IMG/VR virus record: IMGVR_UViG_3300031521_000124
Span: 1-44,636 of that record
Reading direction: 5' to 3' (one strand)
Origin: a virus
DNA length: 44,636 bases
Shown here: positions 1 to 44,636 of the stretch, one piece after another
Numbering within the stretch: the first letter of the stretch is position 1
How the letters are laid out: the number at the start of each line of letters is the position of its first letter
Program-made: the position numbers and the translations under genes
The notes under the pieces: generated by a model
Seen by the model: the letters and a program-made list of their open reading frames with translations, nothing else
The model's database searches: none
What the model was told of the DNA's origin: nothing

Positions 1-143
1 CTGGAACTATAAAATATACAACAGTATTAGGTGATGTTGACAGTGATTCATTTCTAGCAGGTCAAGTATCAGAGTTTCGTGTTAAACGTGTTTGGCTTAA
101 CGGAACAGATGTTTCAGTAAATTACATAAGAATATTAGTTTAA
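1..143 (+). CDS. 3' end of a structural (probably tail/fibre) protein, truncated by window edge
   Basis: An open frame enters from the left edge (codons starting at position 3) and stops at TAA 141-143, giving about 46 C-terminal residues. The residues are beta-rich, with alternating hydrophobic and polar positions, and end in YIRILV. No domain can be named from this fragment. It is placed as structural only because the next two genes on the same strand, 3 nt and 17 nt apart, look like tail or fibre components. The true start lies outside the window. Confidence 0.6.
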   Translation, partial: GTIKYTTVLGDVDSDSFLAGQVSEFRVKRVWLNGTDVSVNYIRILV

Positions 144-146
144 ACT

Positions 147-416
147 ATGAGTATCACTAGAGAATTAGGAATGGCAATGGAGCAAAGAGTTCAATTTGGA
201 TCTCTTTTGAACTTATCACCATTGATATATAATGTTACTATTACTCCTGAAACAACATTTTCTTTTAATGTTTCAGCAATTATCGACACCAAAAATAAAC
301 CAGCAGTTGTAAGTATTGAATATGGTCTTACTACTGCTTATGGCTCAGAGGTTGTTGTTAATGAATCTCCTATCAATGGAATCAAAATAGTTACTGCTTT
401 GCTTTCTTTAAACTAA
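147..416 (+). CDS. Small Fn3-like structural protein (89 aa)
   Basis: The ATG lies 3 nt after the preceding stop, so the genes are probably cotranscribed. Residues 55-72 (VSIEYGLTTAYGSEVVV) match the Y-G-x-T-x-x-Y-G strand typical of fibronectin type III-like domains in Bacteroidetes phage and surface proteins. Similar wording recurs near the C-terminus of the neighbouring giant fibre. There is no signal peptide or membrane segment. A role as a virion decoration or fibre accessory protein is inferred from position. It might also be a piece of a once longer fibre gene. Function is not certain. Confidence 0.6.
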   Translation: MSITRELGMAMEQRVQFGSLLNLSPLIYNVTITPETTFSFNVSAIIDTKNKPAVVSIEYGLTTAYGSEVVVNESPINGIKIVTALLSLN

Positions 417-430
417 TTTAAACTACTATT

Positions 431-3400
431 ATGGCTGTATTTACAGGATTAGGAGCAGGAACAATTGGCGACCCTTATCAAATAACCACGTTAGCCCAAT
501 TTAAGACTATGGCGTTAGGTGCATTAATCAAAGACCCAGTGTTCACTGGTTCAGGATTGAACGATGCAGTCTCAAGCGGCGCATACACTGGAACTGACAC
601 TGCTAATGTCGACTTTACATTCAGAATAAGTGCAGCGGCATCCATAAAAACACACGCTAAGTACGATAATGGCACTGGATACGTCGTTGGCGATACTTTC
701 ACAATAAACGGAGGAAGCACACTTGCATTATGTACTGTAACACAAGTTGCAGGAAGTAGTGTTATTGCTTACACTTTGACATCTGCTGGCGCTGGCTACA
801 CTGTTGGTGATAACAAAGCCACGACAAATGTTACAGGAAATGGTTCAGGTTGCACAATCAGTGTACAATCAATTGTTGACTTATTTGCATGGAAGAAAGG
901 CGCAGGTGCTGAAACAATTGTAGCTATCACAGGTGCTGACATAACAATTGCCACTGGTTTGAAGATCAGGCATACTGCATTAGTTGGACATACATTAAAT
1001 GATACCTGGGTTGTAACATGTACCTTCGGTACGTACTACAAAATGATGAATGACATTGATTACGCGGCAGAAGCTACATTTGCACCATATTATTTCAATG
1101 CAAATTTGGATGGCAATGGCTTTGGCTTACTGAATCTGCCAATCGGAAATGGTGGCTTTGCAATCAAAGATGGAACTTATCTGAAGAACATAACTATACG
1201 GTATAATCGCAAGCATGCAACGCAAACTAACAACTTTGTATTGTATACACAAAATCGCACACTTGCAAATATAACATTAAGCAACATACATGTTCTAATA
1301 ACAGGCACTGCTAATGCATTAACAGCATTTGTTAATTCGTCAGATACGTTGGCTGCTTCATGTGTTGTAAATAATATTGCCATTGAAGGCAGCATAATCG
1401 GAACATTTCCTGGTACTGTCAATTGTTTAGTCGAGCATATCAAAGTTCTTAGGACAAACTTAGTTACAATTGGTGGCCCTAACGTTGCAATTATTGGCAC
1501 GCTTAATGGCAATATGAGTTATTGCCAAAACATAATACCATCTGTCATAAGCACAACACAGATTAACTCGTCGTATTTAGTCAACAATCTTGGTCCGAAT
1601 GTTCTGGTCAAAGAAAGTTTTGCTTTAGTGAATGCCGAGATAACTTATGCTACAGATGCTAATGCAACGCATGGCTTATTCAATTACCTGACAAATGTTG
1701 CTAACATTTCATCTGTTCAAGATTCATATTTCAAAGGTAATTTAGCAGTCAACAGAGGTGCAACTTTGTTAGGCAAAGCTGGCTACACATTTGGTGTCAT
1801 TCCAACGTTACACGTTAACAGGTGTTTTTCATCTGGAAATGTCAACACGCCAGCAAATGACAATCGGACAATTTTGCAACCTGAAAGTGCTAACAGTGCA
1901 ACATACTTAGCAAATAACTATTACAACAAAACTAAGATAACAAGCATAACGCCAAAAGACATTGCTGGTCAGCAAGTAGGTTTAACATCAGCACAATTTG
2001 TTGACACAGCCAATTTCAATACTTGGGACTTCGCTACCATTTGGGCGATGGGCTCTGATGGCCCTGTTTTACGTAACAATCCAGTGTATGCCTTTGAATC
2101 AGATATGCGATCACTTAACGTACAATCTGTAACAAGGAACTCGCCATCTTCTATAACTGCATTGCTTTCAACAACCTGGGAATTTGATGTGTACGGTTTA
2201 GAAGTATCATTAGATGGAACCATAATATACGATGTTACTGGTGTTCTGTCAAACAACGTTACTTTGGATGATGCCAAAGATGGCTTGTACACATTGAAGG
2301 CTTATTGGCTTGATTCAGGTGTTAAGTATTATGCAAATACTACAACATATCAGCATTATTGCATGAATGCAGCTTACACCGAAACAACTGTTGCGGTAGA
2401 TAGTCAAACAGCACTAGCAGGAACTGTTGATGCTAACCTTGTACACGGAAGTTGCATATACAATGGTTATGTTTACGGAAGTACAAGGAATAAGCAATTT
2501 CCTACGCAGCCTGGATGCATTGTAAAAGCGCCATTAGCAAATCTAGCAGCATTTGTTAACTATCCTATCTGGATTACATCCGAAGGCGTAGGAAAATCAA
2601 GCGACATGGATCAAATTATTGAGCTTGGCGGATACCTTTATGCTTTATCAGCTAGTGATGAAAGTGGCAGTGTTAGTGGATGTTCTCTGATTCAATTTAA
2701 TACCTCTACAAATGATTACAAAGTTTTTTCACTAGGACCCTATAATAAAGGTGCACCTATTTTCACGGACGGAGCATATCTGTATATAACTTACCAAGCA
2801 CACACTATAAAGGTTGATCCTGCAGACTTTATTGCGATTGATACGAAGTTCAATACTTATGGATCATTTGCCTATACTGTGATAGGTTCTTATGATCATA
2901 ATTCGCAAGGTGGTCATATCTTAGGTGGCTATCCTGATGATTGTAAAGGGTATATCCACTCGGCATGTGCAGATGATCAATTCATATACTTAGCATTCAC
3001 GACAAGAGGAAACTTATTAACAGATAACAGCGGTTACGCTGTAACTTTGAACAAATCAATGCATGAATTGCATAAAGTCAACAAAGCAACAATGCTTGCT
3101 GATTCATGGATATCAATACCTAAAGCAACTGATGACATGAGCCAAACAGGTACACATTTGTATATGGGTGTTGAAGTACAAGCAGGTGCTGACATAAGAA
3201 CATTTGGTTACGGATGGAGTATAAGTGCTGTTCGTAAATCAGATTTAGCATTGACAGGCTTGCCTAAAGGGCATTCTACTGATAATCCACCTACAATTCA
3301 ATCATACGGAACCTTGGTTTTCGGTAATTATTTGTTTGACATACGTACAAATCAAAGGACACATGTCATAGACATTACAAATGTTGATGCTTGGTCACCA

Positions 3401-3943
3401 ACAGAACCAATAGCAAAAAGGACATTAGCTTGCATTAAATATACTTACTTAGGTGCAGAATTGACATCTACCCCTAACGAAATATTGTTGGCACCATCAG
3501 GCAAATTCTACATGTTTTTGTGGTCATCACCATCTTCCGTGGTACAAACTGATATTCCTATTGCATTGAATTTCTTTGCAATACCAACTGTTGACACAAT
3601 GAACACCGAATATAGCGAATTGGCAATACAATTAGTAGGCTATGTACTTAACGACGGTGGCAAACCTATCATAAGTCGTGGCTTTAAATGGGGTACAGCA
3701 TTCGATGCACTCACTAACACTTTAACAAGTGGTGAGACTACAACAACCTTTAATGCGATACTTATGGGATTAACTCCTGGCACATACTTCTACCAAGCAT
3801 ATGCTATTAATAGTGAAGGGGAAGGCTACTCAGCAGTTAAGAGTTTTACATTACAGGATTACCACTGGAGGATTAAAGTTGTCAGTAATAATAAATCAAC
3901 TTATAGTTCTGATAATTTAGTTACCTCATTTAAAAATAATTAA
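431..3943 (+). CDS. Giant tail fibre / receptor-binding adhesin (1170 aa)
   Basis: This is the largest gene in the window. The N-terminus (GAGTIGDPYQITTLAQFKTM) is the G-x-G-x-x-x-D-P-Y-x-I entry motif that opens GLUG-like beta-helix adhesins of Bacteroidetes and their phages. Residues about 78-145 carry two related Y-x-V-G-D strands, which look like an internal repeat. Residues about 200-500 are N/T/I-rich and suit a beta-helix. Residues about 700-1040 are aromatic- and Gly-rich with propeller-like strands. Residues about 1075-1155 form an Fn3-like domain (RGFKWG, LTPGTYFYQAYAINSEGEGYS). There is no signal peptide, as expected for a virion protein. It probably binds a host surface glycan; the exact receptor cannot be read from sequence. 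Ends in TAA. Confidence 0.75.
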   Translation: MAVFTGLGAGTIGDPYQITTLAQFKTMALGALIKDPVFTGSGLNDAVSSGAYTGTDTANVDFTFRISAAASIKTHAKYDNGTGYVVGDTFTINGGSTLALCTVTQVAGSSVIAYTLTSAGAGYTVGDNKATTNVTGNGSGCTISVQSIVDLFAWKKGAGAETIVAITGADITIATGLKIRHTALVGHTLNDTWVVTCTFGTYYKMMNDIDYAAEATFAPYYFNANLDGNGFGLLNLPIGNGGFAIKDGTYLKNITIRYNRKHATQTNNFVLYTQNRTLANITLSNIHVLITGTANALTAFVNSSDTLAASCVVNNIAIEGSIIGTFPGTVNCLVEHIKVLRTNLVTIGGPNVAIIGTLNGNMSYCQNIIPSVISTTQINSSYLVNNLGPNVLVKESFALVNAEITYATDANATHGLFNYLTNVANISSVQDSYFKGNLAVNRGATLLGKAGYTFGVIPTLHVNRCFSSGNVNTPANDNRTILQPESANSATYLANNYYNKTKITSITPKDIAGQQVGLTSAQFVDTANFNTWDFATIWAMGSDGPVLRNNPVYAFESDMRSLNVQSVTRNSPSSITALLSTTWEFDVYGLEVSLDGTIIYDVTGVLSNNVTLDDAKDGLYTLKAYWLDSGVKYYANTTTYQHYCMNAAYTETTVAVDSQTALAGTVDANLVHGSCIYNGYVYGSTRNKQFPTQPGCIVKAPLANLAAFVNYPIWITSEGVGKSSDMDQIIELGGYLYALSASDESGSVSGCSLIQFNTSTNDYKVFSLGPYNKGAPIFTDGAYLYITYQAHTIKVDPADFIAIDTKFNTYGSFAYTVIGSYDHNSQGGHILGGYPDDCKGYIHSACADDQFIYLAFTTRGNLLTDNSGYAVTLNKSMHELHKVNKATMLADSWISIPKATDDMSQTGTHLYMGVEVQAGADIRTFGYGWSISAVRKSDLALTGLPKGHSTDNPPTIQSYGTLVFGNYLFDIRTNQRTHVIDITNVDAWSPTEPIAKRTLACIKYTYLGAELTSTPNEILLAPSGKFYMFLWSSPSSVVQTDIPIALNFFAIPTVDTMNTEYSELAIQLVGYVLNDGGKPIISRGFKWGTAFDALTNTLTSGETTTTFNAILMGLTPGTYFYQAYAINSEGEGYSAVKSFTLQDYHWRIKVVSNNKSTYSSDNLVTSFKNN

Positions 3944-3972
3944 AGTCGGTATCTTACATAAATTCCCGTAGA

Positions 3973-4004
3973 TTTTTTTCTATCGGAATTTGTTGTTATA
4001 TTTG
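3973..4004 (+). promoter_or_regulatory. Bacteroidetes-type promoter, near-leaderless
   Basis: A T-run followed by CTATC, 12 nt, then TATATTTG (3997-4004), which fits the known Bacteroidetes -7 consensus TAnnTTTG. The ATG of the phosphatase starts at 4009, only 4 nt after the TTTG. Transcription starting a few bases after the box would give essentially no 5' leader. Five copies with the same layout occur on the minus strand (18.5, 21.1, 23.1, 26.4 and 28.2 kb). An inverted repeat AATTCC...GGAATT spans the T-run and may also end the fibre transcript. Confidence 0.65.
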
Positions 4005-4008
4005 CACT

Positions 4009-4737
4009 ATGATAAATATACTAATAATACCTGATGTACATGGAGAAAAATCTTGGAAAATTCCAGCAGATGCAGCAATTTTAGCAGGGAAAAAAATCAT
4101 ATTTCTTGGTGATTATGCAGATGGATATGATATTACATCTAATGAATGCATAGCTAATTTAAAGCAAATTATTCTTTTAAAACGGATGCACCCTAAATTA
4201 GTTACTCTACTTTTAGGTAATCATGATTTTGCTTATGTTTTCAATGAAATGGGAACTTCGGGATTCGATCCTCTTGCGGCATTCGATTATTATCAAGTAT
4301 TTCAAAAAAATTGGAGTTTATTTGATTTAGCCTGGGGATATACAAACGAAGATGGAAAATACACGCTATTTACACATGCTGGGTTAACCAAAAGTTTTTA
4401 TAAAAGTATTCTATGGGAAATAGAAGACGAAAATAGTAAATTACACAGACTTTTAAAGGATGTTGATTTTTCAATTCTTCCATTACATGAATTGCTCAAT
4501 TATATTAAAGATGATAATGATCTTTTATGGGAAATAGGTAGAGCTCGCAATGGATATTATTTATCAGGGAGCATTGTATGGGCAGATAAATCTGAATTAC
4601 TTAGAGAACCTTATCCGGGAATTAATCAAGTAGTAGGACATACTTGTGGATATTCAATCGATATACAAATAAGAAATGGTAATACACTATATTTTACTGA
4701 TAATCTATATAGGCTTCCATTATCCATAACATTATAG
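4009..4737 (+). CDS. Metallophosphoesterase (PP2A/calcineurin-like), 242 aa
   Basis: Motifs of the PPP-type metallophosphoesterase fold appear in order: PDVHG (about residues 8-12, metal-binding D-x-H), GDYADG (about 34-39), GNHD (about 72-75), THAGL (about 123-127) and VGHTCG (about 209-214). All expected metal ligands are present, so it is probably active. Substrates could be phosphoproteins, nucleotides or RNA ends; none can be chosen from sequence. No signal peptide, so cytosolic. It is expressed from its own promoter with the TATATTTG box 4 nt before the ATG. The stop is TAG, one of several in this phage; suppression would add about 20 residues. A second, unrelated phosphoesterase lies at 18.5 kb. 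Confidence 0.85.
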   Translation: MINILIIPDVHGEKSWKIPADAAILAGKKIIFLGDYADGYDITSNECIANLKQIILLKRMHPKLVTLLLGNHDFAYVFNEMGTSGFDPLAAFDYYQVFQKNWSLFDLAWGYTNEDGKYTLFTHAGLTKSFYKSILWEIEDENSKLHRLLKDVDFSILPLHELLNYIKDDNDLLWEIGRARNGYYLSGSIVWADKSELLREPYPGINQVVGHTCGYSIDIQIRNGNTLYFTDNLYRLPLSITL

Positions 4738-4783
4738 CAAAAATATTTTTTTCCGTCAAATAAAAGTTATATCAATCAAATAG

Positions 4784-4912
4784 AAACAGAAAAAATATAA
4801 TGCAGATAATAATCGTAAAATACTTAGGAAAGGCTTCGACCTAATAACTTCTTTTCGCAATGAAAACCAAACAAATCCTGATTTAATCAAACAAGCTCAG
4901 AATTTTTTATGA
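4784..4912 (+). pseudogene. Small ORF lacking a start codon, coupled to the lipoprotein gene
   Basis: A 42-codon frame runs from 4784 to TGA 4910-4912 and overlaps the ATG of the lipoprotein gene as ATGA, the overlap style used by real gene pairs here. The peptide has a natural composition (for example KGFDLITSFRNENQTNPDLI). No ATG, GTG or TTG start exists in this frame; the codon just before it is TAG (4781-4783), so the reading would begin TAG AAA CAG AAA. It could be a gene that lost its start, a gene with a non-standard start, or chance. A weak promoter-like T-run with CCGTC lies at 4744-4757, but its -7 box is poor. Confidence 0.35.
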
Positions 4913-5394
4913 AAAATATATTTTTTATCATTTGTTTAGCTCTTTTATTCTCAAGTTGTGCCAAAGAGCCAATTACTAATGTGCAGACTGTTTCAACTTC
5001 TAGTTATATAGGAGAATGGCATGGCCCAATTGATTATAATCTTAACACTGATGTAATTCATAGAGATAATGATTATCGTCAAATTGAACAAATTAATTCT
5101 GAGTATTTAACTGCATATTGGTTTTTTGTTCCGAAAATGTGGACAAATATGTATTTCACAAATAATACTTATTCTATTAGAGCGGTATCTACACAGGATG
5201 GTTTTTGTAATGGCAAAACAAATAAATGGGTATTTGTTTTTACGGGAACTGGCACGCTTAGTAATGATACATTAGTTGAAAGTGGAGATGTGGAAGATTT
5301 TTACTACGAAGATAGTGTATTAATTTTACATCAAACGGGCAAGTGGAAAGCAAGAATGACAAAATTTATTTCAGGTAGAATTTTAATTAAATAA
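4909..5394 (+). CDS. Phage-encoded lipoprotein, lipocalin-like (161 aa)
   Basis: The N-terminus has Lys2, a hydrophobic stretch and the lipobox LFSSC, so Cys17 should be lipidated after signal peptidase II cleavage. The next residues (AKEP) are neutral or acidic. The mature part has a G-E-W-H-G start and alternating beta strands with several Trp and Tyr, resembling the small lipocalin-like lipoproteins common in Bacteroidetes. The likely place is the host cell envelope. A superinfection-exclusion or envelope-modifying role is possible but is inference only. Its start overlaps the stop of the preceding start-less ORF, and the next gene follows after 1 nt. Confidence 0.7.
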   Translation: MKNIFFIICLALLFSSCAKEPITNVQTVSTSSYIGEWHGPIDYNLNTDVIHRDNDYRQIEQINSEYLTAYWFFVPKMWTNMYFTNNTYSIRAVSTQDGFCNGKTNKWVFVFTGTGTLSNDTLVESGDVEDFYYEDSVLILHQTGKWKARMTKFISGRILIK

Positions 5395-5395
5395 A

Positions 5396-5623
5396 ATGGA
5401 ATATACTCAACAAGAAATTAACATAGCCCTTAAAAAAATTAAGGAGATGGATCATTATACAATGTGTTATATTTGGCGTAAATCTCCTCCGGGCGCGCAA
5501 ATTTATTTTCGAAATGATTTGCCCACAAGTAAGGCATTTATAGAAAGATTATTTACACATTTTGGTGGATTTACTCCTGAGATAAGCAAAAGTTTAGGAT
5601 GGAATGATGAACTATCAAGCTAA
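5396..5623 (+). CDS. Hypothetical protein (75 aa)
   Basis: The ATG is 1 nt after the TAA of the lipoprotein gene, so the pair is probably translated together. The protein begins with a helix (YTQQEINIALKKIKEMD), followed by a Trp-Arg-Lys segment and a Phe/Gly-rich end. There are no Cys pairs, membrane segments or recognisable catalytic motifs. The terminator at 5641-5668 closes the transcript 17 nt downstream. I do not recognise a named family. Confidence 0.6.
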   Translation: MEYTQQEINIALKKIKEMDHYTMCYIWRKSPPGAQIYFRNDLPTSKAFIERLFTHFGGFTPEISKSLGWNDELSS

Positions 5624-5640
5624 ACAATTTTTATTGCAAA

Positions 5641-5668
5641 AAAAAAGACTCTTAAAAGAGTCTTTTTT
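5641..5668. terminator. Strong bidirectional intrinsic terminator
   Basis: Perfect inverted repeat: AAAAAAGACTCTT (5641-5653) and its exact complement (5656-5668), giving a hairpin flanked by A- and T-runs on both strands. It lies between two convergent genes, one ending at 5623 (+) and one at 5675 (-), and should stop both. Confidence 0.9.
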
Positions 5669-5674
5669 GTGTGT

Positions 5675-5896
5675 TTACATATTCAATTCTGCTAACAAAT
5701 CTTTTAATAGTTGAACTGGAATTGACGTTCGTTCAGAACCTCGTCCACCAAATCCATAATCCCAATTGAATTCTATTTCAATATCTTCTCCTTGTTTTAA
5801 GGTGATTTGAAATTCTTCTTGTCTACGTTTATCGGTTATCCAAGTTTCATCTCTGAAATCTGGCTCCCATTTATGTTTTTCTATTTCAAGTGACAT
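5675..5896 (-). CDS. Hypothetical acidic protein (73 aa)
   Basis: Charged protein rich in Glu and Asp, with a Trp-x-x-D repeat-like N-terminus and a Gly/Arg stretch (YGFGGRGSERTS) near residue 50, ending in a short amphipathic helix. There is no membrane segment or known motif. It follows the frameshifted gene at 5899-6113 by 2 nt, so it is probably the last gene of a minus-strand operon ending at the terminator at 5641-5668. Function unknown. Confidence 0.6.
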   Translation of the reverse strand: MSLEIEKHKWEPDFRDETWITDKRRQEEFQITLKQGEDIEIEFNWDYGFGGRGSERTSIPVQLLKDLLAELNM

Positions 5897-5898
5897 TT

Positions 5899-6113
5899 TT
5901 AATAATTATTTAGTTTCTTCCATTCGGTGTAATCTTTATTTAAACGAGCTGATTCTGTTTTCATATCGATAAATTTTAAGTTTACTCCTTCATTATATTT
6001 TTTTGCAAATTCTTCATCTAAAGCTATACTCTTACACTTTCAATTGGATGTTCTTCTTGAAATTTTACAAGTTTTTCATATTCAATTTGCATGCATTCTA
6101 AAACTGTTTCCAT
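5899..6113 (-). pseudogene. Small gene broken by a one-base frameshift
   Basis: The frame starts at ATG 6113 and gives a 29-residue helical peptide (METVLECMQIEYEKL...) before TAG. Just before that stop the downstream frame (-1) continues as SIALDEEFAKKYNEG... to TAA 5899-5901, with charged helical character that fits the first part. One extra A at the GTAAGAG site (about 6029) would restore a roughly 71-residue protein. It could be true decay, an assembly indel or a recoding site, but no classic slippery heptamer is visible. Spacing to both neighbours is tight. Function unknown. Confidence 0.55.
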
Positions 6114-6122
6114 CTCGATACA

Positions 6123-6575
6123 TTATTTTGCGTTAATAGTAATCCATTTACCTTCATTTGAAAACCATAGATAGGGCTTCGTGATGTCATCCTGCCATTC
6201 ATATTGACTATAGAATTCAATATCTTTTTGTAATAATCTTGAGCGATGAGAAGAATGAAAAGGCTCATATCCTAACCACTTTGGCATTTCAGGTTCGTTA
6301 ACTATAAATTTCTTCATTGTATTGTTATAGCCTCTTTTAACCCACTCATCTATGCAGGCATTCATATACATGCCTAATGCTTCTGGGTAATCCCACCACA
6401 TTTTTGTTATTGGATGATTAATTAGACTTTTTCTTTGAGATAGGCCCTTTTTCGTAGGCAATCCAAAAATAGCATCCAATATTTGGCGTGCTTCGACACG
6501 CTGTTTTCCTAATCTCTTATAATCGAGAGATTCTGCTGATTTTTTAAAATCAGGAAATGGTAAAAAAGTTTGCAT
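6123..6575 (-). CDS. MSMEG_6728 / pyrimidine-dimer glycosylase-like protein (150 aa)
   Basis: The N-terminus (MQTFLPFPDFKKSAESLDYK, then RLGKQRVEARQIL) is the signature of the MSMEG_6728 family, which is related to T4 endonuclease V type pyrimidine-dimer DNA glycosylases. NHPITKMWWDYPEALGMYM and EWVKRGY also match that family. In characterised relatives an N-terminal Thr or Arg region takes part in glycosylase chemistry; whether this member is active is unknown. A role in phage DNA repair is inferred. It starts 9 nt downstream of the homing endonuclease stop and is followed by the frameshifted small gene. Confidence 0.7.
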   Translation of the reverse strand: MQTFLPFPDFKKSAESLDYKRLGKQRVEARQILDAIFGLPTKKGLSQRKSLINHPITKMWWDYPEALGMYMNACIDEWVKRGYNNTMKKFIVNEPEMPKWLGYEPFHSSHRSRLLQKDIEFYSQYEWQDDITKPYLWFSNEGKWITINAK

Positions 6576-6584
6576 CTTTTTATT

Positions 6585-8450
6585 TTATATGATATTTTTA
6601 GGAAAAGTTCTTTCGTATTTCATATTTCCGGTTCCCCAGATTTTAACAAACCCTCGATCTCTCATTATTTCATCTTCTGTTTTATTGATATCATACCCTG
6701 CCTTTACTAATTTATGTTTCATAAAATTACTTCTATGTTGTTTTAAATTATTTTTATACCACCAGTAATTCAATCCAGTATGCCCCTTAGATATAAATCC
6801 AAGAGTTTCATAAAAACTCCCATCTGATATATCACATGACGCGTAACTTAAAATTGTTCCCGGTTCATATATTTTTATAAAGTGAGTTAACAATTTAGAT
6901 GCTCCGCCCACAACTGATGTTTCTAATTTATTACAAAAACGAAGAAGCTCGTAATCTTTTAAAGATGCTGATTTTGAACGCAAAACCATGCGTTTTTTAC
7001 CAAAAGTCATAAGAGACACAAGTTCTTCATTATAATATAATCCTAAATTTATTGAAGATGGACAGGCGCCTTGTAAATGATTCTCATTAAGAAATGTAGT
7101 CTTATCATCATTTGAAACATTTTTTATTGTGCACTTTCTTGCATAAATTTTAATATCAAGTAAACCTAATTTAGCTTTAATAATTGATTTAATGATATTT
7201 TGCTTCAAATTCCAATCATCTTCCCAAATATACAATAGAGAAATATTATTCTCATTACACAATTTCCATTTTTTGAAATGTTCGTCTTTTGTTCTATTAA
7301 ATTCATTATGCCAATAGAGGCCATTGAACTCAATTCCAATTTTCTTCGAAGGAATAAAAATATCGAGTTCTTTACCAAGGGTTCGATATGATTGTTTAGC
7401 ATCTGGAAAGTGAGTTCGTACCCACTTAAATATGATATTTTCTTGTGATGAGACAGTAATTGAATTTAAATGTTTTTCACAATACATATTATAATTTGTC
7501 TTAGAATAACAAAAATTTACCTCTTCATTACAATCTTTATGTGAGCATTTATTTTTTGTAGACAAATTGTGCTTAAATAAAAAAACTTTTTCGCTCCATA
7601 TTAAATCATCATATTTTTTAGAAAATTGAGTAATTGCTTTAAATAATTCAGGATAAATTCGATAGATAATTTTTTCATTTGACCCCTTTGTGTTTAAGGA
7701 ATTTAAAAGTTTTAATTGTTCATCATAATTCAAATTTTCAAATTGATCTATATAGGATTCTTTACATTGATCACATAATAAATATTTCTTTTCATTGAGA
7801 TTGTCACTATGAAGCTCATATAATTTATTAAGATTCCATTTTTTTATAACAACGTTTCCGTGTTGGCAATAGTCATGCACTGACGCGTTTGAGCCTTGTA
7901 ACGTAACTTTATAATTTAATGCAGCATATCTATTTTCATATAATTCTGTATTAACTTTTTCATGATGATCATGTAAAATTCGTGTATAGTGTCCAGATTC
8001 TTTTAAAAAATTGCTTTTACACTTACCAGGGCAAAATTGTGGCACAACATCTTTAGTATACACGATTTGAATATCTTGACCACAATATTTACAAACAGGA
8101 AGTGTTCGCAAATTATTCTTAAACATATACACGCTCAAAAACCAATTATTGATATGGAGATGTTTAGTAAAACTACAAATTCCCGCATATAATTCTGGAT
8201 GTGTTGCATAAATCAATTCTTTGCCAGGTTTTTTAATACTTAATAGATCTTTTATTAGAATATCATAATCATAAATAAGATTATCGTTTAATGAAGCCTC
8301 ATCTAAACAATATTTGCATAATAAAAACTTTTTGGTGTATATATCATTACCATATTTTAATAACATTGCTTTAAAAGAAACACTCCACATGACAGCATCG
8401 CCATGTTTGCAATAATCTGGTATTGTTGTTTTATTTTTAGTTGATTGCAC
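6585..8450 (-). CDS. Homing endonuclease, VSR-like nuclease plus C-terminal domain (621 aa)
   Basis: The N-terminal half has repeated Cys-rich modules (C-x2-C at about residues 45-48, 117-120, 213-216) that look like zinc-binding DNA readers. Residues about 360-385 (LDIFIPSKKIGIEFNGLYWH) form the E/D...E-F-N-G-x-Y-W-H core of VSR-like (EDxHD) homing endonucleases such as I-Bth0305I. A conserved C-terminal domain follows (ARKC, NHLQGACPSS, LMTFGKKR, ELLRFC, VVGGASKL). The start is GTG (8448-8450). It is paralogous over the last 300 residues to the + strand gene at 13039, and the pair flanks the capsid genes. It probably cuts a related phage genome to spread itself. Confidence 0.8.
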   Translation of the reverse strand: MQSTKNKTTIPDYCKHGDAVMWSVSFKAMLLKYGNDIYTKKFLLCKYCLDEASLNDNLIYDYDILIKDLLSIKKPGKELIYATHPELYAGICSFTKHLHINNWFLSVYMFKNNLRTLPVCKYCGQDIQIVYTKDVVPQFCPGKCKSNFLKESGHYTRILHDHHEKVNTELYENRYAALNYKVTLQGSNASVHDYCQHGNVVIKKWNLNKLYELHSDNLNEKKYLLCDQCKESYIDQFENLNYDEQLKLLNSLNTKGSNEKIIYRIYPELFKAITQFSKKYDDLIWSEKVFLFKHNLSTKNKCSHKDCNEEVNFCYSKTNYNMYCEKHLNSITVSSQENIIFKWVRTHFPDAKQSYRTLGKELDIFIPSKKIGIEFNGLYWHNEFNRTKDEHFKKWKLCNENNISLLYIWEDDWNLKQNIIKSIIKAKLGLLDIKIYARKCTIKNVSNDDKTTFLNENHLQGACPSSINLGLYYNEELVSLMTFGKKRMVLRSKSASLKDYELLRFCNKLETSVVGGASKLLTHFIKIYEPGTILSYASCDISDGSFYETLGFISKGHTGLNYWWYKNNLKQHRSNFMKHKLVKAGYDINKTEDEIMRDRGFVKIWGTGNMKYERTFPKNII

Positions 8451-8467
8451 TTTAAATATCTTTTAAT

Positions 8468-8572
8468 TTATATATCATTTTTGTAAATAGTTTCATTTCT
8501 ATTTACATTTCTTAATTTATAGTTAATAATAAGCTTTAAAAGTAAGGCTGGTAAACTTTTCTTTGCATCCAT
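8468..8572 (-). CDS. Possible 34-aa peptide upstream of the homing endonuclease
   Basis: An ATG at 8570-8572 opens a 34-codon frame ending in TAA 8468-8470, 17 nt before the GTG of the endonuclease gene. The peptide starts MDAKKSLPALLLKLIINYKL and is basic with one hydrophobic helix. Its 3' part contains a perfect 8-bp hairpin (GTAAATAG at 8483-8490 and CTATTTAC at 8499-8506). Either the peptide is real, or this is simply the structured leader of the endonuclease mRNA; the hairpin could hold down endonuclease expression. The evidence is weak. The remainder to 8650 holds no gene I can support. Confidence 0.25.
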   Translation of the reverse strand: MDAKKSLPALLLKLIINYKLRNVNRNETIYKNDI

Positions 8573-8653
8573 ATAACAACATAGGATATATTGATGTTAA
8601 AAATCTGTTATAAAACATATGCATTAGGTAGTATAGTTATTAACTAGTCCTTT

Positions 8654-8667
8654 AATATATACTAAAA
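8654..8667 (+). promoter_or_regulatory. Candidate phage late promoter box
   Basis: AATATATACTAAAA lies 13 nt before the ATG of the protease-scaffold gene. The same word with one variable base occurs at 14808-14821 and 39635-39648, also before + strand genes, and a partial form sits at 13014-13027. It does not match the TAnnTTTG host-type promoter. The AT-rich single box recalls T4 late promoters (TATAAATA). Inference from recurrence and position only. Confidence 0.4.
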
Positions 8668-8680
8668 ATAAAAGTTAATT

Positions 8681-11071
8681 ATGCAAGAACACAATTATTT
8701 AATTCTTGAACGTTCTTCTCAAAATCTTCAAAAAATTACAAAAAATGGCAAAACAATGCTTGAAGGAGTATTTGCTGAATTTGGAATTGAAAATAGAAAT
8801 GGAAGAATATATGAAGAAAAAGAATATTTACCTCACTTAGAGTATTTGAAAAAGGATATTGCAAATGGCAACCTTCTTGGTGAATTAGACCACCCAGAAA
8901 GATTTGAAGTTGCTCTTGGTAGTGTTTCACATAGAATCTCTGAACTTTGGTATGATCAAGCTGCTCGTCAAGTAAAAGGCAGAATTGAAATTATCGATGG
9001 CACTCCAAAAGGACAAATTGCTAAATCATTATTGGAAGCAGGAGTTCCTCTTTCAATTTCTTCAAGAGCAGCTGGTACTGTTAACGAAGATAAAACCGTA
9101 TCTATTCAACAAATTTACACTTATGACTTGGTTGCTAAACCAGGTTTTGAATCAGCGCAATTGCACACAGTAAATGAAGGTGCAAATCCAAAGCAAACTG
9201 CTGAAATTAATAAGATGATTGCTCAATTAAACGAATCTTCAAATTCGCGTCAAGCACACAGCATAAATGAAAATTTAGGTTATAAAAATGACGAAAATCT
9301 TTTAATTATCGATTTAACAGACAAGTTTCCTCATCTTCAATTACGTGAAGAAGCTGCCGCAATTAATAAAACAAAAATAAACGAAAACAATCACATGGCA
9401 AACGAAAAACCAGAAGCTCACATGGATGAAGATGCTTTCCAAAGATGGACAGTATTTTTCAAAAAAGAACTTAGCGCCATTAATGAAAGGTTAGATCAAA
9501 TTCAAACTGGTGGTTCGCCACAAGACCTTACGAAAATTAAAAACTATATTGAAAAAATTCGTAAGATTCAAGAAGATTCTTTGAACTGGCAATCTGAAAT
9601 CGCTAAGGCAGTTAATGAAGTTGCAGTTCACTCGGACACTCTTGCAAAAAAGAGCAACAATCATTATGGATTAACTAAAAAGATAATCGAAACTGTAGGA
9701 CACAACGCAAAAGTGTTAAACGCTACACAAGATTGGACTTCAAAAGTAGCTAAAACTACAAACGCAATTGCTGAATCAGTAGATCATAACGCTAAGATGC
9801 TTAACGGTCTTAACGAATGGACAAGCCAACTTTCAAAAGGAGTTAATAAACTTAACGAATGGGGAGAAGAAAAAGCAAAAGCTATTAATGATATGCATGA
9901 TTGGGTAGGTACTCAAGCAAAAGCTATTAATGGAATGCATGAATGGACATCATCAATTGCTAAAAATCTTAATGGCACAGCTAATTGGGCCGAAGATATG
10001 TTCGGAAGAGCTATCAGTAAAGAAGATGCTACTAAAATTCTAGAATATGTTGAATTGACAGCTCAATCAAAAACTGATCCTAAACTTCGTGCAAAAATTG
10101 ATGAAATGCTTAAAACTAATTCAATAACAGCTAAACCTCTTAATGAATCGCATTTAAAAGGAATTGCTGTAATAGATTCAGTTAAAAGAACTGGTAATGT
10201 AAAAGTAAACACTGATGCAGGCAAAAGCACCGGAGTTGAATTCGACGAAAAAACAAAAACTATCATTGCAAAACTACGCAAAATAAAACTCTCAAAAGAA
10301 AAAATGCCAGTTGGAAATGATAAACTTCAAATGAATCCTAATAAAGCTGGTGGAAAACTTGGCGGTGGAAGTGGATTAAATAATGATCCTGCTAAATTAA
10401 AAGCTACCAAAGTTATTTCACAAGATACTTCTCTAGATGGTAAAGGACCAACAAAATCATATACGAGTAATCAACGTATGAAATTGAATCAAAAACCTGA
10501 TGGAAAAACAAATGAAAATTTTACTCCTATTGATATTCAAACTCGTAAATCGAATTTGGACACTAAACTTGAAAATATCATTAATACTTTAGAAAAACAA
10601 AAAAGCATTAATGAAACTGTTAAACGAGCATTTCCGTTCGTAGAACTTTTAAGTGAAAGCGATCAAAAAAGATTTGTCGGGTTAGATGCAACTGATAAAC
10701 AAAAAGTGGCTAATGAAGTTCAAAAGGTTCCTACATCTGATTCTAAAGTAATCGTTAAATTATGGGAAAATGCATTAACTGAAAACAAAATTGATCAACC
10801 TCTTTGGTTAACTTTGGCACCTAAAGTGTACAAAGATGCTTTTGCAAAAGCACCACAGGCAGTGAAAGAAAATGTTGAAGCTAAAGCAGAATTCTTTACT
10901 TTAAATACTCAATATCAGATTGACAATTTCTGGGAAACAAGTGGCGTAATTGCAAAACCTACATACTCGTTGAATGAATCTATTTCAGCAGTAACCCCAG
11001 AAGAAACTGAACAAAAATTAGATACTTTTGTTGCAGGAGTTGGAGAACAAATGAAACGTTTCTTTAACTAA
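8681..11071 (+). CDS. Prohead protease (gp21-like, S77) fused to capsid scaffold (796 aa)
   Basis: Residues 1-165 form a T4 gp21-type prohead protease: GELDHPERF with catalytic His71, SISSRAAG with the nucleophile Ser127/128, and YDLVAKPG with Asp149 as probable third residue. From about 165 on, the chain is a charged, helical scaffold. Residues about 290-430 hold repeats spaced by N-x-W (ATQDW, GLNEWTSQL, DMHDWVG, GMHEWTSSI) that suit a long coiled coil. L/I-N-E sites, the T4-type cleavage motif, recur (QLNES, SINEN, PLNES, SINET, SLNES), so the scaffold is probably cut up by its own protease. In T4 these are separate genes (21 and 22). The major capsid gene follows after 98 nt. Confidence 0.85.
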   Translation: MQEHNYLILERSSQNLQKITKNGKTMLEGVFAEFGIENRNGRIYEEKEYLPHLEYLKKDIANGNLLGELDHPERFEVALGSVSHRISELWYDQAARQVKGRIEIIDGTPKGQIAKSLLEAGVPLSISSRAAGTVNEDKTVSIQQIYTYDLVAKPGFESAQLHTVNEGANPKQTAEINKMIAQLNESSNSRQAHSINENLGYKNDENLLIIDLTDKFPHLQLREEAAAINKTKINENNHMANEKPEAHMDEDAFQRWTVFFKKELSAINERLDQIQTGGSPQDLTKIKNYIEKIRKIQEDSLNWQSEIAKAVNEVAVHSDTLAKKSNNHYGLTKKIIETVGHNAKVLNATQDWTSKVAKTTNAIAESVDHNAKMLNGLNEWTSQLSKGVNKLNEWGEEKAKAINDMHDWVGTQAKAINGMHEWTSSIAKNLNGTANWAEDMFGRAISKEDATKILEYVELTAQSKTDPKLRAKIDEMLKTNSITAKPLNESHLKGIAVIDSVKRTGNVKVNTDAGKSTGVEFDEKTKTIIAKLRKIKLSKEKMPVGNDKLQMNPNKAGGKLGGGSGLNNDPAKLKATKVISQDTSLDGKGPTKSYTSNQRMKLNQKPDGKTNENFTPIDIQTRKSNLDTKLENIINTLEKQKSINETVKRAFPFVELLSESDQKRFVGLDATDKQKVANEVQKVPTSDSKVIVKLWENALTENKIDQPLWLTLAPKVYKDAFAKAPQAVKENVEAKAEFFTLNTQYQIDNFWETSGVIAKPTYSLNESISAVTPEETEQKLDTFVAGVGEQMKRFFN

Positions 11072-11169
11072 TTTTTAATGCACTAAGTATACAATTACAG
11101 TAGTTAAACTGTGATAAATAAAAAGAATAACAAAACTTTAACAAAAAAAAATAAAATAAAGAAACTTAA

Positions 11170-12903
11170 ATGAAACAATTAAACGAACAAGCAATTGTAG
11201 CAAAATGGTCACCAATGATCGAATCAGTTACAGGGCTTACTGACAAAGCAAAATTGTCATGGGTTGCTAAATATGCTCACTTTCACGCTTTGAATGAAGC
11301 TGCAATGGGCGGAGTATCTGCTCCTTATTCAACTCTTTACAACGTACCTGGCGTAGGTAATGCAGTTCCTGCATCACAAGCTGGTACAAGTGGTCTTCAA
11401 CAATCACAAGCAGCATCAAAAGGATCAGGTGACAAATGGCCTGCATTACTTCCAATGGCTTTACAAGTAGCTACTAGAACCGTAGGGTTTGACGTAGTAA
11501 ATGTAATCCCAATGCCAGGTGCAACCGGAGTTATCTCTTACTTAGATTATGTTTATGCAGGTGGTAAACAACCTTATGGCGCACAGCCAGGAACAGCTGC
11601 AAATCCTAACCCTAGCGCAGCAGCAATTGCTCTTCAAGAAGCTCCATATGCATTTAAACTTGCTGTAGATGCTTCAACAAAAGGATGGTTAACTGATGGT
11701 AAATTAGTATCATTCTCTGCAAACGCATCACTTGGTGGTGGAAAGTACATGACTGCTAACTACATTGGAAAAGCACGTATTGATGGTTATGCAATGTTCA
11801 AAACAACCGCATTTGGAAACGGAGCTACTAATCTAGCTGACGTATTTGATGGTTCAGCAACTGTAACTATTGACTCTTCACTTGCAACTGTAGCTACTTA
11901 TCCTACTCTTATTTCAACTTTGGAAGATCAAGTTCAAGGTTTTACTGGTGCAGGTACAACTGACACAGACGCATGGGCTGGAACATTCGTTTCAGGAACA
12001 ACTCTTTACGAACCAATGGATAGAGGAACTGGAGAAAACACTTACCCAAGATCACTTGGTCTTCAAGTTTTCACCAAATTTATCGGAGTTGGAACTTATC
12101 AAGTTGCCGTAAACGTAACTCAAGAACAAATCCAAGACCTTAACAAACAATGGGGTATTGATGTTATTGCAATGGTTGAAAATGCTGGTATCAATGAAAT
12201 CAGCCAATCAATTAACAAACACATCTTATCACGTCTTTTCAGTTTAGGTTGGAAAAACCACGTAAAAGCTAACGATGTTGAAGGTATCAACCTTAACATG
12301 AACTGCACATCAACTGGTGCACTTACATCAATCGCTTATGCTTATGCTGATGGCGAAAACACTGTAACAACTACATCAATGACTATCCCTGGTTTTGCAA
12401 CTTATGCTTCAGTGGTAGGTGCAACTTTTGAAAACCAAGACACCATAATCAAACGTGTAATGGCTAACATCCTTGCAGCTGGTAATGTTGTAATGCAAAG
12501 AGGTCGTAGAGGTCCTGCTAATTTTATTGTTACTAACCTTAAATTGGCTACCGCATTGCAAACAAACAGTGGATATACTTTCTCACCGATTGTAAACACA
12601 TTCACTCAGTCAAACGGTTCATTGTATCCTCTTGGAACAATCGCTGGTATGACATTATATGTTGACCCTAACATGCTTTACTCAGACACACGTGTTTTAG
12701 TAGGACGTAAAGGTGCAAGCGACGAACCTGGCGTAATATTCGCACCATATCTTATGGCTGAAAGCGTTAAGCTTATCACCGAAGGTACAGGCGCTCCTAA
12801 GGTAATTATCAAATCAAGATATGCATTAGTAGATGCAGGTTTCCATCCAGAAACTCAATACTTGACATTGTTCTTTGCTACAAACGCTGGAGCAGTTATA
12901 TAA
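11170..12903 (+). CDS. Major capsid protein, T4 gp23-like (577 aa)
   Basis: GDKWPALLPMALQVATRTVG (from about residue 86) and FDVVNVIPMPG are hallmark segments of the T4 gp23 HK97-fold capsid family, followed by the YLDYVYAGGKQ segment. Further family signatures include the YQVAVNVTQEQIQDL segment and RGRRGPANFIV. The N-terminal LNE|AAMGG (cut after Glu43) fits the prohead protease consensus, so about 43 residues should be removed on maturation; T4 gp23 loses 65. At 577 aa it is slightly longer than T4 gp23 (521). Codons are more GC-rich and regular than the neighbours, as expected for the most expressed protein. A strong terminator follows 28 nt downstream. Confidence 0.95.
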   Translation: MKQLNEQAIVAKWSPMIESVTGLTDKAKLSWVAKYAHFHALNEAAMGGVSAPYSTLYNVPGVGNAVPASQAGTSGLQQSQAASKGSGDKWPALLPMALQVATRTVGFDVVNVIPMPGATGVISYLDYVYAGGKQPYGAQPGTAANPNPSAAAIALQEAPYAFKLAVDASTKGWLTDGKLVSFSANASLGGGKYMTANYIGKARIDGYAMFKTTAFGNGATNLADVFDGSATVTIDSSLATVATYPTLISTLEDQVQGFTGAGTTDTDAWAGTFVSGTTLYEPMDRGTGENTYPRSLGLQVFTKFIGVGTYQVAVNVTQEQIQDLNKQWGIDVIAMVENAGINEISQSINKHILSRLFSLGWKNHVKANDVEGINLNMNCTSTGALTSIAYAYADGENTVTTTSMTIPGFATYASVVGATFENQDTIIKRVMANILAAGNVVMQRGRRGPANFIVTNLKLATALQTNSGYTFSPIVNTFTQSNGSLYPLGTIAGMTLYVDPNMLYSDTRVLVGRKGASDEPGVIFAPYLMAESVKLITEGTGAPKVIIKSRYALVDAGFHPETQYLTLFFATNAGAVI

Positions 12904-12931
12904 TCTTTAACTTCTATTAATTTAGAATTCT

Positions 12932-12960
12932 AAAGAGGGGGCAATGCTCCCTCTTTTTTT
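12932..12960 (+). terminator. Intrinsic terminator after the capsid gene
   Basis: AAAGAGGGGGC, a 3-nt loop AAT, GCTCCCTCTTT, then a T-run: an 11-bp stem with one G-U pair, directly downstream of the major capsid stop. It insulates the following homing endonuclease from capsid transcription. Confidence 0.9.
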
Positions 12961-13038
12961 ATGTTTAAAACTTTTATGTGCATTTAGTATATAAATCTTA
13001 ATTGAAGCAGGTTAATATATAAAGTATATACATAAGAT

Positions 13039-14781
13039 ATGATTTGTAAAATAGAAAATTGCCAATTTGAAAATGAATCCCAAAGAAGTTTCATTCATCA
13101 CATTAAACATGAGCATAATATTAATTCTTTAGAAGAGTATTTTAATGATTTCGAAGCTGTTTCGCCTGTAAAATGTGAATACTGTAATAATGAAGCATCA
13201 TGGAACGATAAAACTCATTTATATCGTAAAGTCTGTCATGATAAAAAGTGTATAGGAAAGTATGCTCATAGTATTGCAAAAGAAAATAATTTCAAAAATT
13301 TCGGTATAACAAATGTAAGCCAATTACAAAAAGTCAGAGATAAAATTGATGCTACTAAATTTCAACGATATGGAAGTTCCCATTATAATAATATTGATAA
13401 AAATAAGCAAACTTGTTTAGAAAGATATAATGTTGATAATGGTTCAAAAACACAAGAATCAAAAGAGAAAATCTCTAAAAAATATAATGAATCAAATAAA
13501 GAGAATAGAAAACAAAAGACTATTGAAACTAATCAATTAAAATATAACGTTGATTGGAATTCTCAATCTATAATAATGCAAGAACATCGAAAAGAATCAA
13601 ATTTATCAAAATATGGTGTCGAGCATCCTATGCAGAATAAAGAATTTTATGAAAAACGAAAATCTGATTTTTTAGAAAAATTTGGTTATGCATATATAAC
13701 ACAAATTCCGGATGTTCGTGCAAAAATATCTTCTACTAATTACGAAAAATCCAAACAACAAATTTTAAATATTTTCAAAGATGTTATCGTCGGTTTTCCA
13801 GAATATGGATTAGTTACAATTAAATGTCCAGTATGCAAACAAGAATCAACTATGCCAGCAGGATTTATGATGCAACGAAACAAATTCACTACCGATATTT
13901 GTTTGCATTGTACACCATATAATATTCCAAGTTATGTGCAGATTCAATTAAGTAAATGGATAGAAGGTCTTGGAATAGAAGTAAAAAATAATTATAAAAT
14001 TCCCGGCAGTCAAAAAGAAATCGATATTTTTATTCCAGAAAAGAATATTGGATTTGAATTTAATGGAATATACTGGCATAGTGATAAATTCCAACCGAAA
14101 TTTTCCCATAAAAATAAAAAAATGCTTGGTATTAATGCAGGAATTAATATTATTACAATTTGGGAAGATGATTATCATGGAAAATGGGATATTATTGCTA
14201 GTAAGATAAAAAATTCTGTTGGATTACCCGAAGAATCTATAGGAGCAAGAAAATGTCAAATTAAAAATATTGATAATAAAACTGCTAAAGAATTTATATC
14301 ATCCAATCATATTCAGGGATTTATAAATGCCAAAATTTGTATTGGACTTTATTATAAAGATGAATTAGTTTCTGTAATTTCTTTTGGAAGGCGAAATGGT
14401 TTAAAGGAAAATGAATGGGAAATATTAAGATTTTGTTCAAAATTGGGTTATAATGTGCAAGGCGCTTTTAGTAAACTTATAAAGCATTTTAAAGAAATTT
14501 ATATGCCTACAGTGATAGTTACATATATTGATTTAGACTGGTGTAATTATAGAAATAATGTCTATGAAAAAAACGGATTTGAATTTGTATCAGAAACTGA
14601 GCCTGGCTATACATACACAACTGGTAAATATCGAGAATCTCGACAAAAATATCAAAAACATAAACTTGTAAAAGAAGGATACGACATAAATAAAACTGAA
14701 TCTGTTATTATGTCTGAAAGGGGTTATTATAAAGTTTGGAATTGTGGCAACTTAAAATATAAATGGACTCGTAAGCAATAA
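13039..14781 (+). CDS. Homing endonuclease, zinc repeats plus VSR-like nuclease (580 aa)
   Basis: The N-terminus has a C2H2-like finger (C3, C8, H21, H27) and a C-x2-C pair (CEYCN). Repeated segments of the type F-x-x-Y-G-x-x-x then follow (KFQRYGSSHY, CLERYNVDNG, NLSKYGVEHP, FLEKFGYAY), as in the DNA-binding repeats of large phage endonucleases. Residues about 320-350 carry the VSR-like core (EIDIFIPEKNIGFEFNGIYW, then HS). The C-terminal domain (ARKC, NHIQGF, VISFGRRN, EILRFCSKL) is shared with the 6585-8450 gene. It sits just after the capsid terminator with its own AT-rich promoter-like leader. It probably spreads by cutting relatives near the capsid genes. Confidence 0.8.
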   Translation: MICKIENCQFENESQRSFIHHIKHEHNINSLEEYFNDFEAVSPVKCEYCNNEASWNDKTHLYRKVCHDKKCIGKYAHSIAKENNFKNFGITNVSQLQKVRDKIDATKFQRYGSSHYNNIDKNKQTCLERYNVDNGSKTQESKEKISKKYNESNKENRKQKTIETNQLKYNVDWNSQSIIMQEHRKESNLSKYGVEHPMQNKEFYEKRKSDFLEKFGYAYITQIPDVRAKISSTNYEKSKQQILNIFKDVIVGFPEYGLVTIKCPVCKQESTMPAGFMMQRNKFTTDICLHCTPYNIPSYVQIQLSKWIEGLGIEVKNNYKIPGSQKEIDIFIPEKNIGFEFNGIYWHSDKFQPKFSHKNKKMLGINAGINIITIWEDDYHGKWDIIASKIKNSVGLPEESIGARKCQIKNIDNKTAKEFISSNHIQGFINAKICIGLYYKDELVSVISFGRRNGLKENEWEILRFCSKLGYNVQGAFSKLIKHFKEIYMPTVIVTYIDLDWCNYRNNVYEKNGFEFVSETEPGYTYTTGKYRESRQKYQKHKLVKEGYDINKTESVIMSERGYYKVWNCGNLKYKWTRKQ

Positions 14782-14807
14782 ATATAAAAAATCTCAAAAT
14801 AAACTGA

Positions 14808-14821
14808 AATATATAGTAAAA
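14808..14821 (+). promoter_or_regulatory. Candidate phage late promoter box
   Basis: AATATATAGTAAAA, 21 nt before the ATG at 14843. It differs from the boxes at 8654 and 39635 by a single base at the same variable position. Support comes from recurrence upstream of + strand genes; no start-site data. Confidence 0.4.
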
Positions 14822-14842
14822 GAAATAAAATAATTTAGCCTC

Positions 14843-15061
14843 ATGACCGAAAAAACAAATTCTCAATTGACATTAGATGTTAGCACATTGATTTATAACA
14901 CAGCTAATATCAGTGCTGACTTAACTATGACATCCATATCCCGTGTTGGGTTAAAAGATGCTAGTGGTAGTAATGGTGATGTTTTTATTTTAGATTCATC
15001 CCTCTATTTAAAAATGAATGATGTTTGGCATTTTATTCTTTGCCCATCAATCGTTTTGTAA
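14843..15061 (+). CDS. Hypothetical small virion-associated protein (72 aa)
   Basis: A Ser/Thr-rich beta protein ending in a hydrophobic run (WHFILCPSIVL). No catalytic motif, signal peptide or clear membrane helix. It lies in the late + strand block between a candidate late promoter (14808) and a strong terminator (15080), so it is a one-gene transcript. A small head-decoration or structural role is a guess from position alone. Confidence 0.5.
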   Translation: MTEKTNSQLTLDVSTLIYNTANISADLTMTSISRVGLKDASGSNGDVFILDSSLYLKMNDVWHFILCPSIVL

Positions 15062-15079
15062 ACATACTTGTAAACGCGC

Positions 15080-15107
15080 AAAAAGAGAGCAATTGCTCTC
15101 TTTTTTT
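15080..15107. terminator. Perfect palindromic bidirectional terminator
   Basis: AAAAAGAGAGCAA (15080-15092) followed directly by its exact complement (15093-15105) and further Ts. It stands between the convergent genes ending at 15061 (+) and 15153 (-) and marks the boundary of the late capsid block. Confidence 0.9.
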
Positions 15108-15152
15108 ATGATGATACCTTAAAACTTTTTGCCTCCATATTAAATCCAGCAT

Positions 15153-15899
15153 TTAAATATTTCCTCTATGATGATTAAATAATTGCCCATAAGGAGAATT
15201 TGAAAATTCTGATTTGAAATCATTTCCAAATTGAGTAGGGTCTCTAAACAATTCAAAATTATTTCTTACACTTAAGATTGTTAGCACTGATTGATCATGT
15301 CTATGATCTTTGAATTCCATGAAATTTTGTTTGCCTGCCATGTTTGGCCCATCTGTTACAATTTGCCAATTTCTCATGTACTTTTGCCATTCTTTTAAAA
15401 ATTCTATATTTGCTGAGGTTTTTTCCCAAAGAGAAACCGCTCCATTTATCATATTTGCATTCCAATACTTAGGTTCATCTGCCTCACATAAAACAAAACA
15501 ATCTCGTTTTGTCCACATCTTTGCGATATGTGAAGGTACACCAACAGGTGGAAGCTTAAAAATGGTCTTGCCACCATTCACGTTTCCTCTCGTCACTTCA
15601 AATAATGGAGTAAGGTTATCCAATACACTTAATCCTGCGTCTGAATATAGTACAACGTCGCCATCATCTAATCCTTGAAATGTCTCAAGAATAATAAATG
15701 CTTTCCATATCCAATACCCTGCTCCTCTTGGTTGTGATAGAATAAAAGCATTTTTCTTGCCAAACTCTGTATTATTAATATAAGCGGGATTATATGCAAT
15801 AAATTCATCTACTTTTCCAAGATCGAGTGATGATGTTCGAAGCAAACTTAAACTGTTTGCATATTTTTCATTTCCAAATGAGATATGAACCTTTTTCAT
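15153..15899 (-). CDS. GT-A-like glycosyltransferase (248 aa)
   Basis: The N-terminus (KKVHISFGNEKYANSL) and the segments SQPRGAGYWIWKAFIIL, VLYSDAG and MINGAVSLWEK resemble GT-A fold sugar transferases of capsule and LPS loci; YSDAG stands where a D-x-D metal site is expected. The late HDQSVLTIL segment is also typical of the family. The sugar donor cannot be assigned. It is the last gene of a minus-strand operon, about 12 kb away from the main sugar-transfer cluster. Start chosen at the only early ATG. Confidence 0.65.
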   Translation of the reverse strand: MKKVHISFGNEKYANSLSLLRTSSLDLGKVDEFIAYNPAYINNTEFGKKNAFILSQPRGAGYWIWKAFIILETFQGLDDGDVVLYSDAGLSVLDNLTPLFEVTRGNVNGGKTIFKLPPVGVPSHIAKMWTKRDCFVLCEADEPKYWNANMINGAVSLWEKTSANIEFLKEWQKYMRNWQIVTDGPNMAGKQNFMEFKDHRHDQSVLTILSVRNNFELFRDPTQFGNDFKSEFSNSPYGQLFNHHRGNI

Positions 15900-15923
15900 C
15901 GATTTAAATTTATGATATTATTC

Positions 15924-16301
15924 CTAAGATATTGTGCCAGTTATTTCTAGCATATATTCGACAGTTTTCCAATCTACATATAATTTACCTAAATCTACTA
16001 TCAAAGGAATTCCAAGGCCGGCATCATCAATATAAATATCTGCCCATACTTTTGGAGAGGATGTCCACCCTTGTCGAGGATTTCGATTAATGCCATATAA
16101 GGGAATATCATTTTCTTTGAACCAATTAACAGCATCAGTTAGATATGAAGTTTTATCATTATCACTTCTCATTGTATTCAAAATGAGCTGATGCCCATTA
16201 GCTACAAGTTTTTTTAATACAGGAACTGCTCCAATATCTTTTCCTATTAAAGGAAATTCATGCGTGACACATGTCCCGTCAAAATCAATTCCAATTGTCA
16301 T
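15924..16301 (-). CDS. HAD-like hydrolase, BT0820 type (125 aa)
   Basis: HAD motif I is DFDGT (residues 6-10, nucleophile Asp6), with ILNTMRSD as motif II (Thr43) and YIDD near residues 91-94 as motif III/IV acidic residues. Length and the NENDIP-like middle match the small Bacteroides BT0820-type phosphatases. Substrate unknown; a sugar phosphate or nucleotide is plausible. The stop is TAG followed after one codon by TAA. The upstream membrane-protein gene overlaps its start by 4 nt (ATGA), so translation is coupled. Confidence 0.75.
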   Translation of the reverse strand: MTIGIDFDGTCVTHEFPLIGKDIGAVPVLKKLVANGHQLILNTMRSDNDKTSYLTDAVNWFKENDIPLYGINRNPRQGWTSSPKVWADIYIDDAGLGIPLIVDLGKLYVDWKTVEYMLEITGTIS

Positions 16302-16486
16302 TTTTTTATTCTTAATGAATTAATTATGCATTCCATCCAATCCAGCACATCGATATAATATTTACTATAAAAGATGTCATGTTTTGTAATCCACATATAT
16401 GGAAAGTATAAAAACATTCCCAAAAATAGCATTAAAATTGCAACTATTTTAAATACGATAAATAGCAAAACTCTTAGTATTTTCAT
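16298..16486 (-). CDS. Small membrane protein (62 aa)
   Basis: One long hydrophobic stretch covers residues 4-34 (two short helices or one long one), followed by a hydrophilic tail with Trp and Tyr. The N-terminal MKILR puts positive charge before the helix. The TGA stop overlaps the ATG of the HAD gene. Inner-membrane location is expected. Function unknown. Confidence 0.6.
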   Translation of the reverse strand: MKILRVLLFIVFKIVAILMLFLGMFLYFPYMWITKHDIFYSKYYIDVLDWMECIINSLRIKK

Positions 16487-16492
16487 ATGTTT

Positions 16493-17317
16493 TTATTTTT
16501 GATATACTGATACATTTTTTACAATCATCGGAGTCAAGTTGTCTAAATTAAAATATTGTTGTACTCCTGTTCCAATAATTATTTGCTGAGCCTCAGACAT
16601 AGCATTCAATACTTCAGGATCTGTTATTTCTCTAACAAGATAGCCATTATAGTATAATTTAATAAAGTCTCTTTCCCACCAAATAATATAGGTAATAAAA
16701 TCTTCAGTTACTTTATTTGGAAGTCTATGAGTGCAAGCTCCTGCTGCATAATTACCACCTTGGCCATCACTCATATGAATATTTGATTGTAAATTTCTAT
16801 TGTTGTGATAATCATTAGTACCATCTGAATAACCTTCTAATAAATCAATTTCTGGAGGCCAATTTGCAACTCCTGTTAGCCACAAAGCCGGCCAAAGTTG
16901 TACACCACTTGGCAAAATTGCCTCAAATAAAAATATGCCATATTTCCAAGATGCCCGTGAGCGCATTACTCCTACTGCATTTGGAATAGTTATAGCTCCG
17001 AAATTTCTTGATTTTTCAACAGCCGAAAAAGATATGGATGATGCTGAATGATGTGAAGTGCTTATAAGTTTTATTTGCTCAGGATCAAACCAGCATGTTA
17101 AATTTCCGGGATGATAAGGTTGTCCCCACCATGTAGAGCCATCTTCCCAATTAGTCTTCCAATCATTTTCAAAATAATCGTAGAATATTTTTTTATATTC
17201 TGAGGGAATTAAGAAAGGGCCGGATTTTTCAATGTTAAAAATATATCTCGTTAAATTAGCAAACCCCAATTTAAATCTCGAGAGTGCATCGTTAAATGTA
17301 ATTTTATATTTTGCCAT
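16493..17317 (-). CDS. Glycoside hydrolase family 16-like enzyme (274 aa)
   Basis: The GH16 catalytic signature E-x-D-x-x-E is intact as EIDLLE (about residues 157-162), with Glu157 as nucleophile and Glu162 as acid/base by family rule. The preceding VQLWPALWLTGVANWPP and the earlier KYGIFLFEAILPSG strand are also GH16 hallmarks. Family members cut beta-1,3/1,4 glucans, agar, carrageenan and similar glycans. There is no signal peptide, so it is either a virion depolymerase or released at lysis. It lies 11 nt after a 56-aa gene in the operon containing the suppressor tRNA. Length is normal for a single GH16 domain. Confidence 0.8.
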   Translation of the reverse strand: MAKYKITFNDALSRFKLGFANLTRYIFNIEKSGPFLIPSEYKKIFYDYFENDWKTNWEDGSTWWGQPYHPGNLTCWFDPEQIKLISTSHHSASSISFSAVEKSRNFGAITIPNAVGVMRSRASWKYGIFLFEAILPSGVQLWPALWLTGVANWPPEIDLLEGYSDGTNDYHNNRNLQSNIHMSDGQGGNYAAGACTHRLPNKVTEDFITYIIWWERDFIKLYYNGYLVREITDPEVLNAMSEAQQIIIGTGVQQYFNLDNLTPMIVKNVSVYQK

Positions 17318-17328
17318 TTTTATTCTAT

Positions 17329-17499
17329 TTATCTCTGGTCATCATTATTTAAACGTTCAAGGACAATGCGAGCTATCTCTCGAAATCCCAGAATATCTTT
17401 TGTGTCGTTGCGGTACATGCCGCCATTGTGAACGTAGTATGTTTCTTTCATTGCATTGACAATCTGCTCGATGTCTGGGTGATCTTCTATTTTTTCCAT
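17329..17499 (-). CDS. Small hypothetical protein (56 aa)
   Basis: ATG at 17497-17499, stop TAA 17329-17331. The peptide is charged and starts MEKIEDHPDIEQIVNAMKET; it has a Tyr-Tyr-Val-His-Asn-Gly segment in the middle and an amphipathic helix at the end (REIARIVLERL). Codon use looks natural. It lies 16 nt downstream of the suppressor tRNA and 11 nt before the GH16 gene, so it shares their transcript. Function unknown. Confidence 0.6.
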   Translation of the reverse strand: MEKIEDHPDIEQIVNAMKETYYVHNGGMYRNDTKDILGFREIARIVLERLNNDDQR

Positions 17500-17515
17500 G
17501 ATTTGTATTTTTTTG

Positions 17516-17588
17516 CGGGAATGGAGGGACTTGAACCCTCGATCACGGTTTTAGAGACCGCTGCCCTAACCAACTGAGCTACAAACCC
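17516..17588 (-). tRNA. Amber suppressor tRNA (anticodon CUA)
   Basis: A cloverleaf folds on the minus strand: D stem GCTC/GGGC, anticodon stem GCGGT/ACCGT, loop CTCTAAA (anticodon CTA, reads UAG), a 4-nt variable loop, T stem GAGGG/CCCTC with loop TTCAAGT, acceptor GGGTTTG/CATTCCC, discriminator G73. The acceptor has two U-U mismatches (4-69, 5-68). CCA is not fully encoded. The anticodon arm equals that of E. coli tRNA-Trp apart from the middle anticodon base (CCA to CTA) and the outer stem pair; that same change made the classical Su7 suppressor, which inserts mostly Gln. Trp descent is inferred. It lies 12 nt downstream of a gene with an in-frame TAG. Confidence 0.85.
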
Positions 17589-17593
17589 ATAAA

Positions 17594-17618
17594 GGGCCCC
17601 TCATAAGAGAGGAAGCCC
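17594..17618 (-). other. GC-rich hairpin between the PTH2-like stop and the tRNA
   Basis: GGGC-(2)-CCTC, a 6-nt loop, GAGG-(1)-GCCC forms a strong bulged stem in otherwise AT-rich sequence, covering the last codons and the TGA of the PTH2-like gene and ending 5 nt before tRNA position 1. No T-run follows on the minus strand, so it is more likely a processing or stability element than a terminator. Confidence 0.45.
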
Positions 17619-17894
17619 ATTAAACATTTTTGAGTCGGTTAAACATGCTAATGCAGTAATTTCGTTATTTATGTCAGGTTCTCTGAATACTGAATATTCC
17701 ATATCTTTGTAATGAACTTTATTAAGCCATTTTTCAAGAGATTCTTTGTTTCCAACATTCAAATAAATTAACGTTTGATTGTTCCATGTGTTCTATGGAA
17801 AATCTAACATCCATTGTGCAACGGCATGTCCAGCCTGAACCGCAGATGAAGATCGATTAAGATCTGACCTCACTAACACATAGAGCTTCTCCAT
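17601..17894 (-). CDS. Peptidyl-tRNA hydrolase 2-like protein with in-frame amber codon 34
   Basis: The frame runs from ATG 17892-17894 to TGA 17601-17603 (97 codons) with one TAG at 17793-17795 (codon 34). Both sides clearly belong to one protein: KLYVLVRSDLN and AVQAGHAVAQWML before the stop, then LIYLNV, EYSVFREPDINNEITALAC and the GLPLL end after it. This matches the PTH2 fold, whose members release peptides from stalled peptidyl-tRNA. The catalytic Lys of canonical PTH2 (in GKGK) is Ser here (RSSSA), so activity may differ. Its start overlaps the upstream gene by 38 nt in another frame. Full length requires UAG decoding, and an amber-decoding tRNA lies just downstream. It could otherwise be a decayed gene. 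Confidence 0.75.
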
Positions 17895-18156
17895 ACTTTG
17901 CAAGTAATTCAGTTAGTTTTCGTTCAGAATAATCAGTGTCCTTTGAGATAATTTGGAAAATTTCTTTTCCTTTTAATACTCCGTATGCGATATACATATG
18001 CATGAGTTCATGTTTTTGTTCTCTTGCTAATGCAGCTGCATCGTTTGGTTTCATTGTTCTTACTCCGATGAATCTAACGGCTTTGCGTTGTTCTTTCGTT
18101 GCTCTTTGTTTTGCAGCGAGTACTGCGATTGCTGATTTTAAGTCTTTTCTTGTCAT
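17857..18156 (-). CDS. Hypothetical protein (99 aa)
   Basis: Basic N-terminal helix rich in Lys, Arg and Ala (residues 1-30), then HELMHMYIAYGVLKGKEIFQ and an acidic helix with DYSERKLTELLAKYG. The His-Glu-x-x-His spacing (HELMH) resembles a zinc-peptidase motif, but no third ligand or wider metalloprotease context is visible, so it may be chance. Its last 13 codons overlap the PTH2-like gene in a different frame. It probably belongs to one operon with PTH2, the tRNA and GH16. Function unknown. Confidence 0.6.
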   Translation of the reverse strand: MTRKDLKSAIAVLAAKQRATKEQRKAVRFIGVRTMKPNDAAALAREQKHELMHMYIAYGVLKGKEIFQIISKDTDYSERKLTELLAKYGEALCVSEVRS

Positions 18157-18251
18157 GATTTCTTTTGTTTTTTTAAGTTTTTTGATGATTGTTTACTGTC
18201 TAAATTCAAAAGAATGACGTCTGGACTTCTACTTCTTACCTAATGTTTCAT
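18153..18251 (-). other. Possible 32-codon ORF with amber at codon 4
   Basis: ATG AAA CAT TAG starts at 18251 and the frame stays open to TGA 18153-18155, overlapping the ATG of the next gene as ATGA, the coupling style seen throughout this strand. The peptide is Ser/Lys-rich (VRSRSPDVILLNLDSKQSSK), with a basic tail. Without suppression it is only a tripeptide. Alternatives are a leader peptide or chance. Its nearness to the suppressor tRNA and other TAG-bearing frames is why it is listed. Confidence 0.3.
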
Positions 18252-18268
18252 GGTAATTAATGTTTAGA

Positions 18269-18449
18269 TTAGTTATTATTATAATTTATATATCTCTATT
18301 TCACAATAGTTTCACTTGGGATGTTTTGTGCAACCTATTTGAAAGTTGTATAATCATCGTCTGTCATCTGTTCAAATATGTCGTTTACTCGGTTAAGTTT
18401 TCTTCTTTCTTTATAGGCTCTTGGTTCGAGATTTTTCTTGTATGTCCAT
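18269..18449 (-). pseudogene. Degenerate reading frame with two in-frame TAGs and a start offset
   Basis: A protein-like frame (TYKKNLEPRAYKERRKLNRV, then a NDIFEQMTDDDYTTFK segment) runs to TAG 18335-18337, continues in frame (VAQNIPSETIVK) to a second TAG 18296-18298, and reaches TAA 18269-18271. The only ATG near its beginning (18447-18449) is off by one base; removing one G of ATGG would put it in frame. It sits 21 nt after a promoter. With UAG decoding and the single-base repair it would encode 50-60 residues. It may be decay, an assembly indel plus suppression, or a recoded gene. Family unknown. Confidence 0.45.
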
Positions 18450-18469
18450 GTTTGTTATTGATTAGATTG

Positions 18470-18501
18470 CAAATATAAAACATTTATTTGACATAAAAAA
18501 A
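18470..18501 (-). promoter_or_regulatory. Bacteroidetes-type promoter for the tRNA/PTH2/GH16 operon
   Basis: On the minus strand: T-run, ATGTC, 12 nt, then TATATTTG (18470-18477). Same spacing as the copies at 3973, 23148, 26351 and 28150. It fires towards the TAG-bearing frames, the PTH2-like gene and the suppressor tRNA, so the tRNA would be made from a host-type promoter, probably early. Confidence 0.65.
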
Positions 18502-18505
18502 TTTA

Positions 18506-19216
18506 TTAAAAAATCATTTCATTAGTTTCTGGATTCCAATCACACGTTAATGGCTTGTATACATATCTATACCGTTCATCAAGAACAGAAGCATTTATAA
18601 AATGAGTGTTTCCATTAAATGCATATCCTCTTCCAGAATGAATATGCCCGTATACATGAATTTTAGGCTTCAATATTTCTATTCTATCAGCAAGTAATTC
18701 ACATCCTAAATGATCATTTCTTCCAATTAGTTGATCAAGATGCCCATAAGATGGACCATGTGTAATAAGAATATCGGTATCATTAGGGATATTACTCCAT
18801 TTTTCTTTTAGTTGCCAACCGTTTCTTGGAAGATTGAATGCCCAATTTAAAAATTCAGGTTGCCAAGGAGACCCATAAATTTTTATATGATTTCCTCCAA
18901 AAATATATGCTTCTTCTCCAAAAACATAGCTATTATCTTGTAAAAGATGAATACTTTTATATGAATCAATAATCTCACTTATTTTTTCAGAATTATGTTC
19001 AAATCCAAAATCATGATTCCCGGGTATGAATATTTTATAATCGTAATTTCGTAAACCATCGAACCATTCGCAGAATTCTTTTATTTCTTGTACATGGCCT
19101 CTTGATGTAATATCACCCGCATGAATCAATAAATCACCTCCTGGTAAGTCTTTTGTAACTAACTTATGATACGTATGTGTATCACTCAAAAAACTAATCC
19201 TCACGAGACATTTCAT
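18506..19216 (-). CDS. MPPED-like metallophosphoesterase (about 236 aa)
   Basis: Calcineurin-like motifs in order: SDTHTYHK (D-x-H), HAGDITSRG, PGNHDFGF, ITHGP and YGHIHSG. The layout (short N-terminal, HGPSYGHLDQ, GRGYAFNG-NTHFINAS) matches MPPED1/2-type phosphodiesterases, which cleave cyclic nucleotides or related esters. All metal ligands are present. ATG at 19214-19216 is chosen; a TTG one codon earlier is also possible. The start overlaps the end of the preceding gene by 23 nt. A role against cyclic-nucleotide-based host defence is conceivable but unproven. Confidence 0.8.
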   Translation of the reverse strand: MKCLVRISFLSDTHTYHKLVTKDLPGGDLLIHAGDITSRGHVQEIKEFCEWFDGLRNYDYKIFIPGNHDFGFEHNSEKISEIIDSYKSIHLLQDNSYVFGEEAYIFGGNHIKIYGSPWQPEFLNWAFNLPRNGWQLKEKWSNIPNDTDILITHGPSYGHLDQLIGRNDHLGCELLADRIEILKPKIHVYGHIHSGRGYAFNGNTHFINASVLDERYRYVYKPLTCDWNPETNEMIF

Positions 19217-19535
19217 CAAATTTTAACATATCAAGGTAAATACACATACTTTCAAGTAATTCAGTTCTATAAAGAATTTCTTGAATATTATTAATGAGAA
19301 CTCGTTCAAGATATTTCCCATCTTTTCTTATGAAAAATACTTCTACATTCTTGAGACCTTTGTTTCCATTAACTGCATCTTTTCTAGCCCATTCTGTACA
19401 GAATTTATCAGACCACCACTCGAAACCCTCAGGATTCACGAAGTATGGCTTAGCGTCATCTTTATCCCATGGAAATAGTATCCATTTGGTTTTTTCGTGT
19501 GATGGTTCAGGAGGCATCTCTAAGTTATTTTCCAT
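19194..19535 (-). CDS. Hypothetical protein (113 aa)
   Basis: Rich in Trp, Asp and Lys, with KWILFPWDKDDAKPYFVNPE in the first third and a helical C-terminus (ELLESMCIYLDMLKFDEM). No recognised motif. Ends in TAG, with TGA three codons later. Overlaps its upstream neighbour by 11 nt and its downstream neighbour by 23 nt, so it is translationally coupled on both sides. Function unknown. Confidence 0.55.
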   Translation of the reverse strand: MENNLEMPPEPSHEKTKWILFPWDKDDAKPYFVNPEGFEWWSDKFCTEWARKDAVNGNKGLKNVEVFFIRKDGKYLERVLINNIQEILYRTELLESMCIYLDMLKFDEMSRED

Positions 19536-19686
19536 TGATATTAGCTTTAAATGTCATTTTATCAATTTCTGATAATAATTGAAATCTCATTAATAATCGA
19601 TCAGATTCTGATGCATAATGCCATTCTACATTTTCGTTACAAAGGGCTGCTATCAATTTTTGCTTAAATGTGTAAGTCTTTTTCAT
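19525..19686 (-). CDS. Small basic protein (53 aa)
   Basis: ATG at 19684-19686, sharing its A with the TAA of the upstream gene (TAATG); stop TAA at 19525-19527. The peptide starts MKKTYTFKQKLIAALCNENV and continues with helices containing Arg, Leu and Met. The overlap geometry on both sides is strong support that it is translated. Function unknown. Confidence 0.55.
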   Translation of the reverse strand: MKKTYTFKQKLIAALCNENVEWHYASESDRLLMRFQLLSEIDKMTFKANINGK

Positions 19687-19877
19687 TATATTAGATGAAT
19701 TAAATTCTTTTCAGAAAGTTCCTTTTTGAATTTTTTGATGACATATATTGCATCTTTTACTTCATCAATATCCTCTTTATTCTTTAAAAGTTTTTCGGGA
19801 TCAATATATCCTTCATAAAACAAATCATAATAAAAATCATCTGTTTCTAAAGGTTTTAATTTTGTTAGAAATTCCAT
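19686..19877 (-). CDS. Small acidic helical protein (63 aa)
   Basis: Starts MEFLTKLKPLETDDFYYDLF and continues with a helix rich in Asp, Glu and Lys. It begins 7 nt after the nucleotidyltransferase stop and is coupled to the next gene through TAATG. Pairing of a nucleotidyltransferase with a small helical protein recalls MNT/HEPN-type modules, but no R-x4-6-H HEPN motif is visible, so no such role is claimed. Function unknown. Confidence 0.55.
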   Translation of the reverse strand: MEFLTKLKPLETDDFYYDLFYEGYIDPEKLLKNKEDIDEVKDAIYVIKKFKKELSEKNLIHLI

Positions 19878-19884
19878 TGTTTTT

Positions 19885-20499
19885 TTATTTAAAAGTTATT
19901 GCTCTAAAATCTGACATTATTTGATTATAACGAGGCTTAAATTCTTCAAACAAAGAAAGCCAATCATAATAGTTGAAAATTTCATAAAAGAATGAATTAC
20001 AACTATCGTAGTTTTCAATTTTTCCGGTTTTGACTATCTGAATTCCAAAATCAATTATTCTAAATGCATGAAACATTGATTTTCTTCCAACTGCCATATC
20101 AAGATCAGCTTCTACTGTTAATTTCTTTTTACATTTAACCCAACTGTTTGATGATTTAGCTGATAAAGAATGACGCAGTTTTGCAATATCAAGTTTGAAA
20201 GGAAATTTCATTGTTTCTTTTAGGATACCCGATTTTAAAAATTGACATTCCAATGCTGAAATTTCATGGTCTTCAATTCTTTGGCGATGTTCTTCAACAG
20301 TATAAAAGTTGATATTTATGAGATTGTCAGAAAATTGTTCTTTAATTTTTTTCTTGACAACGATTATAAAATCATGATCTGAATTTGGACGATATGTTCC
20401 ATATACTCTACTTCCATAGGGATAGACACATACAACATTATCTGGATTCAAATATGCCCTTTTATAAATTTCTTCTAGCGTTAAATTATTTTGTATCAT
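19885..20499 (-). CDS. Pol-beta-superfamily nucleotidyltransferase (204 aa)
   Basis: The signature G-S-x-x-x-G...D-x-D is present as YGSRVYGTYRPNSDHDFIIV (about residues 28-47), with Asp42 and Asp44 (SDHDF) as metal-binding acids. A third acidic residue probably follows in the next strand. The C-terminal half is helical, as in stand-alone nucleotidyltransferases. The substrate, protein, RNA or antibiotic-like small molecule, cannot be read. No nearby intact toxin partner is evident. It begins 28 nt downstream of the membrane protein gene. Confidence 0.75.
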   Translation of the reverse strand: MIQNNLTLEEIYKRAYLNPDNVVCVYPYGSRVYGTYRPNSDHDFIIVVKKKIKEQFSDNLININFYTVEEHRQRIEDHEISALECQFLKSGILKETMKFPFKLDIAKLRHSLSAKSSNSWVKCKKKLTVEADLDMAVGRKSMFHAFRIIDFGIQIVKTGKIENYDSCNSFFYEIFNYYDWLSLFEEFKPRYNQIMSDFRAITFK

Positions 20500-20527
20500 T
20501 TTCGAAGGTCTACAATCAGGTCCTGAA

Positions 20528-21109
20528 TCAAATTTTGTATTTCAATAATCTTGACTCCTCACCCGTGCTAGGGTCTATTTGAATTGGAGGATTTCCTACC
20601 CATGTGATATGAGGACAAATTTTATGATAAATTACTCCTATAAGCGCATAAATAGTGTTAGCTATATTAGATGTAAAAGTTTTTCTTAGTAATAAAGTTC
20701 CACCTAATATTATTCCACTTATGCCTAATACCATTCCAAGAATAATCATAAAATTTATAATCCAATCAAGAAAATCATATAACATTATAGATCTATATAA
20801 TCCGTAGCCAAGCACACCTGTTGCAAATGCTATTATACACCCGAAGATAATTTTTCCAATAATTTCACCTATCTCTCTTCTTTTTTTGTCTCTAAGTTCT
20901 TCCTCTGTAGATATTACTTTAGCGTAAATCGGTTTTTTAAATTTTTTAAACAAGTAAGAAATTAATTTAAAAAATATAATGATTGGACTAAGAGCCACTA
21001 AGAAGATGATCAGCCAGAAGAACGGACAAAGCCAGTTTGGAGGATTAACTCCAAAGACCCATGCGTAATATCTTGATAACCAGTTTTGATAATTAAATTT
21101 AAGTTCCAT
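20528..21109 (-). CDS. Multi-pass membrane protein (193 aa)
   Basis: Hydrophobic segments near residues 27-50, 85-107, 112-133 and perhaps 138-150 suggest three or four membrane helices, with a charged loop (KKFKKPIYAKVISTEEELRD) after the first. The C-terminus is hydrophilic. The promoter at 21132-21161 is directly upstream with a leader of about 20 nt. Envelope or superinfection role possible but unsupported. Confidence 0.6.
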   Translation of the reverse strand: MELKFNYQNWLSRYYAWVFGVNPPNWLCPFFWLIIFLVALSPIIIFFKLISYLFKKFKKPIYAKVISTEEELRDKKRREIGEIIGKIIFGCIIAFATGVLGYGLYRSIMLYDFLDWIINFMIILGMVLGISGIILGGTLLLRKTFTSNIANTIYALIGVIYHKICPHITWVGNPPIQIDPSTGEESRLLKYKI

Positions 21110-21131
21110 ATTTTTTTATTTTAGTTTGGTG

Positions 21132-21161
21132 CAAATATAAAAAAATATTTGACACTAAAAA
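21132..21161 (-). promoter_or_regulatory. Bacteroidetes-type promoter
   Basis: GTGTC, 11 nt, TATATTTGCAC on the minus strand, preceded by a short T-run. One base shorter in spacing than the other copies. It drives the membrane protein gene (ATG 23 nt downstream of the box). Confidence 0.6.
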
Positions 21162-21164
21162 TTA

Positions 21165-21458
21165 TTATTTTACTATTACTCTTTTATTACAAATGTCACA
21201 CATCCATTGACCTTCTCCATTAAGATAAAGGTTAGGTTCTTTGCAGTTACATATTACAAAGTTTTGTGCAAAATATGAGTTTTGTAATTTAGTTTCTGTC
21301 GGATTAAGAGCAGACTTTTTGTAAGATTCCTTTGCTCTGTACTCGGAAAGAACTGCTCTGCCGTACCCCTCCATAAGCTCAACTATCTGTTCTTCAAACA
21401 GGCCCATTACAGATTCTGATACATTTGCATACAGCTTGAAATAAAGTTTGGCGCTCAT
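21165..21458 (-). CDS. Zinc-ribbon-like protein (97 aa)
   Basis: Two Cys pairs in the last 30 residues (ICNCKEP and WMCDICNKR: C-x-C plus C-x2-C) suggest one structural zinc site. The first 60 residues are helical (LFEEQIVELMEGYGRAVLSE). Such small ribbon proteins often bind nucleic acid or RNA polymerase, which is inference here. It starts 1 nt after the preceding gene's stop. Function unknown. Confidence 0.6.
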   Translation of the reverse strand: MSAKLYFKLYANVSESVMGLFEEQIVELMEGYGRAVLSEYRAKESYKKSALNPTETKLQNSYFAQNFVICNCKEPNLYLNGEGQWMCDICNKRVIVK

Positions 21459-21459
21459 G

Positions 21460-22008
21460 TTAATCTTTATGTAAGTTTATATTGTATTCAAATGACCCAC
21501 CCCATTTCTCAGCAAGATGCTCGATAAGATTAGATGTATTACTAAAGTCCTTACGTGGAGTATTCATATAAATTGATTCGAGTACTGTCTCGTACTCACT
21601 TATCTGTTTTCCCATAGATATTATAACATCACCATCTTGAGGGGTGTAATGCCTACGTTTGTGCTTCTCGAGCTCCTCAGCTCGTATACCATAATCGATG
21701 CAATTGGTAGCCGCCATATCATTCACGAAGTCAGTGAGAATCGCATCTGCAAGAAATTCATTTATCGTACCTTCATACTTTCCTCGGTAATGCGAGGCAT
21801 AGTCGGTCACAAGGTTTATGAAATCAAGCTTATTCATGATACCTATAGGACGTTTATAGTTGTGGTAAACTCTTTCGAACAGCCAGTAGGCTACTCTTGT
21901 GCCTCCTTTACAATAAACTTCATAAGCTATTGCGATTGGCTCTGCCACAAAGCCTTCAGGCTTCTTATAACTTTCCAAGAACTTTTCAATCAATTTTGTC
22001 TTTGTCAT
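21460..22008 (-). CDS. Hypothetical protein (182 aa)
   Basis: Mostly helical with many Tyr and charged residues; a His/Arg-rich turn (KHKRRHYTPQDGD) at about residues 114-126 and an acidic second half. No catalytic signature recognised. Sits between two close neighbours (7 nt and 1 nt), so it is part of the early-type minus-strand operon. Function unknown. Confidence 0.6.
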   Translation of the reverse strand: MTKTKLIEKFLESYKKPEGFVAEPIAIAYEVYCKGGTRVAYWLFERVYHNYKRPIGIMNKLDFINLVTDYASHYRGKYEGTINEFLADAILTDFVNDMAATNCIDYGIRAEELEKHKRRHYTPQDGDVIISMGKQISEYETVLESIYMNTPRKDFSNTSNLIEHLAEKWGGSFEYNINLHKD

Positions 22009-22015
22009 TTAATAG

Positions 22016-22186
22016 TTACTTTAGGTGTTGCATTCTGATACGAAATTTCGTCAAGGCGATTGGAGCAAGTTCTTTTTCACTAAGTTGTTTATGAGGAGTT
22101 CTTGGAATACGAATCAAACCTAAGTTTTCTTCTGGATGATAACTAATCTTAGTTATCTGACTTATATCAAAGTGTATTTCAACCAT
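22016..22186 (-). CDS. Small basic protein (56 aa)
   Basis: An upstream ATG at 22249 would overlap the previous gene by 62 nt, so the start at 22184-22186 (MVEIHFDISQITKISYHP), just after the preceding TAA, is chosen. The peptide is beta-rich at first and strongly basic at the end (LTKFRIRMQHLK). No recognised family. Confidence 0.55.
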   Translation of the reverse strand: MVEIHFDISQITKISYHPEENLGLIRIPRTPHKQLSEKELAPIALTKFRIRMQHLK

Positions 22187-22187
22187 C

Positions 22188-22586
22188 TTAACAAAATTGT
22201 ATTTCGTTGTAAAAAATCGTTTGAAGCACGTTGTCAGCAGTGCAGGCATCGTCGTTCTGTGTTATCATATCGCTTAAATCACTAAAGGGAACTTCACTCA
22301 TTCTTTCATGAACTTCTTTCATTGTTATTTCTGCGTCCTGATCTCCATCACCTTCAATATCAATAACTTTGAGTGAGTCACCATTACGTAAAATTTGCAT
22401 GAGAACATCCTCATAGCATACGTCGACATCTTTATTAAGTTGACTTTTAAAAATATCTTTTGCTGCTTGATACTCTTCAGCTATATAGGAAAGACGTAAA
22501 CCATGTGAACTAAAGTCATTCAGACCATTACAAAGAGCATTATAAAACATACTCTCACTTTCTTCATTATCGAGAATTATTTTCAT
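22188..22586 (-). CDS. Hypothetical acidic protein (132 aa)
   Basis: Very acidic, helical, with VIDIEGDGDQDAEITMKEVH in the middle; the DxDGDxD-like spacing recalls calcium loops but is probably just acidity. DNA-mimic character is conceivable for so acidic a protein. Its start follows the lipoprotein stop directly. Function unknown. Confidence 0.55.
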   Translation of the reverse strand: MKIILDNEESESMFYNALCNGLNDFSSHGLRLSYIAEEYQAAKDIFKSQLNKDVDVCYEDVLMQILRNGDSLKVIDIEGDGDQDAEITMKEVHERMSEVPFSDLSDMITQNDDACTADNVLQTIFYNEIQFC

Positions 22587-22808
22587 TTACCTATGTTCTA
22601 TTAGAATGTAAGTTTCACCTAAATTTTTAGTAAATCTGTATGTTTGTGCGCTATCTTTGTCAGACATTGTTCGTGTAGCATACCAAAGATTATGATCTTG
22701 CCATGTTACATTAACAAGTTTTTCACCCGCTGGTAAAAGAATTGTTCCACTGTTTTGTGTATCATCTTGTCCATTTTCAGTGCATGCTGTCATAGCAAAA
22801 AGCAGCAT
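22587..22808 (-). CDS. Probable small lipoprotein (73 aa)
   Basis: MLLFAMTAC at the start has a lipobox-like end (A-M-T-A-C, Cys9), but the signal is very short and lacks a basic N-region. The same frame continues open upstream with hydrophobic residues (LIFGI) but offers no ATG, so a rare start may be used. The mature part is Thr/Asn-rich with WQDHNLWYATRTM. It would sit in the host envelope. The next upstream gene ends 11 nt away. Confidence 0.5.
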   Translation of the reverse strand: MLLFAMTACTENGQDDTQNSGTILLPAGEKLVNVTWQDHNLWYATRTMSDKDSAQTYRFTKNLGETYILIEHR

Positions 22809-22819
22809 AATTCCAAAGA

Positions 22820-23143
22820 TTAGTTCACTGTGTACTCCTTCACATAGTAGTCTGCCTTGTTACGTGAACAAACTATTTTGTAATATTGTTGTGAAGGTCC
22901 GTATCCGTGGTTTGTACGAATCTCTTCCGGGTCTCCCACTCTGTGATTCATGTAGTGTCTGTCCTCGATTATGTGAGGCTCACTTGGAAAACCACTCATT
23001 GAAGGACTCCAATCGAACTTGAAGTGGATGTAGCCTGTTGAAGCGGCGCATCCCCATCCAATGGGGTACACCTTGTCTCCTACTTGCAGGTTGTCGTTAG
23101 TCAACACATAATCGACTCCCTTGTGTTTGTGCATTATATTCAT
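22820..23143 (-). CDS. Hypothetical protein (107 aa)
   Basis: Begins MNIMHKHKGVDYVLTNDNL and continues with Gly/Trp-rich beta segments (DKVYPIGWGCAASTG), His/Tyr-rich middle and a basic-aromatic end. The ATG is 4 nt after the TTTG of a strong promoter (23148), so the mRNA is near leaderless. No family recognised. First gene of a transcript that also covers the small lipoprotein. Confidence 0.6.
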   Translation of the reverse strand: MNIMHKHKGVDYVLTNDNLQVGDKVYPIGWGCAASTGYIHFKFDWSPSMSGFPSEPHIIEDRHYMNHRVGDPEEIRTNHGYGPSQQYYKIVCSRNKADYYVKEYTVN

Positions 23144-23147
23144 AGTG

Positions 23148-23179
23148 CAAAGGTAATCAATTTCTTCGACAGAAAAAAA
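23148..23179 (-). promoter_or_regulatory. Bacteroidetes-type promoter, near-leaderless
   Basis: T-run, CTGTC, 12 nt, TACCTTTG, then CACT and the ATG at 23143. TACCTTTG differs from TATATTTG exactly at the two free positions of TAnnTTTG, which is strong evidence that the box is a real promoter element rather than a copied repeat. Confidence 0.75.
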
Positions 23180-23180
23180 T

Positions 23181-23393
23181 TTATTTTTCTTTGAATGGAA
23201 ATTTTGAAACTCTCAATAGCTCATAAAGTTCTTCCTTGGTGTGAGCGTCAAAGAACTCTTTCCACTTCAAAGCATCAAGCTCGGCTTTCTTAGCTTTCTC
23301 CTGGGCTTTAGCAGTTTGGTGATCAACGATTTCGGCTGTTATTTCATTGGTATCACGTTCGAAATCTACTTCGAACATTTTATGTTCTTTCAT
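23181..23393 (-). CDS. Small charged helical protein (70 aa)
   Basis: Residues 25-60 (TAKAQEKAKKAELDALKW and onward) form a strongly charged helix, probably a coiled coil; the end (KFPFKEK) is basic. A start at residue 6 (MFEVDF) is possible. Overlaps its upstream neighbour by 4 nt (ATGA). The promoter of the next gene lies right after its stop. Function unknown. Confidence 0.55.
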   Translation of the reverse strand: MKEHKMFEVDFERDTNEITAEIVDHQTAKAQEKAKKAELDALKWKEFFDAHTKEELYELLRVSKFPFKEK

Positions 23394-23590
23394 AATATTG
23401 AGTTGTCTTCCTTTGATAAGAAATAAAGCAATGGACCATAACAGTATGTGGTTTGATCACCAGTTGCAGGTATCGTCCTGTCACATCGGTCAATTACCCA
23501 GCCGTCGTTTAAGAGCCTTTCAAGAGCATCGATTGATTCCTGTGCGTTGTCTTTGTTAAAACTTACTCTGTGTATCTTAAATGTTGTCAT
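23390..23590 (-). CDS. DUF1737-like small protein (66 aa)
   Basis: The segment ALERLLNDGWVIDRC matches the L-x-x-x-G-W-x-x-x core of DUF1737-like proteins, small alpha/beta folds common in phages and bacteria. The later YCYGPLLYFLSK strand completes it. Function of the family is unknown. It overlaps both neighbours (4 and 14 nt). Confidence 0.6.
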   Translation of the reverse strand: MTTFKIHRVSFNKDNAQESIDALERLLNDGWVIDRCDRTIPATGDQTTYCYGPLLYFLSKEDNSIL

Positions 23591-23903
23591 TCTTTGCGTT
23601 TTTGAGGTCCTCTTTGTATTTGTTTTCAGCGTACGCCATCATCTCGGCGAACGAGGCGACGTTAGCGGGGTCGTAGTTCGAACATGCACGGATGGCCTCT
23701 TCGGGTTCATCAGTGAACATAATTTCTTTGTACCATAGGTCTCCTTTATATGAGTGCGTGTTGTCATCTGAAGCCACGGTCCAGAACCTGAAGCCCTTAT
23801 CTGGTAACGTTAAGTGTTCCAAAACAACATATTGCTTGTTATCTGGGTTTCTCGGTTCCTCTGCAGGAGCATTCTTTGTCTCGTTGTATGCGTCGTCTTT
23901 CAT
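23577..23903 (-). CDS. Hypothetical protein (108 aa)
   Basis: A disordered, charged start (NETKNAPAEEPRNPDNK) precedes a compact part with GFRFWTVASDDNTHSYKGDL and acidic helices (DEPEEAIRACSNYD). No motif recognised. Overlaps the following gene by 14 nt and the preceding by 4 nt. Sits in the GC-richer part of the operon. Confidence 0.55.
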   Translation of the reverse strand: MKDDAYNETKNAPAEEPRNPDNKQYVVLEHLTLPDKGFRFWTVASDDNTHSYKGDLWYKEIMFTDEPEEAIRACSNYDPANVASFAEMMAYAENKYKEDLKNAKNDNI

Positions 23904-24052
23904 AGAGGTCTTTCTAAGATGAATGCAAAAGTTCCGTAATTTGGGTTGTTTCCGCCTAAGTGTTGTGCTGTTACGGAGACCACTTTCCAGCCATTATCGA
24001 GCCAAGTGTTGATGTCATGCGCTAGCATGGTGATGATTACTTTTTGTTCCAT
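23900..24052 (-). CDS. DUF1737-like small protein (50 aa)
   Basis: The start at 24050-24052 (MEQKVIITMLAHDINTWLDN) is preferred over a longer frame that would run 60 nt into the previous gene; it lies 2 nt after that gene's TAA. INTWLDNGWKVVSVTAQHLG followed by GTFAFILERP has the helix-G-W-strand layout of DUF1737-like proteins. Stop TGA overlaps the next ATG. Confidence 0.55.
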   Translation of the reverse strand: MEQKVIITMLAHDINTWLDNGWKVVSVTAQHLGGNNPNYGTFAFILERPL

Positions 24053-24054
24053 GT

Positions 24055-24390
24055 TTACCAGATTGGAGGTCCTTTGTACTGCGATCCATTCACCCAATCG
24101 CCTTCTTCGATCCACGGAGTGTCAATGTCTGGGTCGGGGTGGGCGACCTCTCCGTTTGAATAAACCTTAGCAAGCTTATCCTGCTCCTCCAAGAGGAACT
24201 TATAGTTATAGCCATGTCCGGGAAGCTCAGTGAACTTCACCATGACTCCGTTGATGTGGTCTTCACTGAGGCGTTCGTTAACCTCGATCTCCTTGATTGT
24301 GGCGATTCCGCCGGCAGTGTCGCTGCTTCCGTTGCTGATAGACATGGAACCACGAATGAACATCTTGTCGCCTACTTTGTGCTTTATCAT
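24055..24390 (-). CDS. Hypothetical protein (111 aa)
   Basis: Starts MIKHKVGDKMFIRGSMSISN, a K-V-G-D-K opening typical of small beta-barrel (SH3/KOW-like) domains; the rest is acidic with a Trp-rich end (WIEEGDWVNGSQYKGPPIW). A nucleic-acid or protein-binding barrel is a reasonable guess. Its first base overlaps the last base of the preceding gene's stop. Confidence 0.55.
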   Translation of the reverse strand: MIKHKVGDKMFIRGSMSISNGSSDTAGGIATIKEIEVNERLSEDHINGVMVKFTELPGHGYNYKFLLEEQDKLAKVYSNGEVAHPDPDIDTPWIEEGDWVNGSQYKGPPIW

Positions 24391-24890
24391 TACTTTGCGT
24401 CTAAAGAGTAACCAGTGAGGATGGTGCCTTCAGGAACTTCGAACACATTGGTTTCTTTTCCGACATGTGAGTCTAATCCCCAGTTGTTCTTCCAGTGTTT
24501 TGTTAGCTTCCAGCCGTTTATTCTTAATAGCGGTTTCGTTTTTACATACTTGATAGATGACCTATCGGCATTCTTTGTTCCTAAGTGGAAAAGACTGTCT
24601 TCCGTCATGTAGTAGAATGCATACTTCATTGTTCCATCAATAGTTCCTGAACCAAGAAAGAAGTGTCCCGATGTGGATGAGTTGTCCTGTAATGTAACAA
24701 GGTCTCTTGTGCGAGTAGTAGGCTCAATTTCGGTAGGCAAGCAGAATCCTAAAAGGATGCCAAGCAACATGCCGACTAAGGCTCCTGTCAATCCTGCGAT
24801 TATTGACATACCATCGAATCCATCATCGATGACTGCAATGTAAATGGCTGCGATGGCGCCTAAGATCATTAAAATTAAAACTGTGTACAT
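24390..24890 (-). CDS. Two-helix membrane protein with soluble domain (166 aa)
   Basis: Hydrophobic helices at residues 2-20 and about 29-51 (GALVGMLLGILLGFCL) separated by a short acidic turn, then a soluble domain of about 110 residues rich in Thr, Lys and Trp. The N-terminus has no positive charge, so the soluble part is likely cytoplasmic if positive-inside holds. Function unknown. Confidence 0.6.
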   Translation of the reverse strand: MYTVLILMILGAIAAIYIAVIDDGFDGMSIIAGLTGALVGMLLGILLGFCLPTEIEPTTRTRDLVTLQDNSSTSGHFFLGSGTIDGTMKYAFYYMTEDSLFHLGTKNADRSSIKYVKTKPLLRINGWKLTKHWKNNWGLDSHVGKETNVFEVPEGTILTGYSLDAK

Positions 24891-24900
24891 AGGTGTTTGT

Positions 24901-25341
24901 TTATTTGGGTTTGTCTTTTGCCAACAGTCGGTGGTCGTCCCATAGGAACTCTCCCATTATCTCGCCGTTGACGAGTGTTTTGTGTTTGATTATTTCGAGA
25001 AACTGCTGTAGATAAATCTCCACAGTATATCCGTCAGGGTGTAAGAGAGTTGCCCAGTTCTGGCTCTGGCCAAAACGCCATCCGAGAAGTTTCCATCCTT
25101 TCTTATGAGTCTCCTCAACCACATATATGGGAAGAGGTTTGACTGGATTCTTTGTATTGCAGCTATATGGGTTGCCCCATGATGCAAAAGCTGATGGCAA
25201 TCTACCTACTTTGGTAAGCTTTGTGAGGAACCCTACGTCACATTTGACATAAGTTCCATTTTGATAGACACTTTGTTTCTTTTCTATCTTCAAAAGGAGC
25301 TCATTGTCCTTTAGTTTGTAACCTTCTTCGTAGAGCCTCAT
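24901..25341 (-). CDS. Hypothetical protein with SQNW motif (146 aa)
   Basis: The start at 25339-25341 (MRLYEEGYKLKDNELLLKIE) is chosen because it overlaps the upstream stop as ATGA; a longer form starts at 25356. The segment WRFGQSQNWATLLHPDGY is echoed in the nearby gene at 25780-26346 (FGYSQNWEGW, LHPEG), so the two are likely distant paralogs. Function unknown. Confidence 0.55.
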   Translation of the reverse strand: MRLYEEGYKLKDNELLLKIEKKQSVYQNGTYVKCDVGFLTKLTKVGRLPSAFASWGNPYSCNTKNPVKPLPIYVVEETHKKGWKLLGWRFGQSQNWATLLHPDGYTVEIYLQQFLEIIKHKTLVNGEIMGEFLWDDHRLLAKDKPK

Positions 25342-25595
25342 ACTTCCATCCTCCAAATTTCTCTTACCTTATTCATCTTACGAAGGTGTGGAGGAAGTTC
25401 CTTTTTGATGGTTTCGAATAGCGACTCAAGTCCCTTTTCGTGGGGCTTCAAAGCTTCTTTGCCAAGCTTGGCATAGAAAACTTCCGTGAATGCTTGCAAG
25501 CCATACTCTGTAATGGCGTAAAGTGCTCGGGCTTCTTGCTCTTTGAGATTTAAAATGACATTAAAGTCAAATGTTGATTGACTGTTTATTTCCAT
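25338..25595 (-). CDS. Hypothetical helical protein (85 aa)
   Basis: The start at 25593-25595 (MEINSQSTFDFNVILNLKEQ) lies 2 nt after the TAG of the preceding small gene; a longer frame from 25631 would overlap it. Mostly helical, with Lys/Glu-rich segments and a basic end. Tightly packed with both neighbours. Function unknown. Confidence 0.5.
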   Translation of the reverse strand: MEINSQSTFDFNVILNLKEQEARALYAITEYGLQAFTEVFYAKLGKEALKPHEKGLESLFETIKKELPPHLRKMNKVREIWRMEV

Positions 25596-25597
25596 GA

Positions 25598-25777
25598 CTA
25601 AATGTGTTTTGATTTGCGTAATGTAGACCACTCGGTTTTCTTAGCCCTTCGCCTTACGGCGGGGTTGGATGATGGCCTGATGTTGTGTGCGTATGTGTCA
25701 AACAACGCCTCGGGTATGAAGTGTTGTACAAAATATTCTTCATGTAAAAATCTTCCTACAAGGTATTCTGCTATCAT
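25598..25777 (-). CDS. Small basic protein (59 aa)
   Basis: ATG at 25775-25777, stop TAG 25598-25600, next in-frame TAA four codons on. The peptide starts MIAEYLVGRFLHEEYFVQHF and becomes very basic (VRRRAKKTEWSTLRKSKH), suggesting nucleic-acid contact. It lies 2 nt downstream of the previous gene and 2 nt before the next start, so it fills the gap exactly. Confidence 0.55.
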   Translation of the reverse strand: MIAEYLVGRFLHEEYFVQHFIPEALFDTYAHNIRPSSNPAVRRRAKKTEWSTLRKSKHI

Positions 25778-25779
25778 AT

Positions 25780-26346
25780 TTATTTGATTTTTTCAGTTTT
25801 ATTAAAAACGATGTTGTTACAATCATCAAGCTTTGCCCAAAAGCGAAGAGCACTCTTTTTCTTTTCTTTTCCTGAGGACCACCTGTCTTTTCGTACAATG
25901 GTTCCTAAGTTCTTTGCGTAAAAAGTGATGCTGCTATAATCGGATGAACCCTTGCGGATGTATATCCTATCGATAGCAAGCACAGTGCTTGCTGGTAGAG
26001 TTACTTTGAGTTCGGGAATGAACAGAGCTTTTGCTTTTTCATTCCACGCCTCTTGGTCTGCCCAATACTTAACGAATTCAGGACAATTTTCTTCAGCTTC
26101 CTTTTGAAGCTTTTGAAATTCATCATATCTACCATTCCCGCGATATTCTTCCCATTTTGGGTAGTTTACTTCATAATCAAAATTCCTCATTGGAGGAAGT
26201 ACTTCATCGTTTATCCAACCTTCCCAGTTTTGGGAATAGCCGAAGAACTTGCCGAGGTCTTGGTTCCTGCCCTCAGGGTGCAGTACGAAGTTCCAGTCCT
26301 CGGTGAGGACAATGTGGTCTCCAATTTCAGGTACGTACATTTTCAT
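25780..26346 (-). CDS. Hypothetical protein with SQNW motif (188 aa)
   Basis: Opens MKMYVPEIGDHIVLTEDWNF and carries LHPEGRNQDLGKFFGYSQNW near residues 23-42, shared in part with the 24901 gene. The middle is Trp/Glu-rich, the end basic. The ATG lies 4 nt after the TTTG of its promoter, so it heads the transcript running down to about 23181. Function unknown. Confidence 0.6.
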   Translation of the reverse strand: MKMYVPEIGDHIVLTEDWNFVLHPEGRNQDLGKFFGYSQNWEGWINDEVLPPMRNFDYEVNYPKWEEYRGNGRYDEFQKLQKEAEENCPEFVKYWADQEAWNEKAKALFIPELKVTLPASTVLAIDRIYIRKGSSDYSSITFYAKNLGTIVRKDRWSSGKEKKKSALRFWAKLDDCNNIVFNKTEKIK

Positions 26347-26350
26347 AGTG

Positions 26351-26382
26351 CAAATATAAACAATGTTTGTGACAGAAAAAAA
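26351..26382 (-). promoter_or_regulatory. Bacteroidetes-type promoter, near-leaderless
   Basis: Seven Ts, CTGTC, 12 nt, TATATTTG, CACT, ATG: the best copy of the shared promoter. It lies between the stop of the upstream gene (26386) and the ATG at 26346 and probably drives the whole small-gene operon below. Confidence 0.75.
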
Positions 26383-26385
26383 TGT

Positions 26386-26850
26386 TTAGAAAATTTTGTT
26401 TACGAAGTCAGGTTTGAATGACAAATAAGGTTTAACGTCCTTATCGAGCATGAACATTATCTCCCAAAAGTGAAAGAGCTTGTTCTCTGTGAGCTCACGA
26501 TATTTTGTCATTAAGCGATCATCGTTCTCAAAGTTTTTCTTTGCATCCTCAATGAATGCAACGAGACGAGTGATCTCTTCGTCAACCTGTTGATCAAGCT
26601 TCATTGCTTCCGGGTTTACGATCCCTAAACGAGCGCCTTCCAAGAGAATCTCGGTAACTTTTGTCTTACGTTTGATAGCATCGTTGTACTGCCTTACGTA
26701 GCCGTTGTATTCTTCTTTCCACGCTTTAACGTTTCTCTCCATGTTGTTGTAACGATTCTGGAGCTCAGGGTCGTTAACCTTTGACATTAAGAGATCATAA
26801 ACTTTTTGCGAAGGCGTACGTTCTACCTTTTCTTTTTTATCTTTGCTCAT
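26386..26850 (-). CDS. Coiled-coil protein (154 aa)
   Basis: Almost entirely helical with heptad-like spacing from residues 10 to 125 (YNNMERNVKAWKEEYNGYVR, EEITRLVAFIEDAKKNFEND). A basic N-terminal tail (SKDKKEKVERTPSQK) precedes it. No enzymatic motif. Overlaps the upstream cREC gene by 14 nt. Confidence 0.6.
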   Translation of the reverse strand: MSKDKKEKVERTPSQKVYDLLMSKVNDPELQNRYNNMERNVKAWKEEYNGYVRQYNDAIKRKTKVTEILLEGARLGIVNPEAMKLDQQVDEEITRLVAFIEDAKKNFENDDRLMTKYRELTENKLFHFWEIMFMLDKDVKPYLSFKPDFVNKIF

Positions 26851-27178
26851 TACGATATTTGTTATAATTGTTTAGTAAAGTTCTTATGAAGTCTGCTGCT
26901 GGTCCGTTTGCACTTTGGATATTAAATGCTGGCAAGTCAAGATCATTATCAAGACAATACTCATTTAACCATTTGGCGCAATCTTTTCCTTCCATTTCTT
27001 CACCAAGATCATTATCAAAACAAATTCCATCAGGTAAACCATGAAATTCTATCCATGTAACAAACTCCTTATAGTTCTTCACCCATATAGTTTCAAATGG
27101 CCGATGAATTGGGCTAAATACTAGCCAATCATTTATCATGGGGTCTCGATAATCATCAAGCCAGAGGAGTTTTTTCAT
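26837..27178 (-). CDS. cREC (cyclic-phosphate-processing receiver) domain protein (113 aa)
   Basis: From ATG 27176-27178: MKKLLWLDDYRDPMINDW, then ICFDNDLGEE with the phospho-acceptor-like Asp, a GKDCAKWL helix and an IQSANGPAADF end. This D-D-x-R-D-P...D-x-D-L-G layout is the cREC branch of receiver-like domains, predicted by others to handle cyclic phosphates or NAD-derived signals. ATGA overlaps the stop of the frameshifted gene upstream; a longer start would overlap more. A role in neutralising signal-based defence is speculation. Confidence 0.7.
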   Translation of the reverse strand: MKKLLWLDDYRDPMINDWLVFSPIHRPFETIWVKNYKEFVTWIEFHGLPDGICFDNDLGEEMEGKDCAKWLNEYCLDNDLDLPAFNIQSANGPAADFIRTLLNNYNKYRNEQR

Positions 27179-27611
27179 TGAAAACGATATGCTATTGGGT
27201 TTACAAATGTTTGATTTAGACGAGGGATTTCTGGTAAATAATTGTATTGATAACAAGTTGACATCCAACGTTTCGACACTAGTTCTTCTTTTTCGAAAGT
27301 CCCTTTGAAATCAATATTCTTGACAGTTCCATTGTCATAAATAACTTTGAGCTTTCCAATTTTAGGAATGCATCCAAGATCAAAGCACCAATTGTCCTAT
27401 CATCGAGTATCGAGGTAAGAATGTAAATCTTTACTTTTGCCTCATTTGCTCTGTTGCCGTGCTTATTTACATTCATATATTCACCGTCTGAATCACGCCG
27501 AATTAAATCAACGTCTTTTCCATATAAATGATGAAGAGTTTTTCCGTCAGGATTATAGATAACTGTATGAGAATATCTACCATCTAAATATTTTTGCACT
27601 CCTATCTTCAT
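27175..27611 (-). pseudogene. Gene split by a one-base frameshift at about 27396
   Basis: From ATG 27611 the frame reads MKIGVQKYLDGRYSHTVIYN and onward to about residue 72. Then the -1 frame carries the clearly protein-like rest (DNWCFDLGCIPKIGKLKVIY, DNGTVKNIDFKG, SKRWMSTCYQYNYLPEIPRL) to TGA 27175-27177. That TGA overlaps the cREC ATG as ATGA, which shows the shifted frame is the ancestral ending. Adding one G to the GG at 27396-27397 restores a roughly 145-residue protein. It could be assembly error, decay or recoding; no slippery heptamer is visible. Function unknown. Confidence 0.65.
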
Positions 27612-27658
27612 TTCCGATATGAATACTTTTTAATTTTTTGTTAAGTGTAGTTTCCATT

Positions 27659-28006
27659 TTATTTTGCATCTTCGTCTTCAATAAGATATGTCCATTTAGG
27701 AGATGTAATTGTAACTCTAAACTGATCTAAGATCTTTTTTAATTGAATAGCAATATTTTTTGCATGTTCCAATAAAACAGATTCTTTCACAGGAAATCGT
27801 GGATATTGAATAAGACCTACTACTACACCTGGTTCCCAACCAGCAACATATCGAAACTCGGTTGGTGTTATTGTAACACAAACTTTATGTTCATTAATGT
27901 ATTTATCGATAACCATTCTTACAGTTTCGACATCACAAATTACATCCGTGTACCCTTCTCTTAAGCCCACCCAAATTTGGAGATTATATGATTTTTCTAT
28001 TTTCAT
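27659..28006 (-). CDS. Conserved-looking hypothetical phage protein (115 aa)
   Basis: The segments QIWVGLREGYTDVICDVETV, VTITPTEFRYVAGWEPGVVV and LIQYPRFP are familiar from a widespread small phage protein of unknown function. The fold looks alpha/beta. It follows the DUF1737-like gene by 1 nt. No catalytic motif can be named. Confidence 0.6.
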   Translation of the reverse strand: MKIEKSYNLQIWVGLREGYTDVICDVETVRMVIDKYINEHKVCVTITPTEFRYVAGWEPGVVVGLIQYPRFPVKESVLLEHAKNIAIQLKKILDQFRVTITSPKWTYLIEDEDAK

Positions 28007-28007
28007 T

Positions 28008-28169
28008 TTATTCTTTTATCATTGTTTGTGAATACACAAGACTTGAAACTGAACTAACGAAAACATTTCCATTAAATCTATTTTGCACGTATTTTACTAA
28101 TGCTTGATGAGAACCCAAAGGTTTCCAACCTTCTATAATTAATTTAATACAAATATAAAACAAATTCAT
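28008..28169 (-). CDS. DUF1737-like small protein (53 aa)
   Basis: ATG at 28167-28169, stop TAA 28008-28010. After a hydrophobic start (MNLFYICIKLI) it has IIEGWKPLGS and ends VSSLVYSQTMIKE, the G-W...Y-x-Q ends of DUF1737-like proteins. Its ATG lies inside the spacer of the promoter at 28150-28180, so a transcript from that promoter could not include this start; a non-ATG start inside the frame or an upstream transcript is needed. The N-terminus may therefore be remodelled. Confidence 0.45.
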   Translation of the reverse strand: MNLFYICIKLIIEGWKPLGSHQALVKYVQNRFNGNVFVSSVSSLVYSQTMIKE

Positions 28170-28180
28170 GACAGAAAAAA
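28150..28180 (-). promoter_or_regulatory. Bacteroidetes-type promoter
   Basis: T-run, CTGTC, 12 nt, TATATTTG, same layout as the others. Located between the sugar operon (28181 upward) and the small-gene block, it should start the latter. It lacks the CACTATG that follows three of the other copies. Confidence 0.6.
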
Positions 28181-28978
28181 TTAAATTTTAACTAAATGAT
28201 CTAAAATTACTAATTTAGGATTTATTGATTGATCATAAAACCAATTCTTTGGAGTAGTTACAATTTTATTTGGATTTTTATTGAGCCAGGCAGCCCACCA
28301 ACTAAATGTACTATTTGCGATAATGTTATGTTTACAATTACTCATTAACTGCATATCTTTCCAAGAATCCATTGATACATTTTCGACATATGTAACGTCA
28401 ACTGACATATTCTTTTTACACCAAGAAATATCATCAGAAAATACAAAGAATTTTAAAGGTCGTGATTTTTCATTATGAGCAATATACGCAATAGCACTTC
28501 CATAATAATTTAGCCAATTAGGTTGAAAGAAATAATTTATATGATTAACGTTTGTGTAATCTCCTCTTCTCACATGTATAGACACACTATTTGACGATTG
28601 AATATCTTTCAAAACTTCCTGATTTCGTGGATCTAAATATTGTTTGAACGTAAAATTTCTACGTAAAATTTCTTCATCAGGAAAATATGCAGGATTTTGC
28701 CAATTTCCACATAAGTATACATCGTCCATAGTTAATACCGCCGGATTAAAACCCGGCCATGTGTTTTCCTGAAATCGCGTTAAATTATCAACTTCAACTA
28801 TATTTTCAATTGGACGAGCTACGATGTTAAAAACTTTCTCTAATTCAAACCCATTATGATAAAGTCGTGTATGAATTCCTTCATACTTAACATCATCATT
28901 ATAATTGAATAAATTACGATATAACGCGTATTGAAACATTTGGTTGCCTAAGCCGCCTATCATTTGAACTATTTTCAT
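28181..28978 (-). CDS. GT11 alpha-1,2-fucosyltransferase-like (265 aa)
   Basis: Opens with IVQMIGGLGNQMFQYALYRN, the GT11 entry motif. SIHVRRGDYTN carries the H-x-R-R-G-D-Y donor-site motif, and NSTFSWWAAWLN the third conserved block. The family moves L-fucose (or galactose) from GDP-fucose to glycans in an alpha-1,2 linkage. Length fits. It is the last gene of the sugar-transfer operon, overlapping the preceding gene by 4 nt. A GDP-mannose dehydratase-like enzyme upstream could help make its donor. Confidence 0.85.
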   Translation of the reverse strand: MKIVQMIGGLGNQMFQYALYRNLFNYNDDVKYEGIHTRLYHNGFELEKVFNIVARPIENIVEVDNLTRFQENTWPGFNPAVLTMDDVYLCGNWQNPAYFPDEEILRRNFTFKQYLDPRNQEVLKDIQSSNSVSIHVRRGDYTNVNHINYFFQPNWLNYYGSAIAYIAHNEKSRPLKFFVFSDDISWCKKNMSVDVTYVENVSMDSWKDMQLMSNCKHNIIANSTFSWWAAWLNKNPNKIVTTPKNWFYDQSINPKLVILDHLVKI

Positions 28979-29628
28979 TCAGATTTTCCTTTCCATTCGT
29001 TATACCAATAGATTCCACCGTTACATCCCGGAGTTTTAAAATTATGAAAGCCAAAGGGTTTAATGTTTTTATCGAGCATAGTTTCTTGCGCAAATTGTAA
29101 TGCCAAATCTACAGGAGGATATTTAATGTAATTAGGCTTTGCACAATCCAACACATTTGAATAATATTTGTCTTCATTATCATTGATTAAATAATAATTA
29201 TCAGACACGTATTTACATATCTTTTTACTCCGTAAAGAAAATCCGCCATTACCGATTCCTGGTTGACTCTTTTTATCTCTAAACCTACTTCCATAAAATG
29301 CCCATGGAGCTCCAATGTAATCATAATTAAGAAACTCATCAGTCCATGATTCTGGATTAATAATGAATCCATCAGCATGAGTTGTCATACAAAATTCTGT
29401 ATCAAAGCATTTCCATATCTCTCTTATAAAATATAAGCTATATTGCTCCATAGTTTCAATCTTTGGAGTTTTATACCACTTAATTTCAGGATGATAAAAT
29501 GGTTCATGACTTAGCATTCGTACTTCAGCAAAATTTGCATGCTTCATACAAGCTTCCAATCCTTCAATGGGAAAGGGCTTACCCCAAATATGAAGTACTA
29601 ATAAAGTTACTTTTGGAAGATTTAACAT
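28975..29628 (-). CDS. DUF5672 glycosyltransferase-like protein (217 aa)
   Basis: The segments MTTHADGFIINPESW, YDYIGAPW, GIGNGGFSLRSKK and PVDLALQF, with a late FGFHNF, are those of DUF5672 proteins, GT-A-like enzymes of surface glycan loci. HADG probably replaces the D-x-D. Overlaps both neighbours (4 and 7 nt). Acceptor unknown. Confidence 0.75.
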   Translation of the reverse strand: MLNLPKVTLLVLHIWGKPFPIEGLEACMKHANFAEVRMLSHEPFYHPEIKWYKTPKIETMEQYSLYFIREIWKCFDTEFCMTTHADGFIINPESWTDEFLNYDYIGAPWAFYGSRFRDKKSQPGIGNGGFSLRSKKICKYVSDNYYLINDNEDKYYSNVLDCAKPNYIKYPPVDLALQFAQETMLDKNIKPFGFHNFKTPGCNGGIYWYNEWKGKSE

Positions 29629-30257
29629 TTCTTTGTGAATATCATTGAACCTTTGAAAAAACTTATACTGTAAACATCTATAACTTCATCAATCATTAAA
29701 TGCTTAATCTGATCTAATATAAAATTATCGATAGTATGCTTTTCATTATTAAGGTCTAAATTAGCATCATTATATCTCATGCCTGGCCACGTATTTCGAA
29801 CATCATATTTTCCCAAATCTGTCCAACACCCGGGTACATCTTCTATGACGTAAACTCCATTATTTCTTAAAAGAGGAAAATATAATTCAAATGATTTAAG
29901 AGTTAACGTATTCACATGACTTCCGTCATCAATGATAAAATCAAATGCACCATAACGATTTTTGATTTGATTCCTGATATCTTCGCTATCTTGTGATCCA
30001 ATATAAATATCGATTCTATCTTCCTTATATTGGCGGCATCTTGGATCGATATCAATTCCGACTATTTGTGAAGTTGGTAAATATTCTTTCCATGTTTTTA
30101 CAGAAGCTCCAGTCAATACTCCAATTTCTAAAAGATTCAGCGGTTGATTTCGTCTATAAAATAAGTAGTTATCATAAAGTTGGAGATAAGTAATCCCTTT
30201 ATGTCCATTGCGACTTTTATCAGTCCCATATTTTAATCCAATTTCTTGTAATTCCAT
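29622..30257 (-). CDS. SAM methyltransferase, cephalosporin hydroxylase/MycE-like (211 aa)
   Basis: GTDKSRNGHKGITYLQLYDN and LLEIGVLTGASVKTW (motif I, E-x-G-x-x-x-G) are typical of CmcI/MycE-type class I methyltransferases; VGIDIDPRC is motif II and FDFIIDDGSHV the acidic metal/substrate motif. Such enzymes often O-methylate sugars. It lies inside the operon with only 0-7 nt spacing. Substrate inferred to be a sugar. Confidence 0.75.
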   Translation of the reverse strand: MELQEIGLKYGTDKSRNGHKGITYLQLYDNYLFYRRNQPLNLLEIGVLTGASVKTWKEYLPTSQIVGIDIDPRCRQYKEDRIDIYIGSQDSEDIRNQIKNRYGAFDFIIDDGSHVNTLTLKSFELYFPLLRNNGVYVIEDVPGCWTDLGKYDVRNTWPGMRYNDANLDLNNEKHTIDNFILDQIKHLMIDEVIDVYSISFFKGSMIFTKKC

Positions 30258-30965
30258 TTAGTGTAAAATATAAGATTGTTTTAAATAATAATCATATGAG
30301 GAGTGATCTGAATCCCAAATTCTTTTGTAGATATGTTTCTCTACAGCTGGTAAATCATCTAATCTATCAATCAAAACAAGAGTAGAAGTTGCGACAGTAT
30401 GAATTGTTTTTGCTTTATAAATAACTTTAAGCCAATCGAGCATATTGTATTGAGGGTCGTCCATATTCATATAGACATTTCGTAACCCATTATTAACTTC
30501 AATTTTTGTCTTTTGAAATATGCGAGTTTGATTTTCATTAATAACATTAAACTCTTCGTTTTCTTCTAACCCTAAAGATGCGAATAACTTATCTTCCATT
30601 GCATAATCACGAGTAATTTTAAAAGTCCTCCACATTTCCATTGGGAGTCCTACAAAATCATACTTGTCTTTCATGCATGAGCTTAAAACACTTTTTCCAT
30701 GAATAATAACATCAGCCCACCTAAATGGAAATGACTTATACTCATCATCTTCATAGATAAAATGCTTATTATCATAGTATGGATAATTAAAGAATAGGTT
30801 TTCAGGAATAAATTTAACTTCAGGAAAATTCTTTTGATGTTTATGAAAATGCACGGCAGTAGGCCACACTATTTTATGACCTTCGGCATTCCATTTTTGA
30901 GCAATGGCCATAATAAACATTATGTCACCAAGCCCTGCCGGTTGATTAAAAAAATATTTTTTCAT
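30258..30965 (-). CDS. GT-B/GT9-like glycosyltransferase-related protein (235 aa)
   Basis: FNQPAGLGDIMFIMAIAQKW resembles the G-x-G-D-x-x-x nucleotide-sugar/heptosyltransferase start. Later segments (HTVATSTLVLIDRL) suit the donor domain end where GT9 enzymes have a T-x-x-x-H/S loop. It is short for a full two-domain GT-B enzyme, so may be a reduced form. Overlaps the FkbM gene upstream by 4 nt. Confidence 0.5.
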   Translation of the reverse strand: MKKYFFNQPAGLGDIMFIMAIAQKWNAEGHKIVWPTAVHFHKHQKNFPEVKFIPENLFFNYPYYDNKHFIYEDDEYKSFPFRWADVIIHGKSVLSSCMKDKYDFVGLPMEMWRTFKITRDYAMEDKLFASLGLEENEEFNVINENQTRIFQKTKIEVNNGLRNVYMNMDDPQYNMLDWLKVIYKAKTIHTVATSTLVLIDRLDDLPAVEKHIYKRIWDSDHSSYDYYLKQSYILH

Positions 30966-31594
30966 ATTTTATTATTAACAAATACATCATCTATTCCTAA
31001 TCTTCTAATAAATGAAAAATCTTTTGACTTCATGAATTCACGAATTGGAGATTCATTCTCACCATTTTCATAAATCACTACTTTAATCTTAAATTTCTTA
31101 AAGTCAATGCTTTTTAAAATTTTTAATTCAGACCCTTCAGTATCAACAGAAAGAAAATCAATATCGTATATTTTATTCTCATCAAGCATTTCATTTAAAA
31201 TTCTTGTTTGAATATTAATTACTTTACGCTTTGCTCCCATTCTAGAACCCTCAGATAAAATATGACCCATGTGAACAAATGAAATATCTTTTGCTATTCC
31301 ACTGAGCATATCTGGGTACCCGTCATATTCTAACATAGTAAATTTTTCAATTCCATTGCTATCATATGCAGCTACATTATATGCTTTACAATTACGGCAA
31401 GCAATTAATTTATTATACTCATGTATCATTGGTTCGACACATAATCCTGTCCATCCAAATTCTTTTTCAAGTACGTAAGTATTTGATAGTGTTTCACCAT
31501 CATGAGCTCCAATATCTACAAATACTCCATCGCGTTTTCCTTTAAAATAGTTGATAATAAACTCGTCTTGTTTGTGTTGACTCCTAAATTCCAT
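30962..31594 (-). CDS. FkbM-family methyltransferase (210 aa)
   Basis: QDEFIINYFKGKRDGVFVDI followed by GAHDGET is the FkbM motif I; TGLCVEPM is motif II, and DFLSVDTEGSELKIL the conserved D-x-E-G-x-E motif. These enzymes usually O-methylate sugars or other small hydroxyl groups. It is one of three adjacent FkbM copies that have diverged strongly, suggesting different positions methylated. Overlaps its neighbour by 11 nt. Confidence 0.85.
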   Translation of the reverse strand: MEFRSQHKQDEFIINYFKGKRDGVFVDIGAHDGETLSNTYVLEKEFGWTGLCVEPMIHEYNKLIACRNCKAYNVAAYDSNGIEKFTMLEYDGYPDMLSGIAKDISFVHMGHILSEGSRMGAKRKVINIQTRILNEMLDENKIYDIDFLSVDTEGSELKILKSIDFKKFKIKVVIYENGENESPIREFMKSKDFSFIRRLGIDDVFVNNKI

Positions 31595-32195
31595 ATCTAA
31601 TTTTTTCGTATATTGTGTTTACTGCTGATTTTTTACAATTTCTGTATCTAAAATTTTGTAAAAAATCACTGACTTCTTTTTCATTATGAAGATTTTCAAC
31701 CATAATTACCTCTGGTTGATATTTTTTTAAATCAAATCCTTTTAATACTTCTAATTCCCAACCTTCGGTGTCTATTGATATGAGGTCTATTTTTTCTACA
31801 AGTATTTTTTGAAGTAAACAATTTAAAGTTCGAACATTTATTTTAATTTCTGAAAGATTATGTTCTCCTTTATATCTCATTCCTAAACTGGAATAACTCA
31901 TTGCATCTTGTTCATTATTTGAATTAAAATTATGAACAAAAAATGAAGAATCGTCTTCATCATGATCGCTAATTGCACATTCATAAATTTCGTTGCCTTC
32001 TTTACGATGTAAATTAGCATAAAATGGGTTTGGATCTATGCAAATAGTTCTCCAACCTCTTTCTCTAAAACCTTTAGACATACTTAAATATTCTGGAGGA
32101 CCTGCTCCAACTTCAATCATTACGCCATCACGTTTTCCACTAAAATGTGAATCGTAAATAAATTGATCAACACCCAATTCTGCGTACCAGCCCAT
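31584..32195 (-). CDS. FkbM-family methyltransferase (203 aa)
   Basis: DGVMIEVGAGPPEYLSMSKG is a changed motif I, with ICIDPNP as motif II and DLISIDTEGWELEVLKGFDL intact. SAM binding is likely preserved. Ends in TAG, overlapping the next ATG region; the next in-frame stop is 13 codons further, so suppression would add a tail. Sugar O-methylation inferred from context. Confidence 0.8.
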   Translation of the reverse strand: MGWYAELGVDQFIYDSHFSGKRDGVMIEVGAGPPEYLSMSKGFRERGWRTICIDPNPFYANLHRKEGNEIYECAISDHDEDDSSFFVHNFNSNNEQDAMSYSSLGMRYKGEHNLSEIKINVRTLNCLLQKILVEKIDLISIDTEGWELEVLKGFDLKKYQPEVIMVENLHNEKEVSDFLQNFRYRNCKKSAVNTIYEKIRYGI

Positions 32196-32197
32196 AT

Positions 32198-32797
32198 TTA
32201 TTTTACGTAATTTTTATTCACAAACCAATCCTCAAAAGGTAAATTATTTGAATCTGGGCAACATACATCTTCAAATGCAATAACATAATCATGTGCTAAC
32301 ATAATTTCCTTTATTTTATTTTTAAGAGTAAGATCACCTAAATACGCGTTATGTTCAATTGTCCATAAAATACTTAAATGAGTATCAAATGGAAACGTTG
32401 TAAGAGCTTCATATTCAGCACCTTCAATATCTAAACTGATATAATCAATAATATTGGGGACATTATTTTCTTCTATTAATGTCTTAAATGAAATCATCTG
32501 AACTGGAATACCAGCATTTTCATTAACCGATGACCACTGCGCATTAAAATATCCAGTGCCATTTTTATTATAAAGAGCTTTTTCAATAATGGGAACTCTT
32601 CTGCACATTCGTAATACTGGTAAATGTATATAATAAGGTTCTACACATAAACCTTTCCATCCATATTTTGTTTCTAAAATGTAGGTATTATTAGATGTAA
32701 TGCCGTCTAAGGACCCTATGTCTAAAAAATATCCATCACGCTTTTCATTGAAAAATTCAACTACCCATTTATCTTGTTCTGCTTGTCCTCTATACAT
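32198..32797 (-). CDS. FkbM-family methyltransferase (199 aa)
   Basis: QAEQDKWVVEFFNEKRDGYF, LDIGSLDGITSNNTY (motif I), LCVEPYY (motif II) and YISLDIEGAEYEAL are the FkbM set. Starts inside the end of the epimerase gene (8-nt overlap). Same arrangement as its two downstream relatives. Confidence 0.85.
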   Translation of the reverse strand: MYRGQAEQDKWVVEFFNEKRDGYFLDIGSLDGITSNNTYILETKYGWKGLCVEPYYIHLPVLRMCRRVPIIEKALYNKNGTGYFNAQWSSVNENAGIPVQMISFKTLIEENNVPNIIDYISLDIEGAEYEALTTFPFDTHLSILWTIEHNAYLGDLTLKNKIKEIMLAHDYVIAFEDVCCPDSNNLPFEDWFVNKNYVK

Positions 32798-33728
32798 CGT
32801 AAAAATTTATTAGTTCATCAAGAATATTTTCTAAAGAATATGCAATTTCCCAACCAAGAGTTTCTTTTGTCCAATAATTTGATCCCAAATAATTGTTCTC
32901 TTGTTTTATATTCACTAAATCCGTATTAGTTCTAACTTTACTTACAGGAATATTAAGTTTATTAAAAACATAATTAACTACTTCTTCTACTGTATGCATA
33001 GAATCCCCACATATTATATAATCATCTGGAGTATTTCTTTGCATTGACAAATATGCGACATTAATTACATCCTTTGCATGAATCCAAGTTCTTTTTGCTT
33101 GTAAATCTCCAAGTTCTAAAAAATCGATTTTGCCATTTTTAATATCAACAGCACCCTTTACAATTTTTGGAAGTAAAAAGTGCATATTTCTTCTAACAGA
33201 TTCATGATTATAAAGTCTTCCTATAACTGCAAACACATTAAAATGTTTTCTGTAAGTATTTATCATGTTTTCTGCATAAAGTTTTGAACTTCCATAGGGA
33301 GTTGTTGGATGTTTACTAGTACTAATTCTCTGAATTAAATCAATATCTGAATAATTTCCATACACTAATGAAGAAGATGCTTGAAATAATTTAGTAGAAG
33401 GGTTCTTTTTCAAATAATCTAGAAACATAACAACGGGAACTGTATTAGCATACAACAATTCTAGCGGATTATCAAAGGCTGCTAAGTTATCAGAATTTCC
33501 TCCAAAGTTATAAATTTCATCAAACTTTAAATTTTTTAAAAAAGCGCCAAGTCGTATAGTATCAGTAAGATTAAAAGCTATATGTGTTAAATTTGGAGCT
33601 TGTAAATCATCTTCATACTTTATATCTATAGCATACACTTCATATCCTTTTTCTAAAAGGAATTTACACATATAAAAGCCATCTTGACCTGCCGCGCCTG
33701 TCACCAAAGCCTTACGCATTTTGTTCAT
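32790..33728 (-). CDS. GDP-mannose 4,6-dehydratase-like SDR enzyme (312 aa)
   Basis: The Rossmann motif is ALVTGAAGQDGFYMCKFLLE (G-x-x-G-x-x-G), the catalytic pair YGSSK (Y-x-x-x-K), with SSSLVYG before it and LYNHESVRRNMHFL, the R-x-x-x-F/V substrate loop of GMD. Family members turn GDP-mannose into GDP-4-keto-6-deoxymannose, the precursor of GDP-fucose or GDP-rhamnose. At 312 aa it is somewhat short. No GDP-fucose synthase is visible in the window. Stop is TAG. A second ATG three codons in is also possible. Confidence 0.8.
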   Translation of the reverse strand: MNKMRKALVTGAAGQDGFYMCKFLLEKGYEVYAIDIKYEDDLQAPNLTHIAFNLTDTIRLGAFLKNLKFDEIYNFGGNSDNLAAFDNPLELLYANTVPVVMFLDYLKKNPSTKLFQASSSLVYGNYSDIDLIQRISTSKHPTTPYGSSKLYAENMINTYRKHFNVFAVIGRLYNHESVRRNMHFLLPKIVKGAVDIKNGKIDFLELGDLQAKRTWIHAKDVINVAYLSMQRNTPDDYIICGDSMHTVEEVVNYVFNKLNIPVSKVRTNTDLVNIKQENNYLGSNYWTKETLGWEIAYSLENILDELINFYDV

Positions 33729-34089
33729 AAGATTTTTCTTCTATTATTGATGAATTATATTTGATATTTATTTGTTTTTTAATATCCGAGCGTATATCAT
33801 TAGTGTGATATATGTTTTTTGATGTTAAAATAAAAGAATCGTCAAATTCATTCAATGATTCTTTTAAACGAATCAATTCTTCTAGTTCCCATAAATAAGT
33901 ATTTGCGTGTATAAGATCAAAAAGATAAAAATCATCGATAGGATATTCATCAATAATTAATTTTATCTTATCATATTCAGTTTTTATGTTTATGAGTTTT
34001 TCTTCATCTTTAATTCGTAAAAGTTTTATCTCCAGAATTGAAAATTTATCATAAAGTTCACCTAATGAAATCGGGACTAATATTTCCAT
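33712..34089 (-). CDS. DUF6165 family protein (125 aa)
   Basis: VPISLGELYDKFSILEIKLL is the hallmark opening of DUF6165 proteins, which are found beside glycosyltransferases in many surface-glycan loci. The rest is helical. No enzyme motif. It overlaps the dehydratase by 17 nt and follows the C-methyltransferase by 2 nt. Confidence 0.75.
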   Translation of the reverse strand: MEILVPISLGELYDKFSILEIKLLRIKDEEKLINIKTEYDKIKLIIDEYPIDDFYLFDLIHANTYLWELEELIRLKESLNEFDDSFILTSKNIYHTNDIRSDIKKQINIKYNSSIIEEKSYEQNA

Positions 34090-34091
34090 AA

Positions 34092-35369
34092 TTAAATTAT
34101 TTCGAATTTTGGGCAGGGCACGATGAAATGGCCTCCATTTGTTAAGTAATCAGATTCTCTTAAAGTAAATTCATTAATAAAGTGCCAAGGAAGAACTAAA
34201 AGATAATCTGGTTTAACATTTCTCATTGATTGCTCAGAGTGAATTGGGATATTCGTTCCTATCGTTTTAAGCCCATATTTATAAGGGCTTCTTTCCGCTG
34301 CACCATCAATTATTTCACTATCTAAACCAAACCATTGAAGTAATGTATTTCCCTTTGTTGAGGCACCATAAACCCAGATGCTTTTTCCTTGTTCCCTTGC
34401 TTCTTTTATAAAATTAATTGTTTGATCTTTTAACTCTTGTATATTATTCCAAAAAGTCATGTAAGTTTCAACTTGTTCAAGATGCATATTAGCTTCATAA
34501 GTTCTTAAAGAAGCTAATCTCATATTTGCTACATCCCTATAGGGTGAAGACCCAAATGAACTTGGATGTGCGTTTTCTTTTTGAATGTATAATCTAAAAC
34601 TTCCTCCATTGACATCGTTTAATTCCACATCAACCACCTTAAATCCAGATTGTTTAAGAATATACTCCATTGAATATAATGAATGATAAAATACGTGCTC
34701 ATGACAAATATTATCAAATGCTAGTTGTTTTATCATTAATGGCATATAACTTTGTTGAATAACAAATAAACCATCATTTTGCATTATATCATAAACATCA
34801 TCTAAAAATTTTTTGGGATCTTCTAAATCATAGAACATTGCAATACACGTAACTATCGAAGCATTCCGGCGTAAAATAATAGAATCAAGCCCGACTATAC
34901 TTACCGCTTTTTCGTAAACTTCTTTTGAAAAGAAATCTTGTATTGCTAAATTACATTTTTGCTTTGCTTCGTCTTGAAATACTCCTTCGGCAGGATCAAT
35001 CCCAACTGTAAAATATGATTGTTTAGGAACAAAACTTAATAACGTTCCATCATTCGAAGCAATATCAAGAAAAATTTTATCACTGACATTAATCTTTGAT
35101 AATTTCATTACTTTTGTAGCAATATCTTGTAATTCAGTTTGCATGGATGCATTAGTATTAGAGTGATACCAATACTTACCAAACATGAAATCTTTATCTG
35201 CGTTTTCTTTTAACTGTAGGCATTGTGTTTCAGGTGACAACATCATCGTCAAGTCCCATTTTTTTACACCACGATAATCGCCATGAGTTTTAATAAAATC
35301 TGAAATATAGAGTTCTCCTAAAGAGAACAACTCCGTCATAGGTTTCCCTGTTATTCTACAATTTGTCAT
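34092..35369 (-). CDS. NDP-sugar C-methyltransferase-like (425 aa)
   Basis: Three parts: an N-terminal domain (CRITGKPMTELFSLGELYIS) of the zinc-binding type in deoxysugar C-methyltransferases; a SAM domain with FLDIASNDGTLLSF (motif I) and VGIDPAEG; and a C-terminal domain with WVYGASTKGNTLLQW and DYLLVLPWHFINEF. Relatives such as TylC3/NovU-type enzymes add a methyl branch to 4-keto sugars, which would follow the dehydratase here. The active-site region FDNICHEHVFYHS is intact. Confidence 0.85.
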   Translation of the reverse strand: MTNCRITGKPMTELFSLGELYISDFIKTHGDYRGVKKWDLTMMLSPETQCLQLKENADKDFMFGKYWYHSNTNASMQTELQDIATKVMKLSKINVSDKIFLDIASNDGTLLSFVPKQSYFTVGIDPAEGVFQDEAKQKCNLAIQDFFSKEVYEKAVSIVGLDSIILRRNASIVTCIAMFYDLEDPKKFLDDVYDIMQNDGLFVIQQSYMPLMIKQLAFDNICHEHVFYHSLYSMEYILKQSGFKVVDVELNDVNGGSFRLYIQKENAHPSSFGSSPYRDVANMRLASLRTYEANMHLEQVETYMTFWNNIQELKDQTINFIKEAREQGKSIWVYGASTKGNTLLQWFGLDSEIIDGAAERSPYKYGLKTIGTNIPIHSEQSMRNVKPDYLLVLPWHFINEFTLRESDYLTNGGHFIVPCPKFEII

Positions 35370-36061
35370 ATTTTGTTTTTGAAATAAGTATAAGAACTAT
35401 GTATATTATCATTATGAGCTAAGTGCCCAGGGGTAGTTCCATCCCATACTGTTGAATCGTTTGCATTATGATAAGTCATAAATGGAAAATATGCGCATGA
35501 CTTTAATTTCTTTTGCTCTACCATATGCATTACCATATCATCGAAGGTCGTGAGTAAGCTTGAGGTGAATCGAGCGACCTTCGAATAAGCTTTATTATGA
35601 ACCATATAACTAAAAGCACCAACCATTTTGGGGGCTTCTATGAGCGTTGGTTTATCGTAGACTTTAAACTTTACATAATCACTATGACCACTTAAATAAA
35701 CATGCTCCCAATCTTCCGGCAATAATTTATGCAAAATATCTAAGCGTTCAAGCCAATCTTCACAAAGGACTACATCGTCTTCCAAGATGATAACGCTTTC
35801 AAACTTCATCATCTGTGCAAATTTTATTGCAGCAATCTGGGACATGATAATCGCAATTTCAGCTTTTTGAAATTTCCTACCTGTGCCATATCCCATAGCA
35901 ATATTTGCGTTGAATGAAAAGTTTGTTATGTAAACTCCATCATATACTGGCAAAAAGAAAAAGTCTTGATTCTCAACGAAGTTCAATCTTTCGAACTGGT
36001 TCGTCATTATTTCTTTCCTATTGCATGAACGCTCTAAATTTAATACAATTATCGGTATCAT
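35366..36061 (-). CDS. GT25-like glycosyltransferase (231 aa)
   Basis: IIVLNLERSCNRKEIM opens the LPS-type GT25 family; EIAIIMSQIAAIKFAQMM and the VIILEDDVVLCEDW (E-D-D metal site) follow. It likely adds galactose or a related sugar. Overlaps the C-methyltransferase by 4 nt. A second GT25-like gene lies at 38.6 kb. Confidence 0.8.
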   Translation of the reverse strand: MIPIIVLNLERSCNRKEIMTNQFERLNFVENQDFFFLPVYDGVYITNFSFNANIAMGYGTGRKFQKAEIAIIMSQIAAIKFAQMMKFESVIILEDDVVLCEDWLERLDILHKLLPEDWEHVYLSGHSDYVKFKVYDKPTLIEAPKMVGAFSYMVHNKAYSKVARFTSSLLTTFDDMVMHMVEQKKLKSCAYFPFMTYHNANDSTVWDGTTPGHLAHNDNIHSSYTYFKNKI

Positions 36062-36062
36062 G

Positions 36063-36734
36063 TTAGTCTTTTAATTCATAATAAAAATCGCCGTCGTCTG
36101 GTACAAAATCAATTAGATCATCATGTATTGAATAACAATTATATAATGGCACCAATGAATGATTAAGTTTTTCTTGAAATAGCTTTCTATTTTTCATATA
36201 TTGCCCATGATTAGACATACATAAGGATTTGAATTTGTATTTTATTAAATCATCAAGCAAATATTCTTCGCCTCCTTCAATATCGATTTTAAGAAAATCT
36301 GGATGGCCATATAGTTTTATAGCGGTTTCTATTGTAATAGTTTTAATTTGAGTAGAAAAAGGCGATGGATGATTAATTGAAGATAATGAATCACCGTATT
36401 TGCCTCCAATAAAGCCAAAATTGACATAGGTATCTTCGTTATAAAGACCATCTCTTACAATAGTTACATTTTCTAGATGATTATCTTTTACATTATTAAA
36501 AAGAGACTGCACTGCAACATAATCTGGCTCAAATGCAACTACTTTATTAAACGCCATTGATCCATATAAAGTGAAAGGCCCTATCCATGCTCCAATGTCC
36601 CAAAATACTTCTTTGCCTTTATTTTTTTCAATCCAATTAAAGGTGTATGGATCCCATGATTCTAAAGTACTCCATAACCAAGTGGAGTTAGAATCATTAA
36701 TCATAAAATTGTGGCCACGTATGTTTACATTCAT
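36063..36734 (-). CDS. FkbM-family methyltransferase (223 aa)
   Basis: VFWDIGAWIGPFTLYG is motif I, VVAFEPDYVAVQSL motif II, and PDFLKIDIEGGEEYLL the conserved acidic motif. This is a distinct, FkbM-like branch from the three at 31-33 kb. ATG at 36732-36734 is chosen because it overlaps the upstream stop as ATGA; a start 15 nt earlier is possible. Confidence 0.8.
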   Translation of the reverse strand: MNVNIRGHNFMINDSNSTWLWSTLESWDPYTFNWIEKNKGKEVFWDIGAWIGPFTLYGSMAFNKVVAFEPDYVAVQSLFNNVKDNHLENVTIVRDGLYNEDTYVNFGFIGGKYGDSLSSINHPSPFSTQIKTITIETAIKLYGHPDFLKIDIEGGEEYLLDDLIKYKFKSLCMSNHGQYMKNRKLFQEKLNHSLVPLYNCYSIHDDLIDFVPDDGDFYYELKD

Positions 36735-37297
36735 TGCTTGATTCCCCAAAAATAAAGATCGTTTATACTTCTAAATGGATTGCCTTTAATTTCATGATGC
36801 TCGTCAACGTCATATTTTGAAAATGTAGATTTTAAATCAACCACATTTCTTAAATCTTGTTCTGATACGTTATGATAGTAATTTGACCATTCTTCTGAAA
36901 TAACTGATGTCAATGGTGAATCTTGTGGTCGAGTACGTTGAGTACCATGTTCATCTCTTCCAGGAGCCGCGCATGTAAATAAAAACATTCCACCTGGAGC
37001 AAGCATTCTTATAATATTTTTAATAGTTTCTCTAAAATACATATCATGTTCGAAACATTCTGTCGAAATAACGAAATCATATGTGCCTTCGGGAACATCG
37101 TATAAATGTCCAGGCGTTACTATGTCAACATTTTTCCCAGCTCCTACATCTAAGCCCGTATATTCTGAATTTGTAAAAAGATAACGATTGTTTCCATTGA
37201 CATCTAGAGAACCGACATCTAAAACTTTCTTATTCGTAAATTGCTCTGGAAATTTGGCTTTTACTTTTCTGCAAAAGTCCATTTGTTCATCATGCAT
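36731..37297 (-). CDS. Class I SAM methyltransferase (188 aa)
   Basis: KKVLDVGSLDVNGNNRYLF (motif I), YTGLDVGAGKNVDIV (motif II), YDFVISTECFEHD (motif IV) and LAPGGMFLFTCAAPG (post-motif) show a Methyltransf_11-type enzyme. The D-S-P-L insertion after it is common in sugar-locus members. Sugar methylation is inferred from neighbours. Overlaps the upstream small gene by 8 nt. Confidence 0.8.
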   Translation of the reverse strand: MHDEQMDFCRKVKAKFPEQFTNKKVLDVGSLDVNGNNRYLFTNSEYTGLDVGAGKNVDIVTPGHLYDVPEGTYDFVISTECFEHDMYFRETIKNIIRMLAPGGMFLFTCAAPGRDEHGTQRTRPQDSPLTSVISEEWSNYYHNVSEQDLRNVVDLKSTFSKYDVDEHHEIKGNPFRSINDLYFWGIKQ

Positions 37298-37484
37298 GGC
37301 AATGTGATTTTAAGTATAAATAACTGTTATTATGTTTTATTGGATGCAAATCATCTAATTGTTCATCTATCAGCATTAAAAGTTGTTCTAAATGTGCATT
37401 CTTTTTACGATTAGGCTCCCATTTATCAAAGTTTGAAAGTGCGTCATCGAATTCTTTGTTCAGTTTATTCCAATCTGCTGGCAT
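37290..37484 (-). CDS. Small hypothetical protein (64 aa)
   Basis: Helical and charged (WNKLNKEFDDALSNFDKWEP), ending in His/Tyr/Cys-rich residues. No motif. It follows the fucosyltransferase by 3 nt and overlaps the methyltransferase, so it is translated with the operon. Perhaps a partner of one of the enzymes. Confidence 0.5.
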   Translation of the reverse strand: MPADWNKLNKEFDDALSNFDKWEPNRKKNAHLEQLLMLIDEQLDDLHPIKHNNSYLYLKSHCHA

Positions 37485-37487
37485 ATC

Positions 37488-38333
37488 TTAAAGTATTATA
37501 TGATTTAACCATTTTTCGAAATTATCTAAATTTTCTTCCAAATTTTGTTTTTGTAAATCTGTAAATACAGGTTCTAAAAACATTGCATTGAACAAAGCTT
37601 TATCATTATCGATTTTTTTCACAGTTTCTAATATATTTATCTTAGACCCGTTAATGAATGATTTTTCATTCCAATCTTCAGATACTCTTGGATCTCCCCA
37701 ATAGATTGGTAATGAATTAGCTAAGAAAGCATCCATAAGTTTTTCTGTACAATAATAACGATAAGGGGAATTCTCAACAGCCATCATAAACTTATGTGTA
37801 TGTGATTGAAAGAATTCATCTTTAGCATCTCTCCAATATTTCCCTTGTGATGCCTTTATTAATTCTTGATCATTATTATGATAGCGTCCATAAGATTTGA
37901 CTCGCTTATATTCATTCAATAATTCAAATAAAGAATTTCTAAAAAAATTACCTGAGTTAGAAACAACCATAGCATTCCAATTTTGAAAATCTTGTAATTT
38001 GCGACCAGTAAATAATCGAGTTTTCAGTTCAGGATTTTTAAGTAAATATACTTGCCAAAGAGGAAGTCTAAAATTTATACCGGAATGTGGGTCGAATGAA
38101 ATTGAATAATTAGATTTAAATTGTTCAGGCCTATAATTTTCACCCAAGAAAAGTACTTTTTTACAGTTATAATTTGGGCTATCACTCATTCTATTGAATA
38201 TAGAATGAAATAGAATATCGGGTTTATTTCGATCTAATACAATATCATAATTTCTGGCTAGAATAGGAGTGATGAAGTCTTCATCTTTCCATTCGGGCCA
38301 AAAATCAGTGTACCATATTTTAAGTGTTTCCAT
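37488..38333 (-). CDS. GT10 alpha-1,3/4-fucosyltransferase-like (281 aa)
   Basis: VVSNSGNFFRNSLFELLNEY followed by KRVKSYGR, KFMMAVENSPYRYYCTEKL and NSLPIYWGDPRVSEDW are the GT10 donor-site motifs (F-x-x-x-x-E-N-S, T-E-K, Y-W-G-x-P), closely matching Helicobacter FucT enzymes. Earlier, VLFLGENYRP fits the N-domain. It uses GDP-fucose. Together with the GT11 gene at 28.2 kb, this suggests fucosylated products. Confidence 0.9.
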   Translation of the reverse strand: METLKIWYTDFWPEWKDEDFITPILARNYDIVLDRNKPDILFHSIFNRMSDSPNYNCKKVLFLGENYRPEQFKSNYSISFDPHSGINFRLPLWQVYLLKNPELKTRLFTGRKLQDFQNWNAMVVSNSGNFFRNSLFELLNEYKRVKSYGRYHNNDQELIKASQGKYWRDAKDEFFQSHTHKFMMAVENSPYRYYCTEKLMDAFLANSLPIYWGDPRVSEDWNEKSFINGSKINILETVKKIDNDKALFNAMFLEPVFTDLQKQNLEENLDNFEKWLNHIIL

Positions 38334-38542
38334 TACCCAGCATATTGGCCAAGAGAAAAGTTTTCAGCGCTAATCTCTGCAATTAATAAAATAAGTTCTG
38401 TTTGTTGTTCATCATCTAAATTGGATGTGACTAAAAATAATTTTATTTTTTCAAGCGTATCAGAGCTTAAAGTGTTAAGCGATGGCGCTATATCGAATAT
38501 TTTTTTAAATATTTCTTTTTTATACAAAATATTTGCTTTCAT
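38333..38542 (-). CDS. Small hypothetical protein (69 aa)
   Basis: All-helical peptide (ILYKKEIFKKIFDIAPSLNT, then acidic helices with EQQTELILLIAEI). Its stop shares a base with the fucosyltransferase start. No motif; translationally coupled. Function unknown. Confidence 0.5.
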   Translation of the reverse strand: MKANILYKKEIFKKIFDIAPSLNTLSSDTLEKIKLFLVTSNLDDEQQTELILLIAEISAENFSLGQYAG

Positions 38543-38556
38543 AGATTTTATTTTAT

Positions 38557-39276
38557 TTATTCGTATTCTTCTTCATTTATTCCAAGAGTAAATATTGATT
38601 TATTTGTCTCATAATTTTTGTCAGTCCCTCTGATATTTGATGTAAGTTCTTTCGATGGAAGAACAAGAGGAGGACTGGCCACATAAAATTTAAATCCTAA
38701 ATATGTCATCATATCCCATGTAACTTTATCTGCTATCATAGGCCTATTATCAATAATGTTGATATACGCTTTCATTGCATTTCTATTCATACCATAAGCT
38801 AACAATGACCAGCTTGCAAATCCTGTAGTCCAACGTGGTTTAACTCGAATATTTTGGGGTTCAAGTTGAAACATATATGAATAAAGTAACATTGCATCTG
38901 CATCTGCTGGAAGTGTATTTAAATATTTCGGTAAAAGTGTATCCCAGTCTTTATGAAATGCGCAGTCATCCTCAAATACAAAAAGATTTTCTACTCCAGC
39001 AAGTAAAGCAGATTTAATAACATAATAGTGACTGTGCATAGTCCCAAATTCATTAGGGAACCTCTGGTTAAACAGAATTTTTCCTTCCTTAGGATTATTA
39101 AACCTTTCAGTATAAGTGTCGACAAAGTGCTTAGAATACCCCAGAATGACTGGATGATACCATTCAACATCTATATTATATTTGGCAAAGCGTTCTTCCA
39201 TAAATTGCTTTTTGTCAGGGCGCTCTTTAAGATTGATGCAAACGATTTTCTCGTATTTTTCGTTTAATATGCTCAT
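38557..39276 (-). CDS. GT25-like glycosyltransferase (239 aa)
   Basis: From ATG 39274-39276: ILNEKYEKIVCINLKERPDK is the GT25 start, FGTMHSHYYVIKSALL follows, and VFEDDCAFHKDW carries the E-D-D metal site. The start chosen overlaps the upstream TGA (ATGA); a longer frame begins at 39294. Probably uses a UDP-sugar donor. Confidence 0.8.
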   Translation of the reverse strand: MSILNEKYEKIVCINLKERPDKKQFMEERFAKYNIDVEWYHPVILGYSKHFVDTYTERFNNPKEGKILFNQRFPNEFGTMHSHYYVIKSALLAGVENLFVFEDDCAFHKDWDTLLPKYLNTLPADADAMLLYSYMFQLEPQNIRVKPRWTTGFASWSLLAYGMNRNAMKAYINIIDNRPMIADKVTWDMMTYLGFKFYVASPPLVLPSKELTSNIRGTDKNYETNKSIFTLGINEEEYE

Positions 39277-39578
39277 ACTAAATCTTTTTGGCACTCTCTA
39301 CTTTCTAGCCATTCTTTATAAAGTTTAGTATACACTTTAACCGATCCGTTAGGTAAGTCTTTCATATAGGTAGCTTCAAAACTTGTATCATGCTGAAATT
39401 TTTCCTCAATCCAAATATCGTCTTGTTTTTTCTCAAGCCACATTGCATATTCTGGTGTCATTCCACCTTCATAATTACACACAGCAGTTATCATGGCTTT
39501 TCTTGGATATCTTCCATAGGTAGGGTTTTCACCCGTATCCATTTTGTATTTCATGCGGCATTCAAGTTCTGTCATCAT
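39273..39578 (-). CDS. Hypothetical protein, first gene of the sugar operon (101 aa)
   Basis: Starts MMTELECRMKYKMDTGENPT and continues with YGRYPRKAMITAVCNYEGGM and acidic/aromatic segments. No family recognised. No promoter of the CTGTC/TATATTTG type is visible upstream; the 39579-39634 stretch holds no minus-strand promoter I can recognise. Function unknown. Confidence 0.55.
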   Translation of the reverse strand: MMTELECRMKYKMDTGENPTYGRYPRKAMITAVCNYEGGMTPEYAMWLEKKQDDIWIEEKFQHDTSFEATYMKDLPNGSVKVYTKLYKEWLESRECQKDLV

Positions 39579-39634
39579 TTTATGTTGGTTTTCATTTTAT
39601 ATTTATATGAATCAAAAATACTAAAGTTTTAATG

Positions 39635-39648
39635 AATATATAATAAAA
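39635..39648 (+). promoter_or_regulatory. Candidate phage late promoter box
   Basis: AATATATAATAAAA, the third copy of the motif seen at 8654 and 14808, differing only at the one variable base. It lies about 90 nt before the endonuclease ATG and directly before the structured leader. Confidence 0.4.
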
Positions 39649-39709
39649 GCGGTTAGATAAATGCGGCAAACATTATCAACCAAAAGGGATTAAGGCTGTC
39701 CCGCTTTTT
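39645..39709 (+). ncRNA. Structured leader upstream of an endonuclease gene
   Basis: AAAAGCGG (39645-39652) pairs with CCGCTTTT (39701-39708), enclosing 48 nt with further short pairings possible (GCGGC with GGCTGTC). The closing stem is followed by a T-run, so the unit could act as a terminator or attenuator of the downstream gene. I do not recognise a known riboswitch. It might be a remnant of an inserted element. Confidence 0.35.
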
Positions 39710-39739
39710 ATATCTATTCAAGTAAAATAAAGGGAAATC

Positions 39740-40669
39740 ATGAAAGAATTTCGGAAAACAGAAACTGGGCTACTCATATGTGAAGAGTGTGGAAGAACAC
39801 TTAATGGAAACTCATCTTTTTGTATACATATTAATAAAAAACATATTAAAAAACTATATTATGATAAATGGCTGAAAGAAGATACTGATGATGTTTGTCA
39901 AATATGTGCGAAACCCACTGAGTTCTTTTCTGTAACTCGTGGATATAAAAAATATTGTAGTAAAGAATGTGGAAAAAATCTTCATTATATAAATTTAAAA
40001 TTAAGTAATTTTAAAAAATATGGTGTCGAGAACGTGTTTCAATCTGAAAAAATAAAAGAAAAATGTAAACTAATAAAGACAGATAGATATGATGATAAAT
40101 TTTATAATAATCGCAAAAAATGTAGGCAAACTTATATAACAAGATATCATGTTGAACATATCTCTCAATTAACAGAAATAAAAGAACAGAAAAAACAAAC
40201 ATGTTTTAAAAATCATGGAGTAAGTGCAGGGTTTGCTGATATTGAAAAAAGACAACTAACCTGTTTTAACCATTTTGGAGTGGTAAATCCATCTCAAGAT
40301 CCCGATATTCACAAAAGACAACAACTTGGTGGATTTAGAGTTAAACAATTTAAAGACAATTTGATCTATTATAGAGGAAAATATGAATTAGATTTTCTTG
40401 AAAAATATTACGATCAATACGAAATTATTAATGCTAGTTTTATTAAATACAAATTAAATAATAAAAATAAAGTATATTTTCCGGATTTTTACATTCCATC
40501 ATTAAATCTCATCGTTGAAATTAAAAATTCTTGGTTAGCAGAAAAAGATAAAGAAATATTACAAGCAAAAGAAAAAGCCACTATTGCTAGTGGCTTTCAA
40601 TATATTATAATTATTAATAAAAAATATGATGAATTTGAAATGATTAAAACAAAGATTTTGATGCAATAA
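39740..40669 (+). CDS. Homing endonuclease, zinc repeats plus PD-(D/E)XK nuclease (309 aa)
   Basis: N-terminal Cys pairs (CEECGR, CQICAK, and YCSKECGK) and F-x-x-Y-G-V-E-N type repeats (NFKKYGVENVFQSE, CFKNHGVSAGF, CFNHFGVVNPSQ) match the repeats in the 13039 gene. The C-terminal domain differs: YRGKYELDFLEKY and YFPDFYIPSLNLIVEIKNSW show the D...E-x-K core of PD-(D/E)XK nucleases. It therefore joins the same DNA-reading repeats to another nuclease. It runs + among minus-strand genes, typical of an inserted mobile gene. Its last 26 nt overlap the convergent gene. Confidence 0.8.
   Translation: MKEFRKTETGLLICEECGRTLNGNSSFCIHINKKHIKKLYYDKWLKEDTDDVCQICAKPTEFFSVTRGYKKYCSKECGKNLHYINLKLSNFKKYGVENVFQSEKIKEKCKLIKTDRYDDKFYNNRKKCRQTYITRYHVEHISQLTEIKEQKKQTCFKNHGVSAGFADIEKRQLTCFNHFGVVNPSQDPDIHKRQQLGGFRVKQFKDNLIYYRGKYELDFLEKYYDQYEIINASFIKYKLNNKNKVYFPDFYIPSLNLIVEIKNSWLAEKDKEILQAKEKATIASGFQYIIIINKKYDEFEMIKTKILMQ
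40574..40597. terminator. Hairpin inside the convergent gene ends
   Basis: AAAGCCACTA, loop TTGC, TAGTGGCTTT: a perfect 10-bp stem within the coding region of the + endonuclease and just past the stop of the minus glycosyltransferase. The T-run is short. It probably ends the minus transcript; for the + gene the hairpin is read through as codons. Confidence 0.6.
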
Positions 40670-41888
40670 CTTTATATTTACTTATTTTCTCTGCATCTCT
40701 TAATAATTGTTCAAATATCCATCGACTATCACAATGATCTCTCATAATTTCATATCCACAATCTAAATATTTTTTGTGTAATATTTTATCACTCCAGATA
40801 TTATTTATTTTATCTACAACTTCTTCAACATTGCTTAAATCTTTTTTAAGAAATAATGCAAATGTATCTAAATCAACAAATGCCTTACCAGTATCATTAC
40901 CATTTTTATCATATACATTACAATTTGTTGCCCAATGATGGTCAAATAAACCGACAGTTCCAACTGCAATTATTTCGCATTGAGCATATTCAACATTTGA
41001 GCCGTAGGCATCAGCATTTAAGTGATAAAAATCAGCTCCTACTAAAGAGCTACTTAAAGTTTCCATTCCGTCTACATAATCATAAGGACCGTAAATATAA
41101 ACTCTACTTAAATCTCTTTTCAAATTATCTGTTTCTAATCCATTTTCAATTGTTTTTTTATTAACTTCAAACATACGATGATTTGGAGTTTTAGTTGCAA
41201 TATCATCATAGAAAATATTTAGTGCACCTAAAGATCTTTCTACACCTTTCATTTCAAGCAATAAATTATTTTGTGCTGCAAAAGGTAGAAATCCGTAAAG
41301 TCTTTCAGGCTGTTTGAAAGTTGCAAATCTACCTAAGTAAGTAATTTTCTTGTAATGTTCTTCTTTACGGAAATGCGCAAGTTGTTCAAAATTAAATCCT
41401 ACATGAAGTTGAATAAATTTCGATTTAATTTGTGAACCATATAAAGTTACGAGCTTATTAAAAAATGGTGAAGTTATTGAATGGCTAACAATGCCATCAC
41501 AAATATTACATAATTCAAAGAAATTTGCGTTTCTCCAAATAGAGGCAATCTTATGATCATTTTGGAATACAAGTTTTTTGGTTGTAATAGCTTTAATCAT
41601 AGCAAGAAATCCATCTTGAGCCCACTGAGCATGTTTAACGCTTGGCACACTGTTAATAAAGACGTAATCAAATTTGTTGAGAGTATCAGCAAACATAAGA
41701 ATATTATCTTTTGTTATAAAGGTATGGTCGGGTTGTTCTTGCATTTTGCCACGACCCCATTTTTTGTCATCTAATACAAATACTTGATATTCTATACCTG
41801 TTTTTCGTAAAAACATAGTTAATTCAAGTATATATTTCTGGACCCCCGCCCCCTCAAATCCTCTTCCAACTAATAATGCGATTTTCAT
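40644..41888 (-). CDS. T4 alpha-glucosyltransferase-like GT-B enzyme (414 aa)
   Basis: Aligns by eye along its length with T4 alpha-gt: ALLVGRGFEGAGVQKYILEL (T4: RGLEGCGVTKFSLE), DYVFINSVPS (T4: DILIINSVPA), FQNDHKIASIWRNANFFELC (T4: YQHDHSVLSLRRN), GIVSHS, LGRFATFK (T4: IGRTTTWK), MKGVERS (T4: MEGLERS), NVEYAQCEIIAVGTV (T4: SLEYTHLELGACGTI). The T4 enzyme glucosylates hydroxymethylcytosine in phage DNA, protecting it from nucleases. So this phage may carry glycosylated DNA. No hydroxymethylase is in this window. An unrelated GT-B role is the alternative. Confidence 0.7.
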   Translation of the reverse strand: MKIALLVGRGFEGAGVQKYILELTMFLRKTGIEYQVFVLDDKKWGRGKMQEQPDHTFITKDNILMFADTLNKFDYVFINSVPSVKHAQWAQDGFLAMIKAITTKKLVFQNDHKIASIWRNANFFELCNICDGIVSHSITSPFFNKLVTLYGSQIKSKFIQLHVGFNFEQLAHFRKEEHYKKITYLGRFATFKQPERLYGFLPFAAQNNLLLEMKGVERSLGALNIFYDDIATKTPNHRMFEVNKKTIENGLETDNLKRDLSRVYIYGPYDYVDGMETLSSSLVGADFYHLNADAYGSNVEYAQCEIIAVGTVGLFDHHWATNCNVYDKNGNDTGKAFVDLDTFALFLKKDLSNVEEVVDKINNIWSDKILHKKYLDCGYEIMRDHCDSRWIFEQLLRDAEKISKYKVIASKSLF

Positions 41889-42354
41889 ATTTTTTCTTTT
41901 TTAGATTTCCAATATTCTTTTCTTTTTTACTTTGTTTAAGACGAGTAAAATCTGAAATAGGCGGTCGTGTTTTTTGTTTTAAACGACCAATTTCCCATCC
42001 AGCATTTAAATACGTGAACATTATATCTACTTTAACTTGTTTACATTTATATAAACTCATATTACGAATCCAAATTTTTCCTACTAGATTTTGTTTATAT
42101 TCATTAAGTTTAGTATCGGCAATATCCTTTCCATATTTTATAAGCCAAATATCATAAAAAGATTTGCCAAACATTGCATTATTTTCGCCTTTTGATTTTT
42201 CTCCTATTTTATCTTTCAACCACTGGGGAAAATTTTCAGAGTTATATGGTTGAGATTCTCTATTCTTTTTTATAGATTCTTTAGAATGTTTTTTTCCAAA
42301 CATAGGATTCTTTTCACCCTTATTGTCTTTAGGAATTGTTCTAAATAATTCCAT
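41854..42354 (-). CDS. NUMOD3-containing endonuclease fragment (166 aa)
   Basis: GEKNPMFGKKHSKESIKKN and GENNAMFGKS are NUMOD3 DNA-binding repeats, and IWIRNMSLYKCKQVKVD followed by YLNAGWEIGR is the C-terminal module of GIY-YIG/HNH phage endonucleases. No GIY-YIG or HNH catalytic core is visible, so it is probably a truncated, inactive mobile gene or only the DNA-binding half. It overlaps the glucosyltransferase start by 35 nt. Confidence 0.7.
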   Translation of the reverse strand: MELFRTIPKDNKGEKNPMFGKKHSKESIKKNRESQPYNSENFPQWLKDKIGEKSKGENNAMFGKSFYDIWLIKYGKDIADTKLNEYKQNLVGKIWIRNMSLYKCKQVKVDIMFTYLNAGWEIGRLKQKTRPPISDFTRLKQSKKEKNIGNLKKKKYENRIISWKRI

Positions 42355-42433
42355 AGCATATTATAGGAACTTGTGAAAATGCGCCGCATGGTATATCGTC
42401 AAATGGTCCATTAATTCTATCTGCGTTGTACAT
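42341..42433 (-). CDS. Possible 30-aa peptide before the endonuclease fragment
   Basis: ATG at 42431-42433 opens a frame of 30 codons (MYNADRINGPFDDIPCGAFS, then hydrophobic) to TAG 42341-42343, with TAA three codons later. It starts right after the stop of the 42434 gene, and its end overlaps the next start by 14 nt. It looks like a natural protein start, perhaps a gene truncated by the mobile endonuclease. Confidence 0.4.
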   Translation of the reverse strand: MYNADRINGPFDDIPCGAFSQVPIICYGII

Positions 42434-43417
42434 TTAAAATAATTGTTTAGATAATTGTTTTATAGCTTTCGCGTCATTAAGTTTTTTCAATTCTCTTGGA
42501 TTCTCACAAATAATATTGTCGATATCCTGGCAAGCATAACTTTTTCCATTAAAATAATTAAAGCTATCTTTCATTAAAGGCAATTTATTATTTACACTAA
42601 AATGAAATAGAGGTTGCTTTACAGGATATTGTGTTTTCTTTGTAAAGTATTTTTCTAGTATCTTTCCTGTATCATTAGTTTTTAATGAATCTCTAAGTTT
42701 TCTAAAATGAGAATATGTTGTTAAATATATTTGTGAATGAACATATTTTTCTTTTCCTAATCGTGGAAATACTATATTGAAAAAAGGAGTATCGAGATAA
42801 AATACTGCAAAACTTGCATTTCTTGCTGACCGACTCTTTTCATTAATCGCATCAATATATGCACTATCTTCATAAAGAATTTCAATGAACTCCTCAAAAA
42901 CTGATGTTAGATGATGCTTTAAATCTTCTATCATGTTTTTAGGAAAATAGAAATTTGTAGCGCATGTACATAAATTGTCGTTGAAATCAAAATTCTTTTC
43001 AATCCATGTAAATAGTGATGTCCATGAGTGATATATACGGTCTATTATAAGTATCATATCCTTTGCATAAACAGCCTTCTCAGATGTCCCTAATGCTTCG
43101 AATGAATCATTGAATAACAATATATCATCATCAGTAAAATAAAATGAATCGTCTATTAAGTTTTCTGCAAGTAGCATGTTTAAAAAATAAACTTTACTAA
43201 AAGTAGTAAGGCTAGTAAGATATTTATCGCCGTAATATTTAATGAAGTCATTTTTATCCCAAACAGTGGTATGTTCTGGGTCAACTATTTTACGAAATTC
43301 AGAAGAATCATATTGGTCGACATATAAAAAGAGCCTTTCCTTGAACATGTTATGATATTTATGTTCATAGAAAAGCTTAAAAATTTCAATATTGTAAGTG
43401 GTAACGACCGTTATCAT
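42434..43417 (-). CDS. GT-A-like glycosyltransferase (327 aa)
   Basis: FYFTDDDILLFND has the D-D-D metal-binding site of GT-A enzymes, preceded by LTTFSKVYFLNMLL, in which the conserved K and F suggest donor binding. The N-terminus (ITVVTTYNIEIFKLFYEHKY) is the usual first strand. The C-terminal third is helical and less familiar. Acceptor unknown; it may act with the glucosyltransferase next door. Overlaps the upstream gene by 4 nt. Confidence 0.65.
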   Translation of the reverse strand: MITVVTTYNIEIFKLFYEHKYHNMFKERLFLYVDQYDSSEFRKIVDPEHTTVWDKNDFIKYYGDKYLTSLTTFSKVYFLNMLLAENLIDDSFYFTDDDILLFNDSFEALGTSEKAVYAKDMILIIDRIYHSWTSLFTWIEKNFDFNDNLCTCATNFYFPKNMIEDLKHHLTSVFEEFIEILYEDSAYIDAINEKSRSARNASFAVFYLDTPFFNIVFPRLGKEKYVHSQIYLTTYSHFRKLRDSLKTNDTGKILEKYFTKKTQYPVKQPLFHFSVNNKLPLMKDSFNYFNGKSYACQDIDNIICENPRELKKLNDAKAIKQLSKQLF

Positions 43418-43839
43418 TCTACGTTATTTTCAATGAATCCTTCCATTGCTTCATCTACTTCTTCATCTGAAGGTCTTGAATCTTCATCATCATCATCTTC
43501 AAGAAAGAATTTTAGAGCTTCTCTTAAAGTAGATTTCCAATGCCGGGCGGATATCCAAAAATGTGTATCTACATCTACAGGATCATCTCCATCACTAATA
43601 CTTTGATAGCCATCAGCTACTACAGCCCAATGCCCATTATCATCATTGATAACTGCGATTGCAAATCCCAATCGAGACAAGTGATGTAAAATAAAGTCAA
43701 ATGGAAGAGTTTCTACGTTTTCAGTTAAAAGTTGTTGAATTTTAGCAGAAAGAATTTCTGATTCGTCATCTGATGCTGTTGCATATCTAATAAAATCATG
43801 TGCTTCAATTTCTTCAATTGGTGTATTATATTGTTTCAT
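43414..43839 (-). CDS. Hypothetical acidic protein (141 aa)
   Basis: N-terminal helices, then a beta part (AIAVINDDNGHWAVVADGYQ), and a very acidic C-terminus (EDDDDEDSRPSDEEVDEAME). The acidic tail could mimic DNA or bind a basic partner. It starts 12 nt after the TAG of the small membrane gene. No family recognised. Confidence 0.55.
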   Translation of the reverse strand: MKQYNTPIEEIEAHDFIRYATASDDESEILSAKIQQLLTENVETLPFDFILHHLSRLGFAIAVINDDNGHWAVVADGYQSISDGDDPVDVDTHFWISARHWKSTLREALKFFLEDDDDEDSRPSDEEVDEAMEGFIENNVE

Positions 43840-43851
43840 AAATTATTTTTT

Positions 43852-43968
43852 CTATGCGTGCAAAATTAAAATTACAGTAAGGATAATCAAAAATCCTATT
43901 ATTCCAATCATACATGATTTTCCTGTTATAGAATATTGTTTATTCCTGTTATTATTTAAGTCTTTCAT
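43852..43968 (-). CDS. Small single-helix membrane protein (38 aa)
   Basis: ATG at 43966-43968, stop TAG 43852-43854, then TAA two codons later. Residues 1-17 are polar (MKDLNNNRNKQYSITGK), residues 19-37 one hydrophobic helix (CMIGIIGFLIILTVILILH). A small membrane peptide of unknown role; a holin-like or envelope function is possible but unsupported. Confidence 0.5.
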   Translation of the reverse strand: MKDLNNNRNKQYSITGKSCMIGIIGFLIILTVILILHA

Positions 43969-44217
43969 GATTTTAAGGGTTCATATATATTATATGTTTG
44001 AAATATATAAAAGTTTCAAAAACAAATATAATCATTTAAATTTTAGCAATACAATATTTAACAAAACTTTAACACGAGATGTGAAACTTTTTTCGAGTTT
44101 TTCATACAATTAGTATCTAAGGCTCAAGGAATGTTGTAACTCTAGAGAGTCTAGTCTGTGACTGCTGCTTCCACCGCGCGCGCAAAGGGAATCGAAACTC
44201 CCTCGCACAGTTTTATA
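43969..44217 (-). other. Non-coding stretch with a GC-rich patch
   Basis: About 250 nt without a gene I can support. On the minus strand there is a TATATTTG box (44028-44035) but no T-run/CTGTC element before it, so a promoter for the small membrane gene is only possible. A GC-rich patch (44165-44215, with CGCGCGCG) contains an AGGGA/TCCCT stem with a loop resembling a tRNA T-arm. A 5-bp palindrome with 3-nt centre (CTAGA-GAG-TCTAG) lies near 44142-44154. AT-rich remainder. Confidence 0.4.
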
Positions 44218-44636
44218 TTACGCTGTCTGTGTGCTATTTTGCATGCTGTTTTGATTTTTAACTGGCTGATTAGCTATCAATGGAGCTTTGAAATTAAGCT
44301 GCCCCGATTTAAGTTTCTGAACAAAATCAGTAGGGATTCCTTGAACTCCTGCTTTATCTTTTCCAACAGCCTTGGCAGCATCTGATGGTTGAGGCATTTC
44401 AGATCTTGGAGGAGCATTAACAGGTTTGTATTTCTTAATCATCATTGCATGACTTGTCATGATATTATTGACATCTTCATCTGTGAGTTGTTTATGAAGC
44501 ATTTTTCCATAAGCAGCTTTACAAGCATCAATCATTGGTCGACCCATTAAACCTGGGAGAGCTTTTCTTATTTGTTCTTCTGACATTACTGAATCATTAA
44601 AAATATCTGTGTCACTACTAGCAGCAGATGACGGAA
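44218..44636 (-). CDS. C-terminal part of a protein, truncated by window edge
   Basis: The frame is open to the right edge (PSSAASSDTDIFNDSV before the first visible ATG at 44586), so the gene starts outside the window. Visible residues: Ser/Asp-rich linker, a helical part (EEQIRKALPGLMGRPMIDAC), then Pro/Lys/Gln-rich disorder ending in an Asn/Gln/Thr-rich tail. It has the look of a virion or scaffold-like protein. No family recognised. Confidence 0.6.
   Translation of the reverse strand, partial: PSSAASSDTDIFNDSVMSEEQIRKALPGLMGRPMIDACKAAYGKMLHKQLTDEDVNNIMTSHAMMIKKYKPVNAPPRSEMPQPSDAAKAVGKDKAGVQGIPTDFVQKLKSGQLNFKAPLIANQPVKNQNSMQNSTQTA

Follow-up and report, generated by a model that had tools for sequence, protein, structure and literature searches.

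What does a stop codon do inside a phage gene that lies next to a tRNA predicted to read it? The window analysed here, the whole 44.6-kb stretch, is a fragment of a virus, and its minus strand carries a PTH2-like gene (17601..17894; start ATG at 17892-17894, stop TGA at 17601-17603) that runs for 97 codons plus TGA when an internal TAG is read through. The TAG is codon 34 (17793-17795, minus strand) and the next base is A. The sequence-only reading of this DNA had reported a TAG at codon 34 with family sequence on both sides, and both observations were borne out, in the same frame. It had also placed a suppressor tRNA 12 nt beyond the PTH2 stop; at exactly this spacing and on the same strand, ARAGORN (label tRNA-Pyl) and Rfam (tRNA, 59 bits) identified a tRNA with a CUA anticodon (17515..17588, minus). 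Its acceptor stem has two U-U mismatches and CCA is not encoded. The tRNA fold and the CUA anticodon are those of an amber suppressor, with charging and activity in the host being predicted. On the other side of the gene, P2, a 99-aa helical protein (17857..18156, minus), extends over the first 38 nt of the PTH2 gene; comparison of its fold with the PDB gave no significant match.

Read through the TAG, the window gene scored 24.8 bits against Pfam PF01981 (PTH2), above the gathering cut-off of 23 (its relative L313, at 17.9 bits, lies under it), and matched phrog_3668 'hydrolase' (E 2e-12). An AlphaFold model of the product had a pLDDT of 94 and its best 15 matches in the PDB were all PTH2-fold proteins, with a TM of ~0.8 to 2zv3 and 1xty. 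In the predicted structure residue 34 falls in the loop that joins helix 14-31 to strand 42-47, and stopping there would leave the first strand and helix only. An assembly error at the TAG, or decay of the gene into a pseudogene, is very unlikely: the window is one metagenomic contig and a single base would account for the TAG, but there is no other stop in the 97 codons, the invariant family residues after the TAG are intact, and two relatives (L327 and L363), with the same tRNA alongside, also have a TAG in this loop.

The product therefore appears, from its sequence and predicted structure, to be a PTH2-fold protein. The active-site Lys, Asp and Thr are conserved in the PTH2 family of peptidyl-tRNA hydrolases. 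In the window protein the Thr is kept, the Asp is replaced by an invariant Glu and the GKGK lysine motif is absent. The archaeal and eukaryotic enzymes (2zv3, 1xty, 1q7s) share its fold (TM ~0.8) and are matched by sequence profile (E 1e-8), but they have the GKGK motif that the phage protein lacks. Because this family lysine motif is missing, peptidyl-tRNA hydrolase activity is uncertain.

A simple explanation for the internal TAG would be that the phage uses code 15 throughout, so that codon 34 is an ordinary glutamine codon. The phage does carry a CUA tRNA, and the recoded Lak phages have a related PTH2, which itself contains no TAG. In code-15 (TAG to Gln) Lak and crAss-like phages a phage CUA tRNA likewise decodes in-frame TAG, but there TAG occurs in many genes and is avoided as a stop, a pattern that the window phage does not show. 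Of the 49 window ORFs that reach 100 aa, 6 end in TAG, and the PTH2-like gene is the only conserved window gene found with an in-frame TAG. The record also carries a T4-type Gp23 capsid protein; among its closest relatives found is that of a 405-kb phage, in which 32 of 358 ORFs end in TAG. The next stop follows closely on these TAGs; a search of cultured phages for near DNA relatives of the window found none. Treating TAG as sense raised coding coverage from 0.84 to 0.86 in the window, compared with 0.46 to 0.83 in Lak-B5. The window phage is not recoded and keeps the standard code. Genome-wide code 15 was rejected, since TAG still terminates genes and coverage barely changes; we consider it hardly tenable. 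Here TAG is a normal stop, and the in-gene stop is confined to a single position in one gene or a few. Two Lak phages carry a UUA (ochre) tRNA ~600 nt upstream of the Lak PTH2 (L154, 3341-3413; L155, 3236-3308).

We then considered whether codon 34 is itself a switch. In the window's own clade P2, PTH2 and tRNA(CUA) form a tight conserved unit, with the tRNA usually just 3' of PTH2. Most PTH2 genes of this clade have no in-frame stop and a sense codon at position 34, with the CUA tRNA adjacent, which the sequence-only reading had named as an observation that would count against it. L002/L325 has no TAG, and no CUA tRNA within its 45.8-kb fragment. Thus the window clade conserves the linkage but not codon 34. 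Its idea of a PTH2 gene that needs stop decoding and is linked to a suppressor tRNA holds as a widespread, conserved arrangement (below), but not at codon 34 of this clade. As most relatives have sense at this position, the window TAG may be a tolerated amber and not a switch. It is quite possible that it is drift in a tolerant loop, allowed by an operon that carries an amber suppressor, and has no regulatory role. The ambers of L327, L363, L342 and L356 share the variable loop in which residue 34 lies, and most clade relatives have the tRNA yet a sense codon. On the other hand, the nearest relative in the tree (L363, 58%) also has a TAG in the loop, the gene family is stop-gated elsewhere, and even a neutral TAG makes the protein dependent on the tRNA. 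We rejected codon 34 as a conserved gate because the clade does not keep it, and the usual gate lies at codon 3-5.

The wider PTH2 family was therefore surveyed. A first profile search returned 80 loci; in almost all of them an in-frame TAG comes soon after the ATG, and most have a same-strand CUA tRNA no more than 4 kb away. In four of the loci surveyed (L018, L019, L020, L006) the gene opens with ATG-NNN-TAG, followed by the PTH2 core. Profile search, window-clade search and public huge-phage records together gave 128 loci, which a 70% identity threshold reduced to 70 clusters. Having been collected by profile, these sets do not amount to a random sample, and clusters that share descent are not independent. 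An early in-frame TAG, typically as ATG-AAA-TAG, precedes the PTH2 core in 32 of the 70 clusters, at codon 3 in 16, codon 4 in 7 and codon 5 in 6. A same-strand CUA tRNA lies within 2.5 kb in 46/70 clusters, against 7/70 for the next anticodon. This linkage of gene and tRNA recurs in dozens of phages and so is not due to chance. With its TAG at codon 34, the window gene lies outside the early-TAG group as defined by its opening (ATG, 1-6 codons, TAG, PTH2 core) and shares the group's second feature, a linked suppressor tRNA of matching anticodon. In the all-cluster phylogeny only the early-TAG clade is well resolved, and the window is loosely placed.

Several properties suggest that the early TAG is read. 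The ATG-TAG opening occurs in 22 of 60 PTH2 frames compared with 29 of 1607 other nearby frames (p=2e-20). A purine after UAG favours suppression, and the base after the gate TAG is a purine in all 32 clusters, compared with 36 of 65 ordinary TAG stops (Fisher p=7e-7). Co-occurrence of TAG and tRNA in relatives, the comparison that the sequence-only reading had proposed, gave a divided answer: in the early-TAG clade a CUA tRNA is nearby in 25 of 32 genes with the TAG and in 0 of 5 without it or with it bypassed (Fisher 0.0018, a descriptive value, as the comparison was devised after the tree had been seen and the labels were set partly by hand), whereas in the window clade the tRNA is mostly present without a TAG. 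In about 11 of the 32 early-TAG clusters the 8 kb inspected contained no CUA tRNA. A narrow pattern search of several larger records also returned none, a weak negative, as pattern searches missed real tRNAs: the two CUA tRNAs of Sinorhizobium phage Phosso were found only by ARAGORN on the whole record.

Could the early TAG instead end a short leader ORF, with PTH2 made by re-initiation or from a non-standard start and no suppression at all? The mycobacteriophages Myrna, HyRo and ScoobyDoobyDoo have a GTG directly after the TAG, and in the first two the Shine-Dalgarno sequence fits that GTG. In the cluster C mycobacteriophages, where the TAG lies beside a CUA tRNA, the annotated GTG start after the TAG fits the Shine-Dalgarno better, and for this reason we did not count them as gated. 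A leader is also seen in phage Summit (L372:530-942), where ATG-AAG-TAG-GTC-TAC-AAG-CCG-CCG-TAA, with a Shine-Dalgarno sequence just upstream, precedes a P2 homologue that ends 7 nt upstream of a suppressor tRNA; a tblastn search of Summit for PTH2 found none. P2 is a conserved partner of both PTH2 and the suppressor tRNA. What the suppressor tRNA of Summit is for was, according to the authors of that genome, still unknown (PMC9022506). Against a leader at the PTH2 loci in general, most have no ATG, GTG or TTG between the TAG and the core, and the frame is kept from the ATG into the core. Where visible, the Shine-Dalgarno sequence is spaced for the ATG that precedes the TAG. Moreover, TAG is replaced by TGA where the suppressor is UCA. 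We regard the leader explanation as unlikely and favour reading of the stop by the linked tRNA.

The change from TAG to TGA was seen in Agrobacterium phage Atu_ph07, which has been reported to carry an opal (UCA) suppressor tRNA (PMC6102473); we confirmed this tRNA. A TGA opening of its PTH2 gene was set as a test before the sequence was read and, as predicted, the gene starts with ATG, five codons, TGA and then the core, whereas the deposited CDS begins at a later ATG inside the core. This phage has three PTH2-like genes, of which the gated one fits and the other two, on inspection, show no such start. The Phosso orthologue, 72% identical to that of Atu_ph07, opens with ATG-AAG-TAT-TAG; this phage lacks a UCA tRNA and carries two with CUA, of which one lies ~4.4 kb upstream. 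L360 may be another opal example, with a TGA in the core followed by ATG and a UCA tRNA 3.6 kb off. Other loci speak against covariation: in L323 (4001-4400) a CUA tRNA adjoins a PTH2 gene whose loop carries TGA in place of the TAG seen in the window, and L147 and L336 have UCA tRNAs and no gating TGA. Comparison of orthologues therefore supports, mainly through one clean pair, the view that the stop codon tracks the suppressor anticodon.

The arrangement is also found in other cultured phages. In Tenacibaculum phage pT24 a PTH2/HD-like fusion is preceded by ATG-AAA-TAG, with a tRNA-Sup 2.5 kb upstream; in Xanthomonas phage XacN1 and Stenotrophomonas phage RAS14, both of which have CUA tRNAs, an HD-like-PTH2 fusion follows ATG-AAG-TAG. 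The TAG stays at the start of the ORF despite the swapped domain order (PTH2-HD-like in pT24, HD-like-PTH2 in XacN1 and RAS14). The HD label is a weak one, the Pfam match being sub-threshold and the HD motif visible, and a scan with the XacN1/RAS14 fusion confirmed no relatives. The XacN1 authors looked for read-through of amber gene ends and identified no targets for the suppressor tRNAs (PMC5852040). That search covered annotated gene ends; the annotated XacN1 CDS begins downstream of the TAG, which leaves the stop at codon 3 outside it.

Taken together, we think it probable that the window belongs to a phage module that ties a PTH2-fold protein to a suppressor tRNA, through a stop gate in the main clade, through co-transcription in the window clade and through both in the window itself. 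The anatomy of the genes, their conservation and linkage, and the stop/anticodon covariation are observed directly. From these we infer decoding in vivo, a regulatory role, any enzyme activity and the event that PTH2 would serve. In the main clade, where the stop comes 2-6 codons after the start, ribosomes would terminate and release a product of 2-4 residues; full-length PTH2 would be made only in the presence of the charged phage suppressor tRNA. In the window clade the tie would be mostly co-transcription, with P2, PTH2 and tRNA(CUA) in one run on one strand, and in the window the amber in the tolerant loop would add dependence of PTH2 on the same tRNA. Conserved stop-gating with a matched suppressor tRNA is better supported as a general phenomenon than in the window itself.

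The likely purpose would be to keep the amount of a peptidyl-tRNA-processing protein in step with suppressor activity, because suppression and early peptidyl-tRNA drop-off would create the expected substrates of PTH2. Peptidyl-tRNA drop-off early in elongation is documented (PMC10192219). The absence of the lysine motif, together with a second, canonical PTH2 that is present without a gate in several of these phages, argues against a simple enzyme. The positive feedback envisaged in the sequence-only reading is more speculative, as it would require PTH2 to raise suppression.

Bacterial prfB, which encodes RF2, has an in-frame UGA near its start and is autoregulated by +1 frameshifting and a host factor. 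It is alike in that an early stop in a translation-factor gene makes synthesis depend on termination or decoding status; it differs in that the proposed reader of the phage gate is a linked suppressor tRNA, matched to UAG or UGA. Pyrrolysine and selenocysteine are likewise inserted in few genes by a dedicated tRNA that reads a stop codon. The phage suppressor tRNAs, however, differ widely in sequence, which argues that no one amino acid is required, and since the residue would also fall in an unconserved N-terminus, its identity appears unimportant. Reading of a stop by a suppressor tRNA is known chemistry. We found no dedicated conserved gate of this kind described in the open-access literature, and the sequence-only reading likewise knew of no described pair like this. 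Suppressor tRNAs of standard-code phages, so far without a known target, thus gain a likely concrete one in cultured phages. If true, a tRNA-operated switch joins the means of gene control, and the databases give a wrong start for many phage genes.

Finally, early stops were sought in other genes. Genome-wide, pT24, which has a single suppressor tRNA, was clean, with PTH2 as the sole TAG case, while the early-stop frames of the GC-richer Phosso and XacN1 were mostly chance frames. The 29 ATG-TAG frames among the non-PTH2 frames near PTH2 were also mostly chance-like, with two groups conserved. We lean towards a small stop-gated regulon in standard-code phages, comprising PTH2, an HD-like partner and one or more other small genes, each with an amber or opal opening and made only with an active phage suppressor tRNA, which would be a dedicated on-switch and not a genome-recoding tool. 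The following groups came from a by-product look at a short list. An HD-like gene near PTH2 (phrog_14850) opens ATG-x-TAG in L102 (~3060-3628) and L342 (~2800-3371), 55% identical to each other, and by appearance it is homologous to the part fused with PTH2 in XacN1, RAS14 and pT24. An 82-aa gene adjoining PTH2 opens in the same way in L120 (~4346-4594), L134 and L145, with no Pfam or PHROG match. At ~-1292 relative to PTH2 in L351, a 399-codon frame begins M-K-N-L-TAG; its start resembles the PTH2 N-terminus and then diverges. Elsewhere in the window, two large homing-endonuclease-like genes (phrog_3339; 6585-8450 and 13039-14781) lie on opposite strands, and a long minus-strand gene run spans 28181-43417, in which several genes are glycosyl- or methyltransferase-like by eye.
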